A stretch of 46,933 nt of DNA from a candidate division FCPU426 bacterium (GTDB taxonomy: Bacteria > Oederibacteriota > Muellerivitia > Muellerivitales > Muellerivitaceae), in contig JASHNQ010000016.1 in the NCBI GenBank assembly GCA_030041545.1, forward strand, positions 1 through 46,933. Reading direction: 5' to 3'. This document shows, piece by piece, positions 1 to 46,933 of the stretch. Below the pieces are notes generated by a model that worked only from the letters and a program-made list of their open reading frames with translations, made no database searches and was not told the origin of the DNA. The first letter of the stretch is position 1. Every line of letters begins with the position of its first letter. A program made the position numbers and the translations under genes.

Positions 1-282
1 TACGGCGACACCCAGGGCACTTGGCCGTCGACGCTGGAGTCCATGAGCATTTACGGCTTCAGCCGTTACCTGGACAACCTCTCGTCGGTGAAGGTGACGG
101 GTGCTTTCGTGGCCAATGCCACAAGCCCGGCGGGGAACCTGGTCACGATGACCACGATGAGTTCGGTGCCTATTGGCAGTGGAACGGGATGGCTTTACGA
201 CAGCAACTTCGGAAGTGTGTACGTGAATAGCACAGTGAAAGATTCGAAGAGTCTTCCGTATTCGTTCTACGGCTTTGAGTGA
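1..282 (+). CDS. C-terminal part of a type IV pilin-like (prepilin) protein, cut by window edge
   Basis: The reading frame is open from the first base, so the N-terminus, with the expected prepilin cleavage site and hydrophobic helix, lies outside the window. The visible 93 residues are rich in Ser, Thr, Gly and aromatic residues. They end in a strand-like tail (GWLYDSNFGSVYVNST, then YSFYGFE), which resembles the C-termini of pseudopilins and major pilins from uncultured diderm phyla. Its position just before a prepilin peptidase and pilMNOPQ supports a pilin role. The assignment is inferred from context and general C-terminal character, because the diagnostic N-terminus cannot be seen. A different exported protein is possible. 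Confidence 0.6.
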   Translation, partial: YGDTQGTWPSTLESMSIYGFSRYLDNLSSVKVTGAFVANATSPAGNLVTMTTMSSVPIGSGTGWLYDSNFGSVYVNSTVKDSKSLPYSFYGFE

Positions 283-304
283 TTTTAAGTTAAGAGGGTT
301 GAAA

Positions 305-332
305 CAATGGGTGGCAGAAATGCCACCCATTG
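305..332 (+). terminator. Perfect 12-bp hairpin with GAAA tetraloop after the pilin gene
   Basis: CAATGGGTGGCA and TGCCACCCATTG form a perfect 12-bp stem closed by GAAA, 22 bases after the pilin stop. Only a short T-rich stretch (TGTCTTTAGT) follows, so this may be a weak intrinsic terminator. It could also be a 3' stabilising or attenuating hairpin that keeps pilin mRNA more abundant than the downstream pil mRNA. Confidence 0.5.
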
Positions 333-377
333 TCTTTAGTGAGGAACTATTCGTGAGGTGAACCTATCCAAGCCCTG

Positions 378-1133
378 ATGACTCCTTTCTTTTCAACTCT
401 TCTGGGCGCATGCATTGGTAGTTTTTTAAATGTCTGCCTGAGCCGTTGGAAAAGCGGCGCAAGTATCATTTACCCTCCTTCCCAGTGTCCGCAGTGTCAC
501 CGATCCATTTTATGGTATGACAATATCCCCCTTTTTAGCTTTCTATTTCTCAAGGCCAAATGCCGTTTTTGCCGCGGACCCATTTCTTGGAGCTACCCCG
601 CGGTCGAAGCCGTGACAGCCCTTTTGTTTGGGCTCTCTTCCGTTCGGTTCCAACAGGAAAAATGGTTTTTGTTACCGACAAGTTTTTTCTTTGTCGGCTT
701 TATGGTGCTTTTGGGCGCCAGTGATTTAAATTGGAAATTGCTGCCTCATCCCTTCACGAATGGCTTTATTTTAGCTGGGTTGTTATCGCCGGTGAATGGC
801 GCTTTTTTTTCATTGGCGGACCGCTACCACGCAGTGAGCCATTTTGTTTTAATTGGATTTATCCTCTTTGGAACGTCCCAGATCATTCCAAACGGATTAG
901 GGGGCGGTGACATCAAGATGGGGGCTGGTTTGGCTGTTTGGCTGGGTCTTTCTAAAACCATTTTTGCCCTTTTTTTGGCTTTTGGAGCAGGTTTTCTCGT
1001 GGCGATTCCCCTCCTTTGGAGAAAGAAGATCACCCGGAAATCCATGATCCCGTTCGGCCCTTTCTTGGCGTTCGGATCTTTGGTGGTTTGGTTCTGGCCC
1101 GACGTTGTGACGCAATGGGGGATAGATTTATGA
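378..1133 (+). CDS. pilD: Prepilin peptidase / N-methyltransferase (PilD, A24 family)
   Basis: This inner-membrane aspartic protease cleaves the leader of type IV prepilins and N-methylates the new N-terminus. The 251-residue protein has the family layout. An N-terminal GSFLNVCLSRW segment is followed by a cytoplasmic zinc region with two CxxC pairs (CPQC near residue 36 and CRFC near 61). Several hydrophobic helices follow. The two catalytic Asp regions are GASDLNWKLLP and GLGGGDIKMG. Its length matches the family. It overlaps pilM by four bases (ATGA), which implies translational coupling with the pilus assembly genes. Confidence 0.93.
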   Translation: MTPFFSTLLGACIGSFLNVCLSRWKSGASIIYPPSQCPQCHRSILWYDNIPLFSFLFLKAKCRFCRGPISWSYPAVEAVTALLFGLSSVRFQQEKWFLLPTSFFFVGFMVLLGASDLNWKLLPHPFTNGFILAGLLSPVNGAFFSLADRYHAVSHFVLIGFILFGTSQIIPNGLGGGDIKMGAGLAVWLGLSKTIFALFLAFGAGFLVAIPLLWRKKITRKSMIPFGPFLAFGSLVVWFWPDVVTQWGIDL

Positions 1134-2230
1134 GCTTGTTTTCCAAGACCATCGTTGGCCTGGATATCGGGTCTTCCAGCGTGAAAATCGTCCAATTGAA
1201 ACCCGCGGGAAATCAATGGCAGCTGGCGGCCGTTGGAATGGTTGAGATTTCAAGAGAGTCGCTGGAGGTTAAGAACCAGGATGCCCAACGTTCGGCCGTT
1301 GTAGAAGCCATCAAACGCGTCTACAAGGAAAGCGGAATAAGCGCCAAAAACGTTGTCACTTCGCTGTCAGGGGACTCCGTTATTATCCGCTATGTCAAGC
1401 TTCCCTTTATGACGGCGGAAGAACTTCGCGGCGCGATTTCCAAAGAAGCCGAACAATATATTCCCTTGAACATCGACCAAGTAGTCTTGGATTTCCAGAT
1501 CTTGGGAGAAACGCAAGAAGACGGCCAAAAAAAATTGGACGTCCTGCTGGTGGCGGCCAAGGTCGACGTTGTGGACCAGCATCTCCTGACGCTTAAATCC
1601 GCGGGTTTAACGCCAGTGGTCATTGATGTGGATGCCTTCGCGCTGCAAAACGCCTATGAAATCAACCGCGTTGAACCAGGCGAAGAAACGGTCGCCTTAG
1701 TCAATATGGGGGCTTCGTTAACCACGATCAATATTTTGGAGGGCAACAATACCCGGTTCACCCGTGATATCCCCGTGGCCGGAAACGACTTCACCAAGGA
1801 AATCCAAAAGGAATTCAATTTAAAATTTTCCGAAGCGGAGGAGTTGAAAAGGTCTCATGGCGCCATTTCTATGGAAGAAGACGACTTTAGCCTGTCCACC
1901 GTTTCCCAAAAAGATGACCGGGTTTTAAGAATGTCGGATGTCATGACGCCCGTTTTAAACAAATTGCTGGGAGAAATCAGGCGTTCTTTCGACTATTACG
2001 AAACACAGGCCCGCAAAAAGACCGTTGAACGGGTGATCCTTTTAGGCGGAAGCGCGCGGCTGAAGAACGTCAACCGATTTCTGGCCAATAAGCTGGGAGT
2101 TCCAGTGGAATATTTCGCCGCCTTCCGGAACGTTGAACCCCCCAAGGCCGTCGATTCGGAACAATTGGCCGAAAAGGAATTCCATATGGGGGTCTGTGTA
2201 GGGCTGGCTCTGCGACAGGCGGGACTGTAA
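1130..2230 (+). CDS. pilM: Type IV pilus assembly protein PilM (actin-like ATPase)
   Basis: PilM is a cytoplasmic actin-fold ATPase that binds the N-terminus of PilN and anchors the PilMNOP alignment complex under the inner membrane. The ATG at 1130 overlaps the pilD stop as ATGA and follows a GGGGGA ribosome site. It gives 366 residues starting MSLFSKTIVGLDIGSSS, the family's phosphate-1 loop. A longer in-frame start at 1016 lies inside pilD and is unlikely. The C-terminal GGSARLKNVNRFL segment matches the adenosine motif of the fold. It is followed one base later by pilN. Confidence 0.95.
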   Translation: MSLFSKTIVGLDIGSSSVKIVQLKPAGNQWQLAAVGMVEISRESLEVKNQDAQRSAVVEAIKRVYKESGISAKNVVTSLSGDSVIIRYVKLPFMTAEELRGAISKEAEQYIPLNIDQVVLDFQILGETQEDGQKKLDVLLVAAKVDVVDQHLLTLKSAGLTPVVIDVDAFALQNAYEINRVEPGEETVALVNMGASLTTINILEGNNTRFTRDIPVAGNDFTKEIQKEFNLKFSEAEELKRSHGAISMEEDDFSLSTVSQKDDRVLRMSDVMTPVLNKLLGEIRRSFDYYETQARKKTVERVILLGGSARLKNVNRFLANKLGVPVEYFAAFRNVEPPKAVDSEQLAEKEFHMGVCVGLALRQAGL

Positions 2231-2231
2231 C

Positions 2232-2795
2232 ATGATCAAGATAAACCTTGTTCCCGTCAAAGAAAAAAAGAAGCGCAAGGAATTTTTCTATATTTTTTGG
2301 GCCGTTGTTTTTTTTATTTCAGTGGGTTTTTCCCTTTTTTACATCTATGTAAAAAAGCTGGCAGTTGTCAACGACTTAAACAGGCAAATTGAGGAAGTGC
2401 AGAAGGAGTCGGCGGGTTACCAGGATAAAATCAATGAAATCAAGGACCTTCAAGCCAAAAAAGACAGTTTGGATGCCATTAAAAAGACCATTCAAGGAAT
2501 CTCGGAAATCCAAAGAAAGGTGCTGGCCGCTGTCGACCAATCAGCCGCCAACTTGCCGGACGGAGTTTGGCTCACTCGGCTTGCGCAGAGTTCGGGCAAT
2601 GACGCAAATAAGTTTACCCTCCAGGGATACGCGACATCCATGGAACAAATGAAAAGTTACGTATCGAATTTGCAACGACCGGGCGGATTATTGAAGGAAG
2701 TGACATTCGACGAAAAAACCTATTCGACCTCCGCCAGCAATACTATCCTTTACCAATTTGAAATCAGTTTCAGGGTCTTGGACCAGGGAACATGA
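2232..2795 (+). CDS. pilN: Type IV pilus assembly protein PilN
   Basis: A 187-residue bitopic inner-membrane protein. The N-terminal MIKINLVPVKEKKK is the conserved PilM-binding INLLP-type motif. One transmembrane helix follows (about residues 20-40), then a coiled coil (about 45-90) and a periplasmic ferredoxin-like domain. It heterodimerises with PilO. The start is one base after the pilM stop and the end overlaps pilO by four bases. Motif, topology and operon order agree. Confidence 0.93.
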   Translation: MIKINLVPVKEKKKRKEFFYIFWAVVFFISVGFSLFYIYVKKLAVVNDLNRQIEEVQKESAGYQDKINEIKDLQAKKDSLDAIKKTIQGISEIQRKVLAAVDQSAANLPDGVWLTRLAQSSGNDANKFTLQGYATSMEQMKSYVSNLQRPGGLLKEVTFDEKTYSTSASNTILYQFEISFRVLDQGT

Positions 2796-3340
2796 AAATA
2801 ACACCTCTGCAACAATACCTCATCCTCGGCGTCATGATTTTCGTTGGCGTTGTCTTCCTTTATTACCAATTTCTCTTAAAGCCCATCAACGCCAAGATCG
2901 ACACCCTTCAAAGCACCCTCGATCAAAAAAAACAGGAATTGGAAGAAGCCAAGAAGATTGTGGCGAGGTATGTTGAATTTAAGAAGGAGGCGGATTCCAT
3001 CCAACGGGAACTCGAATGGTACCAAAATCGAATACCCCAGACGATCGATAAAACTAAATTATTAGAAGCCATCAGCTTCGCCCAAAGCCGTTCCGGGGTC
3101 GTCCTGACCAGTCTCACGTTTCAGGCCCCAACTACGCCAAAAGATTATACGGAGGTGCCCGCTACTATTCGATTTAATTCCGATTTCAACGGGCTTGTCA
3201 ATTTCCTGTATCAAACAAGTATCTCCAACTTATTCATGACCGCTCGCGATTTAACGGTGACTCCCCTGACGGCCGCCGATTATTTCAAATTTACGATACA
3301 GGTCCAAATGGTTGTTTCCGGAATTGAGGCAAAACAATGA
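2792..3340 (+). CDS. pilO: Type IV pilus assembly protein PilO
   Basis: A 182-residue inner-membrane protein with a short cytoplasmic tail, one transmembrane helix (about residues 10-30), a coiled coil rich in Glu and Lys (about 32-80) and a periplasmic ferredoxin-like domain. The segment GVVLTSLTFQ and the following strands are typical. It partners PilN and links through PilP to the outer-membrane secretin. It starts in an ATGA overlap with pilN and ends in an ATGA overlap with pilP. Confidence 0.9.
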   Translation: MKITPLQQYLILGVMIFVGVVFLYYQFLLKPINAKIDTLQSTLDQKKQELEEAKKIVARYVEFKKEADSIQRELEWYQNRIPQTIDKTKLLEAISFAQSRSGVVLTSLTFQAPTTPKDYTEVPATIRFNSDFNGLVNFLYQTSISNLFMTARDLTVTPLTAADYFKFTIQVQMVVSGIEAKQ

Positions 3341-3747
3341 AGACAAACGCGCTTTGTTTTGCAGCCCTTACCTTTTTCTTGGCTTTACCCTGCTGGATGA
3401 ACGCCCAACAGGAGGATGTGCCCGAACCTGTTTTTCTCAATTTTTCGGTACAACCTCCCTATGTTCCGACATATCATGGAAGGGACCCGTTTAAACCGCT
3501 TAATTGGGTGGTAAATCAGCCGCAAATTTCCATCGCGGAATTGAAATATTACGGCATTGTGGACGTCGGTTCACAGCCCATAGCCTTGTTTGGATGGCGG
3601 GCGGACCCGTCCAAAGAATATACGTTGAAAAACAGGAAATTATATAACGACGCCGGCCTTCCGGTCGATGGGGTGGTGGGAGACATTACCGACTCTCAAG
3701 TCATTTTGATCCAAGGCGACCAGAAAATAGCCTATTCCAGGAAGTAA
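3337..3747 (+). CDS. pilP: Type IV pilus assembly protein PilP
   Basis: A 136-residue periplasmic protein with a signal peptide (MKTNALCFAALTFFLALP...). The hallmark GRDPFKPL motif sits near residue 48, followed by a small beta domain that contains the LKYYGIVDVG strand. PilP connects the PilN/PilO pair to the N-domains of PilQ. No clear lipobox Cys is present, unlike proteobacterial PilP. It overlaps pilO by ATGA and is followed by pilQ after 13 bases that contain an AAAGGAG site. Confidence 0.86.
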   Translation: MKTNALCFAALTFFLALPCWMNAQQEDVPEPVFLNFSVQPPYVPTYHGRDPFKPLNWVVNQPQISIAELKYYGIVDVGSQPIALFGWRADPSKEYTLKNRKLYNDAGLPVDGVVGDITDSQVILIQGDQKIAYSRK

Positions 3748-3760
3748 AGGAGTCGTTGAG

Positions 3761-6121
3761 ATGTGGGGTTTCCGCTCATTCGTGAAGATCTGGCTGGCGG
3801 CGCTGATGATGGCACCGACGTTTCATTATGCCTGGGCCGATGATATTGAGATTGACTTGGGCGGCACTTCGACCCCCACCTCCAAGTCTTCCCCGGCTTC
3901 GAATGCGGTTCCCGCCGCCCAGCCGACCCCCGCAGGAAACACCCAAAGTACTGTCGCTCCCAGTGAAAACGGAACCATTTCTGATCAAGCCGGGAACCCG
4001 GAAATCACCCGAATCCACTTTGTCTCCGAGGGCGCCGGGACAAGGGTGACTATCGAAGGAAACAACCTTCCCGAGCCTTCCGTTGTCAAACTTTCGGCAC
4101 GAAAAATCTTAATGAAGTTCACTGGCACCACCTTGGCGATTCACAAAATCTTGAAGGGAAAGGGGAATCTCCAAGATGTCCGCTCGGCTATGCATTCAAA
4201 AACCGCTTGGATTGTTTTGGATGTGCGAAGACTTAAAAAATGGAACCTGAGTAAAAACGATGAAGGATATGCCTTGCTCTTGAACGTCACACCTGTTTTG
4301 AGTGATACTTCCACCGAAGCGGCCGCCCCCGAGCCTTCTCCTAATCCCGAGACAAGCACTGAAAAGGGCCTTTTTTCCCGGCTGATCGACGCCTCTCTCA
4401 AGCCAACCGACAACGGACTGAAACTTGTTTTAACCTCGGACAGTCCCTCGAAGTACACCGTCCGGAAGTTATCCCAGCCCGAAAAGATCATCGTTCATTT
4501 TTACAACACGAAGCTGGAAATCGCCGACAAGCTGAGAAAGTTTAAGAACGGTGACCCGGCCCTGCAAAAAGGCGGGCTCCTTTCGGTAGAATTCCGCCAA
4601 ATTGGGCCTTCGTTTTCTCCCATTTCAGAGGCCATGTTGACCGTCCTTCCCGGGACCATCGACCAGATTGACCGCGATTTGAACCAAATCGTCATAACCC
4701 TCAACGCTCCCCCAGCACCCGCCCAGGCACCGGCCGAGAAAAAAGGAAATCTCAACCAGCTTATTTCCATGGATCTTCAAAACGCCGAGATGACGGCCGT
4801 TCTCAAAACGTTGGCCAACGAAGGGGGGTTTGATTTGGACTTGGTTGCCGGACCCATTCCCGCCGCCGTGAATGAAAAATACAAGGACGTTCCCCTTAAA
4901 ACTGCTTTGGCCGATATGCTGGCCCCCCTTGGATACGGCTATGAGGTGCAAGGCAACACCCTTCGGGTCGGCCCCCAAGCGGTGTTGGCCTCCACCAAAG
5001 CCATTCTCCCTCATGTAACGGAACTGATCGCCCCTTCGGGGGGCATGACGCCCGCCCAATTTGACCAATTGGTCCGCCCCCTCCTGAGCCCCAGCAACGC
5101 GGTTTCCTTCGAGGCGGACCCGGTCCGGAATATGATTGTTTTGACCGGCATTCCGTCCGATATCGCGGATTACAAAAGGGCCATCCGGGACTTAAAGCTG
5201 GATGAAAGCACTGAAAGCAACCGCATCACCAGGGTGGTGAAACTCAATTACGCGGATCCAAACCAGTTAAGCGCCATCCTGTCGGCTTACCTCACGCCCG
5301 TTGGGAAGATACAGGTTTCCGCCGCCAATTACGAACTGGTGATATGGGAAACCGCAACCAACATGGGAACCCTATTGGAGTTGATCAATGAATTGGACCG
5401 GAAACCACCCCAGGTTTTAATCGAGTCCAATATCGTCGAGGTGACCAATGAGCAGGACTTGAACATGGGGGTTTCATGGGGTCTGTCCAAAACGACCGGC
5501 GATCCCACGGTGGGGGGAACGGTTGGGACCGGGTCGCTGTCGAGCTATGGAAACCTCGTCTTTGGAACGGTGCAGGCGGGCATCAACGTCAACGCCACGA
5601 TCGAAGCCCTGGAGACCCAAAAAAAAGCCAGAATCATTTCCCGTCCCAGGATTGCCACCACCAACGGGGTCCAAGCCGAAATCAACGAGGTTGAAAACAT
5701 CGTCTACACCCAAATCCAAAATACCCTGTCCAATGGAACCGAAGTCTCAACGACGACCTTCCAGCAATTACCCCTGCCCATCGACCTTAAAGTGACGCCC
5801 CGGATCAGCGACGACGGCACCATCACCACCCAGATCATCGCCTCCATCACTTCCCAAACCGCGGTGGTTTCAGGCGGCGCGGCGGGCTCCATTGCCCCGC
5901 CCCAAACCGACGTCCAGACGGCCACGACGACCATCAACACGAAGAACGGTGAAACCATCGTCATCGGCGGTCTGGTCCGGGAGACCGCGAACGAAACCGA
6001 CAATGGCTTGCCGATTTTATCCAGCATTCCGATCATTGGAACTCTCTTTGACGAAAAACAACGGACCAATCAAAAGGAAGAATTAGTCATCTTCATCACG
6101 CCTACCTTGCTCGAAGACTAA
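3761..6121 (+). CDS. pilQ: Type IV pilus secretin PilQ
   Basis: A 786-residue outer-membrane secretin that forms the gated channel for the pilus. It has a signal peptide (first 27 residues or so), then a Pro/Ser/Thr-rich linker. Two AMIN-like beta domains follow (about 70-170 and 205-310), which in this family bind peptidoglycan. Next is an STN-like domain (ISMDLQNAEMTAVLKTLA near 335), a secretin N domain (VVKLNYADPNQLSAIL near 492) and the C-terminal secretin barrel. The barrel contains KARIISRPRI near 622 and GGLVRE near 735. An intrinsic terminator lies directly downstream, closing the pil transcription unit. Confidence 0.95.
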   Translation: MWGFRSFVKIWLAALMMAPTFHYAWADDIEIDLGGTSTPTSKSSPASNAVPAAQPTPAGNTQSTVAPSENGTISDQAGNPEITRIHFVSEGAGTRVTIEGNNLPEPSVVKLSARKILMKFTGTTLAIHKILKGKGNLQDVRSAMHSKTAWIVLDVRRLKKWNLSKNDEGYALLLNVTPVLSDTSTEAAAPEPSPNPETSTEKGLFSRLIDASLKPTDNGLKLVLTSDSPSKYTVRKLSQPEKIIVHFYNTKLEIADKLRKFKNGDPALQKGGLLSVEFRQIGPSFSPISEAMLTVLPGTIDQIDRDLNQIVITLNAPPAPAQAPAEKKGNLNQLISMDLQNAEMTAVLKTLANEGGFDLDLVAGPIPAAVNEKYKDVPLKTALADMLAPLGYGYEVQGNTLRVGPQAVLASTKAILPHVTELIAPSGGMTPAQFDQLVRPLLSPSNAVSFEADPVRNMIVLTGIPSDIADYKRAIRDLKLDESTESNRITRVVKLNYADPNQLSAILSAYLTPVGKIQVSAANYELVIWETATNMGTLLELINELDRKPPQVLIESNIVEVTNEQDLNMGVSWGLSKTTGDPTVGGTVGTGSLSSYGNLVFGTVQAGINVNATIEALETQKKARIISRPRIATTNGVQAEINEVENIVYTQIQNTLSNGTEVSTTTFQQLPLPIDLKVTPRISDDGTITTQIIASITSQTAVVSGGAAGSIAPPQTDVQTATTTINTKNGETIVIGGLVRETANETDNGLPILSSIPIIGTLFDEKQRTNQKEELVIFITPTLLED

Positions 6122-6142
6122 AAGTTTTCCAAACTCCATTCC

Positions 6143-6174
6143 AAGAAGCGCCTACGGAAGGCGCTTCTTTTTTT
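6143..6174 (+). terminator. Intrinsic terminator after pilQ
   Basis: AAGAAGCGCCT pairs perfectly with AGGCGCTTCTT (11 bp) around the loop ACGGA, and a T-rich run follows. It lies 22 bases after the pilQ stop and separates the pil genes from aroC. Confidence 0.9.
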
Positions 6175-6231
6175 CACGTAAGTGGCATTAAAGCGACCGG
6201 AACAACATCATTCTTGCTTGAGGAGCCGATC

Positions 6232-7395
6232 GTGAGCCTGCGTTTTTTAACCGCCGGAGAATCCCACGGAAAGGGCCTGATGGTGATCTTGGAAGGATTT
6301 CCGGCCAGCTTGGCTATTACGACTGGGGAAATCAACCTTGACTTAGCCAGGCGCCAAAAAGGATATGGCCGCGGAGGCCGGATGCTGATTGAGAAGGATC
6401 AGGTGGAAATTTTGTCCGGCGTGAGAAAGGGCTTTACCCTGGGTTCTCCCATCTCCCTTTTCGTTAAAAACAAGGATTACGAGAATTGGGAAAAAATCAT
6501 GGCGCCCGATTTCAGCCCGGGAAAAACAGGCCATCCCCTTCGGCGGCCCCGGCCGGGTCATGCGGATTTAGCCGGGGGACTTAAGTACAATCAGCGGGAC
6601 TTACGAAACATACTGGAAAGGGCCAGCGCCCGAGAAACGACGGTGAGGGTGGCGGCCGGCGCCGTCGCCAAAAAATTCCTGAAGTGCTTTGGCATTCTTG
6701 TCCAAAGTCACGTCCGCCAGCTCGGATCGGCCCAAAGCCGACCTGTGGCTTCCATCGACGGCAACTTGAACGAAAGGGCTGACCAGTCTCCGGTCCGTAT
6801 GTTGGACCGGAAAGCCGAAAAAAAAGCGGTCCGGCTTATTAAAGCCGCTAAAGACGGCGGGGATACCCTGGGAGGAATTTTTGAGGTCTTCGTAACGGGG
6901 CTTCCCCCTGGCCTTGGCAGTCACGTCCAATGGGACCGGAAATTGGACGGGAGGTTGGCCCAGGCCATGTTGAGCCTACAGGCCGTCAAAGGGGTTGAAA
7001 TCGGGGAAGGGTTTAAAAACGCCACCCTTTACGGTTCCCAGGTTCATGATGAGATTTTTTACCGCAAAGGAAAGGGCTTTTACCACCGGACGAACCGGGC
7101 CGGCGGAATTGAAGGAGGGATGAGTAACGGGGAACCCCTTGTGGTCCGAGTCGCCAAAAAACCCATCTCCACCCTGCGCCGGCCACTGCGGTCCGTGGAC
7201 ATCGATGCCAAACAGGAAATAAAAGCGGCTTACGAGCGCTCCGACGTTTGCGCTTTGCCGGCGGCATCCGTCATTGGAGAGGCCCTTTGCGCCTGGGTCG
7301 TGGCAGACGCCTTCTTGGAGAAGATGGGTGGAGATTTTATGGAAGAAATTACCCAAAGGTTTAAAATTTACCTGAACCACTTGAAAAAGTTTTAA
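6232..7395 (+). CDS. aroC: Chorismate synthase
   Basis: AroC converts 5-enolpyruvylshikimate-3-phosphate to chorismate with reduced FMN, the last shikimate-pathway step. The GTG at 6232 is preceded by GAGGAG six bases upstream and gives 387 residues beginning VSLRFLTAGESHGKG, the first family signature. A TTG at 6214 is also in frame but would add six atypical residues. Other motifs are the RRQKGYGRGGRM region, GHADLAGGLKY, the ERASARETT signature and GGIEGGMSNGEP. Length is normal. It is followed closely by aroK. Confidence 0.95.
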   Translation: MSLRFLTAGESHGKGLMVILEGFPASLAITTGEINLDLARRQKGYGRGGRMLIEKDQVEILSGVRKGFTLGSPISLFVKNKDYENWEKIMAPDFSPGKTGHPLRRPRPGHADLAGGLKYNQRDLRNILERASARETTVRVAAGAVAKKFLKCFGILVQSHVRQLGSAQSRPVASIDGNLNERADQSPVRMLDRKAEKKAVRLIKAAKDGGDTLGGIFEVFVTGLPPGLGSHVQWDRKLDGRLAQAMLSLQAVKGVEIGEGFKNATLYGSQVHDEIFYRKGKGFYHRTNRAGGIEGGMSNGEPLVVRVAKKPISTLRRPLRSVDIDAKQEIKAAYERSDVCALPAASVIGEALCAWVVADAFLEKMGGDFMEEITQRFKIYLNHLKKF

Positions 7396-7402
7396 GTCCC
7401 CC

Positions 7403-7963
7403 ATGGCCCTTCCGCCGAACATTATCCTCGTCGGTTTTATGGGTTCGGGTAAAACCGTTACGGGAAAGGCGGTTTCAAAAATTACGGGTTTTCGTTTTTG
7501 GGACATGGACGAATGGATTGAGGAAAAAAATGGGGCCAAGATTCCCGATTTGTTCGAGAGGAAGGGAGAGGCTTTCTTCCGCCAACAGGAACAGCAAGCC
7601 GTTTTGTGGTTGAGCCTGCAAAAGAATTACGTGGCTTCCACGGGCGGGGGGGCTTGGATCCGAGAGGAAAACAGGAAAGAACTATTAAAGGCGGGATGGT
7701 GTGTGTGGCTCAAAGTTTCTACCGAAGACGTATGGAAACGTGTCGGCGCCCATTTGGAACACCGCCCCCTCTTGTCCCGATCAAAAGATCCGCGGCGCAC
7801 GATTGAAATATTGTTGCGGGAAAGGGAACCTTATTACGCGCTTGCCCACGCCAGTGTGGATACGTCAGGGAAAGACCCCCGGCAATCAGCCCTGGAAATC
7901 GTAAATGCTTTTAGAGGGGATCAACCCCAGGAAAACTTACTATTGCCGCCCTGGAGAGACTAA
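7403..7963 (+). CDS. aroK: Shikimate kinase
   Basis: AroK phosphorylates shikimate with ATP. The 186-residue protein has the P-loop GFMGSGKT at residues 12-19 (with LVGFMGSGK), the shikimate-binding DMDEWIE segment, the R in FFRQQE, the GGGAW motif and the lid-region RPLL. The start is seven bases after aroC, so the two are probably co-transcribed. The C-terminus runs a little beyond the usual kinase fold. Confidence 0.93.
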   Translation: MALPPNIILVGFMGSGKTVTGKAVSKITGFRFWDMDEWIEEKNGAKIPDLFERKGEAFFRQQEQQAVLWLSLQKNYVASTGGGAWIREENRKELLKAGWCVWLKVSTEDVWKRVGAHLEHRPLLSRSKDPRRTIEILLREREPYYALAHASVDTSGKDPRQSALEIVNAFRGDQPQENLLLPPWRD

Positions 7964-8037
7964 GACGGCGGATCCCATCACGCCCGGTGAAATGGGGTTG
8001 ACCCCCGAACAAGGACAAGGTCCACCAAAAGATTAAA

Positions 8038-9144
8038 ATGAAAAAAGAAATCAAAGTTGCCCTAGGAAACCGAAGTTATCCCATCTTGATCGAAAACGGG
8101 CTCCTTCCCAAATGCGGGGCCTTCGTCCGAAAAATCACCGCCGCCCCCAAAATCGCCCTTCTTTCCACGCCCGCCATTTATAAAGCCTGGGGCCGGGAAT
8201 TGGCGAAAAGCCTCCAACGGCAAGGAATCCGATTAGAACTCATTTTGATATCCGACGGTGAAAAGAACAAGAATGAAAGGGTCTTGTTCCGCATTTTGAA
8301 AACATTGGCTTTGCGGGGTTTTCAAAAAGACGGCTGTCTTATCGCGCTGGGCGGAGGAGTGATCGGGGATTTGGGCGGATTGGCCGCTTCCCTCTATATG
8401 CGGGGGATCGGCTTCATTCAATGTCCCACGACCCTTTTGGCGCAAGTGGACGCGAGCATCGGAGGCAAGACGGCGGTTGATTTCGCCGGCATCAAGAACT
8501 TGGTCGGGACATACCATCAACCCCAATGCGTCCTGGTCGACCCTCAAACACTTCGGACTTTGGATGAGCGTCAATTTAAAACGGGTTTAGCTGAAGTTAT
8601 TAAATATGGGGTCATCCAGGACGAAGCCTTGTTCGGGGAATTCGAGGATCATCCGGAGTTGATTCAGAAAAGGGACCCCCAAATCCTACTGCGCCTTATT
8701 TCCAAGTCCTGCGGGATAAAAGCCCGAATCGTCTCGGAAGACGAACGGGAAGGCGGAAAGCGGGCATGGTTGAATTATGGCCACACCCTGGGGCACGCCT
8801 TGGAGGCTTATTTCCATTACGGAGTGCTGACCCACGGCGAAGCGGTGGCTTACGGAATGTGGTTTGCTGCGATGCTTTCACATCAGCTTTGCCTTTGTCC
8901 CGAAAACGTCCTGCAACGCCAGCGCTCCGTACTCAAGAGGATGGGGTTACTCCAAAAATTGCCGTACTTCAACCCCGGAAAAATTTACCAAAAAATGTTT
9001 TTGGATAAAAAAGCGAGGAAAGGGCGAATCCAATTTATATTGACAAGAAAAATCGGTCTTGTTACCATTCAAAAAAATGTTCCCCAGCCCATCATTCTTT
9101 CGGCTCTAACCCAACTCCGAGTTGAAGCAAGCAAACGACGTTAA
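8038..9144 (+). CDS. aroB: 3-dehydroquinate synthase
   Basis: AroB converts DAHP to 3-dehydroquinate, using NAD and a metal. The 368-residue protein has the nucleotide-binding segment LGGGVIGDLGGLAAS, the substrate-binding stretch PTTLLAQVDASIGGKTAVD and the Lys-bearing GLAEVIKYGVI. Metal ligands lie in E in LAEVIKYG, H in NYGHTLGHALE and H in HGEAVAYGM. A 74-base spacer with no clear terminator separates it from aroK. No strong ribosome site is seen before the ATG. The pilMNOPQ-aro order recalls the pil-aroKB arrangement of gammaproteobacteria, here with aroC added. Confidence 0.95.
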   Translation: MKKEIKVALGNRSYPILIENGLLPKCGAFVRKITAAPKIALLSTPAIYKAWGRELAKSLQRQGIRLELILISDGEKNKNERVLFRILKTLALRGFQKDGCLIALGGGVIGDLGGLAASLYMRGIGFIQCPTTLLAQVDASIGGKTAVDFAGIKNLVGTYHQPQCVLVDPQTLRTLDERQFKTGLAEVIKYGVIQDEALFGEFEDHPELIQKRDPQILLRLISKSCGIKARIVSEDEREGGKRAWLNYGHTLGHALEAYFHYGVLTHGEAVAYGMWFAAMLSHQLCLCPENVLQRQRSVLKRMGLLQKLPYFNPGKIYQKMFLDKKARKGRIQFILTRKIGLVTIQKNVPQPIILSALTQLRVEASKRR

Positions 9145-9148
9145 GCCT

Positions 9149-10411
9149 ATGACGAAGGATCCCTCTACGTCCGAAATCACCGAGCTCAAGAAAAAGCTGG
9201 AAGAAAACCCCGACTCGCTTGTTTTTGCCCCGCTCGCGGACGCCTATCGCAAACAAGGAAGTCTGGAAGAAGCCTTGAACGTCTGCAAGAAGGGCTTGGA
9301 AAAGCATCCCAACAACACCAGCGCCCGCGTCGTCCTCGGCCGCATCTACCAAGAGCAGGGAAAAACGGAGGCTGCTTCCTCCGAGTTGAAGAAAGTCCTT
9401 GAGCTGGACCCGGAGAATTTGATGGCTCACTCGCTCCTGGGCTCCATCTTCGTGGAGAAGGGCGACCACCAGGCAGCCATCGAGGAATATCAGAAAATCC
9501 TGACCCTGAACCCCGACGATGAGGAAACCCAAAAGGCTCTTCGACAAGCCATTGAAAAGGCGGCCGGGGAACCCCGGAGCACCCCGTCATTTAAAAAAGA
9601 GCAGCTCCATGCCGAAAAACGTGCCCAGCCCAAGGACAGTACGGCTACTTTAACTATCGCCGAACTTTACTTGAAACAGGGGCATTACGACAAAGCCGTC
9701 GAGGTATACCAGGAACTTCTGTCCACCGATCCTCAGAACCTGATGTTGCGACAAAAATTGGCGGAAGTCGTGGAACGTCGGCAAAAGGAGTCCGTAGTCG
9801 ATCCTGGCACTTCCAAACTCAAAAAAAACGAGTTCATCAAGCCGCCCGACCAAAAGGAAGACGTCCTGGAAGAGACTTCCCACGACGGGAAGCGGCAAGC
9901 AAAACCTAAAAAAGAGGATGATTCCAAGTTCACCAACGATGATATCCTCCAAGTCATGCGCCGTGGCGGAAAAGACGACGTCGTGGTCGAGGAAAAAAGA
10001 AATAAACCAACTTCGCCAACAGCTCAGGAAAAAAAAGGCATTTCTTCCCCACGGACGCCCCAAATCGAAGGACTCAAGGGCGTTTTAGCCGAACTCAGCG
10101 CGGTGGAAGGGATCATGCGATGTTTCATCACGGCGAACGATGGAAATACCATTGTTTCCATGGGAGAAACCAGTAATAATGCTGACCTGGGCAAACAAGC
10201 TTCGGCTATTTTTGAGAGCACCAACCGGTCGGTCGCCCAATTGAACCAGGGCAAAATGCAACAGGTTTTGGTGACGGCCGAATCCGGCCATATCCTCTTG
10301 GTTTCCCTTGCCGCCTATGTTTTGGTGGTTTTGGCCAGTAGTAAAATCAATTTAGGTCTTTTAAGGCTGGCCTTGGACTCGGCCACCAGGAAATTGGATA
10401 AAATTTTATAG
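9149..10411 (+). CDS. TPR protein with C-terminal roadblock/LC7 (MglB-like) domain
   Basis: The 420-residue protein (ATG at 9149; an upstream TTG at 9122 inside aroB is less likely) begins with tetratricopeptide repeats at about residues 10-135. Examples are PLADAYRKQGSLEEAL, VLGRIYQEQGKTEAA and LLGSIFVEKGDHQAA. Another repeat pair lies near 165-200. A charged low-complexity linker spans about 215-300. The last 115 residues resemble a roadblock/LC7 domain (LKGVLAELSAVEGIMRCFI). Roadblock proteins usually act with Ras-like GTPases such as MglA in polarity and motility; no such GTPase is in this window. A second roadblock gene follows. Function is inferred from domain type only. Confidence 0.8.
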   Translation: MTKDPSTSEITELKKKLEENPDSLVFAPLADAYRKQGSLEEALNVCKKGLEKHPNNTSARVVLGRIYQEQGKTEAASSELKKVLELDPENLMAHSLLGSIFVEKGDHQAAIEEYQKILTLNPDDEETQKALRQAIEKAAGEPRSTPSFKKEQLHAEKRAQPKDSTATLTIAELYLKQGHYDKAVEVYQELLSTDPQNLMLRQKLAEVVERRQKESVVDPGTSKLKKNEFIKPPDQKEDVLEETSHDGKRQAKPKKEDDSKFTNDDILQVMRRGGKDDVVVEEKRNKPTSPTAQEKKGISSPRTPQIEGLKGVLAELSAVEGIMRCFITANDGNTIVSMGETSNNADLGKQASAIFESTNRSVAQLNQGKMQQVLVTAESGHILLVSLAAYVLVVLASSKINLGLLRLALDSATRKLDKIL

Positions 10412-10485
10412 TCCTCAAGCGAAAAAAAAATTATAGTGTCCAACCTCGAAGGTTTTTCACATGAACCACCACCGGATTTCAACCC

Positions 10486-10845
10486 ATGGATTTTAAAAAA
10501 ATATTAGAGGAAACCCTTTCCAACGTGGAGGGGTCCATCGGCGCGGGCTTGGTCGGGATGGATGGAATCGTGATTGACCAGATTTCCCACAACTCAACGT
10601 TCGACATCAACGCGGTAGGCGCGGAATATTCCAGCATTATTAAAAACGCCATGCGGGCTTCCTCCAATTTTGGCCTGGGGAACACCGCTGAAATCCTTAT
10701 CACCACGGATAAAGCCACCATGATCATGATGATGGTAGGACAAAACTATTTCGTGACCCTAGCCATTAACCTGGATGGGAATCTAGGGAGGGGCCGCTTG
10801 GAGCTCAAAAAAGCCATTCCTAAATTCGAGAAGGAACTGACTTAG
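10486..10845 (+). CDS. Roadblock/LC7 domain protein (MglB-like)
   Basis: A 119-residue single-domain protein. The pattern of an N-terminal helix, the strand GAGLVGMDGIVID, a central helix (EYSSIIKNAMRAS) and the strands EILITTDKATMIMMMVGQNYFVTLAI, broken by a helix, fits roadblock/LC7 proteins such as MglB. MglB is a GTPase-activating partner of the polarity GTPase MglA. It sits just after a TPR-roadblock fusion, so the two may form a hetero-oligomer. Its location near type IV pilus genes suggests a motility role, but this is inference. Confidence 0.8.
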   Translation: MDFKKILEETLSNVEGSIGAGLVGMDGIVIDQISHNSTFDINAVGAEYSSIIKNAMRASSNFGLGNTAEILITTDKATMIMMMVGQNYFVTLAINLDGNLGRGRLELKKAIPKFEKELT

Positions 10846-10849
10846 ATCC

Positions 10850-11695
10850 TTGAACCCCGACCCGGATTCTCCGACATCCGATTCCCTCCCGGATGTGGCT
10901 GGTTATGCCCGTTTTTCTGAGATTTTCAGGTCATGGTTTTGGCGCTTCTACGACCATCTCCTGCGCCTTCTATTCTACAATTTCGGGTGGGCTCTGACGT
11001 GCCTGGGTGTCGGGTGGCTGGCCGTCTATGCGGGTTTCGTCGACCTTTCCAAGCCAGTGAACCCCACCCGCCTTTTCCAATTATACGGCTTGTATCTTGT
11101 GGAAAGCGCCGCCTCTGTCGGCTGGGCTTTTTGCGTGTTCAGGATATTCATCGAAGGGAAGGCCGAGTGGAAGGACCTTTGGTTTGGAACCCGGAAATAT
11201 TTATTGAAAGCCGTGGGTTTATCTGCGGTCACGGCAGTTTTGACGGGATGGGGACTTTACAACCTTCGTTTTTACTTTTTGCTGATCCAGGTGCACCGCT
11301 TCTTGGCATTTTCCTTGGCGGCTCTCACCCTTTGGATCCTCCTCCTCTGGTGGTCCACTTGCCTTTACCAGTGGCCCGTACTTTTCTTTCAAAACCCCCC
11401 GTTCCATAAGATCTTCCATAAATCTTTCCTTTTGGTGATGGGAAACGGATTGGCCTCATTTGGAATTTTGGTTTTATTTATGGTTTGTCTGGGGCTGTTT
11501 TTAGTCGCGCCATTCTTGGCGTTCTTCATTGGTTTCACCTTTTTCTTCGCCTTTCAATGTGTGGCGCTTGAAAAGAATCTCTTAAAGTATAAAATAACCT
11601 ACAACGACCAACCCATGGGGCCTTTTCTGGAGCAATTGGAGGCCGAACGCCAAAGGAGTTGGCGCGAACTGCTGAGACCCTGGGGGAACCGGTGA
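10850..11695 (+). CDS. Predicted multi-pass inner-membrane protein, family not recognised
   Basis: A 281-residue protein that starts at TTG 10850, just after the roadblock gene, with AAGGAA about 12 bases upstream; no in-frame ATG exists near the N-terminus. An N-terminal Pro/Asp/Ser-rich stretch of about 20 residues precedes roughly six hydrophobic helices, around residues 45-65, 80-102, 120-140, 150-175, 195-220 and 220-240. The C-terminal 40 residues are charged and probably cytoplasmic. No catalytic motif is seen. It overlaps the following FtsB-like gene by four bases (GTGA), which suggests co-translation. Confidence 0.65.
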   Translation: MNPDPDSPTSDSLPDVAGYARFSEIFRSWFWRFYDHLLRLLFYNFGWALTCLGVGWLAVYAGFVDLSKPVNPTRLFQLYGLYLVESAASVGWAFCVFRIFIEGKAEWKDLWFGTRKYLLKAVGLSAVTAVLTGWGLYNLRFYFLLIQVHRFLAFSLAALTLWILLLWWSTCLYQWPVLFFQNPPFHKIFHKSFLLVMGNGLASFGILVLFMVCLGLFLVAPFLAFFIGFTFFFAFQCVALEKNLLKYKITYNDQPMGPFLEQLEAERQRSWRELLRPWGNR

Positions 11696-11976
11696 GGGCG
11701 AACAACCATTGGATGACGATCTTGGCGGGTGCGGCGCTCCTTTATCTTGTTTTCAGCGGCAACCGCGGCTTGTGGAACCTTTATAAACTCCACCAAGAAA
11801 AACAGGAGTTATCCGAGCAAGTGGCGCAGTTAAAATCCGAGATCAGTCGGTACCAAGCTCAGTACCAGGATTTCCAGGCAAACCCTTCGATGTTGGAGAA
11901 GCAAGCCCGCGAGGAATTGAACTTGGTAAAACCGGGTGAAATCGTATATAAGTTCACAGAGGCCAACCCCCAATAA
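11692..11976 (+). CDS. FtsB/DivIC-like septum formation initiator
   Basis: The GTG at 11692 overlaps the preceding stop (GTGA) and follows GGGGGAA by a few bases. It gives 94 residues, the usual FtsB/DivIC size. The layout matches: a short cytoplasmic tail, one transmembrane helix (WMTILAGAALLYLVFS), a coiled coil (LHQEKQELSEQVAQLKSEI) and a C-terminal segment with the characteristic EKQAREELNLVKPGEIVY motif. FtsB/DivIC bridges FtsL and FtsQ/DivIB in the divisome. A longer frame from TTG 11659 is possible but less likely. Confidence 0.83.
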   Translation: MRANNHWMTILAGAALLYLVFSGNRGLWNLYKLHQEKQELSEQVAQLKSEISRYQAQYQDFQANPSMLEKQAREELNLVKPGEIVYKFTEANPQ

Positions 11977-11995
11977 AAAGCCCGCTGATTCCTCA

Positions 11996-12024
11996 TTGAC
12001 TTCCCATTCCCCGATCGTTATTCT
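11996..12024 (+). promoter_or_regulatory. Sigma-70-like promoter candidate upstream of tRNA-Leu
   Basis: TTGACT at 11996-12001 and TATTCT at 12019-12024 are separated by 17 bases, close to the sigma-70 consensus. The pair lies after the FtsB-like gene and about 125 bases before tRNA-Leu. A 10-bp inverted repeat (GTTACCCTCG at 12039 and CGAGGGTAAC at 12131) falls between the promoter and the tRNA. Confidence 0.4.
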
Positions 12025-12150
12025 ACCTTTCCTTTTGAGTTACCCTCGATTTCTCCGGGAAAAAGAACCCGCCGTTTGAAGTGGCCTGTCGGCCGGGATG
12101 GTAACCCTGTCGTTGCGATGTTTGACGCCACGAGGGTAACCGGGTTTTTC

Positions 12151-12238
12151 GCCGAGATGGCGGAATTGGCAGACGCAAGGGACTTAAAATCCCTCGGGCC
12201 CAAAGCCCGTCCCGGTTCGATTCCGGGTCTCGGCACCA
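12151..12238 (+). tRNA. tRNA-Leu (anticodon UAA), CCA encoded
   Basis: The acceptor arms GCCGAGA and TCTCGGC pair perfectly. The anticodon loop CTTAAAA carries TAA inside the AGGGA/TCCCT stem. A long variable arm (CGGGCCCAAAGCCCG) marks a class II tRNA, and the T arm CCGGG-TTCGATT-CCCGG is regular. The 3' CCA is encoded. Confidence 0.96.
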
Positions 12239-12410
12239 ATCTCCGCTTCCTTAAAAAGATAAATCAAATTAGGGGAGATTGCCCGGCCTAGCCGGGGGCG
12301 AAGTCGGGCCGAGAAACCATATACCAGCTACAATGGGCAAGCCATTTTTGCCAACTTGAAGATTTAAGGTCCTTTCGTAGAATTAAGGCGCGAATTCTGC
12401 GCCAAAAAGA

Positions 12411-12487
<77 letters not shown>

Positions 12488-12492
12488 ACGTG

Positions 12493-12520
12493 AAAAGCCG
12501 CCCTGGTGGTGCGGCTTTTT
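12493..12520 (+). terminator. Intrinsic terminator after initiator tRNA
   Basis: AAAAGCCGC pairs with GCGGCTTTT around a 9-base loop and runs into TTTTT, six bases after the tRNA CCA end. Confidence 0.85.
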
Positions 12521-12580
12521 CCATTTAAGGACGAATGGTTAACATTGCGCCCTTGGGCCTAATGGCGGCTGGAGGTCGTC

Positions 12581-12814
12581 TTGGAAACGATCCATCTTCG
12601 GATAGAAAAAAAGGGAAGGCGCGGAAAGACGGTAACGGTCTTACAAGGCTTCACCCGGCACGCCGATGAAATCGGCAACTTGGCCCGGAGGATCAAATCC
12701 ATTTGCGGGGCCGGCGGTACGACCAAAGAAGGTGGCATTGAAATCCAGGGGGACTTTCGCAAACAAGCATCGACCATCCTTCGCGAATTGGGGTTTTGGG
12801 TGAAGGGTTCCTAA
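12581..12814 (+). CDS. SUI1/eIF1-like translation factor (YciH family)
   Basis: A small 77-residue protein. The TTG start at 12581 has GGAGG five bases upstream, and no in-frame ATG exists before the upstream stop. The strand KKGRRGKTVTVLQGF, the loop KSICGAGGTTKEGGIEIQGD and the helix KQASTILRELGF match the SUI1/eIF1 fold. YciH-type proteins are sporadic in bacteria; the E. coli homologue can influence start-site fidelity and is linked to translation inhibition under stress. The end overlaps an alternative start of the next frame. Confidence 0.85.
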   Translation: METIHLRIEKKGRRGKTVTVLQGFTRHADEIGNLARRIKSICGAGGTTKEGGIEIQGDFRKQASTILRELGFWVKGS

Positions 12815-12846
12815 AAGGTTTCTCCGCGTCTACGAAGGAAAATCGA

Positions 12847-13650
12847 TTGCGCGTATTCGCTTCCATCTCACCTTGGCTTCCCCTCTTGAAGGATCATCTT
12901 TCTTCCCTCGTTGTCCTCGAGGAAAAGGCCGCCGAACTCTACCACCTTTCGCTTTTGGAAAAACCTGCGGCTTCCCACCGGTCCAAAGAAGCGGTTTTGG
13001 GAGTGGCTCAAGGCGGTAGGGCCTTCCAGTCACTCCACGACCACTTGGCCCGCCAAGGATTCCAACGCCGCTCCTTAAGTCAGGTCGATGCCGTGCTGGC
13101 GACCACCGGCTATTTCCGGGAAGATTTAGGAAGCATCCGGTTTATTTGCCCCCTCCTGCGTCCCAACCAAAAACCCGCCAGCCGGGGCCTAGCGGCGATG
13201 CCCAATAAAAGGGCCGCCTTTTTGGTGGAAAATCCGCATTTTGTCGATGTCCCTTACCTTGGGAAAAATTACGAAGTTTTTGTCCCCCAAGTTGGACGGT
13301 TTATTTTGGACAAGGGGTTGGAGTTGAAGACGGGGCGATTCCTGAACCCGGATAAGGTCTATGAGTCATCCCAAAATCTCTTAATCATCTTGGATCTTTT
13401 GGTCGCCCATGAAGATTTGCAAGAAGAGGCTTTAAATGATTTTCTGGAAATCCGCCCGCCGGCCTTGGTGAGGGACTTTCTCCGATTGCTCAAGAAAAAC
13501 GGACCGGGCTCGGTCTTATGGGATTCGGCCCAAAGACTTTACCTCGAAAGATATCCGGGCTCCAAAATCGTGACTTTGACCAAATGGTATTGGGATTTCC
13601 TGCCCCACGCCACCCGGTTCCTGGAAAAGCAGGAAAACACGCCGCCTTAA
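12847..13650 (+). CDS. Conserved-looking protein of unknown function
   Basis: I chose the TTG at 12847 because AAGGAA lies six bases upstream, giving 267 residues; a TTG at 12796 would add 17 residues and overlap the SUI1 gene. The protein is soluble and alpha/beta in character, with no signal peptide. Notable segments are GGRAFQSLHDHLARQGF (about 55-72), VDAVLATTGYFREDLGSIRF, a KRAAFLVENPHFVDVPYLG strand pair and a helical C-terminal half. The GGxA...LH pattern faintly recalls nucleotidyltransferase-like proteins, but the catalytic Asp pattern is not evident, so I assign no function. Confidence 0.6.
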   Translation: MRVFASISPWLPLLKDHLSSLVVLEEKAAELYHLSLLEKPAASHRSKEAVLGVAQGGRAFQSLHDHLARQGFQRRSLSQVDAVLATTGYFREDLGSIRFICPLLRPNQKPASRGLAAMPNKRAAFLVENPHFVDVPYLGKNYEVFVPQVGRFILDKGLELKTGRFLNPDKVYESSQNLLIILDLLVAHEDLQEEALNDFLEIRPPALVRDFLRLLKKNGPGSVLWDSAQRLYLERYPGSKIVTLTKWYWDFLPHATRFLEKQENTPP

Positions 13651-13684
13651 TGCGAAAGCGCCTTTCCGCTGATAAAATGGCGAC

Positions 13685-14431
13685 ATGACCCAACGAATCC
13701 TTTCGCCCGAAGCGCCAGTGGCCTTGGTGACCGGCGCCGCCAGTCCCCTGGGGTCCGCCATCAGCCGGAAGTTGGCGCAAGAGGGATTCTGGCTTGCCCT
13801 CCATTACGGTAAATCCAAGGCCAAAACCCTTCGGTTACAAAAAGAAATGGTTTCCACATCCATTGAAACCTTTTTGGTGAAAGCGGACTTATCCAGGCCC
13901 CGCCAAGTTCATTCCATCGTCGATCAAACTGTCGGACAATGGGGAAGGTTGGACCTATTGGTCAACAATGCCGGCCTTTTTGCTCCCACGCCCTTTCTCC
14001 ATACTGATTGGATAGCTTGGACACGGTTATGGAACGTCAATTCAGTGTCCCCCTTCGCCTTGGCCGTTGCAGCCAAGCCCCCGCTGAAGGAAACCCACGG
14101 AAGCATCGTCAATATCACGGATATTTACGGGGAACTGCCGATCCTCAAAGACCACGCCGCCTATTCCGCCTCCAAAGCCGCGTTGATTTTTCTTACGAAA
14201 TTCCTGGCCGAGGAATTTGCCCCGGAAATAAGGGTCAACGCGGTTTCGCCCGGCGTCATTTCCTTCCCGGAGGAATATGGAGCCCCTGAAAAGAAAAAAC
14301 TCATCCAAAGGACCGCTTTGAAACGGCAGGGAACTCCCGAGGAAATAGCAGATGCGGTTTGGTTCCTGTCTTCCAACCGTTTTATCACCGGCCAGGTTTT
14401 AAAAATGGATGGTGGACGCTTCGTTTATTGA
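13685..14431 (+). CDS. Short-chain dehydrogenase/reductase (possibly a pteridine reductase)
   Basis: A 248-residue classical SDR. The cofactor-binding motif is TGAASPLG near residue 17, with NNAG near 95 and a catalytic Ser in VNITDIYG, where the expected Ser position is occupied by Thr or Asp-rich sequence. The YSASK motif near 160 supplies Tyr and Lys, and a C-terminal TGQVLKMDGG closes the fold. It overlaps the 3' end of the convergent folB-folK gene by seven bases. That neighbourhood suggests a folate or pterin reductase (FolM-like), but FabG-like ketoacyl reductases have the same motifs. The catalytic Ser should be checked. Confidence 0.8.
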   Translation: MTQRILSPEAPVALVTGAASPLGSAISRKLAQEGFWLALHYGKSKAKTLRLQKEMVSTSIETFLVKADLSRPRQVHSIVDQTVGQWGRLDLLVNNAGLFAPTPFLHTDWIAWTRLWNVNSVSPFALAVAAKPPLKETHGSIVNITDIYGELPILKDHAAYSASKAALIFLTKFLAEEFAPEIRVNAVSPGVISFPEEYGAPEKKKLIQRTALKRQGTPEEIADAVWFLSSNRFITGQVLKMDGGRFVY

Positions 14432-15318
14432 AGGCCTTGGGGAGGGAATTGGGAAAAGGTATTGGAAGGCATTTGGCGGATTTTTTGGGTAGGATCCTTG
14501 AATTGAGCCGCCAATTCGACCAGGGGTTTCCCCAGGGCCGGATGGACCAGGTTGGGAGAAATTTCCAAAAGGGGAAAAAGCACGAAGGCCTTTGTCTCGA
14601 TATCGGGGTGAGGCAAGGAAAAATTCCTCTTCTTTTGCAGGCTGTTTCCCCGGAGCAGGATGTCGATGTCCAGGGCGCGGGGTCCGAAGGCATTCAACGA
14701 AGGCCGGCGTCCTGCCTTTTTTTCCAAGGCTCTAATCCATTTCCGAAGGGTTCCCGCCGATTCCCCGCATTCCACCGCAACGGCCATATTCCAAAAAGGA
14801 GCCTGCCGGACATAGCCCACGGGCGAGGTTTCGTAAACGTGGGAAAGACCCCGAAGGGGGTATTTCTTTTCCATTTCGGTTAACGCCATCTCTAGATTTT
14901 GGCGGGGATTGATGTTGGATCCCAGGCCCAAATAAAACCTTTCCGCCGGATCTTCCGAAGGAAAAACACGGTGGATTTGGACGCCGACATTTTGGGAACC
15001 GCGGATCGCCCCTGGTTTGGAAACGGCCAATTCGAATTCCGCCAAACGGAAGTTCTGGAAAAGAAAAGCTGCCAAGCGCTCCGCGAGGGTTTCAATCAGC
15101 TGAAACCTACTTTTTTCAACGTAACCGATGACGGCTTTGGCGATCTTCTTGTAATCCACCGTGCCCGCGATATTGTCCCGACGGGCCGCCTTGCGGATAT
15201 CGCAGGGGATTTTCAGGTCAATCACCACGTCTTGTTTGCGTTTCCGCTCCCACTCGAATATACCGATGATGCAGCGGATTTTCAGGCCGGTGAGGACAAT
15301 ATGATCCGAAGAGGGCAA
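14425..15318 (-). CDS. folB-folK: Bifunctional dihydroneopterin aldolase / HPPK (FolB-FolK fusion)
   Basis: One protein carries two consecutive folate-pathway enzymes. The FolB part (about residues 1-120) has IVLTGLKIRCIIGIFEWERK, the conserved VDYKKIAKAV and the catalytic Lys in AVSKPGAIRGS. The FolK part (about 128-297) has the ATP/pterin motif YLGLGSNINPRQN, the YETSPVG loop, FWNMAVAVE and the signature FGPRALDIDILL followed by LPHPDI. The TTG start at 15318 follows AAGGAG; a longer TTG start at 15408 would add 30 unusual residues. It is the only minus-strand housekeeping gene here and converges on the SDR gene. Confidence 0.93.
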   Translation of the reverse strand: MPSSDHIVLTGLKIRCIIGIFEWERKRKQDVVIDLKIPCDIRKAARRDNIAGTVDYKKIAKAVIGYVEKSRFQLIETLAERLAAFLFQNFRLAEFELAVSKPGAIRGSQNVGVQIHRVFPSEDPAERFYLGLGSNINPRQNLEMALTEMEKKYPLRGLSHVYETSPVGYVRQAPFWNMAVAVECGESAGTLRKWIRALEKKAGRRPSLNAFGPRALDIDILLRGNSLQKKRNFSLPHPDIETKAFVLFPLLEISPNLVHPALGKPLVELAAQFKDPTQKIRQMPSNTFSQFPPQGLQ

Positions 15319-15451
15319 CTCAAGCTCCTTGAAGGGATTGTAACCAATTGATTTTATGGGAAAAGCCTCCCCGAACCGGCAATTTTTTCGAAAGAACGCG
15401 GATTCCAAATTTTTAGTTGACGGCTAATCGGCCTTTTGTTTCTATGGCTTT

Positions 15452-17785
15452 ATGGCCTCGAAAATTTCTCCCTTTTCCCACCGCCCGGCCCTATCCGGGG
15501 CGCTGGGTTTGGGTTTCCTGAACCTGCTGCTTTTCGGAGACCTTCTTTGGAAGGGTGAAAGCCAAGTCCTCTCAAGCCCCCAAGCGGATTTGTTCCTTCA
15601 TTTCACCGCCTGGCGGCAATTCGGTTTCGAACAGTTGCGCCAGGGCCACCTTGTGTTATGGAACCCCCACTACTTGTGTGGGGCACCCTTTTTCGGGGGG
15701 TTTGAGGCCGCCCTCCTTTACCCGCCGAATTGGCTTCACCTTTTCCTACCTTTGGGGCCGGCACTGAACCTAGGGATCATTCTTCACGTGTTCTTCGCGG
15801 GTTTTTTCACTTATCTTTGGGCGCTGCACCGGGGAATGAATCCGCTTTCAGCCTTCGTGACCGGCGTCATTTTTATGTGGGGCGGAGCGTATTACCTTCA
15901 CCTGTTCGCTGGGCATTTACCGAACCTCTGCAGCATGGTTTGGGGGCCGCTAATCCTTTTGAGCGTCGATGCCCTTTTGGAAAGGCCCGCCGCAGCGCAG
16001 TGGCTTCTCTTAGGAATATTCGCCGTTTCGATGCAGGTTCTAGCTGGCCACCCCCAATACGTATATTTTACCGCCATCATCGCGTGGATTTATGGAGTGA
16101 TCCACTTGGACAAAGTTAAGGCCTCCTGGACTTTCCTTGCTTCCTTAGCGGCCATTTACGCTGGGGCATCCCTGCTGACCGCAGTCCAGTTGTGGACTGG
16201 GATACAGGCTTATTCCGAATGTAGCCGGAATATCCCGCTTGCATTCCAATCCGCTGCGTCCTTTTCCTTTCCCCCCGAGAACATCCTAACCCTGATTTTA
16301 CCTGGTTTTTTTGGAAACCTGGCCCACGCGCCTTATTGGGGGCGGTGGTATTTATGGGAAGTTTCCGCTTTTATGGGAGTTACCGCCTTTTTTTTAGTCG
16401 TTCTTACGGCCGCCACTTCGTCGACGCCGAAAAAGGGAAGGCTCCTGGCGATGGCGGGCATCACGGTTCTTTTTTCCCTGGGCGCTTTTACCCCCCTGTA
16501 TCACTTTTTTTACGACCATATCCCTTTGTTCAAAGGCCTACGGGGATCCTGCAAGTTCGATTACCTGGCCGCGTTTTTCCTGGCCGGCTTGGCAGGCATG
16601 GGGTTGGACCAAATCCTACATCAACCCAAGGCTCCGCGCTGGTCGATTTTGTTTTGCCTGTTGGCTGGCCTAGGTTTGACCAGCTGCGGTTTATTCCTTT
16701 ACTTCTCGGCCCGACAGGGTTTATCGGGTGATTGGGCGCAATGGTTTGCTTCAGTGCATTGGCTTAAAAAGACCTTCGGGCTGATGGATGCCGCTCAAAA
16801 ACAAATTTATGCCACACAAACTGGCCTGCAGGCGGCCAGGTCATTAGGAATAGGGGGCTCCACTTTTTTCACCCTAGCTTTCCTTCTCAAGGCCTTGGCT
16901 GGAAGCCGCGAAAGGGCCTATGCCTTATCCGCCCTTTGTATTTTGGAACTTTTTCTTTTCGCCCGAGCCAATCGCCCTACCTTCGATTTGTCCGTTCTTC
17001 AAAAGAAGTTCGAGGCCTTGGAGGATTTTCACTCCAAAAATCCGGGGGACTACCGGGTTTATGGAACCGGCAGCGCTTCCCTCGTCACTGGCCTCAATGA
17101 CATTTGGGAAGACGAGCCCATGGTTTTGGGCCGGTACGGGCGGTTTGTTTGCCGCAGCCAGAACATATCCGAAAACCAATTGTTCTCCACTTCGCCGGTA
17201 TTCCAAAAATTCCCACCCGCCTTGGGGCTTCTCCGTCTGAAATACCGGGTTTTTATGAATGAGGATCCTTTGCGGATCGCTCCCTTTTCCCTTCGAGACA
17301 TGCCCCGGGTAAAACTGGTGAGTGATTGGAAGCTTGTACCCGATAGCCAGAAATTGTTGGACAGCTTGTTCAATCCCGCATTTGATCCGACCAAGACCTT
17401 GTTTTTGGAAAGTCCCCCCGATCCCTTGCCGTCGCCGGGGAAACCCCAAGGCGAAGTTCGTTGGACGGACCTCTCCACGGATCAAATGGAAATCACCGCG
17501 GATATTCCCCGGGCCCGACTTTTGTTCCTGACGGACAATTTCAGTACGGGTTGGCATGCCCGGGCTTTCCCCGACAGCGGCCAAAACCACTACCAGATCA
17601 TGCCCGCCGATTCCTTTTTAAGGGCCGTTCCACTGGCGGCGGGCCACCACCATTTTCTCCTGGAATACCGCCCTTTGGCGTTCGAAGCAGGGAAATGGGT
17701 TTCTATTGTCTCCTGCTTCCTGTATTTTGTATGGCTCTTGCAAATCCTCAAACGCCGTTCCAGCCCCCTGAAAGCGATGCCATGA
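15452..17785 (+). CDS. YfhO-like multi-pass membrane protein
   Basis: A 777-residue integral membrane protein. About a dozen hydrophobic helices fill the first 500 residues, with the conserved-looking loops HYLCGAPFFGGF and YPPNWLHLFLPLG. A C-terminal soluble beta-rich domain (about 520-740) follows, then a last helix. This layout, with motifs such as FPPENILTLILPGFFG and the LTDNFSTGWHA stretch near the C-terminus, fits the YfhO family. Its Gram-positive members glycosylate lipoteichoic acid. The substrate in a diderm is unknown, and a GT-C type glycosyltransferase role is inference. Its stop overlaps the metF start (ATGA). Confidence 0.8.
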   Translation: MASKISPFSHRPALSGALGLGFLNLLLFGDLLWKGESQVLSSPQADLFLHFTAWRQFGFEQLRQGHLVLWNPHYLCGAPFFGGFEAALLYPPNWLHLFLPLGPALNLGIILHVFFAGFFTYLWALHRGMNPLSAFVTGVIFMWGGAYYLHLFAGHLPNLCSMVWGPLILLSVDALLERPAAAQWLLLGIFAVSMQVLAGHPQYVYFTAIIAWIYGVIHLDKVKASWTFLASLAAIYAGASLLTAVQLWTGIQAYSECSRNIPLAFQSAASFSFPPENILTLILPGFFGNLAHAPYWGRWYLWEVSAFMGVTAFFLVVLTAATSSTPKKGRLLAMAGITVLFSLGAFTPLYHFFYDHIPLFKGLRGSCKFDYLAAFFLAGLAGMGLDQILHQPKAPRWSILFCLLAGLGLTSCGLFLYFSARQGLSGDWAQWFASVHWLKKTFGLMDAAQKQIYATQTGLQAARSLGIGGSTFFTLAFLLKALAGSRERAYALSALCILELFLFARANRPTFDLSVLQKKFEALEDFHSKNPGDYRVYGTGSASLVTGLNDIWEDEPMVLGRYGRFVCRSQNISENQLFSTSPVFQKFPPALGLLRLKYRVFMNEDPLRIAPFSLRDMPRVKLVSDWKLVPDSQKLLDSLFNPAFDPTKTLFLESPPDPLPSPGKPQGEVRWTDLSTDQMEITADIPRARLLFLTDNFSTGWHARAFPDSGQNHYQIMPADSFLRAVPLAAGHHHFLLEYRPLAFEAGKWVSIVSCFLYFVWLLQILKRRSSPLKAMP

Positions 17786-18663
17786 AGATAAAGGATTTGT
17801 TCAGCCGAAAATCCAAGGTCCTGTCCTTTGAGTTATTTCCACCCAAACGCGACGGTAATTTGGAGGGGCTCTTCCAGACAGTCCAAGAATTGAAAAGGTT
17901 AGGACCCGACTACATTTCAATCACCTATGGAGCAGGCGGTTCCACGCGGGACATGACCTACGATATCGCGGTGCGGCTCAAGCAAGTCGGAACGCTCCCC
18001 CTCATGCATTTCACCTGTGTGGGCCATTCCAGGAGTGAAATCAAACAACTCCTGGAAAAGGTCAAGGCGGCGGGAATCGAGAACCTCCTGGCCCTGAGAG
18101 GGGATCCACCCAAAGGCGAAACAACCTTTAGGCCGTCTCCGGACGGGTTCCGTTACGCCAATGAATTGGTCCAGTTCATCCGTTCACAAGGTTTTGACTT
18201 CTGCCTGGGGGTCGCCGGTTATCCCGAGGGCCATGCCGAAGCCTCCAGCAAGGGGGAAGACCTTTTAAACCTAAAAAGAAAAGTAGAGGCTGGAGGGCAA
18301 TTCATCGTTACCCAATTGTTTTTTGACAACCAGGATTATTTTGACTTCGCCCAAAGCGTCCGCAAGCTCGGGATTGCCTGCCCGGTGCAACCGGGCATCT
18401 GGATTCTCACGGACTATGCCCAGATCGAGAAAATCTGCCATTTATCCGGGGCCAAGTATCCGCCGGCCCTTCAAGGGAGGGTGGAACCCGTCAAAGATAA
18501 CAAGGAAGAAGTGGCGCGAGTTGGAGTCGAATATGCCACCCGGCAGTGCGAGGAGTTGCTCAAGAACGGCGCGCCCGGTATCCATTTTTATGTGATGAAC
18601 AAAAGTCATTTTGTGACATCCGTCCTTGGGAACCTGAAAGCCAAGGGTCTGGTGTTCCACTGA
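17782..18663 (+). CDS. metF: Methylenetetrahydrofolate reductase
   Basis: MetF reduces 5,10-methylene-THF to 5-methyl-THF with FAD and supplies methyl groups for methionine. The ATG at 17782 overlaps the previous stop and gives 293 residues, the usual length. Family motifs are SFELFPPKRDG, the ITYGAGGSTRD FAD-binding segment, HFTCVGHSRSEI, NLLALRGDPPKGE, GVAGYPEGH and GGQFIVTQLFFD. The longer upstream frame that begins at 17461 lies within the preceding gene and is not real. Its folate link fits the nearby folB-folK gene. Confidence 0.95.
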   Translation: MKIKDLFSRKSKVLSFELFPPKRDGNLEGLFQTVQELKRLGPDYISITYGAGGSTRDMTYDIAVRLKQVGTLPLMHFTCVGHSRSEIKQLLEKVKAAGIENLLALRGDPPKGETTFRPSPDGFRYANELVQFIRSQGFDFCLGVAGYPEGHAEASSKGEDLLNLKRKVEAGGQFIVTQLFFDNQDYFDFAQSVRKLGIACPVQPGIWILTDYAQIEKICHLSGAKYPPALQGRVEPVKDNKEEVARVGVEYATRQCEELLKNGAPGIHFYVMNKSHFVTSVLGNLKAKGLVFH

Positions 18664-18813
18664 CTTTTTTCGATTATCTCCGCGCCATTCCATTCTTTTG
18701 CAAGCCGCTTTTTGCCTAATCGTCGGCTGAAGGGGTTTTACCCCTTTGCCCCCCGTTATTTTGGATATATACTTGGGGTGTTTCGCAAACCCGGGCACGA
18801 AATGGAGAAGGGC

Positions 18814-19248
18814 ATGACCGACACCGCTTCTATTTTCAGCCGCCTTCGGCACGTGTTGCAAAACACCTATTTCTTCCAATCCCTCAAACTCAACGAGCTG
18901 GACGAGCTGATCGGCCACTTGCGGATGATCCGGGTCCAAAAGGGCTATGAAATCATCAAGCAAGGTGACCCCGGCGACGCCTTTTACCTGATTGCCTCGG
19001 GCAAGGTTTCGGTTTGGATGAAAAAAGGCTTTTCAAAAAAGCAGGTGGCGAGCCTGGGGGCGGATGAATTTTTCGGTGAAATGGCGCTCATTTCCAACGA
19101 GCCGCGCAATGCCACGGTGGTGGCCGAAGAAGTCACGGAGCTCTTCATCCTCCAACGCTACGATTTCGACAAAATATTGATGAAAAACCCCGTGATTGCC
19201 CAAGAATTAAAGAAGTCCTATTTCGAACGCAAAGAAAAGAACAAGTAA
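18814..19248 (+). CDS. Cyclic nucleotide-binding-domain protein
   Basis: A 144-residue protein made mostly of one cNMP-binding beta-roll. The pattern KGYEIIKQGDPGDAFYLIASGKVSVW, then LGADEFFGEMALISNEPRNATVVA, contains the phosphate-binding cassette (FGEMAL...PRNATV). The Arg and Glu positions expected for cyclic nucleotide contact are present. There is no attached helix-turn-helix, so this is not a CRP-type regulator; it may be a small sensor or a subunit of another system. The ATG at 18814 follows GGAGAAGG; the in-frame start at 18712 gives an unconvincing extension. Confidence 0.85.
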   Translation: MTDTASIFSRLRHVLQNTYFFQSLKLNELDELIGHLRMIRVQKGYEIIKQGDPGDAFYLIASGKVSVWMKKGFSKKQVASLGADEFFGEMALISNEPRNATVVAEEVTELFILQRYDFDKILMKNPVIAQELKKSYFERKEKNK

Positions 19249-19320
19249 TCCTCGCCTTAAGCAATTGACAAGCCTCCCGAAGATTGGCATATTCACTGAC
19301 CTACCTTAAACCAATTATGG

Positions 19321-19408
19321 ATTTTGAATGTTGAATTTTAAATTATGGAAATTTTCAATTTCCGTTGATTGAAAATTCTTCGTCAATTTAAAATTCATAA
19401 TTCAAAAT
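19321..19408. repeat. AT-rich imperfect palindrome upstream of tRNA-Met
   Basis: Three nested inverted arms are visible: ATTTTGAA (19321) with TTCAAAAT (19401), GAATTTTAAATT (19333) with AATTTAAAATTC (19385), and ATTTTCAAT (19351) with ATTGAAAAT (19368). The whole 88 bases could fold as one long hairpin or cruciform. It ends 16 bases before the tRNA. It may be a dispersed palindromic element; copies elsewhere in the genome would show this. Confidence 0.75.
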
Positions 19409-19424
19409 TTGATTTTTGATGGAT

Positions 19425-19501
19425 GGCGGGGTAGCTCAGTTGGTTAGAGCGACGGTCTCATAATCCGTAGGTCGAGAGTTCGAATCTCTCCCCCGCTACC
19501 A
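19425..19501 (+). tRNA. tRNA-Met, elongator type (anticodon CAU), CCA encoded
   Basis: GGCGGGG pairs with CCCCGCT with a G-U at the end. The D arm GCTC...GAGC is normal. The anticodon loop CTCATAA carries CAT, and the T arm GAGAG-TTCGAAT-CTCTC is perfect. The innermost anticodon-stem pair is T-T, so the stem has four good pairs. CAU could also mark tRNA-Ile2 after lysidine modification, but the body looks like elongator Met. It sits at the boundary where accessory genes begin, a common integration site. Confidence 0.93.
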
Positions 19502-19574
19502 AATTTTTTCTTCCATCACCCTAAGAAATTTTCTATACCAGCAGTTAAAAACATTGCCCCTTGCGGATTTTGGA

Positions 19575-19615
19575 GCCCTCGTCCGGAAAAATTTTTACCG
19601 GGCGGGGGCTTTTTT
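19575..19615 (+). terminator. Intrinsic terminator-like hairpin downstream of tRNA-Met
   Basis: GCCCTCGTCCGG pairs with CCGGGCGGGGGC (12 positions with two G-U pairs) around an AT loop, and TTTTTT follows. It lies 74 bases after the tRNA. Confidence 0.75.
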
Positions 19616-19797
19616 GTTCTGGCGGTCAACGGCAGTCAACTGCGGTCGGAACTGGCAAAAACGGACTATCAATGACACGGGAATGACAGCGGAACTCCGC
19701 TGCTCTACCTGTCGTTATTTTGTTGATCCGACACGAACCCCGGAATAATTCTAGGCCCACCACATTGCGTTGAAACAAAGGCGGGGGCGAGAAGGAA
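19616..19797. other. Short repeats, possible recombinase arm sites, no convincing gene
   Basis: Two direct repeats with helical spacing are visible: GTCAAC at 19625 and 19635 (10 bases apart) and AATGACA at 19671 and 19682 (11 bases apart). Such pairs next to a tRNA resemble arm-type binding sites of tyrosine recombinases. A 64-codon frame crosses this stretch but its composition does not look coding. No integrase gene is seen, so the interpretation is weak. Confidence 0.25.
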
Positions 19798-21645
19798 ATG
19801 AGGCATAAGGGACTCTTCAAGGCGATTGAGGAACACACCCCGCCGATTTTGGCCGGATTCGGGGTTTATTCGGCCCTTAAATGCACTTTGGAGGCAGTGG
19901 GGGTCCTTCGCCCTTCCCTGACCCCTTTTGACACGATTTCAGTCCTTCTGGTGGGTTTCCTGTATCTGTTTGAAAAGCACGTCCCCATGAACCACCTTTT
20001 GGCCCTGGCCCCGGCGGCCATCGCCCTTTCCTTCTGCCACGACTTTTTCGGGGTATTCCTGGGAACAGAAGGCTTTACAGGGGATGTGGTTATGGGAATT
20101 TCCATCCTGATTGGTTTTTGCGTCTATTTCATTCATTTCATCATCAAATCCCCAATGGAGTACCAAGGGGAGTCCCCGGTCCAGGAAGGCGGGAAATACT
20201 CCCTCTACCTGGACGAGGCGAACAAGTTCTTCATTCCCGCCGAACTCCTTAAATACCATACTGAAGTCATCGGTTCCTCCGGCATGGGAAAAACCAACAT
20301 CTTCCTTCACCTTATGGAACAGGCCATCAAAAACGGCCTGGGCATGTTCGTTTTCGACGCCAAATCCAACTACAACCGGCATATACCCTATTACACCTCC
20401 AAATATGGACGAATTAGGGATTTCAAGTATTTCGACCTGGCCGACGTGAAGCGCAGCCAAACCTATAACCCGGACTTCAAGGACAAGCCCGACGAGGTCT
20501 TTAACGGCCTGATGAAGTCCATCTTCTACGGCCCGGTGACCAATGAATTCTTCCGGGATCAGGCCAGCGACGTGTTATCGAACCTCACCAACCTGCTTTT
20601 CCTGGAGTTCAAGCACGTCACCCGCATGGACTACCAAAACCTCATCTCGAACGAAATCACCACTTTCCGTTCCATCAAGCATTTGAGCGAAAAGCACAAG
20701 GACACGGTTTCCGGGAAATACTTCCTGGAAAAGTGGGTCAAGATGGCCCCCAAGGACAGGGAAATGAACCTGTCGGGCCTCACCAGCAAATTGGCCCGGT
20801 TCACCAACCGGGAATGGTCGCCGCTCATCAACACCCTCAATCCCGACATCAGGATGAGGGACGTGGTGGAGAAACAACAGGTTTTCCTTTTCGGCACCTC
20901 CTCCCTGGTGAACCAGGAGGACTCCAAACCGGTCATCATTTCGGCCCTGATCGACCTAGCCGGGGTTATCGGCCAGCGGTTGATCAGCAAGCCCGATAAG
21001 CCCTTTTTCGTGTTCCTGGACGAGTTTTATACCGCTGCCTATCCCGGCCTGAACGACCTTATTTCCCTTGGCCGCGAGGCCAATGTCTGTTTTTTCCTGG
21101 CCCACCACAGCCTGGGCCAGTTGGGGGCCGTCAGTCAGGAATTCAAGGACGACATCCTGACCAATACCAACCACAAGATCGTCCTGAACATTACCGAGAA
21201 GGAAACGGTTGATTTTTTCGCGGCCATCTTCGGCACAAAGATCACCAAAAAGGACGTTTATTCCTACGACACCCGTGTGTCGCAGCCACGGGGAAGGACG
21301 GAAAAACAGGATGAGGAATTTATCATCCATCCGAATTATTTGAGGGGGATGAAGCGCGGGGAAGCGGTTTGCCGGATCGTTTACGTCGGGGGACCGAAGG
21401 TTTTCAAGATGAAACTAAAAGAGGTCAAACCGCCACCGTCGCAGTTCGATTATGTGGGCTGCGTGCCCATCCGCGACAATCATAAGAAACCAATCGAGTT
21501 TAACCGATTCGAAATTTCCGATACGCCCCAAGAGACCAAGGCGCCCGGACAATCCAAGGAATCAAAGAATCCCAAAAAAGAAACACCCGTGGTTTCCGAA
21601 CCACTTGAAACCCAATTGACCATGCACAATCCGTCGGGAAAATAA
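19798..21645 (+). CDS. VirD4/TraD-type conjugative coupling ATPase
   Basis: The 615-residue protein has about four transmembrane helices in the first 120 residues. A RecA-like motor follows, with Walker A GSSGMGKTN near residue 158 and Walker B FFVFLDEF near 403, then a TraG/TraD C-terminal segment with FFLAHHSLGQLG. Coupling proteins sit at the inner membrane and feed relaxase-bound DNA to a type IV secretion channel. The last 60 residues are charged, Pro-rich and probably unstructured. No other clear VirB/Tra component is seen here, so the element may be mobilizable rather than self-transmissible, or the rest may lie outside the window. Confidence 0.85.
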   Translation: MRHKGLFKAIEEHTPPILAGFGVYSALKCTLEAVGVLRPSLTPFDTISVLLVGFLYLFEKHVPMNHLLALAPAAIALSFCHDFFGVFLGTEGFTGDVVMGISILIGFCVYFIHFIIKSPMEYQGESPVQEGGKYSLYLDEANKFFIPAELLKYHTEVIGSSGMGKTNIFLHLMEQAIKNGLGMFVFDAKSNYNRHIPYYTSKYGRIRDFKYFDLADVKRSQTYNPDFKDKPDEVFNGLMKSIFYGPVTNEFFRDQASDVLSNLTNLLFLEFKHVTRMDYQNLISNEITTFRSIKHLSEKHKDTVSGKYFLEKWVKMAPKDREMNLSGLTSKLARFTNREWSPLINTLNPDIRMRDVVEKQQVFLFGTSSLVNQEDSKPVIISALIDLAGVIGQRLISKPDKPFFVFLDEFYTAAYPGLNDLISLGREANVCFFLAHHSLGQLGAVSQEFKDDILTNTNHKIVLNITEKETVDFFAAIFGTKITKKDVYSYDTRVSQPRGRTEKQDEEFIIHPNYLRGMKRGEAVCRIVYVGGPKVFKMKLKEVKPPPSQFDYVGCVPIRDNHKKPIEFNRFEISDTPQETKAPGQSKESKNPKKETPVVSEPLETQLTMHNPSGK

Positions 21646-21664
21646 CTTAAGGAGAGAACCCAAA

Positions 21665-22471
21665 GTGAGAATGGAAATCGGCGAGGAAGAGACCGGGCAT
21701 TTGGCCTGGATCCACTCGAACAAATTCACCACATCCGAGATTTTCCACAGGAAGTTCGTCCATCCCAAGACCTACCGCATGGCTTGCCATATTCTCAGGA
21801 ACATTTACCTGGAACGGGGCCTGTTGGACGTGACCAAGGCGGAATCCAGCACTTTCCAGGATTCCATGTATTTTCTCACCACCAAGGCCCTCCAGTGTCT
21901 CGATGCCCAGGGCAGGATATTGGTCCGAAACACCAAATTCCCGGTTCGGGTGAATCCCCACGAGAGGGATCACGACCTGAAAGTCCAATTCATCCGCGTC
22001 GCTTTCGAGGCCAATCCCGGCCTGGGGAGGGTGTTTTGGGTCTCGGACTTCGAGATGCGTTCCGGCATCACCCCGGCTGTGAAAAAGGCCTTCCTGGGCG
22101 GGGAATTGGACAAGGCGGAATGGCGTTCCAGTTGGGAAGGCAACCAAGAAAGGAGCCGCAGGACGCCGGATGGCTATTTCGAGGCGGATTTGGACGGGAA
22201 AAGGTACGGCTTCACCTTCGAGTTTGAGAACGTACAGAACCCCGAAGCCAAAATTGAAAAAATGCTGGGTTATTTGGAGGAATCCTTCCCGAAGGCCTTG
22301 AGGTTGGTAGTTTCGGAGAACCCCAAAAACGCGGCCAGGATGATCCGTCTCCTCCGCGCCAGGATTGGTGAGCAGGATAGGCACCGCTGGTTTGTGTCGG
22401 ATTACGACAAGGCGGTCGCGTTATCGTTCAAGAAGATGTGGCACCAGATAACTTATCCCGTTGGAGAATGA
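21665..22471 (+). CDS. Replication-relaxation-like protein
   Basis: A 268-residue protein that starts at GTG 21665 after AAGGAGAG. Its N-terminal 100 residues look like a winged helix (WIHSNKFTTSEIFHRKF, YLERGLLDVTKA, YFLTTKALQCL). The second half is an alpha/beta domain with the segment TPDGYFEADLDGKRYGFTFE, followed by KIEKMLGYLEESF and LRLVVSENPKNAARM. This fits the replication-relaxation family (PF13814), often found next to TraD-like genes on plasmids. The PDxxF...FE pattern also recalls a PD-(D/E)xK-like core. I infer a DNA-binding role in element transfer or replication. Confidence 0.6.
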   Translation: MRMEIGEEETGHLAWIHSNKFTTSEIFHRKFVHPKTYRMACHILRNIYLERGLLDVTKAESSTFQDSMYFLTTKALQCLDAQGRILVRNTKFPVRVNPHERDHDLKVQFIRVAFEANPGLGRVFWVSDFEMRSGITPAVKKAFLGGELDKAEWRSSWEGNQERSRRTPDGYFEADLDGKRYGFTFEFENVQNPEAKIEKMLGYLEESFPKALRLVVSENPKNAARMIRLLRARIGEQDRHRWFVSDYDKAVALSFKKMWHQITYPVGE

Positions 22472-22476
22472 AGGAA

Positions 22477-22659
22477 ATGGAAAAAACGAAAATCAAGGGA
22501 AAACCAGGCCCGAAGCCCTTGGGCGGCTTACGGATCATTTTCCGTTTGTTGCCTTACCAAGTGGAATTATTGGGAAAGATTCAAAAAAGGACCGGCCTTT
22601 CAAGGACCGAACTCATACGCCGGGCCATTGACGATGTTTACGGTTTATGGAAGCCTTGA
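22477..22659 (+). CDS. Small ribbon-helix-helix (CopG/Arc-like) DNA-binding protein
   Basis: A 60-residue basic protein. A KPGPKPLGG linker is followed by RIIFRLLPYQVELLGKIQKRTGLSRTELIRRAI, matching the strand-helix-helix of CopG/MetJ/Arc proteins, with the typical GLSRTELIRRAI second helix. A start at 22468 would overlap the previous stop (ATGA), but its GGAG is too close; the ATG at 22477 has it ten bases upstream. RHH proteins next to coupling-protein genes often act as relaxosome accessories or autoregulators. It precedes the toxin-antitoxin operator. Confidence 0.75.
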   Translation: MEKTKIKGKPGPKPLGGLRIIFRLLPYQVELLGKIQKRTGLSRTELIRRAIDDVYGLWKP

Positions 22660-22664
22660 AAAAA

Positions 22665-22682
22665 TGTCAACCATAGGTGACA
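22665..22682. promoter_or_regulatory. Inverted repeat, candidate operator of the toxin-antitoxin pair
   Basis: TGTCAACC-ATA-GGTGACA is an inverted repeat (TGTCACC arms with one bulged A). It lies between the RHH stop and the AAAAGGAG ribosome site of the toxin gene. The position suits autoregulation by the downstream antitoxin or the upstream RHH protein. Confidence 0.45.
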
Positions 22683-22699
22683 ATTAAAAGGAGCCCGGA

Positions 22700-23050
22700 T
22701 TGCAGACAACACCGTTTGAATTAAAGGACTACGAGACACCAGACGGAAGATGCCCTTACCAGGAATGGTTCGCGGAGCTAAGGGAAAAGGACTTAAGAAG
22801 CGCCGTTATCGTGGAAAAACGCGTGCGGCGCCTGGAATTTGGCCTATTGGGCGACTATGACGATGTCCAAGACGGAATCCTTGAACTCCGTATCCACGCG
22901 GGGCAGGGTTTCAGGATTTATGTCCGACGGGTCGGCAAGACCATGATGCTCCTGCTCTTCGGAGGTGAAAAGAAAACCCAGGACGAGGACGTTAAACAAG
23001 CCAGGAAATACTGGGACGAGTTCAAAAGCAGGAACAAAGGAGTCAAGTGA
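22700..23050 (+). CDS. HigB/RelE-like toxin (Gp49 family)
   Basis: The 116-residue protein starts at TTG with AAAAGGAG six bases upstream. Its pattern is typical of phage-derived Gp49-like HigB toxins (PF05973). It runs FELKDYETPDGRCPYQEWF, then helices, then RRLEFGLLGDYDDVQDGILELRIH split over strands, then GFRIYVRRVGKTMMLLLFGG and KKTQDEDVKQARKYWDEF. Such toxins are ribosome-dependent mRNA interferases. It is placed before its antitoxin, the HigBA order, and shares an overlapping stop/start with it. Confidence 0.88.
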   Translation: MQTTPFELKDYETPDGRCPYQEWFAELREKDLRSAVIVEKRVRRLEFGLLGDYDDVQDGILELRIHAGQGFRIYVRRVGKTMMLLLFGGEKKTQDEDVKQARKYWDEFKSRNKGVK

Positions 23051-23349
23051 TGAAGGGTTTAAGGGACCATAAGGCCGCCATTATCGAACAATTACGCAAG
23101 GATGAAAGATTCCGGAACGCCTACCTGAACGAGGCGCTGAACGAGGACGAACCAGCGGTCGTCCTTTCCATGCTTCGTGACGTGGTGGAGGCGACAAGAA
23201 GTTTCACGTGGCTTGCCAAAGAAACGGGACTGGCCCGCCAGAGCCTTTACAAAGTCTTGAACAAGGAGGCCAACCCGGAATTCAGGAGTGTCTGGAAGGT
23301 AGTCAGGATTTTGCGGAAATCGAATAAGACCCTAGCCCACGCCGATTAA
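23050..23349 (+). CDS. HigA-like antitoxin (helix-turn-helix)
   Basis: A 99-residue protein that starts at ATG 23050, overlapping the toxin stop (TGATG), with AAAGGAG seven bases upstream. The helix-turn-helix is WLAKETGLARQSLYKVLNKE, followed by NPEFRSVWKVVRILRK. This matches the addiction-module antidote family usually paired with Gp49-like toxins. It should neutralise the toxin and repress the pair. The overlap implies coupled translation. Confidence 0.88.
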   Translation: MKGLRDHKAAIIEQLRKDERFRNAYLNEALNEDEPAVVLSMLRDVVEATRSFTWLAKETGLARQSLYKVLNKEANPEFRSVWKVVRILRKSNKTLAHAD

Positions 23350-23375
23350 GAAAATTTGTTTTGGGTGGAAGTGAA

Positions 23376-23885
23376 TTGATTTACCTGACCAAATCCCTGA
23401 CCGGGAAGAAATTCGGAAAGTGGATCGTGTTGGGCGGTTCCCCTGTCTTTAAAACAATCGGAAGGAAGAGGCAGCGGGTAAGGAATCATTGGGAGGTCCA
23501 ATGCCAGTGCGGAAGGCGGGGATCGGTTTGGGAAAGATACCTCCTTGAGGAGCGTTCGAAACAATGCCATTGGTGCCATATACAGGTAATGGTCCAGGCC
23601 GCCGCAAGGGCGCGCCATCAACGCGCTTTGTGGTGTGAAAAACACCAGTGCCGGAAAATTAAAAAAATTTACGAATCCAGCGGGAAATGGAGCGGACTGT
23701 TTTGTAAAAAATGTAAGGCCGAAAGGGGCCACCAGCGTTGGGAAAACCTGAAAAATTCACCTCGCCGTTACAAAAGGTTTCTGGCTTGGATTCGTAAATA
23801 TAACCGGGAACGCCGCTGTGCGGGGAAAGAGAGTAGTTCAACCGTGACAGTACAGGATGAACTGCACGAACTTAGTCCGGTTTAG
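23376..23885 (+). CDS. Cys-rich, zinc-finger-like protein of unknown function
   Basis: About 169 residues from TTG 23376 (TTG 23361 is also in frame); the ribosome site is weak. The N-terminal part, LTGKKFGKWIVLGG, then CQCGRR and CHWCH, resembles the small zinc modules found at the start of phage HNH or AP2-type proteins. A second Cys/His set follows (CEKHQC ... CKKC). The rest is strongly basic (RRYKRFLAWIRKYNRERR), consistent with nucleic-acid binding. No nuclease catalytic motif is clear. It lies at the 3' edge of the transfer-like unit. A 180-base AT-richer gap with a 9-bp inverted repeat (ACTGCACGA/TCGTGCAGT) follows. Confidence 0.55.
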   Translation: MIYLTKSLTGKKFGKWIVLGGSPVFKTIGRKRQRVRNHWEVQCQCGRRGSVWERYLLEERSKQCHWCHIQVMVQAAARARHQRALWCEKHQCRKIKKIYESSGKWSGLFCKKCKAERGHQRWENLKNSPRRYKRFLAWIRKYNRERRCAGKESSSTVTVQDELHELSPV

Positions 23886-24065
23886 TTGTTTAAATCGGAT
23901 ATTCGGATGTTCCTCATCGTGCAGTATTTCAATAATCTATGCCAAGTGTTAGAATTTTCCTAAAAGTAACCTCTTCTCCTAAAATCCTGACGGAAGGGAA
24001 TAACTTAAGGGATGGGGTTGAATTTGTCACATTGCATTGGCAGGTTATGAAAAATTGGATGATCA

Positions 24066-24746
24066 ATGAAACTTTTCCAGCCTTACCATTTAAATAAAGC
24101 GCTCTGTTTTTTACTGCTCACAGGATTCCTGTTGGCTGGTTTCGCCGCTGCGGAACCGGTTGAATTAGGTGTCAAAGGCGGGATCAATTTTTCCAATATT
24201 GAGAACAATACTTACGTCCCAGGGACCACCGATTATGTGAGTTTCGGCGGAAACACTTTGCTGGGATATAACGCAGGGGTGTTTTTAGACGTAAATCTGT
24301 ACGATTTTTTTTACTTCCAGCCAGAAGCCATGGTTATTTTGAAGGGGAGCCAACCCTCACAAAGCGTGTATCCTTATGCCACTACTTTTTCCCTGCCTTA
24401 TTTGGAATTTCCACTGCTTCTCAAGGCCAAAGTTTTTTCGATAGAAACTTTGAAAGTAAACCTACTGGCCGGGCCCTATTTTTCTTTCTTCTTGAACTCC
24501 AATACTCCGATCAACGAGAATCCTTTTTTCAAGGGGGCGCCCTTTGTGGGACAAACAATGTATAACGAATTTGAAATGGGCCTGACGTTGGGGGTTTCAT
24601 TGGAGTTGGATAATTTTCTATTGGACGCCCGTTATGACAGTGGGTTAACGGGTATTAGTTTGGTAGCATTAAACGGGGGCGCGAATGACGAAGGACTTAA
24701 TGAAGCTTTTATACTGTCTTTAGGCTATAAAATTTTGAAATTCTAA
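24066..24746 (+). CDS. Outer-membrane beta-barrel protein
   Basis: A 226-residue protein with a signal peptide ending near FAAAEP. Alternating amphipathic strands follow: VELGVKGGINFSNI, GYNAGVFLDVNLYDFFYFQPEA and ALRLGYKILKF-like ends (SLGYKILKF). It resembles the porin-like PorT/OMP_b-brl_2 group of small barrels. The C-terminal Phe fits recognition by the BAM machinery. It is the first of a row of exported proteins. No function beyond outer-membrane location can be stated. Confidence 0.8.
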   Translation: MKLFQPYHLNKALCFLLLTGFLLAGFAAAEPVELGVKGGINFSNIENNTYVPGTTDYVSFGGNTLLGYNAGVFLDVNLYDFFYFQPEAMVILKGSQPSQSVYPYATTFSLPYLEFPLLLKAKVFSIETLKVNLLAGPYFSFFLNSNTPINENPFFKGAPFVGQTMYNEFEMGLTLGVSLELDNFLLDARYDSGLTGISLVALNGGANDEGLNEAFILSLGYKILKF

Positions 24747-24866
24747 AAATATCATTTCATTGAAACTACTGTCAGAACCGGAAATCAAAAAGAACCGTTA
24801 AATCCAGATAGTTCCCCAAAATCGAGTTTAATTTCCATTTCACAATCCGGAGAATTCGAAAAAACC

Positions 24867-25313
24867 TTGAGAAAGATTTTTTTCTTCAAAAATAAAAAAT
24901 TTTTTGTAGTTTTAGCGCTTTTTATAATTCTATGCGGGATTTTTATTATAAAGAGTTATTTACCAGGGAAAATTAACGTTTTGGGAAACACGGATGATCC
25001 GATCGGTGTTTTGTTTAAAATGACAGCCGCCTGCGGTCAAAAAAATGGATGGAAACAGAACTACGAAATAATTATTGACGGAATGAAGCGGGGAGAAATC
25101 GTCGATTGCGGATCCAGCGTCATTTCATTAAAACCCGGGGAATATAGAATAAAAATAACCGGCTCATTGACCGGGCCGGATCAAATGCCGCATACCGTTG
25201 AAAGCGAAGAATCCATATATACCGTTAAACAATTAAACAAGTTCATTTTGTATCCCAGCATGGATTCAAATGAGGGCTTCACGATTACCTTGATTGAAAG
25301 TTGTAACTGTTAA
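24867..25313 (+). CDS. Membrane-anchored protein of unknown function
   Basis: A 148-residue protein that starts at TTG 24867; no strong ribosome site is seen. A basic N-terminus (MRKIFFFKNKKFF) leads into one hydrophobic helix (VVLALFIILCGIFII), so it is probably tethered to the inner membrane with about 115 residues outside. The exported part is beta-like and has four Cys (ACGQ, DCGS, SCNC), which could form disulfides. Base composition is distinctly AT-richer than its neighbours. I recognise no family. Confidence 0.55.
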   Translation: MRKIFFFKNKKFFVVLALFIILCGIFIIKSYLPGKINVLGNTDDPIGVLFKMTAACGQKNGWKQNYEIIIDGMKRGEIVDCGSSVISLKPGEYRIKITGSLTGPDQMPHTVESEESIYTVKQLNKFILYPSMDSNEGFTITLIESCNC

Positions 25314-25512
25314 TAACGCGTACCTTTTGAGTTTCTCGGATTAATCAAGTCTCGTTTTTATACCAGACAACAATTAAACAATATTTTGATTCTATCTTTA
25401 ACAACCGAGTAAATTTTAAAATTCATGCTGCCTGGTTTCCCATTGCATGATACTATTTCTCGTCATCATCTTCCTCCTCCACTAACAAATTAGTGAACTT
25501 GGGGATTAGTTT

Positions 25513-26343
25513 ATGAATTCTCAATATTTCAAAGTCTTAGTGTTTTCTTCCGTTCTGCTTTCTTTTTGCGCGTCATATGTCCTTGCGTCCAGTCCCGCTT
25601 CTCAAGCCCCCCAAAAAGGAATCACTCCTTTTGTTTCCAGCCATCAGGCCGTATTTACCCCGACTCCCGTCAGCGAGACGGCCACTCCTTCCGCTTTGAG
25701 AAATGCCAAAGACGCATTTGATCGAAAAAACTTTTCTACGGCTTTATCCCTTTATCAAACCGTTCTCAACAAACATGTTCCACAATCAAATCCAAATCCC
25801 TCCGAATCTCCGGCACCGGCAAGGACCCCGACCCTAGCCCAAAAAATTGTTTCTTTCCTGAAAGAAAAATTTTCTCCTTCAACCCCCAATCCGGGCTCCA
25901 ACAACTTCTTGAATGGATACCTGTACCTGCAAATGGGGAAGTGCTACGTGGGGCTGAAAAAAATGGACCAGGCGGAGAGTGCCTACGCCATGGGCGTAAC
26001 TGCCGGCGGGAACAACGACATGGGAAATCAGTGCCTGTTTGAAGAAGGTTACTGCCAAATGTACCGGAAGGATTACCAGGACGCCTATCAAAACTTGAAA
26101 GAGTACGTGAGCAGGAACATTCAAAAAGATCCATCTGGGATGGACCCTAACCGCATGAAGCGGGCGGTGTTTATGGCCTCGGTCTGCGCTTGGAAATTGA
26201 ACAAGTCGGGCGTGGATTTTGAAAGCGATATGCCGGGCGCAAAAGCCCTGGCCAAGCAAGCCTTTGCCTTGTTACCGGCCTTGGACAACCGGATTTATTT
26301 TAAAAAAACCACTCAACTAAAGCCACCAGCGGCTAACCAATAA
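25513..26343 (+). CDS. Exported TPR-containing protein
   Basis: A 276-residue protein with a signal peptide (ending near YVLASS). A Pro/Ser/Thr-rich stretch holds short TPR-like segments: AKDAFDRKNFSTALSLYQTV (about 68-88), GYLYLQMGKCYVGLKKMDQAESAYAMG split over two helices (about 135-165), and CQMYRKDYQDAYQNLKEYV. Such proteins act as periplasmic or outer-membrane scaffolds. It precedes the S53 peptidase, whose leader holds a small hairpin (TCTCC...GGAGA) that overlaps the peptidase ribosome site. Confidence 0.7.
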   Translation: MNSQYFKVLVFSSVLLSFCASYVLASSPASQAPQKGITPFVSSHQAVFTPTPVSETATPSALRNAKDAFDRKNFSTALSLYQTVLNKHVPQSNPNPSESPAPARTPTLAQKIVSFLKEKFSPSTPNPGSNNFLNGYLYLQMGKCYVGLKKMDQAESAYAMGVTAGGNNDMGNQCLFEEGYCQMYRKDYQDAYQNLKEYVSRNIQKDPSGMDPNRMKRAVFMASVCAWKLNKSGVDFESDMPGAKALAKQAFALLPALDNRIYFKKTTQLKPPAANQ

Positions 26344-26389
26344 TTAAGAATAACTAGGTTAATCTCCAGTTTGAAGACGGGAGAATATT

Positions 26390-28459
26390 TTGAGTTTTTT
26401 TATTTCCACATATCGGGGAAGCCGGAATCTTTTAAAACGGCTTAATGGCAAAAAAAATTTCCGGATTGGGGTCTTCCTTCCAGCATTGTTCGCGCTTTCA
26501 GCCTCGGCTTTTGCCGCAGGAAGCCAGCAATTATCCGGTTATTTACTGGGCCAAGACACTCACGCCGCTTTGGTCGGGGATGTCCCGCCGAATGAGACCA
26601 TCTATCTTGGGATAAGCCTTCCTCTCCAGAACAAACCGCTGCTGGACTCCACGATCAGTTCCATTTACAACCGTAAGAGCCCCCAGTTCCGTAAATTCCT
26701 GAAGCCGGCCCAAATTAAACAGATGTTCGGCGCGAGTTCCGCCGACTACCAAGAAACCGTCGATTTTTTTAAATCCAAAGGCTTTACGGTCACCAGTTTT
26801 AAAAACAATCTTTTCCTGAGCGCCCGCGGGCCCGTTTCCGTTGTACAGGATACTTTCCACGTCCATTTGCGGAATTATAAAAGGGCCGATGGAAGCCTCT
26901 TCCACGCACCGGACGCGCAACCTTCTGTGGACCTGGGCGTTCCCCTGTTGTACGTAAGCGGTCTGGAAAATCACACCCGTTACCGCCATTCGATACATAC
27001 CGACCCCAGTGCCGCAACCAATCCCGAGTTTCCCCCGGGGCCAACTCCCACGAATGTCCCGACACCCACGGGTTCTTGTTCAATCGCGAATCCCCCCATT
27101 TGCCAATATTCTTTTTGGGGCCAAGATTTTCGAAATGCATACGGTCTGCATACTTCATCGCTGACCGGCTCGGGACAGAACCTCGATCTTGTGGAATTCG
27201 ACGGATACAACCCTGGCGATATTTCCACCTATATATCCCAAACGAGTATTCCATCACCCAATCCCCTCCTCATTCCTATTTTGATCAATAACTTCAACGG
27301 GAACGCGGGGCCAGACAATGATGAGGTTTGTTTGGACATTGAGGTGGCTATTTGCATGGCTCCGGGGATGTCGACGATCAATGTCTACGAAGCCCCAAAC
27401 GGAACCGCCGATGCCTTGCTGAACCAATTGCAAACCAACGACGACGCCAACCAGATCAGCTGTTCCTGGTCCATTGATGATTCCCCGGCAAATGCCCAAG
27501 TACTTGAGGAAATAGCGGCCCAGGGACAGGGATTTTTTGTCGCTAGCGGGGATCAGGGCGCTTATTTTTACGGGGTTGAAGCCCCGAATGGAACTATCCA
27601 GGAAGTCGTCAGTTTCCCTCCCATTGATATTTCTCCCTGGGTCACCGCAGTGGGGGGGACCATGTTGACCACCAGCGGCAACGGGGGAACGTGGGTGAAA
27701 GAAACAACCTGGAACAATCCTTCCATGGATATGAACGCCTCTCCTACCCCCTCACCCATACCAATAAATATTCAGGGGACGCCGGCTGTGGAACAGGCCA
27801 GCGGCGGGGGGGTTTGCAATGCCTCTCCATTGACCCCAACCCCGACAACAATGCCAGGTACGCCCACCCCAACCCCTTTTCCTGTTCTTTCCATACCGAC
27901 CTACCAAGTTGGATCGACGCACACTGGTTTAACAGAATTCTCCACCACAAACAGGAACGTGCCCGACGTTTCAATGGTCGCTTACAACATTTATGCCGTT
28001 TTTACCAATCCCGTTACTACCGGTGTCAATAGCTCTTCCACACCGACCATCCAATACACCCCTCAAACCAGCACTGTGGTGAACGGAACCAGCGCGGCTG
28101 CGCCCCTTTGGGCTGCTTTTATGGCCCTTGTCAACGAACAAGCGAATGAAAACGGCACGGCCCAGGTTGGATTTCCCAATTACGACCTTTATTCGATCGG
28201 AAATACAAGTGGGGCCGTGGATTTTCATAACATTGCGGACGGCTCCACGAACAATTTATACGGCACACCCCAACTGTTTTATACGGCAACATCCGGCTTC
28301 AATTTAACCACTGGGTGGGGAACGCCGAACGGATCAACTTTGATCAACGATCTAGTTAATCTGGGACCCGTCCAACTCAACACGCCGACTACGGGTAATT
28401 CCCCCGCTAACGCCACCAATATCGGTGAAACCTTTCCGTCCACGAATTGTAACAACTAG
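26390..28459 (+). CDS. S53 family peptidase (sedolisin / pro-kumamolisin type)
   Basis: A 689-residue secreted serine-carboxyl peptidase that starts at TTG 26390. A signal-like hydrophobic segment (about 25-42) is followed by the pro-kumamolisin activation domain (about 45-200). The catalytic domain has Glu312 and Asp316 in DNDEVCLDIE, Asp388 in SGDQGAY and Ser568 in NGTSAAAP, the full sedolisin set with the normal Glu-Asp spacing. A Ca-site-like DFHNIADG and TGWGTPNG lie near the end. Two Thr-Pro inserts (about 210-225 and 450-505) are unusual. S53 enzymes act at acid pH. Its neighbours are a lipoprotein and a giant surface protein, which may be substrates. Confidence 0.93.
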   Translation: MSFFISTYRGSRNLLKRLNGKKNFRIGVFLPALFALSASAFAAGSQQLSGYLLGQDTHAALVGDVPPNETIYLGISLPLQNKPLLDSTISSIYNRKSPQFRKFLKPAQIKQMFGASSADYQETVDFFKSKGFTVTSFKNNLFLSARGPVSVVQDTFHVHLRNYKRADGSLFHAPDAQPSVDLGVPLLYVSGLENHTRYRHSIHTDPSAATNPEFPPGPTPTNVPTPTGSCSIANPPICQYSFWGQDFRNAYGLHTSSLTGSGQNLDLVEFDGYNPGDISTYISQTSIPSPNPLLIPILINNFNGNAGPDNDEVCLDIEVAICMAPGMSTINVYEAPNGTADALLNQLQTNDDANQISCSWSIDDSPANAQVLEEIAAQGQGFFVASGDQGAYFYGVEAPNGTIQEVVSFPPIDISPWVTAVGGTMLTTSGNGGTWVKETTWNNPSMDMNASPTPSPIPINIQGTPAVEQASGGGVCNASPLTPTPTTMPGTPTPTPFPVLSIPTYQVGSTHTGLTEFSTTNRNVPDVSMVAYNIYAVFTNPVTTGVNSSSTPTIQYTPQTSTVVNGTSAAAPLWAAFMALVNEQANENGTAQVGFPNYDLYSIGNTSGAVDFHNIADGSTNNLYGTPQLFYTATSGFNLTTGWGTPNGSTLINDLVNLGPVQLNTPTTGNSPANATNIGETFPSTNCNN

Positions 28460-28480
28460 ATTTTTAGGGAAGCTTGAACT

Positions 28481-29593
28481 ATGGATTTCAAATTTAAAAA
28501 TGGATTCTCAACCCGAAACCGAATAATCATTTCGAGTCTGCTTGCGGCCTGCTTTTTGCTGTACGGATGTAGTGGAACAAATAGCCCCCTCCCACCCACC
28601 ATAAACCCCGAAAACGGGGGAACCCAATACCAGGATGTTTCATTTACCGCGAACAATCTTTGTGTTCTTGTAAACGAATTTGTTTTGACAACGGTACAAA
28701 GTTATCTAGTGAACTACCCGTTGACCAGTAGTAATGACATCGACACTCAAGACACCTTTTCTTACACATTTTCTTGTACGGATCCTTACGCACAACTGCC
28801 CAACCAACTTCAATATATAGCCTTTCCGAATACAGGTATTGGATTCACCATTAACTCCATCGTTGGACACTCTCCTTCCGTAACAATAACCGTAAGCGCC
28901 CAAATGGTTGGAGGTAATACAACACTTGGGCCGAGTGCGGCACCCATCTATGACTGGTATTACGGACCCCAAGTAACCATTAAGAACAATTCGGGCTCGA
29001 CCACAACAGGGGGTGGTTCACCAGCCTGGTTGATTAGTACCCAAGATTCTGCAGCTCCAAATGGTAAGTTAGTGGATGACTATGTTTGCGCCACACCTAC
29101 CCCCTCGAATGGAAATATCTATTACGCAACCCTCCCCAACCCAATCACCAATCCCAGTGGATCTCAGCAATACCAGCAAAATTGTGGTTTAAGCCTTAAG
29201 GTTTTCAGCAATCAAAATGGCGGCGTTTTTCAAGGCATTTTTACTTCAGCTTATCCGATTACTTGCGCTTTGGTGGGTATCGGGCCCTTTGTTGGGGGGG
29301 ATGATGAAAACCTGGCTTGCCAGTATCCGGGCGGCTGGCTGGGCACTGCGTGTGAAAATTATTGGAACCAGGATGCTGCTAAGGGAGGCAACTGGGGAGA
29401 AGGCGTATTGGAAACAAGTGGGAATCTATGTTCCTCTGAAATTCCTGAGACTATTAACAATGTCACGGTATATCCAAACGCCACCATTGGGCTCTCAAAC
29501 AACGCAGTAAATACTTTAAATCTCGTCGATATTGGCAACAACAGTAACTTCAACGGTGATGTCGGTTATGTCACTTGGCGGTTCAACCAATGA
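28481..29593 (+). CDS. Lipoprotein of unknown function
   Basis: A 370-residue protein with a lipoprotein signal: a basic N-terminus, a hydrophobic stretch and the lipobox LLYGC, with the Cys near residue 30. The mature part is Ser/Thr/Asn/Gly-rich with many predicted strands and several Cys (for example [15 protein letters not shown]). It is probably an outer-membrane surface protein. No domain is recognised. AGGGAAGC precedes the ATG. It overlaps the start of the giant surface protein by four bases (ATGA), so the two are probably made together. Confidence 0.7.
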
Positions 29594-32500
29594 GAAAGCT
29601 ACTTCTCCCCGCCATCCTGATGCTGATGTCCTTCAGCCCCTGCTTTGCCCAGTTGACCCTTTTGGATTCGGTTAATAATGCCACCTGGCAAAACATTTAT
29701 AATCAGCCGAATTCGCAGATGCTTTACGGCCTCCCCGGTGCCATTTGCGCTGCAGTCCAAAACGCCGACCCGGCACCCTCCCAATATTCAACCGTCCCCA
29801 CGGTTTTGGCCTTAGACGCTTTTTCCAACGCCATCATTTATCGGTTTTGGGACGTGAACGCCCAGGCTTACGGATACCGGAGATACCAGGACGGTTTTAA
29901 CGCCCCTCGGGGGATCATCTCTTTCAGCAACGGGAATGTTTTCGTGGCGGATACGAGCAACAACCGGCTGATCGAATTCAACATGAACTCGACTTCCTCT
30001 TCCGATGGCCTGGCCCTCTCCGCCTTCACGACCTTTGGAAGCCAAGGAAACGGCCTAGGGCAATTTAACATGCCTTTTGAGATCAATACGGACGGCAACG
30101 GCAACCTCTATGTGGCCGACACTTTCAACAACCGCATCCAAGTTTACAACCAGAATTTCAACCCCGTTAATAATTTTCCAGACCCGAGGGCGGAGGAGGG
30201 AGGGCCTTCCAGCGTTAATCTAATCGGCAGCCAAGTTGGCAACGGTCCAGGCCAGTTTATGGCACCCCAAGGGGTTGCCGTGAACCTATCCACGGGGGAT
30301 ATCTACGTGGCCGACACCGGGAACGGCAGGATCCAGCATTTTACCAGCGCCGGGACTTACGTGAACGAGTACGACTTTAATTCCTCAACACCTTTCCCCG
30401 GGAGCGGCCCAAACCCGGTTATGCCTACCTACCTGGATGTGGACGCCCAGGGTCGGGTTTACGTGGTAGACCAGGTCAACAGCGAAATCCTGGTTTTTTA
30501 CGGCGACTTGACGCCGGATTTCGCCTCAACCGGCGACCCTTCCGCCCCCTTCAACCATCTCCAAGGCGTGGCGGTCGAGAAATCCCAGGATTCCTCCGGT
30601 AACTTTTACACCAACGGGGATATTTACGTAACCGACCTGAACCGGGTGTCCACCTTCGCCATTGATTTCGCCATCAATAACCTCAGCATTCCGGTCACGA
30701 CCTATACCAACCCGAATATCGGGTGCGCCCTGCCCGTCACCATTTCCTATTCCCTGACCGAGGCGGCCACCGTCACCGTCCAGGTGATCAGCGATTCGGT
30801 CAACGCGACGGTCGAGGATACGGTGGTCTCCAACGTCACGCAGCCATTGGGTCCCAATCAGGTCGTTTGGGACGGGACGGTGGCAGGGCCCAACGGCAAC
30901 GTGGCGGCACCACCGGGCCAGTACGTCATCGCCGTTTACGGGACGGATTCTGCCGGGGAAGTAGCCTATAACGCGGATGTCATCGTGGATGTGGCCGACA
31001 CCACGCCGCCCATCAGCACCATCAGCTTTACGGGCAACCAGTACCTCAACACCGGCACCAACCCGGCCGAGCTGTTCGTCCAACCCGGCGTCACCGGCTT
31101 CAACATTACGGCCACGGACACCCAATCGGGGGTGAGCCAGACCTATTTTGGAATCAATACCACAACGGTCGCCCCCGGCAATTCGGGTCTCATCCCCTCC
31201 GCCTGGACCAATGGCCTCTACAACATCTACTTCCAAAGCATCGACAACGTGTGCAACCTGGAGAACCTCAACGACCAGCCCCTGTATGTGGACATGTCCC
31301 CGCCCGTCATCGAGGTCGTTGGGAACAATCCGGCGGGGCCGGTGACCTTACCCGCGGCGGCTACGGACTACGCCACTGAAAGCGGAATCGTGACGGCCGT
31401 GGCCATCGACACGGCGGTGTATCCGTGTGGGGTGAGCCTGCTGGAGTACTCCGTCAACGGCGGGCCCTACCAAAATTATTCCGACAACGCCTTCCAGAAC
31501 GCCATCGTGAATTACGCCACTTACCAAATAACTTTCGAGAGCGTGAGCAACATGGGCGTCACATCCACCCGCCAGATCGCCATCACCCACCTGCCCCAGA
31601 TCAATACCATCAACGCCACCCAGCAGCCCGTTTACTTTTATGGAAACAATTACGAAGACTCCTACAGTTCCCTTGTCACCTACGGCCCCAATAACAACGC
31701 CAGTTACGCTTTTAACGTCGGTCCGTCCTTCAATTATCAAAGTTCCACCATCACCATCCACGGTTCAGCGCTGGATTGCAATCCACCCTTGCCGGTTATC
31801 TCCGTGCCATCCGACGCCGTCAACCTGGGGACCTTCACGGTTTCCGGCAATGAAACCCTGGCAGGCGGTAATTATGTGGCCACCAGCATCACCATCAATC
31901 CCGGGGCTACCCTGTCAACTTCTGCCGGCCAGGTGCGCATTTGGTATACCTCCACGTTCAGCATGAACGGGACCACCGCGCCCTACGGCGGGCATCCGGA
32001 CAACCTTTGGATTCTTTCGCCCACCACCGTGCAAAATGGCACAACGGGTACCTTCTCCAGTTCCTGTACCTTTGTGGGCAAGTACTATTCTCCGGAGGAG
32101 AACGTCGTGTTCAACGGCACCCTTTTCGGGGCGGTGGTGGGGAACGGGGTGGTTATCGGTTCCAATGGTACCCTCCATTACGACAGCTGGGACACGGGCA
32201 ACCTGTGCTCCGAAGGACCGGACCCCTCGGTCACCGGCCCCATCTCCGGGATCGCCGCCGACCCGTCGGACAACGCCTACCTGGCCATTTACAATACCGG
32301 CAACGGCTATGGCGCGGTTGAAAAGATTCATTCCCCCAACGGCATCTACCAGGTCCCAACCCCGACCGGTGGATTCACCACGGACGGACCCACGGGCCTA
32401 GCCTACGACTTGGTCCATAATTACCTCTATGTCTGCGATACCAAGGCCGGCGTCATGCGTCAATTGAATCCCGCGACCATGAGCTACGTGAATTCCTTCT

Positions 32501-35500
32501 CCCTGGGTAACAAAAACCTGGTTTCCGTCGCGGTGGACGGCAGCGGCAACTTCTATACCTACGACAATATCCTGGGCCTGATCCAGAAATACTCCTCCAC
32601 CGGTAGCGGGCCACAGGCCAGCTGGAGCGTGGTGTCCAGCGCGGGCCCCAACGGCATGATCGCCTGCGGCGACCAATATGTTTACTTCCTCGACAACGTG
32701 GCGGACACGATCCAGCAGTTCGACCTGTCCGGTACTGCCGGCCCGGTTTGGTCCACCAACATCGGGGGATTCAACACCCCCACCGGCTTCTCGGCGGATG
32801 CCACCGGCAAGTGCTACGTCCTGGGCCAGTCAGGGGGGGCCGGCGTGATCGAGGAATTCACCTCCGGTGGTACCCTTGCCCGCGTGGCCCCGCTTTCGGG
32901 AATCCAATCAACCGGGCTTTTGGGCTTGAACTACCCAGGCGAGGCTTATTTGATGGGGAACAACGAACTCCAAAAATTCGGGTCTTGCGCCCCCTATAAC
33001 GTATGTTCCCTTCCGTCGACACCGACGCCTCTGCCACCCCATACGGCCACCTTCACGCCCACGAACACCCCGACCCCAACGGCTTCCTCCACACCGACTG
33101 GTTCGATCACATCCACCCCCACCGGGACCTTCACCTCCTCCGCCACTAATAGCCCGACCCTCACCGCCACCCTGACCGCCTCCTTGACTGCCACGCTGAC
33201 ACCTACCCTGACCGCCACCTTGACACCGACCAATACGACAACCCTTACCATGACAATGACCCCCACGAAAACCCCCACCTCTTCCCTCACCTACACCAAC
33301 ACCTTCACCCCCTCGAATACTTGGACGCCTAGTAACACGGCCACGATCACCCTGACCAAGACCCTCACCAACACGCCCACTTCGTCCGCCACCTATACCA
33401 ACACCTTTACCCCCTCGAATACTTGGACGCCTAGTAACACGGCTACGATTACCTTGACTAAGACTTCCACCAGTACGCCCACGGCCAGCTTTACTATCAC
33501 CCCCACCCGCACGCCCACCTCGACCCCGGGCAGTCCCACGCCCACATTTACGAAAGGAAGCCCCACGGCCACTCCAACCAAGACGCCCACTTACACACCT
33601 ACCCCCAGTTTTACCCACACCGATACCTGGACCGCCACCAACACCCCCACTATCACCAATACACCCACGGTAACTGACACCAAGACGCCCACTTTCACAC
33701 CTACCTCTAGTTTCACCCACACCGACACCTGGACCGCCACCAACACACCCACTATCACCAATACACCCACGCTCACAGCCACCAAGACCTCCACGAGTAC
33801 GGCGACCTCGACTTGGACCATCAGCTATACGCCCACGCTGACTACCACCAAGACGCCCACGCCCACTGCCACCAGCAGCGCCACCTCCACCTTCACCAAG
33901 ACCATTTCTTCCACGCCAACCCTCACGTTCACTTCCACTGCCACCAGTACGCCTACCAACAGCTCTACCCTGACTTCAACGGGAACTGCAACTTCCACTA
34001 CTACCCTGAGCGCCACTGCGACCGCCACCAGCACCGCCACAATCACGCCGACCTCCACTTCCACTTATACACCGACCCCCACCAGCACCCCCACAATCAC
34101 CTACACACCCACAAACACCGACACCATCACGCCCACCAGTTCCCCCACCCTGACCGCCACCAACAGCATCAGCTCCACCCCGACCTCCACGGCCACCATC
34201 ACGCCGACCTTCACCATCACTTACACGCCGACTCTCACCTGCACCTCCACAATCACCTATACGCCCACGCCCTTCCCAACGGAGGGATGCTATTCGGTCG
34301 GCAACTTCACTAATGGGTCGCTTCAAAACGTCTTCAGCGGCACTTGGACGGCCTACGGCTGGGGCGACGGGACGCTGTTCAACTCCACGCCCACCACAGG
34401 CGCCAATGGGCCGGGCGGGGCTGGAACTATCTCCGAAACGGGCACGAACCTAAGCACGGATTTAACCACGGGTTTCGGCCTCCAATGCCCCCTGAACCCC
34501 GATCCTACCCTCACCTCCAACATCAGCGGGTCCTTTGAAGGCCTTTCCTTCTACGTGGAAGCCAACCAGCCGGCCACCATGAGGGTGGAAATCCACTCAA
34601 ACGTCTCCACCGGCAACAATGACTATGGTTACACCTTCACTGCGGGCACGGCCTGGCAGCAGGAAACGGTCATCCTGCCCCTCTTCACGCAAAACCCCGG
34701 ATATGGAACCGCCGTTCCTATCCTGACCATCCTCCAGAACGCCCTATGCTTCAATTGGAAGACATACCTGAGTGCCAACACGAACCTGACCTTCTCCCTG
34801 AGCGACATTTGCTACCTTACCAACAACCCACCCAACACCGTGACACCCACCAGTACGCCTACCAACACGCCCACCAATACTCCGACTCTGACTCCGACGG
34901 CGTCCGCCACGCCTACCTGTTCCATGGGCTGGACGCCCGTGGCCACCATGCCCGTGGGGGCCTATAACGTAGCCATCGCCTCCATCGGCACCACTATCTA
35001 TGTGGGGGGCGGCATGGGGGGCTCCAACGGCATCACCCCCCTGGCCAATTTCCAGGCCTACATCCCCTCTGCCAACACTTGGTCCACCCTGACCTCGCTT
35101 CCAACGGCCAGCCAGCAGCCGGGTGGGGCCGCAGTGGGCAGCGACTTTTATGTCATCAGTGGTTTTAACACCACCTCGGACTACCTGCCCAATGTCCAGG
35201 TTTACAACACCTCCACCAATGCCTGGTCCTCTGAAGCTTCCATCCCCACCCCCGTGGCGTTGCCAGGCGTGGGCGTAATAAGCAGTTCCATTTATGTCGT
35301 GGGCGGTCTTAACAGCACTATTTCCACCAATAACGGGTACCTGAATTCCTTGCAAATCTATAATACCAGCAGCAACACTTGGAGCCAGGGTAAGGCTATT
35401 CCCACACCCGGCTACGGCCAAGCGGTGGGGGTGGTGAACGGGATCCTTTACGCGATCGGCGGAAACGACGACGGCACCCTGCTGACCTCGGTGGAAGCCT

Positions 35501-36192
35501 TCAACCCCTCTACCGACGAATGGACCACGGAGACTTCGGTGCCCGCTACCCTCCAGAGCCCTAGTGCAGTGGTCCTCAATAACCTCATCTATGTCTTCGC
35601 GGGCGGCTCCAGCACCACCCCTAACGATGTTTATTCCTACGATCCCGCCACCAACGCATGGTCCTCCTACGGCGCCATGCCTACGACCTTGGGCGCATTC
35701 GGGGCCGCCGTGGTGGGCGACGATATTTACGCTATTGGGGGAGCCAATACGTCCAATGTGGTTTTCACCACCAATGAGCGGGGTTCCTTCGGCTGCTCGG
35801 GCGGCGGAGTCCCGGATGTTGTTAAATCATCCCGGACGGATGGTTCACCCACCAACACGCCCACCTTTGCCGACACCCTGACCCCCACTCCCGGCAGCGG
35901 CTTGGTGCAATCCGCGCTGGCCGCCCCAAATATCTCCATCAATGGGCTTCCGGTGGAGTTCATTGTGAATTTGAACCAGCCGGCGGAGGTCACGGTCAAT
36001 CTTTTCAGCGTTGTAGGGGAGAAGATATTCACCGAAGAATTGGAGGGGGTCCAAGGGCTCAACAAGCTGGCCTGGAATTTACAAAATAATAACCAACAGA
36101 ACGTGGCCAGCGGCCTTTACATCTATGAAATTCAGGCCACCGGCTGCGGAAAGACCGAATTCCGGATCGGAAAAGTCGCTGTTATCCACTGA
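29590..36192 (+). CDS. Giant modular surface protein (NHL, Ig-like, Thr-Pro stalk, kelch, FlgD-like C-terminus)
   Basis: The ATG at 29590 overlaps the previous stop and gives 2,200 residues, starting with a signal peptide (ends near CFAQ). Domains in order: NHL-like beta-propeller repeats (about 100-360, e.g. [18 protein letters not shown]), a FlgD-like Ig domain (about 370-470) and beta-rich segments. A second NHL-like set follows (about 875-1130), then a Thr-Pro low-complexity stalk (about 1142-1562) and a lectin-like beta domain (about 1564-1750). A short Thr-Pro linker, six kelch-like repeats (about 1777-2060) and a FlgD/type-IX-like C-terminal domain (about 2105-2200, with GLYIYEI) end the protein. 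Likely a secreted adhesin or scaffold. Confidence 0.85.
33015..34275 (+). repeat. Thr-Pro low-complexity region with 102-bp tandem duplications
   Basis: About 420 codons are dominated by ACC/ACG/ACT and CCC/CCG, coding Thr-Pro-rich repeats of variable phase. Two exact-length tandem duplications of 102 bases (34 codons) stand out. The first is at 33292 and 33394 (units starting [11 protein letters not shown]). The second is at 33607 and 33709 (units starting [13 protein letters not shown]). The equal unit length suggests unequal crossing-over or slippage in steps of a structural period. Long open frames on the other strand here are composition artefacts. Confidence 0.9.
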
Positions 36193-36461
36193 GCGCCAAG
36201 AAAAGAGTCGTCTCCCTAATCGGGAGAAAGTGCTAGCCAAGGTAATACTTGGTGGCTTGGTGGTGGGGAGCTGGATCGCGATTGGTAGCCTTCACGGTCT
36301 ATGGGCTCGCCAAAGGGTTTTCCATGAATGTTCAGTGAAAGCCGTGTGAGATAAAATATTACCTCCGGTTTGACGAGAAGGCGCTGGAAATGCGTCGGGA
36401 ACCCGAAGGCGTTACCTGTGCCTAATCCAAAGAAGTATTTGCCTTTTAGGGGCCAGATGGC
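36193..36461. other. Intergenic region, no gene recognised, weak structure
   Basis: No convincing frame is present. It includes a small hairpin (CCAAG-GTAATA-CTTGG at about 36237-36252) and the segment GAAAGCCGTGTGAG...CCGGTTTGACGAG. The latter faintly resembles the loop region found before group II intron or IS reverse-transcriptase frames, but no reverse transcriptase or transposase is nearby. It may be a decayed mobile sequence or a leader of the kelch lipoprotein. Confidence 0.3.
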
Positions 36462-37622
36462 ATGAAAATGGTTTTTCCAAACTTCTTTTTAGTTTTGGCC
36501 ATTATAATTCCGGCTTTGTTCCAGGTATCTTGCCGGAACAACGTGGCTGGGCCTTACGCTCCGCAACCGGCCATCTTCGTAACACCTTTGCCCGCCCCAG
36601 TTATTTTCACCAATACGCCTACGTGGACGGCGACGAGAACCCCAACCGGCCCCATTCCAACACCAACGCCCACTTTAACCTTTACGATGACTCCTACTGG
36701 AACCATAACGCCAATAACCACTCCCACACCGACGTGCATAACCTGGACGACGGAAGCCTCTATGCCGGAGGGACGGCAAGGAGTTGGAGTCGGCCAAATC
36801 AGCGGGATTATCTACGTGGGCGGGGGGTACGGCCCTCAGACCGGTGGAACAGCCGATATGGCCTTGGGTTACCTTGAATCCTACGACCCGCAAACAAATT
36901 CCTGGACCAACCTGCCTTCCTTGGTTTCAGCCGTGGAAAACCCCGCTTGCGCCGCCTATGGCAACATCCTCTACCTTTTCGGCGGCGACGACGGTGTAGA
37001 TGTTTCCGGAACGGTCCAAGGCTATGTCACGACGTCCAATTCCTGGGGCACCGGGTCCTACGTGGGTTTTACGCCCAGGACAAGGGCCAGCGCAGTGGTC
37101 CTGAACAACCTTATTTATGTCGTCGGCGGCTACAACACCGGGATCACCAACCTAAATGGGGGCTACTTGGGGGTGGTGGAGGCTTATGACCCCGTCGCCA
37201 ACCAGTGGGCCTCTGAGGCGGGACTAGGCTTGGGTGTTGCCAATACCGGTCTGGGTGTCCTGAACGGAACCCTTTACGCTTTTGGAGGCATTACCAACAG
37301 CGGTCCCAGCAGCTTTATGGCGGCTTACAATCCCAGTTCCAACAGCTGGACTTATAAATCCAATTTGCCTTTCAGCGGGGCGGGGGACGGTCTTGTCGTT
37401 AACGGGGTGCTTTACGCTTTTAGTAATGTAACGGGTACGGTTTGGACTACAACCCCGACGGTCTATTCGTATAATCCAACTTCCGACACATGGACAGCCC
37501 AGTGCCCAATGCCGAATCCAAGATCGGATTTCGGGGTGGTAAACATCAACAACATTGTTTACGCCGTTGGCGGGTCCAATAGCCTTTCCAATACGGGTTT
37601 GACTCAAGCGGGGACTTTTTAA
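36462..37622 (+). CDS. Kelch-repeat lipoprotein
   Basis: The 386-residue protein has a lipobox (FQVSC, Cys near 24). A Thr-Pro linker (about 45-90, TPTPTLTFTMTPTGT) and six kelch-like units follow (about 95-380), each with a hydrophobic strand, GG and a YxPxxxxW ending. Examples are [19 protein letters not shown] and VVNINNIVYAVGG. It is clearly related to the kelch part of the giant protein upstream (shared phrases such as [14 protein letters not shown]), so one probably arose from the other by duplication. It is probably surface exposed. The six-bladed beta-propeller is a binding module; no catalytic residue set is visible. Confidence 0.85.
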   Translation: MKMVFPNFFLVLAIIIPALFQVSCRNNVAGPYAPQPAIFVTPLPAPVIFTNTPTWTATRTPTGPIPTPTPTLTFTMTPTGTITPITTPTPTCITWTTEASMPEGRQGVGVGQISGIIYVGGGYGPQTGGTADMALGYLESYDPQTNSWTNLPSLVSAVENPACAAYGNILYLFGGDDGVDVSGTVQGYVTTSNSWGTGSYVGFTPRTRASAVVLNNLIYVVGGYNTGITNLNGGYLGVVEAYDPVANQWASEAGLGLGVANTGLGVLNGTLYAFGGITNSGPSSFMAAYNPSSNSWTYKSNLPFSGAGDGLVVNGVLYAFSNVTGTVWTTTPTVYSYNPTSDTWTAQCPMPNPRSDFGVVNINNIVYAVGGSNSLSNTGLTQAGTF

Positions 37623-38238
37623 ATCCCGTTTATCACCGCGAGGTCTTGGAGAAGGTCCTGGAATTGAAGCTGCGGTCATCATTTTTTCACGCAACCATCC
37701 ACCCTTGCAAAAACAAATAAAATTTTTAGAACCAAGCTTAGTTTGGTTTAATTTTATGGAACTAAGATTATTTTCCTTCGTAGGGTGGGGTGATGGCGCG
37801 ACCAAGGCCCATGGAGAATTCACCGTTAAGCCTCAAATTTCCTGGCTTGGCATTTCAGGGAGGCCCAACCAGCAAACTCTTTCACCCTCCCGCCTTTTTC
37901 TGTAAAATCAAACCATCACATTGAGATATTCCAACTCGCAAATCGAGCCGGTTAGTGTTCCACGGGTTTACCCGTGGGTGAATGGCCACCGTGCCGAAGG
38001 CACGGCAAGCGAATTTTGCTTGAATTTTGATTTTAGTACCACGGGCTTGCCCGTGGGTATCCACTTACCTAAGACCCAAAGCGCAATTCCAACAGGCCAA
38101 GTTAATTGAATCCATTGGTGATGACAATTCCATTTACGGTTTTTCTTTATTTTCCCAAAATGGCATTTGGGTTCATTGCCAAGCATTGGATTCGGTTTGC
38201 TTTGATTTTTTAAAGAAACAGGGATTTGGATACGAAAT
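37623..38238. other. 616-bp non-coding gap before the helix-turn-helix gene
   Basis: No supported gene. It holds a terminator-like hairpin (AACCAA-GCTTAGT-TTGGTT at 37730-37748), then the palindrome cluster at 37960-38056, then an AT-rich stretch with CCAAA-ATGGCA-TTTGG at 38156-38171, which could carry the promoter of the next gene. Confidence 0.5.
37960..38056. repeat. REP-like palindrome cluster (four hairpins)
   Basis: CCACGGG-TTTA-CCCGTGG (37960-37977) and CCACGGG-CTTG-CCCGTGG (38039-38056) are perfect 7-bp-stem hairpins. They flank CCGTGCC-GAA-GGCACGG (37989-38005) and CAAGC-GAATTTT-GCTTG (38006-38022). A third copy of the first type lies at 46783. Identical stems with different loops look like a repeated extragenic palindrome family arranged as a pair with two internal hairpins. 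Confidence 0.85.
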
Positions 38239-38907
38239 TTGAAAAAAAGTTCCGAAAAAAAACCTAGGCCACACCTCCCCCTGGATTCGTCGGAAGACAT
38301 TTTTCGGAAGATGGGCGACTTTAAAAAAGGGTTGGCGCCCTTGGGCCGGATTTGGGCCAGGGGGATTAAGCCCCATGACTTGAGGTTTCATTATTGGACC
38401 ACTTGGTTTTCCCGGGCCAACGGGAACGCCACAGTCATGTCCAGGCTTTGCGGTTACCACCGGAATCATGTTAGGGCCATTATCGGGATATTGAGGGGGA
38501 GCAAAAAGACATACCGATTCAGGGTCAAATGGCTTTCCCTTGCCCGCAAGTACCCCAAGAAGCCCTTTGCTGATCGGGTGGGACTTCTTTATTCCGCCAT
38601 TGGCGGGCGGCCAACCTTGAGCGCGAATGAGAACTCCGGCCTTGTATCCCTTTGGTTTTCCGGTTTTCCCTTTAAGGTTTTGAGGGCCCATTACGTCCTT
38701 TGGGCGTCCAGAAAAGGCATCAGTCGGAAGGAAGTATGCCGGCGTTTTGGATTCCACCCGCGGACCCTACACCGGATCAGGTTCGAGGCGGTTAAAAAGA
38801 ATTCAAGAACGGCCCGCTGGCTTGAACCCATGAAACCATCCAGGGCGGATTGGTACCCCAAGGGCCTTCGCGGACGGCCCAGCATGGATGTCAGAGGTAA
38901 AAAATGA
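38239..38907 (+). CDS. Basic protein with two helix-turn-helix segments, unknown function
   Basis: About 222 residues from TTG 38239; an ATG at 38311 is an alternative start. Two similar helix-turn-helix-like stretches are visible: NATVMSRLCGYHRNHVRAII (about 83-102) and SRKEVCRRFGFHPRTLHRIR (about 160-179). Each resembles a resolvase/transposase-type DNA-recognition unit. The protein is strongly basic (many K and R) and lacks visible catalytic motifs. It stands alone between palindromic repeats, so a repeat-binding or element-maintenance role is possible, but I cannot name a family. Confidence 0.5.
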   Translation: MKKSSEKKPRPHLPLDSSEDIFRKMGDFKKGLAPLGRIWARGIKPHDLRFHYWTTWFSRANGNATVMSRLCGYHRNHVRAIIGILRGSKKTYRFRVKWLSLARKYPKKPFADRVGLLYSAIGGRPTLSANENSGLVSLWFSGFPFKVLRAHYVLWASRKGISRKEVCRRFGFHPRTLHRIRFEAVKKNSRTARWLEPMKPSRADWYPKGLRGRPSMDVRGKK

Positions 38908-38937
38908 AAGTATTTTGCACGACGTTTCGTTTTAAGT

Positions 38938-38955
38938 CTCCTAATCATTTAGGAG
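38938..38955 (+). promoter_or_regulatory. Hairpin masking a ribosome binding site
   Basis: CTCCTAA-TCAT-TTAGGAG forms a perfect 7-bp hairpin. Its 3' arm contains AGGAG, the only ribosome site for the ATG at 38968. This could restrict translation of the downstream S53-propeptide-like gene, or act as a weak terminator for the upstream gene. Confidence 0.45.
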
Positions 38956-38967
38956 CCTCTATCCTCA

Positions 38968-39523
38968 TGCCCCTTTTTTTCTCTTTTTGCGCTAACCTTA
39001 CCGCCCAAATCACCCCACGCCTACTTTAACGGTCCTTGGCCGCCAAGTGATCCCCGGGCATATTCCTAAGGACGTGTCCAGGTCAACCAAATTGGACAAA
39101 CTGCCCGATGATCAAGTAATGGGTTTTGTAATAACCCTCCCTATTCGAAATAAAAGCTTGATGGATAAGTTTTCGAAGGAAGTCTACGACCCTTCCAGCC
39201 CCCAATACCACCAGTTTTTGACGGCGGAACAATTTAAGGAGTCATATGCCCCTAGTGAGAAAGACTACCAAGCGGTCATGGATTACGTAAAGTCCAAAGG
39301 TTTAACGGTCGTTGATACCGTCTCGAATCGGATAGGCATGGCGGTTTCCGGAAAAGTGAAGGATGTTGAAAGGGCTTTACATATCCAGCTTTACAATTAT
39401 CGACGGCCGAATGGCAGCGTTTTTTATGCGCCGGATCGGGAACCATCAATCGACATTCACGTGCCTGTATTGCATATAGGGGGCTTGGATGACGCAATCA
39501 TTCCTGTTCCTGCTTCCCATTAA
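38968..39523 (+). pseudogene. Stand-alone S53 propeptide gene, frameshifted and lacking the peptidase domain
   Basis: An ATG at 38968 opens a signal-peptide-like frame (MPLFFSFCANLTAQITP) that stops at 39025-39027. A second frame (no ATG, GTG at 39047) continues with a pro-kumamolisin-like domain. It includes VMGFVITLPIRN, PSSPQYHQFLTAEQFKE, KDVERALHIQLYNYRRPNG and HVPVLHIGGLDD. These align well with residues 60-200 of the S53 peptidase at 26390. The two frames differ by one base, so one indel between about 38990 and 39028 would join them. The catalytic domain is missing, and the frame ends at IPVPASH. Probably a pseudogene, but a functional propeptide inhibitor is not excluded. Confidence 0.65.
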
Positions 39524-39633
39524 AAAGGAATTTCAAAGTGAAAATATCCAGCCCGCGAATTATTTTCTTGGCTGTTCTGAATACCCCAAATGTACCTATA
39601 TGGGTTAGAGGCTTTAAAAGTTCCATGAAACGC

Positions 39634-39940
39634 CATTTCCACGGCGTGGAAATGAAAATTTGAGGATTTCGGCTTTTTCGGCCCATTTCCGCATTTGAAT
39701 TTACCTACCGGATGGTCAATTTCAAACATCGTTTCTTCCTCCCTTGAACCTTTCCAGTTAGAGAAAGTCCTGGAAATAAAACCGTGCTGGAATATCCCCA
39801 CAAACGGCATAACATCTTGCGAAAAGCGGACGGGCAGGTCGAGGCGTTGGAGGAATTGACCAACCGTGAGTCATTTCAGTAAGGCGCCGCAAGGGTTTCT
39901 GCGTTGTCGCGTGGAAATGCCATTTCCGCGCCATGGAAAT
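39634..39940. repeat. Pair of related hairpin elements, about 290 bp apart
   Basis: CATTTCCAC-GGC-GTGGAAATG (39634-39654) and ATTTCC-GCGCCAT-GGAAAT (39922-39940, preceded by GTGGAAATGC) share the same stem core and the same 3' flank (AAAAT...GGATTTCGGCTT). They look like two diverged copies of one palindromic repeat. The region between is non-coding. It holds one short frame near 39784-39882 with faint CsoR/FrmR-like character, not annotated. Confidence 0.65.
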
Positions 39941-39990
39941 AAAAATCGGTGGATTTCGGCTTAAAGGGGCCGGTTTTGCCACGCTCCGAT

Positions 39991-40049
39991 GGCGACCCCC
40001 CCTATCTACGCATCAAGTGATGATGCTAGAAGCGATAGGGGGGGTCGCC
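39991..40049. repeat. 16-bp perfect inverted repeat with nested hairpin
   Basis: GGCGACCCCCCCTATC (39991) pairs perfectly with GATAGGGGGGGTCGCC (40034). The 27-base interior contains a second hairpin, GCATCA-AGTGA-TGATGC (40010-40026). The result is a stem with an internal branch, far stronger than expected by chance, and without a terminator T-tract. It might be the ends of a tiny transposable element or a recombination site. Confidence 0.85.
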
Positions 40050-40050
40050 C

Positions 40051-40374
40051 TCTGCGCGTGTCAAAACCTTAAAGTACAAGGGATAGATACTTGATGAGAT
40101 GAGAAATTGGGACAGGCAAGACGAAAGACAAAGCAAACACAGGAAACCGAAGGGGTAGGACGGTATGGAGGTGGGGGGGGTATGCGAAGGGGTAGCAGGC
40201 AAGGCAGACCAGAGGTGGATGAGGTGGTGGGTGGACGTGATTGGACTGGTAAAGGCCGGGGGGACGGCGGGTGTCTGGGTCAATGGAAGGCGGGTGGGGT
40301 AGCGGGGGGGGACACCTCAAAAGGCATGGACCCGGGTTCCTGAAAACCCCCAGGAAGCCGGGAGGCATCCCATT
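40051..40374. other. G-rich non-coding stretch with strong strand skew
   Basis: The + strand is unusually rich in G and A from about 40107 to 40330, with runs such as GTGGGGGGGG and GCGGGGGGGG. No frame on either strand shows protein-like character; the minus-strand frame is only Pro/Leu/His repeats. The base skew could allow G-quadruplex or R-loop formation. It leads into the broken pRiA4b-like gene. Confidence 0.5.
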
Positions 40375-40991
40375 TCAGGAGAACTCTTCCTCTTTGCGCT
40401 CCCAGGCGGACTCGGGATCGGCCAGGTCGAGGTTGACCTGTTTCAGGTCGAATTTCTCGGGGTCATAGGGCTTGCCCAGCCATTCCAAGAACCTTTCCCT
40501 TTCCGGGTGCTTGGGTTTTTCATGGCCTCCACCAGTTCCTCGTAGCCGGGGATGGAACCGCAGTCCTCGGGAGGGCAGGCCCGGGCTCCGTCCAGGCAGG
40601 AGGCGCGGGGTTTTCCTGGTTGGCGGGGAAGGATGGCTTCCAGGGTAACTTCATGGTTCCAGGCGTCGCCGAAGTCGTAGAGGTAGTCCATCCGGTCGCC
40701 GGGATTAAAAAGGACCGTGGATAAGGAAATCCTATCGGGGTCAAGCGTGGGGTGGGTGGCGTCCCCGGACAAGTCGTTTTCCGGGTCGGGCGGCTGGTAG
40801 TGGATGCCGCCTTTGGTGAACTCGAACAGGTGGTAGTCCAGCCAGCCCATGGAAAGTTGCAGGATGTCATGGAGATCCTGGAGGGTGGCCCAGGAGGGGA
40901 CCAGGAGACGCCTCCAAATGGGCGGCTCAATTCCCCTCAAGGTGACCATGAGCTGGTAGATAAACTTGGGTTTCCGGGAAGCCATGGGCAC
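40375..40991 (-). pseudogene. pRiA4b ORF-3-like gene with one-base frameshift
   Basis: The upstream frame (minus strand from 40991) encodes residues typical of the plasmid pRiA4b ORF-3 family: YQLMVTLRGIEPPIWRRLLV, YLYDFGDAWNHEV and the signature ACPPEDCGSIPGYEELVEAM. It stops early at 40443. In the next frame the expected ending continues intact (KHPERERFLEWLGKPYDPEKF, then LDLADPESAWERKEEEFS) to a stop at 40375. One base is missing near the A-run after ATG (about 40520 on this strand). Total length would be about 205 residues. Either a recent pseudogene or a homopolymer sequencing error. Confidence 0.85.
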
Positions 40992-41084
40992 CTGGGTGGA
41001 GCGGCATTTGAAATCCTGGATAAGCGGTTTGGACTATAGCAATACGACAGGCAAAAAGTAAGGTGAATCCTTTTAGGGAGGGGA

Positions 41085-41113
41085 ACACTAAGAAGCCGAT
41101 GGCTTCTTAGTGT
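41085..41113. repeat. Perfect 13-bp hairpin
   Basis: ACACTAAGAAGCC and GGCTTCTTAGTGT pair perfectly around GAT. GGGTTTTCCCC follows, with no T-tract long enough for a classic terminator. Confidence 0.8.
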
Positions 41114-41204
41114 GGGTTTTCCCCCTGGGCCAAGCCGCCCGGAAAGATCGGGCGTCCCGGCCACACCCCTTTCCCCTGGGGACCGGCTGTCCCCAAGCCC
41201 CTGC

Positions 41205-41228
41205 CCAAAAGGGAACTGACCCTTTTGG
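41205..41228. repeat. Perfect 9-bp hairpin
   Basis: CCAAAAGGG and CCCTTTTGG pair perfectly around AACTGA. Confidence 0.75.
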
Positions 41229-41549
41229 ATTTCCCGAAACCGGTCTTGAAGTGAGTGACGGCCCGCTGTCAGCCTCCCATCCCTTTGCCTTTGGGGACCC
41301 CGCCAAGCCGAAAGTCCCCTCCCCGGCTTCTCCGCAGCCAAAGCAAGTTATCCCTCCGGGGGGTGGAAGTTTGGAGCGGAAAGCCGGGTCGGGGATTTCG
41401 GATTGGCCCTCCCACAAAGGCGGCTCCCCGCCTGGGCCCCTGCCAAAAGCGGCCCTGGCAGGAAGCCGGTAAAGGGATGGGAGGTTTGAGTCCTCAGTAA
41501 GCGCCTTTACCACCGACAAATTTCGTCCTAGACATAAAAAAACGGACTC

Positions 41550-41599
41550 GGTTTGCCGGTGGGAAAAGCGCCTTCGGGTAGCGGGGCTTCCCACAAACC
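41550..41599. repeat. Bulged two-part hairpin
   Basis: GGTTT (41550) pairs with AAACC (41595), then an asymmetric bulge on the 5' side, then GTGGGAA (41559) pairs with TTCCCAC (41588). A stem interrupted on one side only recurs in the next structure. Confidence 0.65.
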
Positions 41600-41745
41600 T
41601 TTCACGTGGATCTTGGTTGTCGTTCCTTCCAAAGCGGTTCTTAAAGCCCAGCAAAACAGACATGCGTTTCCAATTCTAGAGGTCTTTGGACGATGGTCAG
41701 TTTTTGGTGTTCGTCCCGAGGCGCAAGACAGTTTTTTATCCACAC

Positions 41746-41809
41746 GGCCGCCCTTGCAAGGCAACTTTTGCGCCAGCAAAAGACGCTGGCACAAAAGTTA
41801 AGGGCGGCC
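41746..41809. repeat. Three-part nested hairpin, 64 bp
   Basis: Outer stem GGCCGCCCTT/AAGGGCGGCC (10 bp), a 7-base bulge on the 5' side only, middle stem AACTTTTG/CAAAAGTT (8 bp) and inner stem GCCAGC/GCTGGC (6 bp) around AAAAGAC. Total 24 paired positions. A highly ordered structure, candidate for a functional RNA or recombination site. Confidence 0.85.
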
Positions 41810-41875
41810 TCGCTCCTTTCCCTTCCCGTTGGTTCCAGGTTACGTCCCCGCACGAACCCCCAAAACTCCGGTTTT

Positions 41876-41920
41876 GCCTTCCACTCCCCCCTCAGGTTTG
41901 TGAGGGGGGAGGTGGAAGGC
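41876..41920. repeat. 19-bp hairpin with one bulged base
   Basis: GCCTTCCAC then TCCCCCCTCA pair with TGAGGGGGGA then GTGGAAGGC around GGTTTG, with one extra G at 41911. It ends 46 bases before the first gene of the array. A further TTTCGC-AAA-GCGAAA hairpin follows. Confidence 0.85.
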
Positions 41921-41966
41921 GGTTTCGCAAAGCGAAAGCGAAAAGAAAAACAAGGAGGTGGTGGGG

Positions 41967-42104
41967 ATGGGCGAGGCAAAAAAACAGGAAAAGAAGCCGG
42001 AGGGGGCGGAGGGGCCGGACCCGGAAGTCACGGGTTTCCAGGTGACCGACGAGGAGATGGAGAAGGCCCTTCGGATGGTCTTGGAGGGACGGCTTTCGAA
42101 TTAA
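41967..42104 (+). CDS. Small acidic 45-residue protein
   Basis: The ATG at 41967 is preceded by AAGGAGGT seven bases upstream. The 45 residues begin with a Lys/Glu/Pro-rich tail (MGEAKKQEKKPEGAEGP) and end with FQVTDEEMEKALRMVLEGRL, a likely helix. The strong ribosome site, coding-like codon use and tandem position support a real gene. Family unknown. Confidence 0.65.
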   Translation: MGEAKKQEKKPEGAEGPDPEVTGFQVTDEEMEKALRMVLEGRLSN

Positions 42105-42116
42105 GGGGAGGGAGTC

Positions 42117-42350
42117 ATGGCGCATCCATCTTTTGAGGTCGGGAAGTTTAAGTTTTGGGACCGGTACGAGGTCCACTTCGGGCGGGACGGGGAGGGGTTC
42201 TTTTTCTACGAGATCGAGGACCTGCGAAACCTCGTCCTGGTGGACGTGAAGGACCACCTGACCGAGGGGGAGGTCTTAAAGGCCTTGGGGTGCGCCTTGG
42301 GCCCTTCGGAGTTTACGCGGTTCCAACAAGCCGTCCACTTACTCGCATAA
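42117..42350 (+). CDS. Small protein of unknown function (77 aa)
   Basis: It starts at ATG 42117 with GGGGAGGGA just upstream, 12 bases after the previous stop. The protein has an alternating strand pattern (KFKFWDRYEVHFGRDGEGFF, then EDLRNLVLVDVKDHL) and a C-terminal helix (SEFTRFQQAVHLLA). It looks like a compact alpha/beta domain. No known family is recognised. Its context is a plasmid/ICE-like array. Confidence 0.65.
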   Translation: MAHPSFEVGKFKFWDRYEVHFGRDGEGFFFYEIEDLRNLVLVDVKDHLTEGEVLKALGCALGPSEFTRFQQAVHLLA

Positions 42351-42368
42351 AGCCAAGGAGGCAAAAAC

Positions 42369-42614
42369 ATGGGCCAGAAGAAACCGATTTGGAGGATGAA
42401 AGGACCGGGATGCGAAATCGCGGTGATGGACCGGAAACCGTATGGGCCGACTCATGAGTACCAGGTGGTCCTGGCCCGTGGCGAATGGCCGAACGACCAG
42501 GACCTCGTGACTGCCCTGGACAACGGGGGTTTCCGGGACCTAACCCAGTGTCACTTTGGCGGGTATGTCCTCAAGAAGGACAACACCGCCACCGTCCGCG
42601 TTTATGTGGACTGA
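42369..42614 (+). CDS. Small protein of unknown function (81 aa)
   Basis: It starts at ATG 42369 after AAGGAGG. The sequence is basic at the N-terminus (MGQKKPIWRMKG), with strands EIAVMDRK and YQVVLARGEW, a helix DQDLVTALDNG and strands GGYVLKKDNTATVRVYVD. A small alpha/beta protein; no family recognised. The stop is 25 bases before the ArdC-like gene. Confidence 0.65.
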   Translation: MGQKKPIWRMKGPGCEIAVMDRKPYGPTHEYQVVLARGEWPNDQDLVTALDNGGFRDLTQCHFGGYVLKKDNTATVRVYVD

Positions 42615-42639
42615 CCCACCAGAACGGGAGGAAAAGACC

Positions 42640-43563
42640 ATGAGGAACATCGGCGAGGAAATCACCAACCGGATTTTGGAGGACATGGAAAAGGGCGTTA
42701 TGCCCTGGCAGGAGCCCTGGAAGGTGGGGAAGGAGCTTCCCCTGCCACTGAACGCGGCAACGAAACACTCCTACAGGGGCATTAACATCGTCGTCCTTTG
42801 GAACGAGGCGGCACGGCGGGGGTATTCCTCGCTGGTCTTCCTCACCTTCAACCAGGCAAAGGAACTTGGCGGGACCGTGCGCAAGGGTGAGCACGGGACG
42901 CAGGTTATCTTTTACAAGCCCATCCCCAAGGACCGGAGCCTTCGCCGGGAGATAACCGGCGAGGGCGAGATCGAGGAATTGCCCGAAGAGGAGGTCATCC
43001 GGGTCCTCCGGTATTACACGGTCTTCAACCTGGACCAAACCCAGGGGCTCGACTGCCTGAAACCGGAACTGGAACCGGTGAAGTCCTTCCAGCCCCATGA
43101 GGAGGCCGAAAGGATTCTCGCCCAGTCGGGGGTGAGGATCATCCATTCCCCTTTCGGTAAGGCCCTCTACAACCCCAACCAGGACCACATTGTCCTGCCC
43201 CGCAAGGAGGACTTCGACAGCCCCCAGACCTATTACGAAAACGCCTTCCATGAACTCATCCACGCCAGCGGCTCACCGGGACGGTTGAACCGGGAAAGGG
43301 GGAAGCGTTTCGGGGACAAGGCCTATGCCTTCGAGGAACTGGTGGCCGAGTTGGGGGCGGCCTTCCTTTGCGCGGGGGTGGGGATTCCCTACACCACCCG
43401 CCACGCCGAGTACCTGGCCGATTGGGTCCGGCTTTTGAGGGACGACAAGCGGGCCATTTTTTCGGCGGCGGCCAAGGCCCAGGCCGCCGTGGACTTTATC
43501 CTGAAAATCCAATTGGAGAAACCCGGCGACGCATTGGCCGCGCCGGGAGGGGTGGCCCAATGA
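42640..43563 (+). CDS. ArdC-like antirestriction protein with zincin metallopeptidase domain
   Basis: The ATG at 42640 has GGGAGGA seven bases upstream and gives 307 residues; upstream frames are artefacts. The N-terminal half is the ArdC ssDNA-binding domain: MPWQEPWKVG, the conserved YRGINIVVLW and GGTVRKGEHGTQVIFYKP. The C-terminal half is a zincin-like peptidase with FHELIHASG near residue 203 (HExxH) and the later Glu in FEELVAELGAAFL. ArdC proteins protect incoming plasmid or ICE DNA from restriction. It overlaps the RadC-like gene by four bases (ATGA). Confidence 0.92.
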   Translation: MRNIGEEITNRILEDMEKGVMPWQEPWKVGKELPLPLNAATKHSYRGINIVVLWNEAARRGYSSLVFLTFNQAKELGGTVRKGEHGTQVIFYKPIPKDRSLRREITGEGEIEELPEEEVIRVLRYYTVFNLDQTQGLDCLKPELEPVKSFQPHEEAERILAQSGVRIIHSPFGKALYNPNQDHIVLPRKEDFDSPQTYYENAFHELIHASGSPGRLNRERGKRFGDKAYAFEELVAELGAAFLCAGVGIPYTTRHAEYLADWVRLLRDDKRAIFSAAAKAQAAVDFILKIQLEKPGDALAAPGGVAQ

Positions 43564-44036
43564 AACGGCAACTGATATTCCGCTTCAACCTGGACCACTT
43601 CCCGGCCCCCACCGTCCCGCCGGTTTCATGGGCCGAGGCCAGGGCCGCCTACCACCGGGGACCGGTGGTGGCCGACCCGGAGCAGGCGGCGGACTACTTC
43701 CGAAAGTTCATCGGCGGGAAATCCAACGAATCCTTCCTTTGCATGTATGTGGACCACCAGCAGCACGTCCTGGACGTGGTGCTGGAAGGGGAGGGCACCG
43801 TGGATTCCTCGGCGGTTTTCCCAAGGGAACTCCTCAAGCGGGCGCTTTCACTTTCGGCGACCGGAATCATCCTGGCCCACAACCATCCGGCGGGCGGGTT
43901 GGAACCTTCGGAAGCCGACAAGGCCCTGACCAAGCAGGTCATGACGGCGGCCAGGGCCTTGGGAATCACGGTTCAGGACCACTTGATCGTCGCGCACGAG
44001 GGATTTTTCTCTTTCCGCCGCGCGCGGCTTATTTGA
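43560..44036 (+). CDS. RadC/JAB-domain protein
   Basis: The ATG at 43560 overlaps the ArdC-like stop and gives 158 residues, so it is shorter than full RadC and lacks the helix-hairpin-helix part. The JAMM metalloprotease motif is LAHNHPAGGLEPSEAD near residue 105, with Asp and two His as zinc ligands. The core MYVDHQQHVLDVVLEGEGTV is typical of the RadC family. Short RadC proteins are common on mobile elements; their substrate is not established. Coupling to the ArdC-like gene suggests a joint role in DNA entry or maintenance. Confidence 0.92.
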   Translation: MKRQLIFRFNLDHFPAPTVPPVSWAEARAAYHRGPVVADPEQAADYFRKFIGGKSNESFLCMYVDHQQHVLDVVLEGEGTVDSSAVFPRELLKRALSLSATGIILAHNHPAGGLEPSEADKALTKQVMTAARALGITVQDHLIVAHEGFFSFRRARLI

Positions 44037-44052
44037 TGAAAGGAGGGAAAGC

Positions 44053-44523
44053 ATGTTCAAGGAAATCGAATTGGACGGGAAAGGGTGGGCGAGGGGCCGC
44101 AACGGCTACTTCGTCCCCCGAAGGGCGGAGTTGTTTAGGGACGTGAGGGGGCAGGTCAACCTGGAAGTCTGGTCCAAGAGGCGGGGCAATGTCGAACCCG
44201 TTTTCTTGAGGGTTTCCAGGGATGAGGCCCTGGAACTGGCAAGGGCGGTCATCGCCCTGGCCGGAGGAGGGGAGCCGAAAACCCCCAGGGTCGTGGTGGT
44301 CGTTGAGGGCGGGAACGTGCAGGAAATACTCTCGGACCAGCCGGTGGACGTGGTCAAGGTGGACTACGACGTGGAGGGGATGTTTGAGGATGACTTGCGG
44401 CTGGTGGCCCAGGTGGGGGAAGGAGGGAAGAAAACCTACGCCTTGGCCTGGGTGCGGCATTGGGGGGAAGCCTTGGTTTCCCCTGGGGAGGCGAAGCGGT
44501 TTTTCAGGACCGCCTTGGATTGA
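44053..44523 (+). CDS. Protein of unknown function (156 aa)
   Basis: It starts at ATG 44053 with AAAGGAGGGA upstream. The first part is basic with strands (WARGRNGYFVPRRAELF, VNLEVWSKRRGNVEPVFL) and a helix EALELARAVIALAGG. The second part has RVVVVVEGGNVQEILSD, followed by acidic strands and a C-terminal helix. The GGNVQEILSD phrase is often seen in mobile-element hypothetical proteins. No function assigned. Confidence 0.65.
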   Translation: MFKEIELDGKGWARGRNGYFVPRRAELFRDVRGQVNLEVWSKRRGNVEPVFLRVSRDEALELARAVIALAGGGEPKTPRVVVVVEGGNVQEILSDQPVDVVKVDYDVEGMFEDDLRLVAQVGEGGKKTYALAWVRHWGEALVSPGEAKRFFRTALD

Positions 44524-44535
44524 AAGGAGGAACCG

Positions 44536-44883
44536 ATGGAAGCAAGGGAAAAATCGGTGGAGCCGGAACAACGCATGGAAAGAAGGTTGAAACCCCTGCG
44601 GTTGAAGGAGGCCGACGTTTATGACGTGCTGGCCTACCTCATCCGCAGGCACGGGATCGGCCCAGTGGTGGAGCAGTTGAAGAACTTCTTCTGGGACAAG
44701 ACCGACGAGGCTTTCGGCGGGGTATGCCAGGACCGGAGCGATTACAGCTTTACCGGATTGAATTGGGCGAGGGCCTGGGACGTTTGCGGGGCTTTGCTGG
44801 AATGCCTGGAAGGGAAAATCAGAGAGTTTGAGATGAGTGAAAAGGGACTGAAAAGGAGGAAGGGAAATGAACGCAGCCGTTGA
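44536..44883 (+). CDS. Protein of unknown function (115 aa)
   Basis: It starts at ATG 44536 after GAAAGGAGGAA. The sequence is helical and charged: RLKEADVYDVLAYLIRRHG, GPVVEQLKNFFW, then WARAWDVCGALLECLEGKI. Its Trp-rich centre suggests a compact helical bundle. Its end overlaps the next gene by 17 bases. No family recognised. Confidence 0.62.
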   Translation: MEAREKSVEPEQRMERRLKPLRLKEADVYDVLAYLIRRHGIGPVVEQLKNFFWDKTDEAFGGVCQDRSDYSFTGLNWARAWDVCGALLECLEGKIREFEMSEKGLKRRKGNERSR

Positions 44884-45124
44884 AATTCCGGGAATCAAGA
44901 AGATCAAGGTGGAATCCGTCCTTGTCCGGGGATTCTACCAGCGGACCATCCTCAAAGTTTATTTCAAGGACGGGACGGCCCTCACTTTTTCAGGCGACCT
45001 TCCCCGGAAGGAGGCGGTTTTCAACGCCTATTACCAGAAGGGCAGGGACGCCGGATTGACCGTAGAAGAAGCGGCCAGCTTGGCGGGTAAGGGCCGAGTG
45101 GAGCCTTTGAGGGAAAACCATTGA
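44867..45124 (+). CDS. Small protein of unknown function (85 aa)
   Basis: It starts at ATG 44867 after AAAAGGAGGAAGGG, which lies inside the end of the previous gene. Strands KIKVESVLVRGFYQ and TILKVYFKDGTALTF are followed by a helix AVFNAYYQKGRDAG and a helix TVEEAASLAGKG. This looks like a small alpha/beta domain. No family recognised. 77 bases separate it from the next gene; they hold a second AAAGGAGG. Confidence 0.62.
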   Translation: MNAAVEIPGIKKIKVESVLVRGFYQRTILKVYFKDGTALTFSGDLPRKEAVFNAYYQKGRDAGLTVEEAASLAGKGRVEPLRENH

Positions 45125-45201
45125 GGCAGGGGACGGAAGGCTTGCCGCTTTGGGAGACGGAAACCACGGCAAGCCTTCCTCCGAGGGAAAGGAGGAAGAC
45201 C

Positions 45202-45390
45202 ATGAACTCTTTGACGGTGGAGGAACAAAGGGAACTGGCCGCAGCCCAATTGGAAGCCCTCAAGAACATTCCCGACCAGTTGGCGAAGATCAACGAAGGT
45301 TTGGGGATGGTCAACACCAACCTGGAAAGGTTGGCCGTATGGTTTGAGCAATGGGCGCCCAGGCGCGAGACGGTAAGGAAGGGGAGGTGA
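45202..45390 (+). CDS. Small coiled-coil protein (62 aa)
   Basis: The ATG at 45202 follows AAAGGAGGAAGACC. The 62 residues are helical with a heptad-like pattern (EEQRELAAAQLEALKNIP, NEGLGMVNTNLERLAVWF) and a basic tail. A dimerising or partner-binding protein is likely. A longer frame from 45121 has a poor start. The stop overlaps a GTG of the next small frame. Confidence 0.6.
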   Translation: MNSLTVEEQRELAAAQLEALKNIPDQLAKINEGLGMVNTNLERLAVWFEQWAPRRETVRKGR

Positions 45391-45577
45391 TCGACGTGAA
45401 ATTCAAGATCAGGACAACCAACCGGTTCACCCGCGAGTGCAAGGGCACTACATGGATTTTAAAAACCAGGCGGAAGCCGGGGACCAAATAGCCGAATGGA
45501 ACAAGAATAACCCGACTTTCATTTTCGAATTGGTAAAGGAAGTCAGGGAAAGGAATAAGGAGGGAGACCGTGTTTAA
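45387..45577 (+). CDS. Small gene, probably frameshifted
   Basis: A GTG at 45387 (after GGGGAGG) opens VIDVKFKIRTTNRFTRECKG, but the frame stops at 45491. A second frame from ATG 45452 gives 41 residues (MDFKNQAEAGDQIAEWNKNN, then PTFIFELVKEVRERN) with good coding character and ends at 45577. Joining them by one missing base near 45445 would give one about 60-residue protein. It may be a decayed gene, a sequencing error, or two overlapping genes. Confidence 0.4.
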
Positions 45578-45763
45578 ACCCGGCCAATCCCGGAAGGAAA
45601 AACCTTTAAAGATAGGTTTCGACTTTTCTATTTCATTCAGGCCCGCTGTTCCTGTTGCGTCGTGGTGATGTGGCAGAGGAACGATGAACTCTGGAAAAGC
45701 CGTTGCCCCGATTGCGACCCGGAACTGTACCAGGACCCAGGAGTAACAACTCAGGAGCCCTAA
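45570..45763 (+). CDS. Small zinc-ribbon-like gene, probably frameshifted
   Basis: A GTG at 45570 with AAGGAGGGA upstream starts VFKPGQSRKEK and stops at 45668-45670. A different frame carries a Cys-rich stretch, RCSCCVVVMWQRNDELW, then RCPDCDPELYQDPG, to a stop at 45763. It resembles a zinc ribbon but has no start codon of its own. A one-base change near 45580 would fuse the two. It lies directly after another gene with the same kind of defect. Confidence 0.35.
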
Positions 45764-45777
45764 AGGAAATCAACCGA

Positions 45778-45816
45778 CACCTTTGCCGGAGTGCCGTCGT
45801 GACCAAAGGTGGCGGC
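45778..45816. repeat. Copy A of a structured intergenic repeat
   Basis: CACCTTTG pairs with CAAAGGTG (8 bp), enclosing GTGCCGTCGTGAC. Copy B at 46432 shares the same GTGCC(T/G)TCGTGACC core and the AAGGTGG(A/C)GGCC 3' arm. It lies upstream of the 45849 gene. Confidence 0.7.
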
Positions 45817-45848
45817 CCAGCTGGGAGCCGATGAAAGGAGAAACAACA

Positions 45849-46094
45849 ATGGAGATTTATAAAGTCGTCTTTGATGAGCCCGATTACCAGGGAACCATGC
45901 AAGTCTTTGTCAGCCTGGAATGCGCGAAGAAATACGCTTTTAGTTACGAGGGAAAGGCTGGGTTTGAGTTTGTGCAAGCCGAGATAACGGGCGGAGGGTA
46001 TTTGCGACGCCCTTCCACCGGTTTTCCCGGTAAGTTCGACTGCATCCATATCCTGGAAGCGTGGCGAGAGGGAAAGGGGGACTTCCGTGTTTAA
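45849..46094 (+). CDS. Small protein of unknown function (81 aa)
   Basis: The ATG at 45849 follows AAAGGAG. The 81 residues form strands IYKVVFDEPDYQGTMQVFV, a helix ECAKKYAFSYEG and strands FEFVQAEITGGGYLRR, then a helix LEAWREGKG. A small alpha/beta fold; family not recognised. Its end overlaps the start of the DUF2958 gene by eight bases, suggesting coupling. Confidence 0.65.
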   Translation: MEIYKVVFDEPDYQGTMQVFVSLECAKKYAFSYEGKAGFEFVQAEITGGGYLRRPSTGFPGKFDCIHILEAWREGKGDFRV

Positions 46095-46416
46095 ACCCAT
46101 CGAGGAACTGTTAGACAGGCCGGAAGCCTTGGCTCATATGCCGGCCCTTTACGACACCGAAAAAGTGGACCTTGAAAACCATTTTTTCCTAATGAGGTTC
46201 TATCATCCTTTGTCGAGGCAATCATGGTATGCCGTGGAATACGATCCGACTGAACGGATATTTTTCGGCTGGACGGACGGGGAATTCCAGGAATGGAGTT
46301 ATTTCAGCCTGCTAGAAATGGCTTTCACGGAGGTTATGGGGGTACCGGTCATGTGGGACGTGGATTTTAAGCCCATCCGGTTTGGGGACTCGAAGGCCCA
46401 GGAGGTGAGGGACTGA
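46087..46416 (+). CDS. DUF2958-like protein
   Basis: A 109-residue protein that starts at GTG 46087 inside the end of the previous gene. The pattern MPALYDTEKVDLENHFFLMRF, then WYAVEYDPTERIFFGWTDG, then EWSYFSLLEMA and PVMWDVDFKPIRF, matches the DUF2958 family (PF11171). That family is found on plasmids and integrative elements, often near ArdC and RadC proteins. Function unknown. The sequence is complete and of normal length. Confidence 0.85.
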   Translation: MFKPIEELLDRPEALAHMPALYDTEKVDLENHFFLMRFYHPLSRQSWYAVEYDPTERIFFGWTDGEFQEWSYFSLLEMAFTEVMGVPVMWDVDFKPIRFGDSKAQEVRD

Positions 46417-46431
46417 AAGGGAAGCCGACCG

Positions 46432-46472
46432 CCACCTTCGCTGGTGTGCCTTCGTGACCGAAGGTGGAGGCC
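46432..46472. repeat. Copy B of a structured intergenic repeat
   Basis: CCACCTTCG pairs with CGAAGGTGG (9 bp), enclosing GTGTGCCTTCGTGAC. It follows the DUF2958 stop and resembles the copy at 45778. Confidence 0.75.
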
Positions 46473-46507
46473 TGTTTTAGATTGTTTGAATGGCCAAGGC
46501 TGACGGT

Positions 46508-46541
46508 AAGGGGTGGCTCCGAGAGCTACCCTTTTTGTTTT
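46508..46541 (+). terminator. Intrinsic terminator at the end of the small-gene array
   Basis: GGGGTGGCT pairs with AGCTACCC (with G-U pairs) around CCGAG and a TTTTTGTTTTT tract follows. It lies about 90 bases after the DUF2958 stop, closing the array. Confidence 0.75.
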
Positions 46542-46933
46542 TGGATGGCCATAAAGGTTCTTCAAAATTGGAATTTTTGAAACCACTTTTATTCAGGCTT
46601 TTTCTTCGACAACTCCCAGATGAAAATATGTCCATTAACATAACTTTAAGCAAAGCCTTAAACCAGTCACGATTTAGGCAAAATACAAATTTTACAAAAA
46701 ACTTATTGACCAGAAAATGAGTTAACTCGTATAAGTGCTCAAGAATTGTTGTTCACTTTTTTTAATATCGCCGCTTTGAATTCCACGGGTTTACCCGTGG
46801 GTATCTACTATTGAGAAATCGATAATGGATAAAAAATGAATAAACCAAAACCGAACAACAATCAAAACTTTGTACTAACCTTTTTCTTCCTGAAATCAAT
46901 AGTGGATGAGGCGATCTTTTTATGAGGATTTTT
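46542..46933. other. AT-rich end of window; holds third REP-like palindrome
   Basis: No supported gene. It contains CCACGGG-TTTA-CCCGTGG at 46783-46800, identical over more than 20 bases to the copy at 37958. The last bases (ATG at 46922) may begin a gene beyond the window, but only a few codons are visible. Confidence 0.6.

Follow-up and report, generated by a model that had tools for sequence, protein, structure and literature searches.

A conserved, covarying leader precedes an ArdC operon in candidate division FCPU426: a possible establishment operon of an integrated element

Small genes packed into a single operon with ArdC, RadC and DUF2958 proteins lie at the right end of the window, which is the entire 46,933-bp contig C50 of genome G000. 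The locus raises the question of what such an operon does for the DNA that carries it, and of how its expression is controlled. The gene content alone is of a familiar kind; the part of interest is a conserved, repeated and covarying leader that precedes the genes. How establishment genes come to be expressed solely while DNA enters a cell has been worked out for few plasmids. The window was compared with the related genomes G003 and G006, whose loci belong to candidate division FCPU426 according to the genome collection, and the features identified are collected in Table 1.

The operon comprises 13 genes, all on the plus strand, and extends from the ATG at 41967 to the stop codon at 46416; the window contig stops 517 bp past it. 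Most starts overlap the previous stop codon or lie within 30 nt of it, and gaps of 77 nt and 84 nt precede g9 and g14, respectively. The mean longest match to AAGGAGGTG was 6.3 nt at 12 operon starts, compared to 2.9 nt at 14 other genes of the window and 3.1 nt at random positions in the operon. The preliminary description of a same-strand array of 13 genes with strong ribosome sites was thereby borne out. Its coordinates were also correct, and it lacked the conserved leader of 880 nt that adjoins the array upstream, as well as two frameshifts that split g10 and the zinc-ribbon-like small gene between reading frames. These frameshifts could represent real decay or assembly errors.

The family labels given earlier to three of the products were confirmed by Pfam. 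ArdC matched PF08401 (4.8e-38) and PF18818 (7.2e-44), and the window copy matched the ArdC structures PDB 6i89 and 6sna with an E value of 2e-52 over near full length and both domains. The JAB domain of RadC matched PF04002 (1.5e-36), and its score of 126.5 bits missed the cut-off of 180 for the full-length RadC equivalog. The DUF2958 protein matched PF11171 (3.8e-5) with 24.4 bits against a Pfam cut-off of 21. ArdC, RadC, DUF2958 and DUF932 are families of the early or accessory regions of ICEs and plasmids and are found jointly elsewhere. The proposed tie of these families to mobile DNA held, with ArdC relatives present on 3065 plasmid records. The operon shares gene families with such early or accessory regions, whereas most of its small genes are lineage-specific.

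Table 1 Features of the window; coordinates are those of the 46,933-bp contig.
Feature	Coordinates	Strand	Remarks
TraD/VirD4-type coupling protein	19798..21645	+	PF10412, PF12696
TraD partner gene	21665..22471	+	conserved; 52% identity with the gene that follows TraD in G006
Structured non-coding leader	41085..41966	+	adjoins g1 upstream and takes in the g1 ribosome site
5' leader hairpin	41085..41113	+	perfect, 13 bp; from fold
Branched long-range leader stem	41273..41484	+	arms 41273-41289 and 41468-41484; inner arms
Covarying leader hairpin	41506..41566	+	core of covariance model R1
Leader hairpin	41746..41809	+	invariant GCAACTTTTGCGCC
Terminal leader hairpin	41874..41922	+	conserved loop end, 45 nt before g1 ATG
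g1	41967..42104	+	45 aa, charged; relatives at 3 loci
g2	42117..42350	+	77 aa; relatives at 3 other loci; predicted four strands, two helices
g3	42369..42614	+	81 aa; absent from related loci
ArdC	42640..43563	+	ArdcN and zincin domains, HELIH motif present
RadC (g5)	43560..44036	+	JAB domain only, 158 aa
g6	44053..44523	+	156 aa; C-terminal half akin to small genes behind the leader copy of G003:C72
g7	44536..44883	+	115 aa, orphan
g8	44867..45124	+	85 aa; predicted three strands, two helices; relatives 65-71% identical
g9	45202..45390	+	62 aa; C34 relative, 76%
g10	45396..45577	+	small gene in two frames, shift near 45460
Zinc-ribbon-like small gene	45579..45764 (about)	+	two frames, shift near 45625
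Internal diverged copy of 3' hairpin	45778..45811	+	
g14	45849..46094	+	81 aa; C34 relative 83% identical
DUF2958 protein	46087..46416	+	GTG start
Operon 3'-end hairpin	46432..46467	+	with conserved GCCTTCGTGACC; a C34 counterpart at the same position, a diverged one in C19

Close relatives of the window ArdC, 55-58% identical, were present in two of 59 related genomes, both of the same family as the window genome. Relatives of g1, g2 and g8 surround the ArdC genes of these genomes, and g9 and g14 are additionally present in contig C34 of G003 (G003:C34); at the third ArdC locus, G003:C61, the contig end falls inside ardC. The expectation that the array would recur in other elements thus held in part. 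No relative of g3 was identified in the ArdC loci of the related genomes, g7 is specific to its genome (no relative in 45 genomes of the phylum), and for g6 the relatives found in G003 match the C-terminal half. With g3 absent from related loci, g7 an orphan and g6 half-shared, the operon combines a conserved core with a variable part. Purifying selection was detected on g2, g8, g9 and g14 (dN/dS 0.09-0.35) and on ArdC; the g8 copy of G006 carries a frameshift.

The leader spans 882 nt (about 880) without a conserved gene, and it aligns over its full length with the DNA that precedes the related ArdC operons. Its identity to the copies at G003:C61, G003:C34 and G006:C19 is 66-70%, compared to 40%, the level of unrelated sequence, over the next 1,000 bp upstream. 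Synonymous sites of the genes next to the leader differ by approximately 60%, and because the leader has kept its identity in spite of this, the alignment indicates that it is under strong constraint. The GC content of the leader is 58.2%, compared to 52.3% in the window and 55-61% in the operon itself.

The constraint is accompanied by structure. The alifold energy of the four aligned leader copies was -577.7 kcal/mol, and the alignment contained 45 covarying pairs; 60 column shuffles gave an energy of -348.9 (sd 9.2) and at most 30 such pairs. Folded as single sequences, the copies gave z values of -7 to -10 on both strands and beat shuffled sequences with RNA and with DNA parameters. The long-range stem coincides with an inverted repeat (I7) that is 94% complementary, and the consensus fold has the same arms. 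In the helix at 41506-41566, nine of 20 pairs differ in both bases and no pair differs in a single base, values that 0 of 500 shuffles reached. Against Rfam, the leader matched no family and nothing bacterial; such hits as it gave fell below threshold and are attributed to chance.

The covariance model R1, built on the middle part of the leader, matched G000:C50, G006:C19 and contigs C34, C61, C47 and C76 of G003; weak matches (E 5e-4 to 0.06) were left out of the count. The leader precedes the ArdC operons of G000, G003 (C34 and C61) and G006. A second leader subtype in G003 precedes three kinds of operon, namely a RadC operon, a DUF932 gene and a g6-like operon. On G003:C76, a full-length version is followed by a small gene and then RadC, and a copy of the 3' half, 81% identical, ends right before the DUF932 gene. 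Another version, on G003:C47, lies before a relative of the small gene behind the C76 leader, and a partial version on G003:C72 precedes an operon with two g6-like genes. The genes that follow the C47 and C76 leaders had been labelled SpoVG-like on inspection by eye only; they have no match in Pfam, and the label was dropped. All eight copies with a 3' end close with a terminal hairpin of approximately 16-26 bp, followed after 41-57 nt by a start codon that has a strong ribosome site. The loop of this hairpin usually ends in TTGTG, and the stems of the two subtypes are entirely different in sequence and both complementary.

On G003:C81, the leader was rejected as the driver of a VirB4 operon, since only its first 150 nt, a 5' remnant, are joined to a VirB4 that lacks its N-terminus (the full-length copy in G006 has 835 aa); the remnant was counted as a rearrangement. 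A search for the leader pattern in 84,980 genomes returned only the G003 and G006 loci, none was present in IMG/VR, and the window's own genome holds a single leader copy.

The closest parallel to this arrangement is provided by the Bacillus plasmid pLS20, on which five operons, that of ardC among them, each have an inverted-repeat sequence of 420-750 bp immediately upstream (PMC8708921). The pLS20 sequence that was tested, which lacks a constitutive promoter, stops readthrough from upstream, and the mechanism by which EGeRS1 is activated is unknown (PMC8708921). EGeRS1 and the FCPU426 leader are both hundreds of bases long, contain inverted repeats, fold strongly and lie directly upstream of a ribosome site, and both precede ardC and other operons of small genes. 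A pLS20 copy of EGeRS1, folded as a comparison, gave a fold excess comparable to that of the leader. Several copies of differing length occur per element in pLS20, as do two leaders before different operons on G003:C76. The FCPU426 leader differs in being longer, at about 880 nt and more, and in occurring in chromosomal-looking loci of uncultured bacteria. No match was obtained by blastn between the leader and the pLS20 stretch with large repeats of the EGeRS1 kind, and the leader was found in no plasmid or phage. Its placement, fold excess and multiplicity are those of EGeRS1, which suggests that the leader works like EGeRS1 while not being a member of the EGeRS1 sequence family. The earlier proposal that the operon is expressed early after transfer gains indirect support from this shared, structured leader and its likeness to the sequence that precedes ardC on pLS20; the timing itself we infer from this analogy.

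The window also encodes a TraD-type coupling protein, 21 kb from the leader. TraD and its partner gene have relatives 7 kb upstream of the G006 leader and about 5 kb upstream of the one in G003:C47, and on G003:C81 a TraD that is 81% identical lies 31 kb before the leader remnant. The partner gene was by eye akin to Replic_Relax, a label that was rejected as it matched no Pfam family. In G006, three tyrosine recombinases are located between TraD and the leader, and homologues of SspC, SspD and SspA lie just before TraD. On contig C114 of G000, a distant TraD element encodes Vsr and a type II methyltransferase along with a RadC that shares 68% identity with g5. These TraD, Ssp and restriction-modification findings fit mobile elements that carry defence genes together with an anti-restriction operon. 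The relaxase profiles PF03432 and PF13814 gave no accepted match in G000, G003 or G006, and neither an oriT nor element ends were found. The tRNA-Met at 19425 was rejected as an attachment site, as its end is not repeated within the window.

The reading we favour, at slightly better than even odds, is that the 13 genes serve the establishment of an integrated FCPU426 element bearing TraD, and that the leader acts as a shared cis-regulatory sequence. ArdC, presumably together with RadC and the small proteins, would protect and process the incoming DNA of the element in a new host, and the 880-nt leader would be the cis-regulatory sequence common to the establishment regulon of the element. In a settled cell, the leader hairpins would block readthrough from upstream and the operon would be silent. 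Arrival of the element would lead to brief expression of the operon, probably by way of hairpins that form either in the single strand as it enters or in RNA transcribed from the leader. Against this explanation stand the missing similarity to EGeRS1, the failure to find a relaxase with the two profiles or an oriT or element ends, the 21 kb that separate TraD from the leader and the single leader of the window's own genome; the GC content of the leader exceeds that of the window and not that of the operon. Finding an independent leader of this covarying kind in another phylum suggests that the solution recurs. The leader also supplies comparative data for asking whether such sequences act as DNA or as RNA, and could be used in uncultured bacteria as a marker for establishment genes, including unknown small proteins.

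Alternatively, the leader may act as RNA alone, as a long 5' untranslated region that exerts attenuation, antitermination or translation control with no role for single-stranded DNA. It adjoins the first gene, its plus strand folds strongly as RNA, and the position of the terminal hairpin in the eight copies would suit such a role. The minus strand, however, folds at least equally well, the helix at 41506-41566 covaries without one-sided intermediates, and wobble counts (six GU versus 12 AC) reveal no preference for the plus strand. The terminal hairpin is also not followed by a U tract, and no Rfam family matched; we regard control by RNA alone as somewhat unlikely. A single-stranded DNA promoter of the Frpo type, with the transferred strand folding and being transcribed at once, seems very unlikely. 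The Frpo/ssi promoters of F-like plasmids set such a precedent for anti-restriction genes located in leading regions (PMC11541004), and like the leader they place hairpins ahead of anti-restriction-type genes on a transfer element; both leader strands also fold strongly as DNA. A classical Frpo promoter is nevertheless disfavoured, because a consensus scan of the plus strand identified no recognisable -10/-35 site of the sigma-70 kind, a consensus that may not fit FCPU426 promoters. The leader is also much longer than the regulatory regions of 50-350 bp searched in that work (PMC11541004), and a single-stranded promoter was judged unlikely for EGeRS1 by the pLS20 authors (PMC8708921).

Two further explanations were considered. 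The copies and subtypes in G003, together with the remnant at the truncated VirB4, could be read as a dispersed hairpin repeat, a non-autonomous mobile element that came to lie before these genes by chance. We regard this as highly improbable: all eight copies that retain a 3' end keep the spacing to a start codon and its strong ribosome site, the genes behind the copies are of the same plasmid or ICE kind, and compensatory changes keep the stems. The two frameshifted genes of the window, the frameshift in the G006 g8 and the private genes would instead be expected of an ordinary, decaying remnant of an integrated element without an active role. That the operon is such a remnant is quite unlikely, given the purifying selection on ArdC and four of the small genes, the intact ArdC motif and the retained identity of the leader; the frameshifts, moreover, could be assembly errors.

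The establishment reading leaves the small proteins to be placed, for which an anti-defence role had been suggested. This was not borne out by the searches: no accepted match in Pfam, PHROG or NCBIfam was obtained for g1, g2, g3, g6, g7, g8 and g14, and PADLOC returned nothing for the small proteins tested, a set without g1. Relatives of g2, g8 and g14 were not found in plasmids, nor those of g6 and g14 in IMG/VR. The g2 model had a pLDDT of 79, with only two of five models agreeing in confidence, and its best PDB match, the anti-CRISPR AcrF1 (TM 0.50, E 0.45), was not significant; this likeness may serve as a lead for testing only and is not evidence. Comparison of the g8 fold with the PDB gave no convincing match. 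A bolder proposal, which we think unlikely as a whole, is that a family of structured regulatory sequences of approximately 0.9 kb, with no sequence relationship to EGeRS1 or Frpo, governs several establishment operons of FCPU426 elements through folding of incoming single-stranded DNA, and that the orphan proteins are new anti-defence factors. Among the small genes of the related loci, a C-rich reading frame of the C34 operon (L010 6131-6271) is open and appears by eye to be kin to the split zinc-ribbon-like gene.

The operon of 13 small genes in the window, which includes ArdC, RadC and DUF2958, is followed at its 3' end by a hairpin with a conserved GCCTTCGTGACC loop, and a second copy lies within the operon. 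The hairpin occupies the equivalent position in the ArdC operon of a same-family genome (G003:C34) and has diverged in that of another (G006:C19). Across the 45 phylum genomes searched, the exact hairpin motif was confined to the two operon ends. The small operon gene g10 is split between two frames. The site of the frame change, T TTA AAA, is shaped like a -1 slippery heptamer; -1 slippage is no more likely here than a one-base error in the assembly.

Genome G003 seems to carry many related elements, because eight matches to the coupling protein TraD and several leader copies were found in this one genome (contigs C34, C47, C49, C61, C67, C76, C81, C82, C85, C87 and C97). In the element of G006:C19, homologues of SspC, SspD and SspA (phosphorothioation-type defence), together with helicase/nuclease-like genes, lie immediately 5' of TraD. 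Between the TraD partner gene and the leader are three consecutive, overlapping tyrosine recombinase genes, a row that we take to resemble recombinase-in-trio elements.

Further TraD elements were observed in the window's own genome, G000, on contigs C106 (L072) and C114 (L073). They encode RadC 68% identical to that of the operon (g5), and tyrosine integrases were identified in them by eye; the leader was not detected in either. The C114 element also contains a type II restriction-modification set.

Elsewhere in the window, a pRiA4b ORF-3-like gene (PF07929, 3e-53) directly precedes the leader on the opposite strand. In a predicted surface protein of 2205 aa, Thr-Pro units repeat over a very long tract and there are also Kelch-like segments, both as read by eye. 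A 33-nt repeat bearing a palindrome occurs twice, and also on other contigs of G000 and of genome G002.

Coordinates of features in the window and in G006:C19
Feature	Sequence	Position
Hairpin, operon 3' end	window	46432-46467
Hairpin, second copy	window	45778-45811
g10	window	45396-45577
33-nt repeat	window	46770-46802; 37947-37979
Predicted surface protein	window	29575-36192
pRiA4b ORF-3-like protein	window	40443-40991
Ssp homologues and adjoining genes	G006:C19 (L027)	938-10774
Tyrosine recombinases	G006:C19 (L012)	3617-6913
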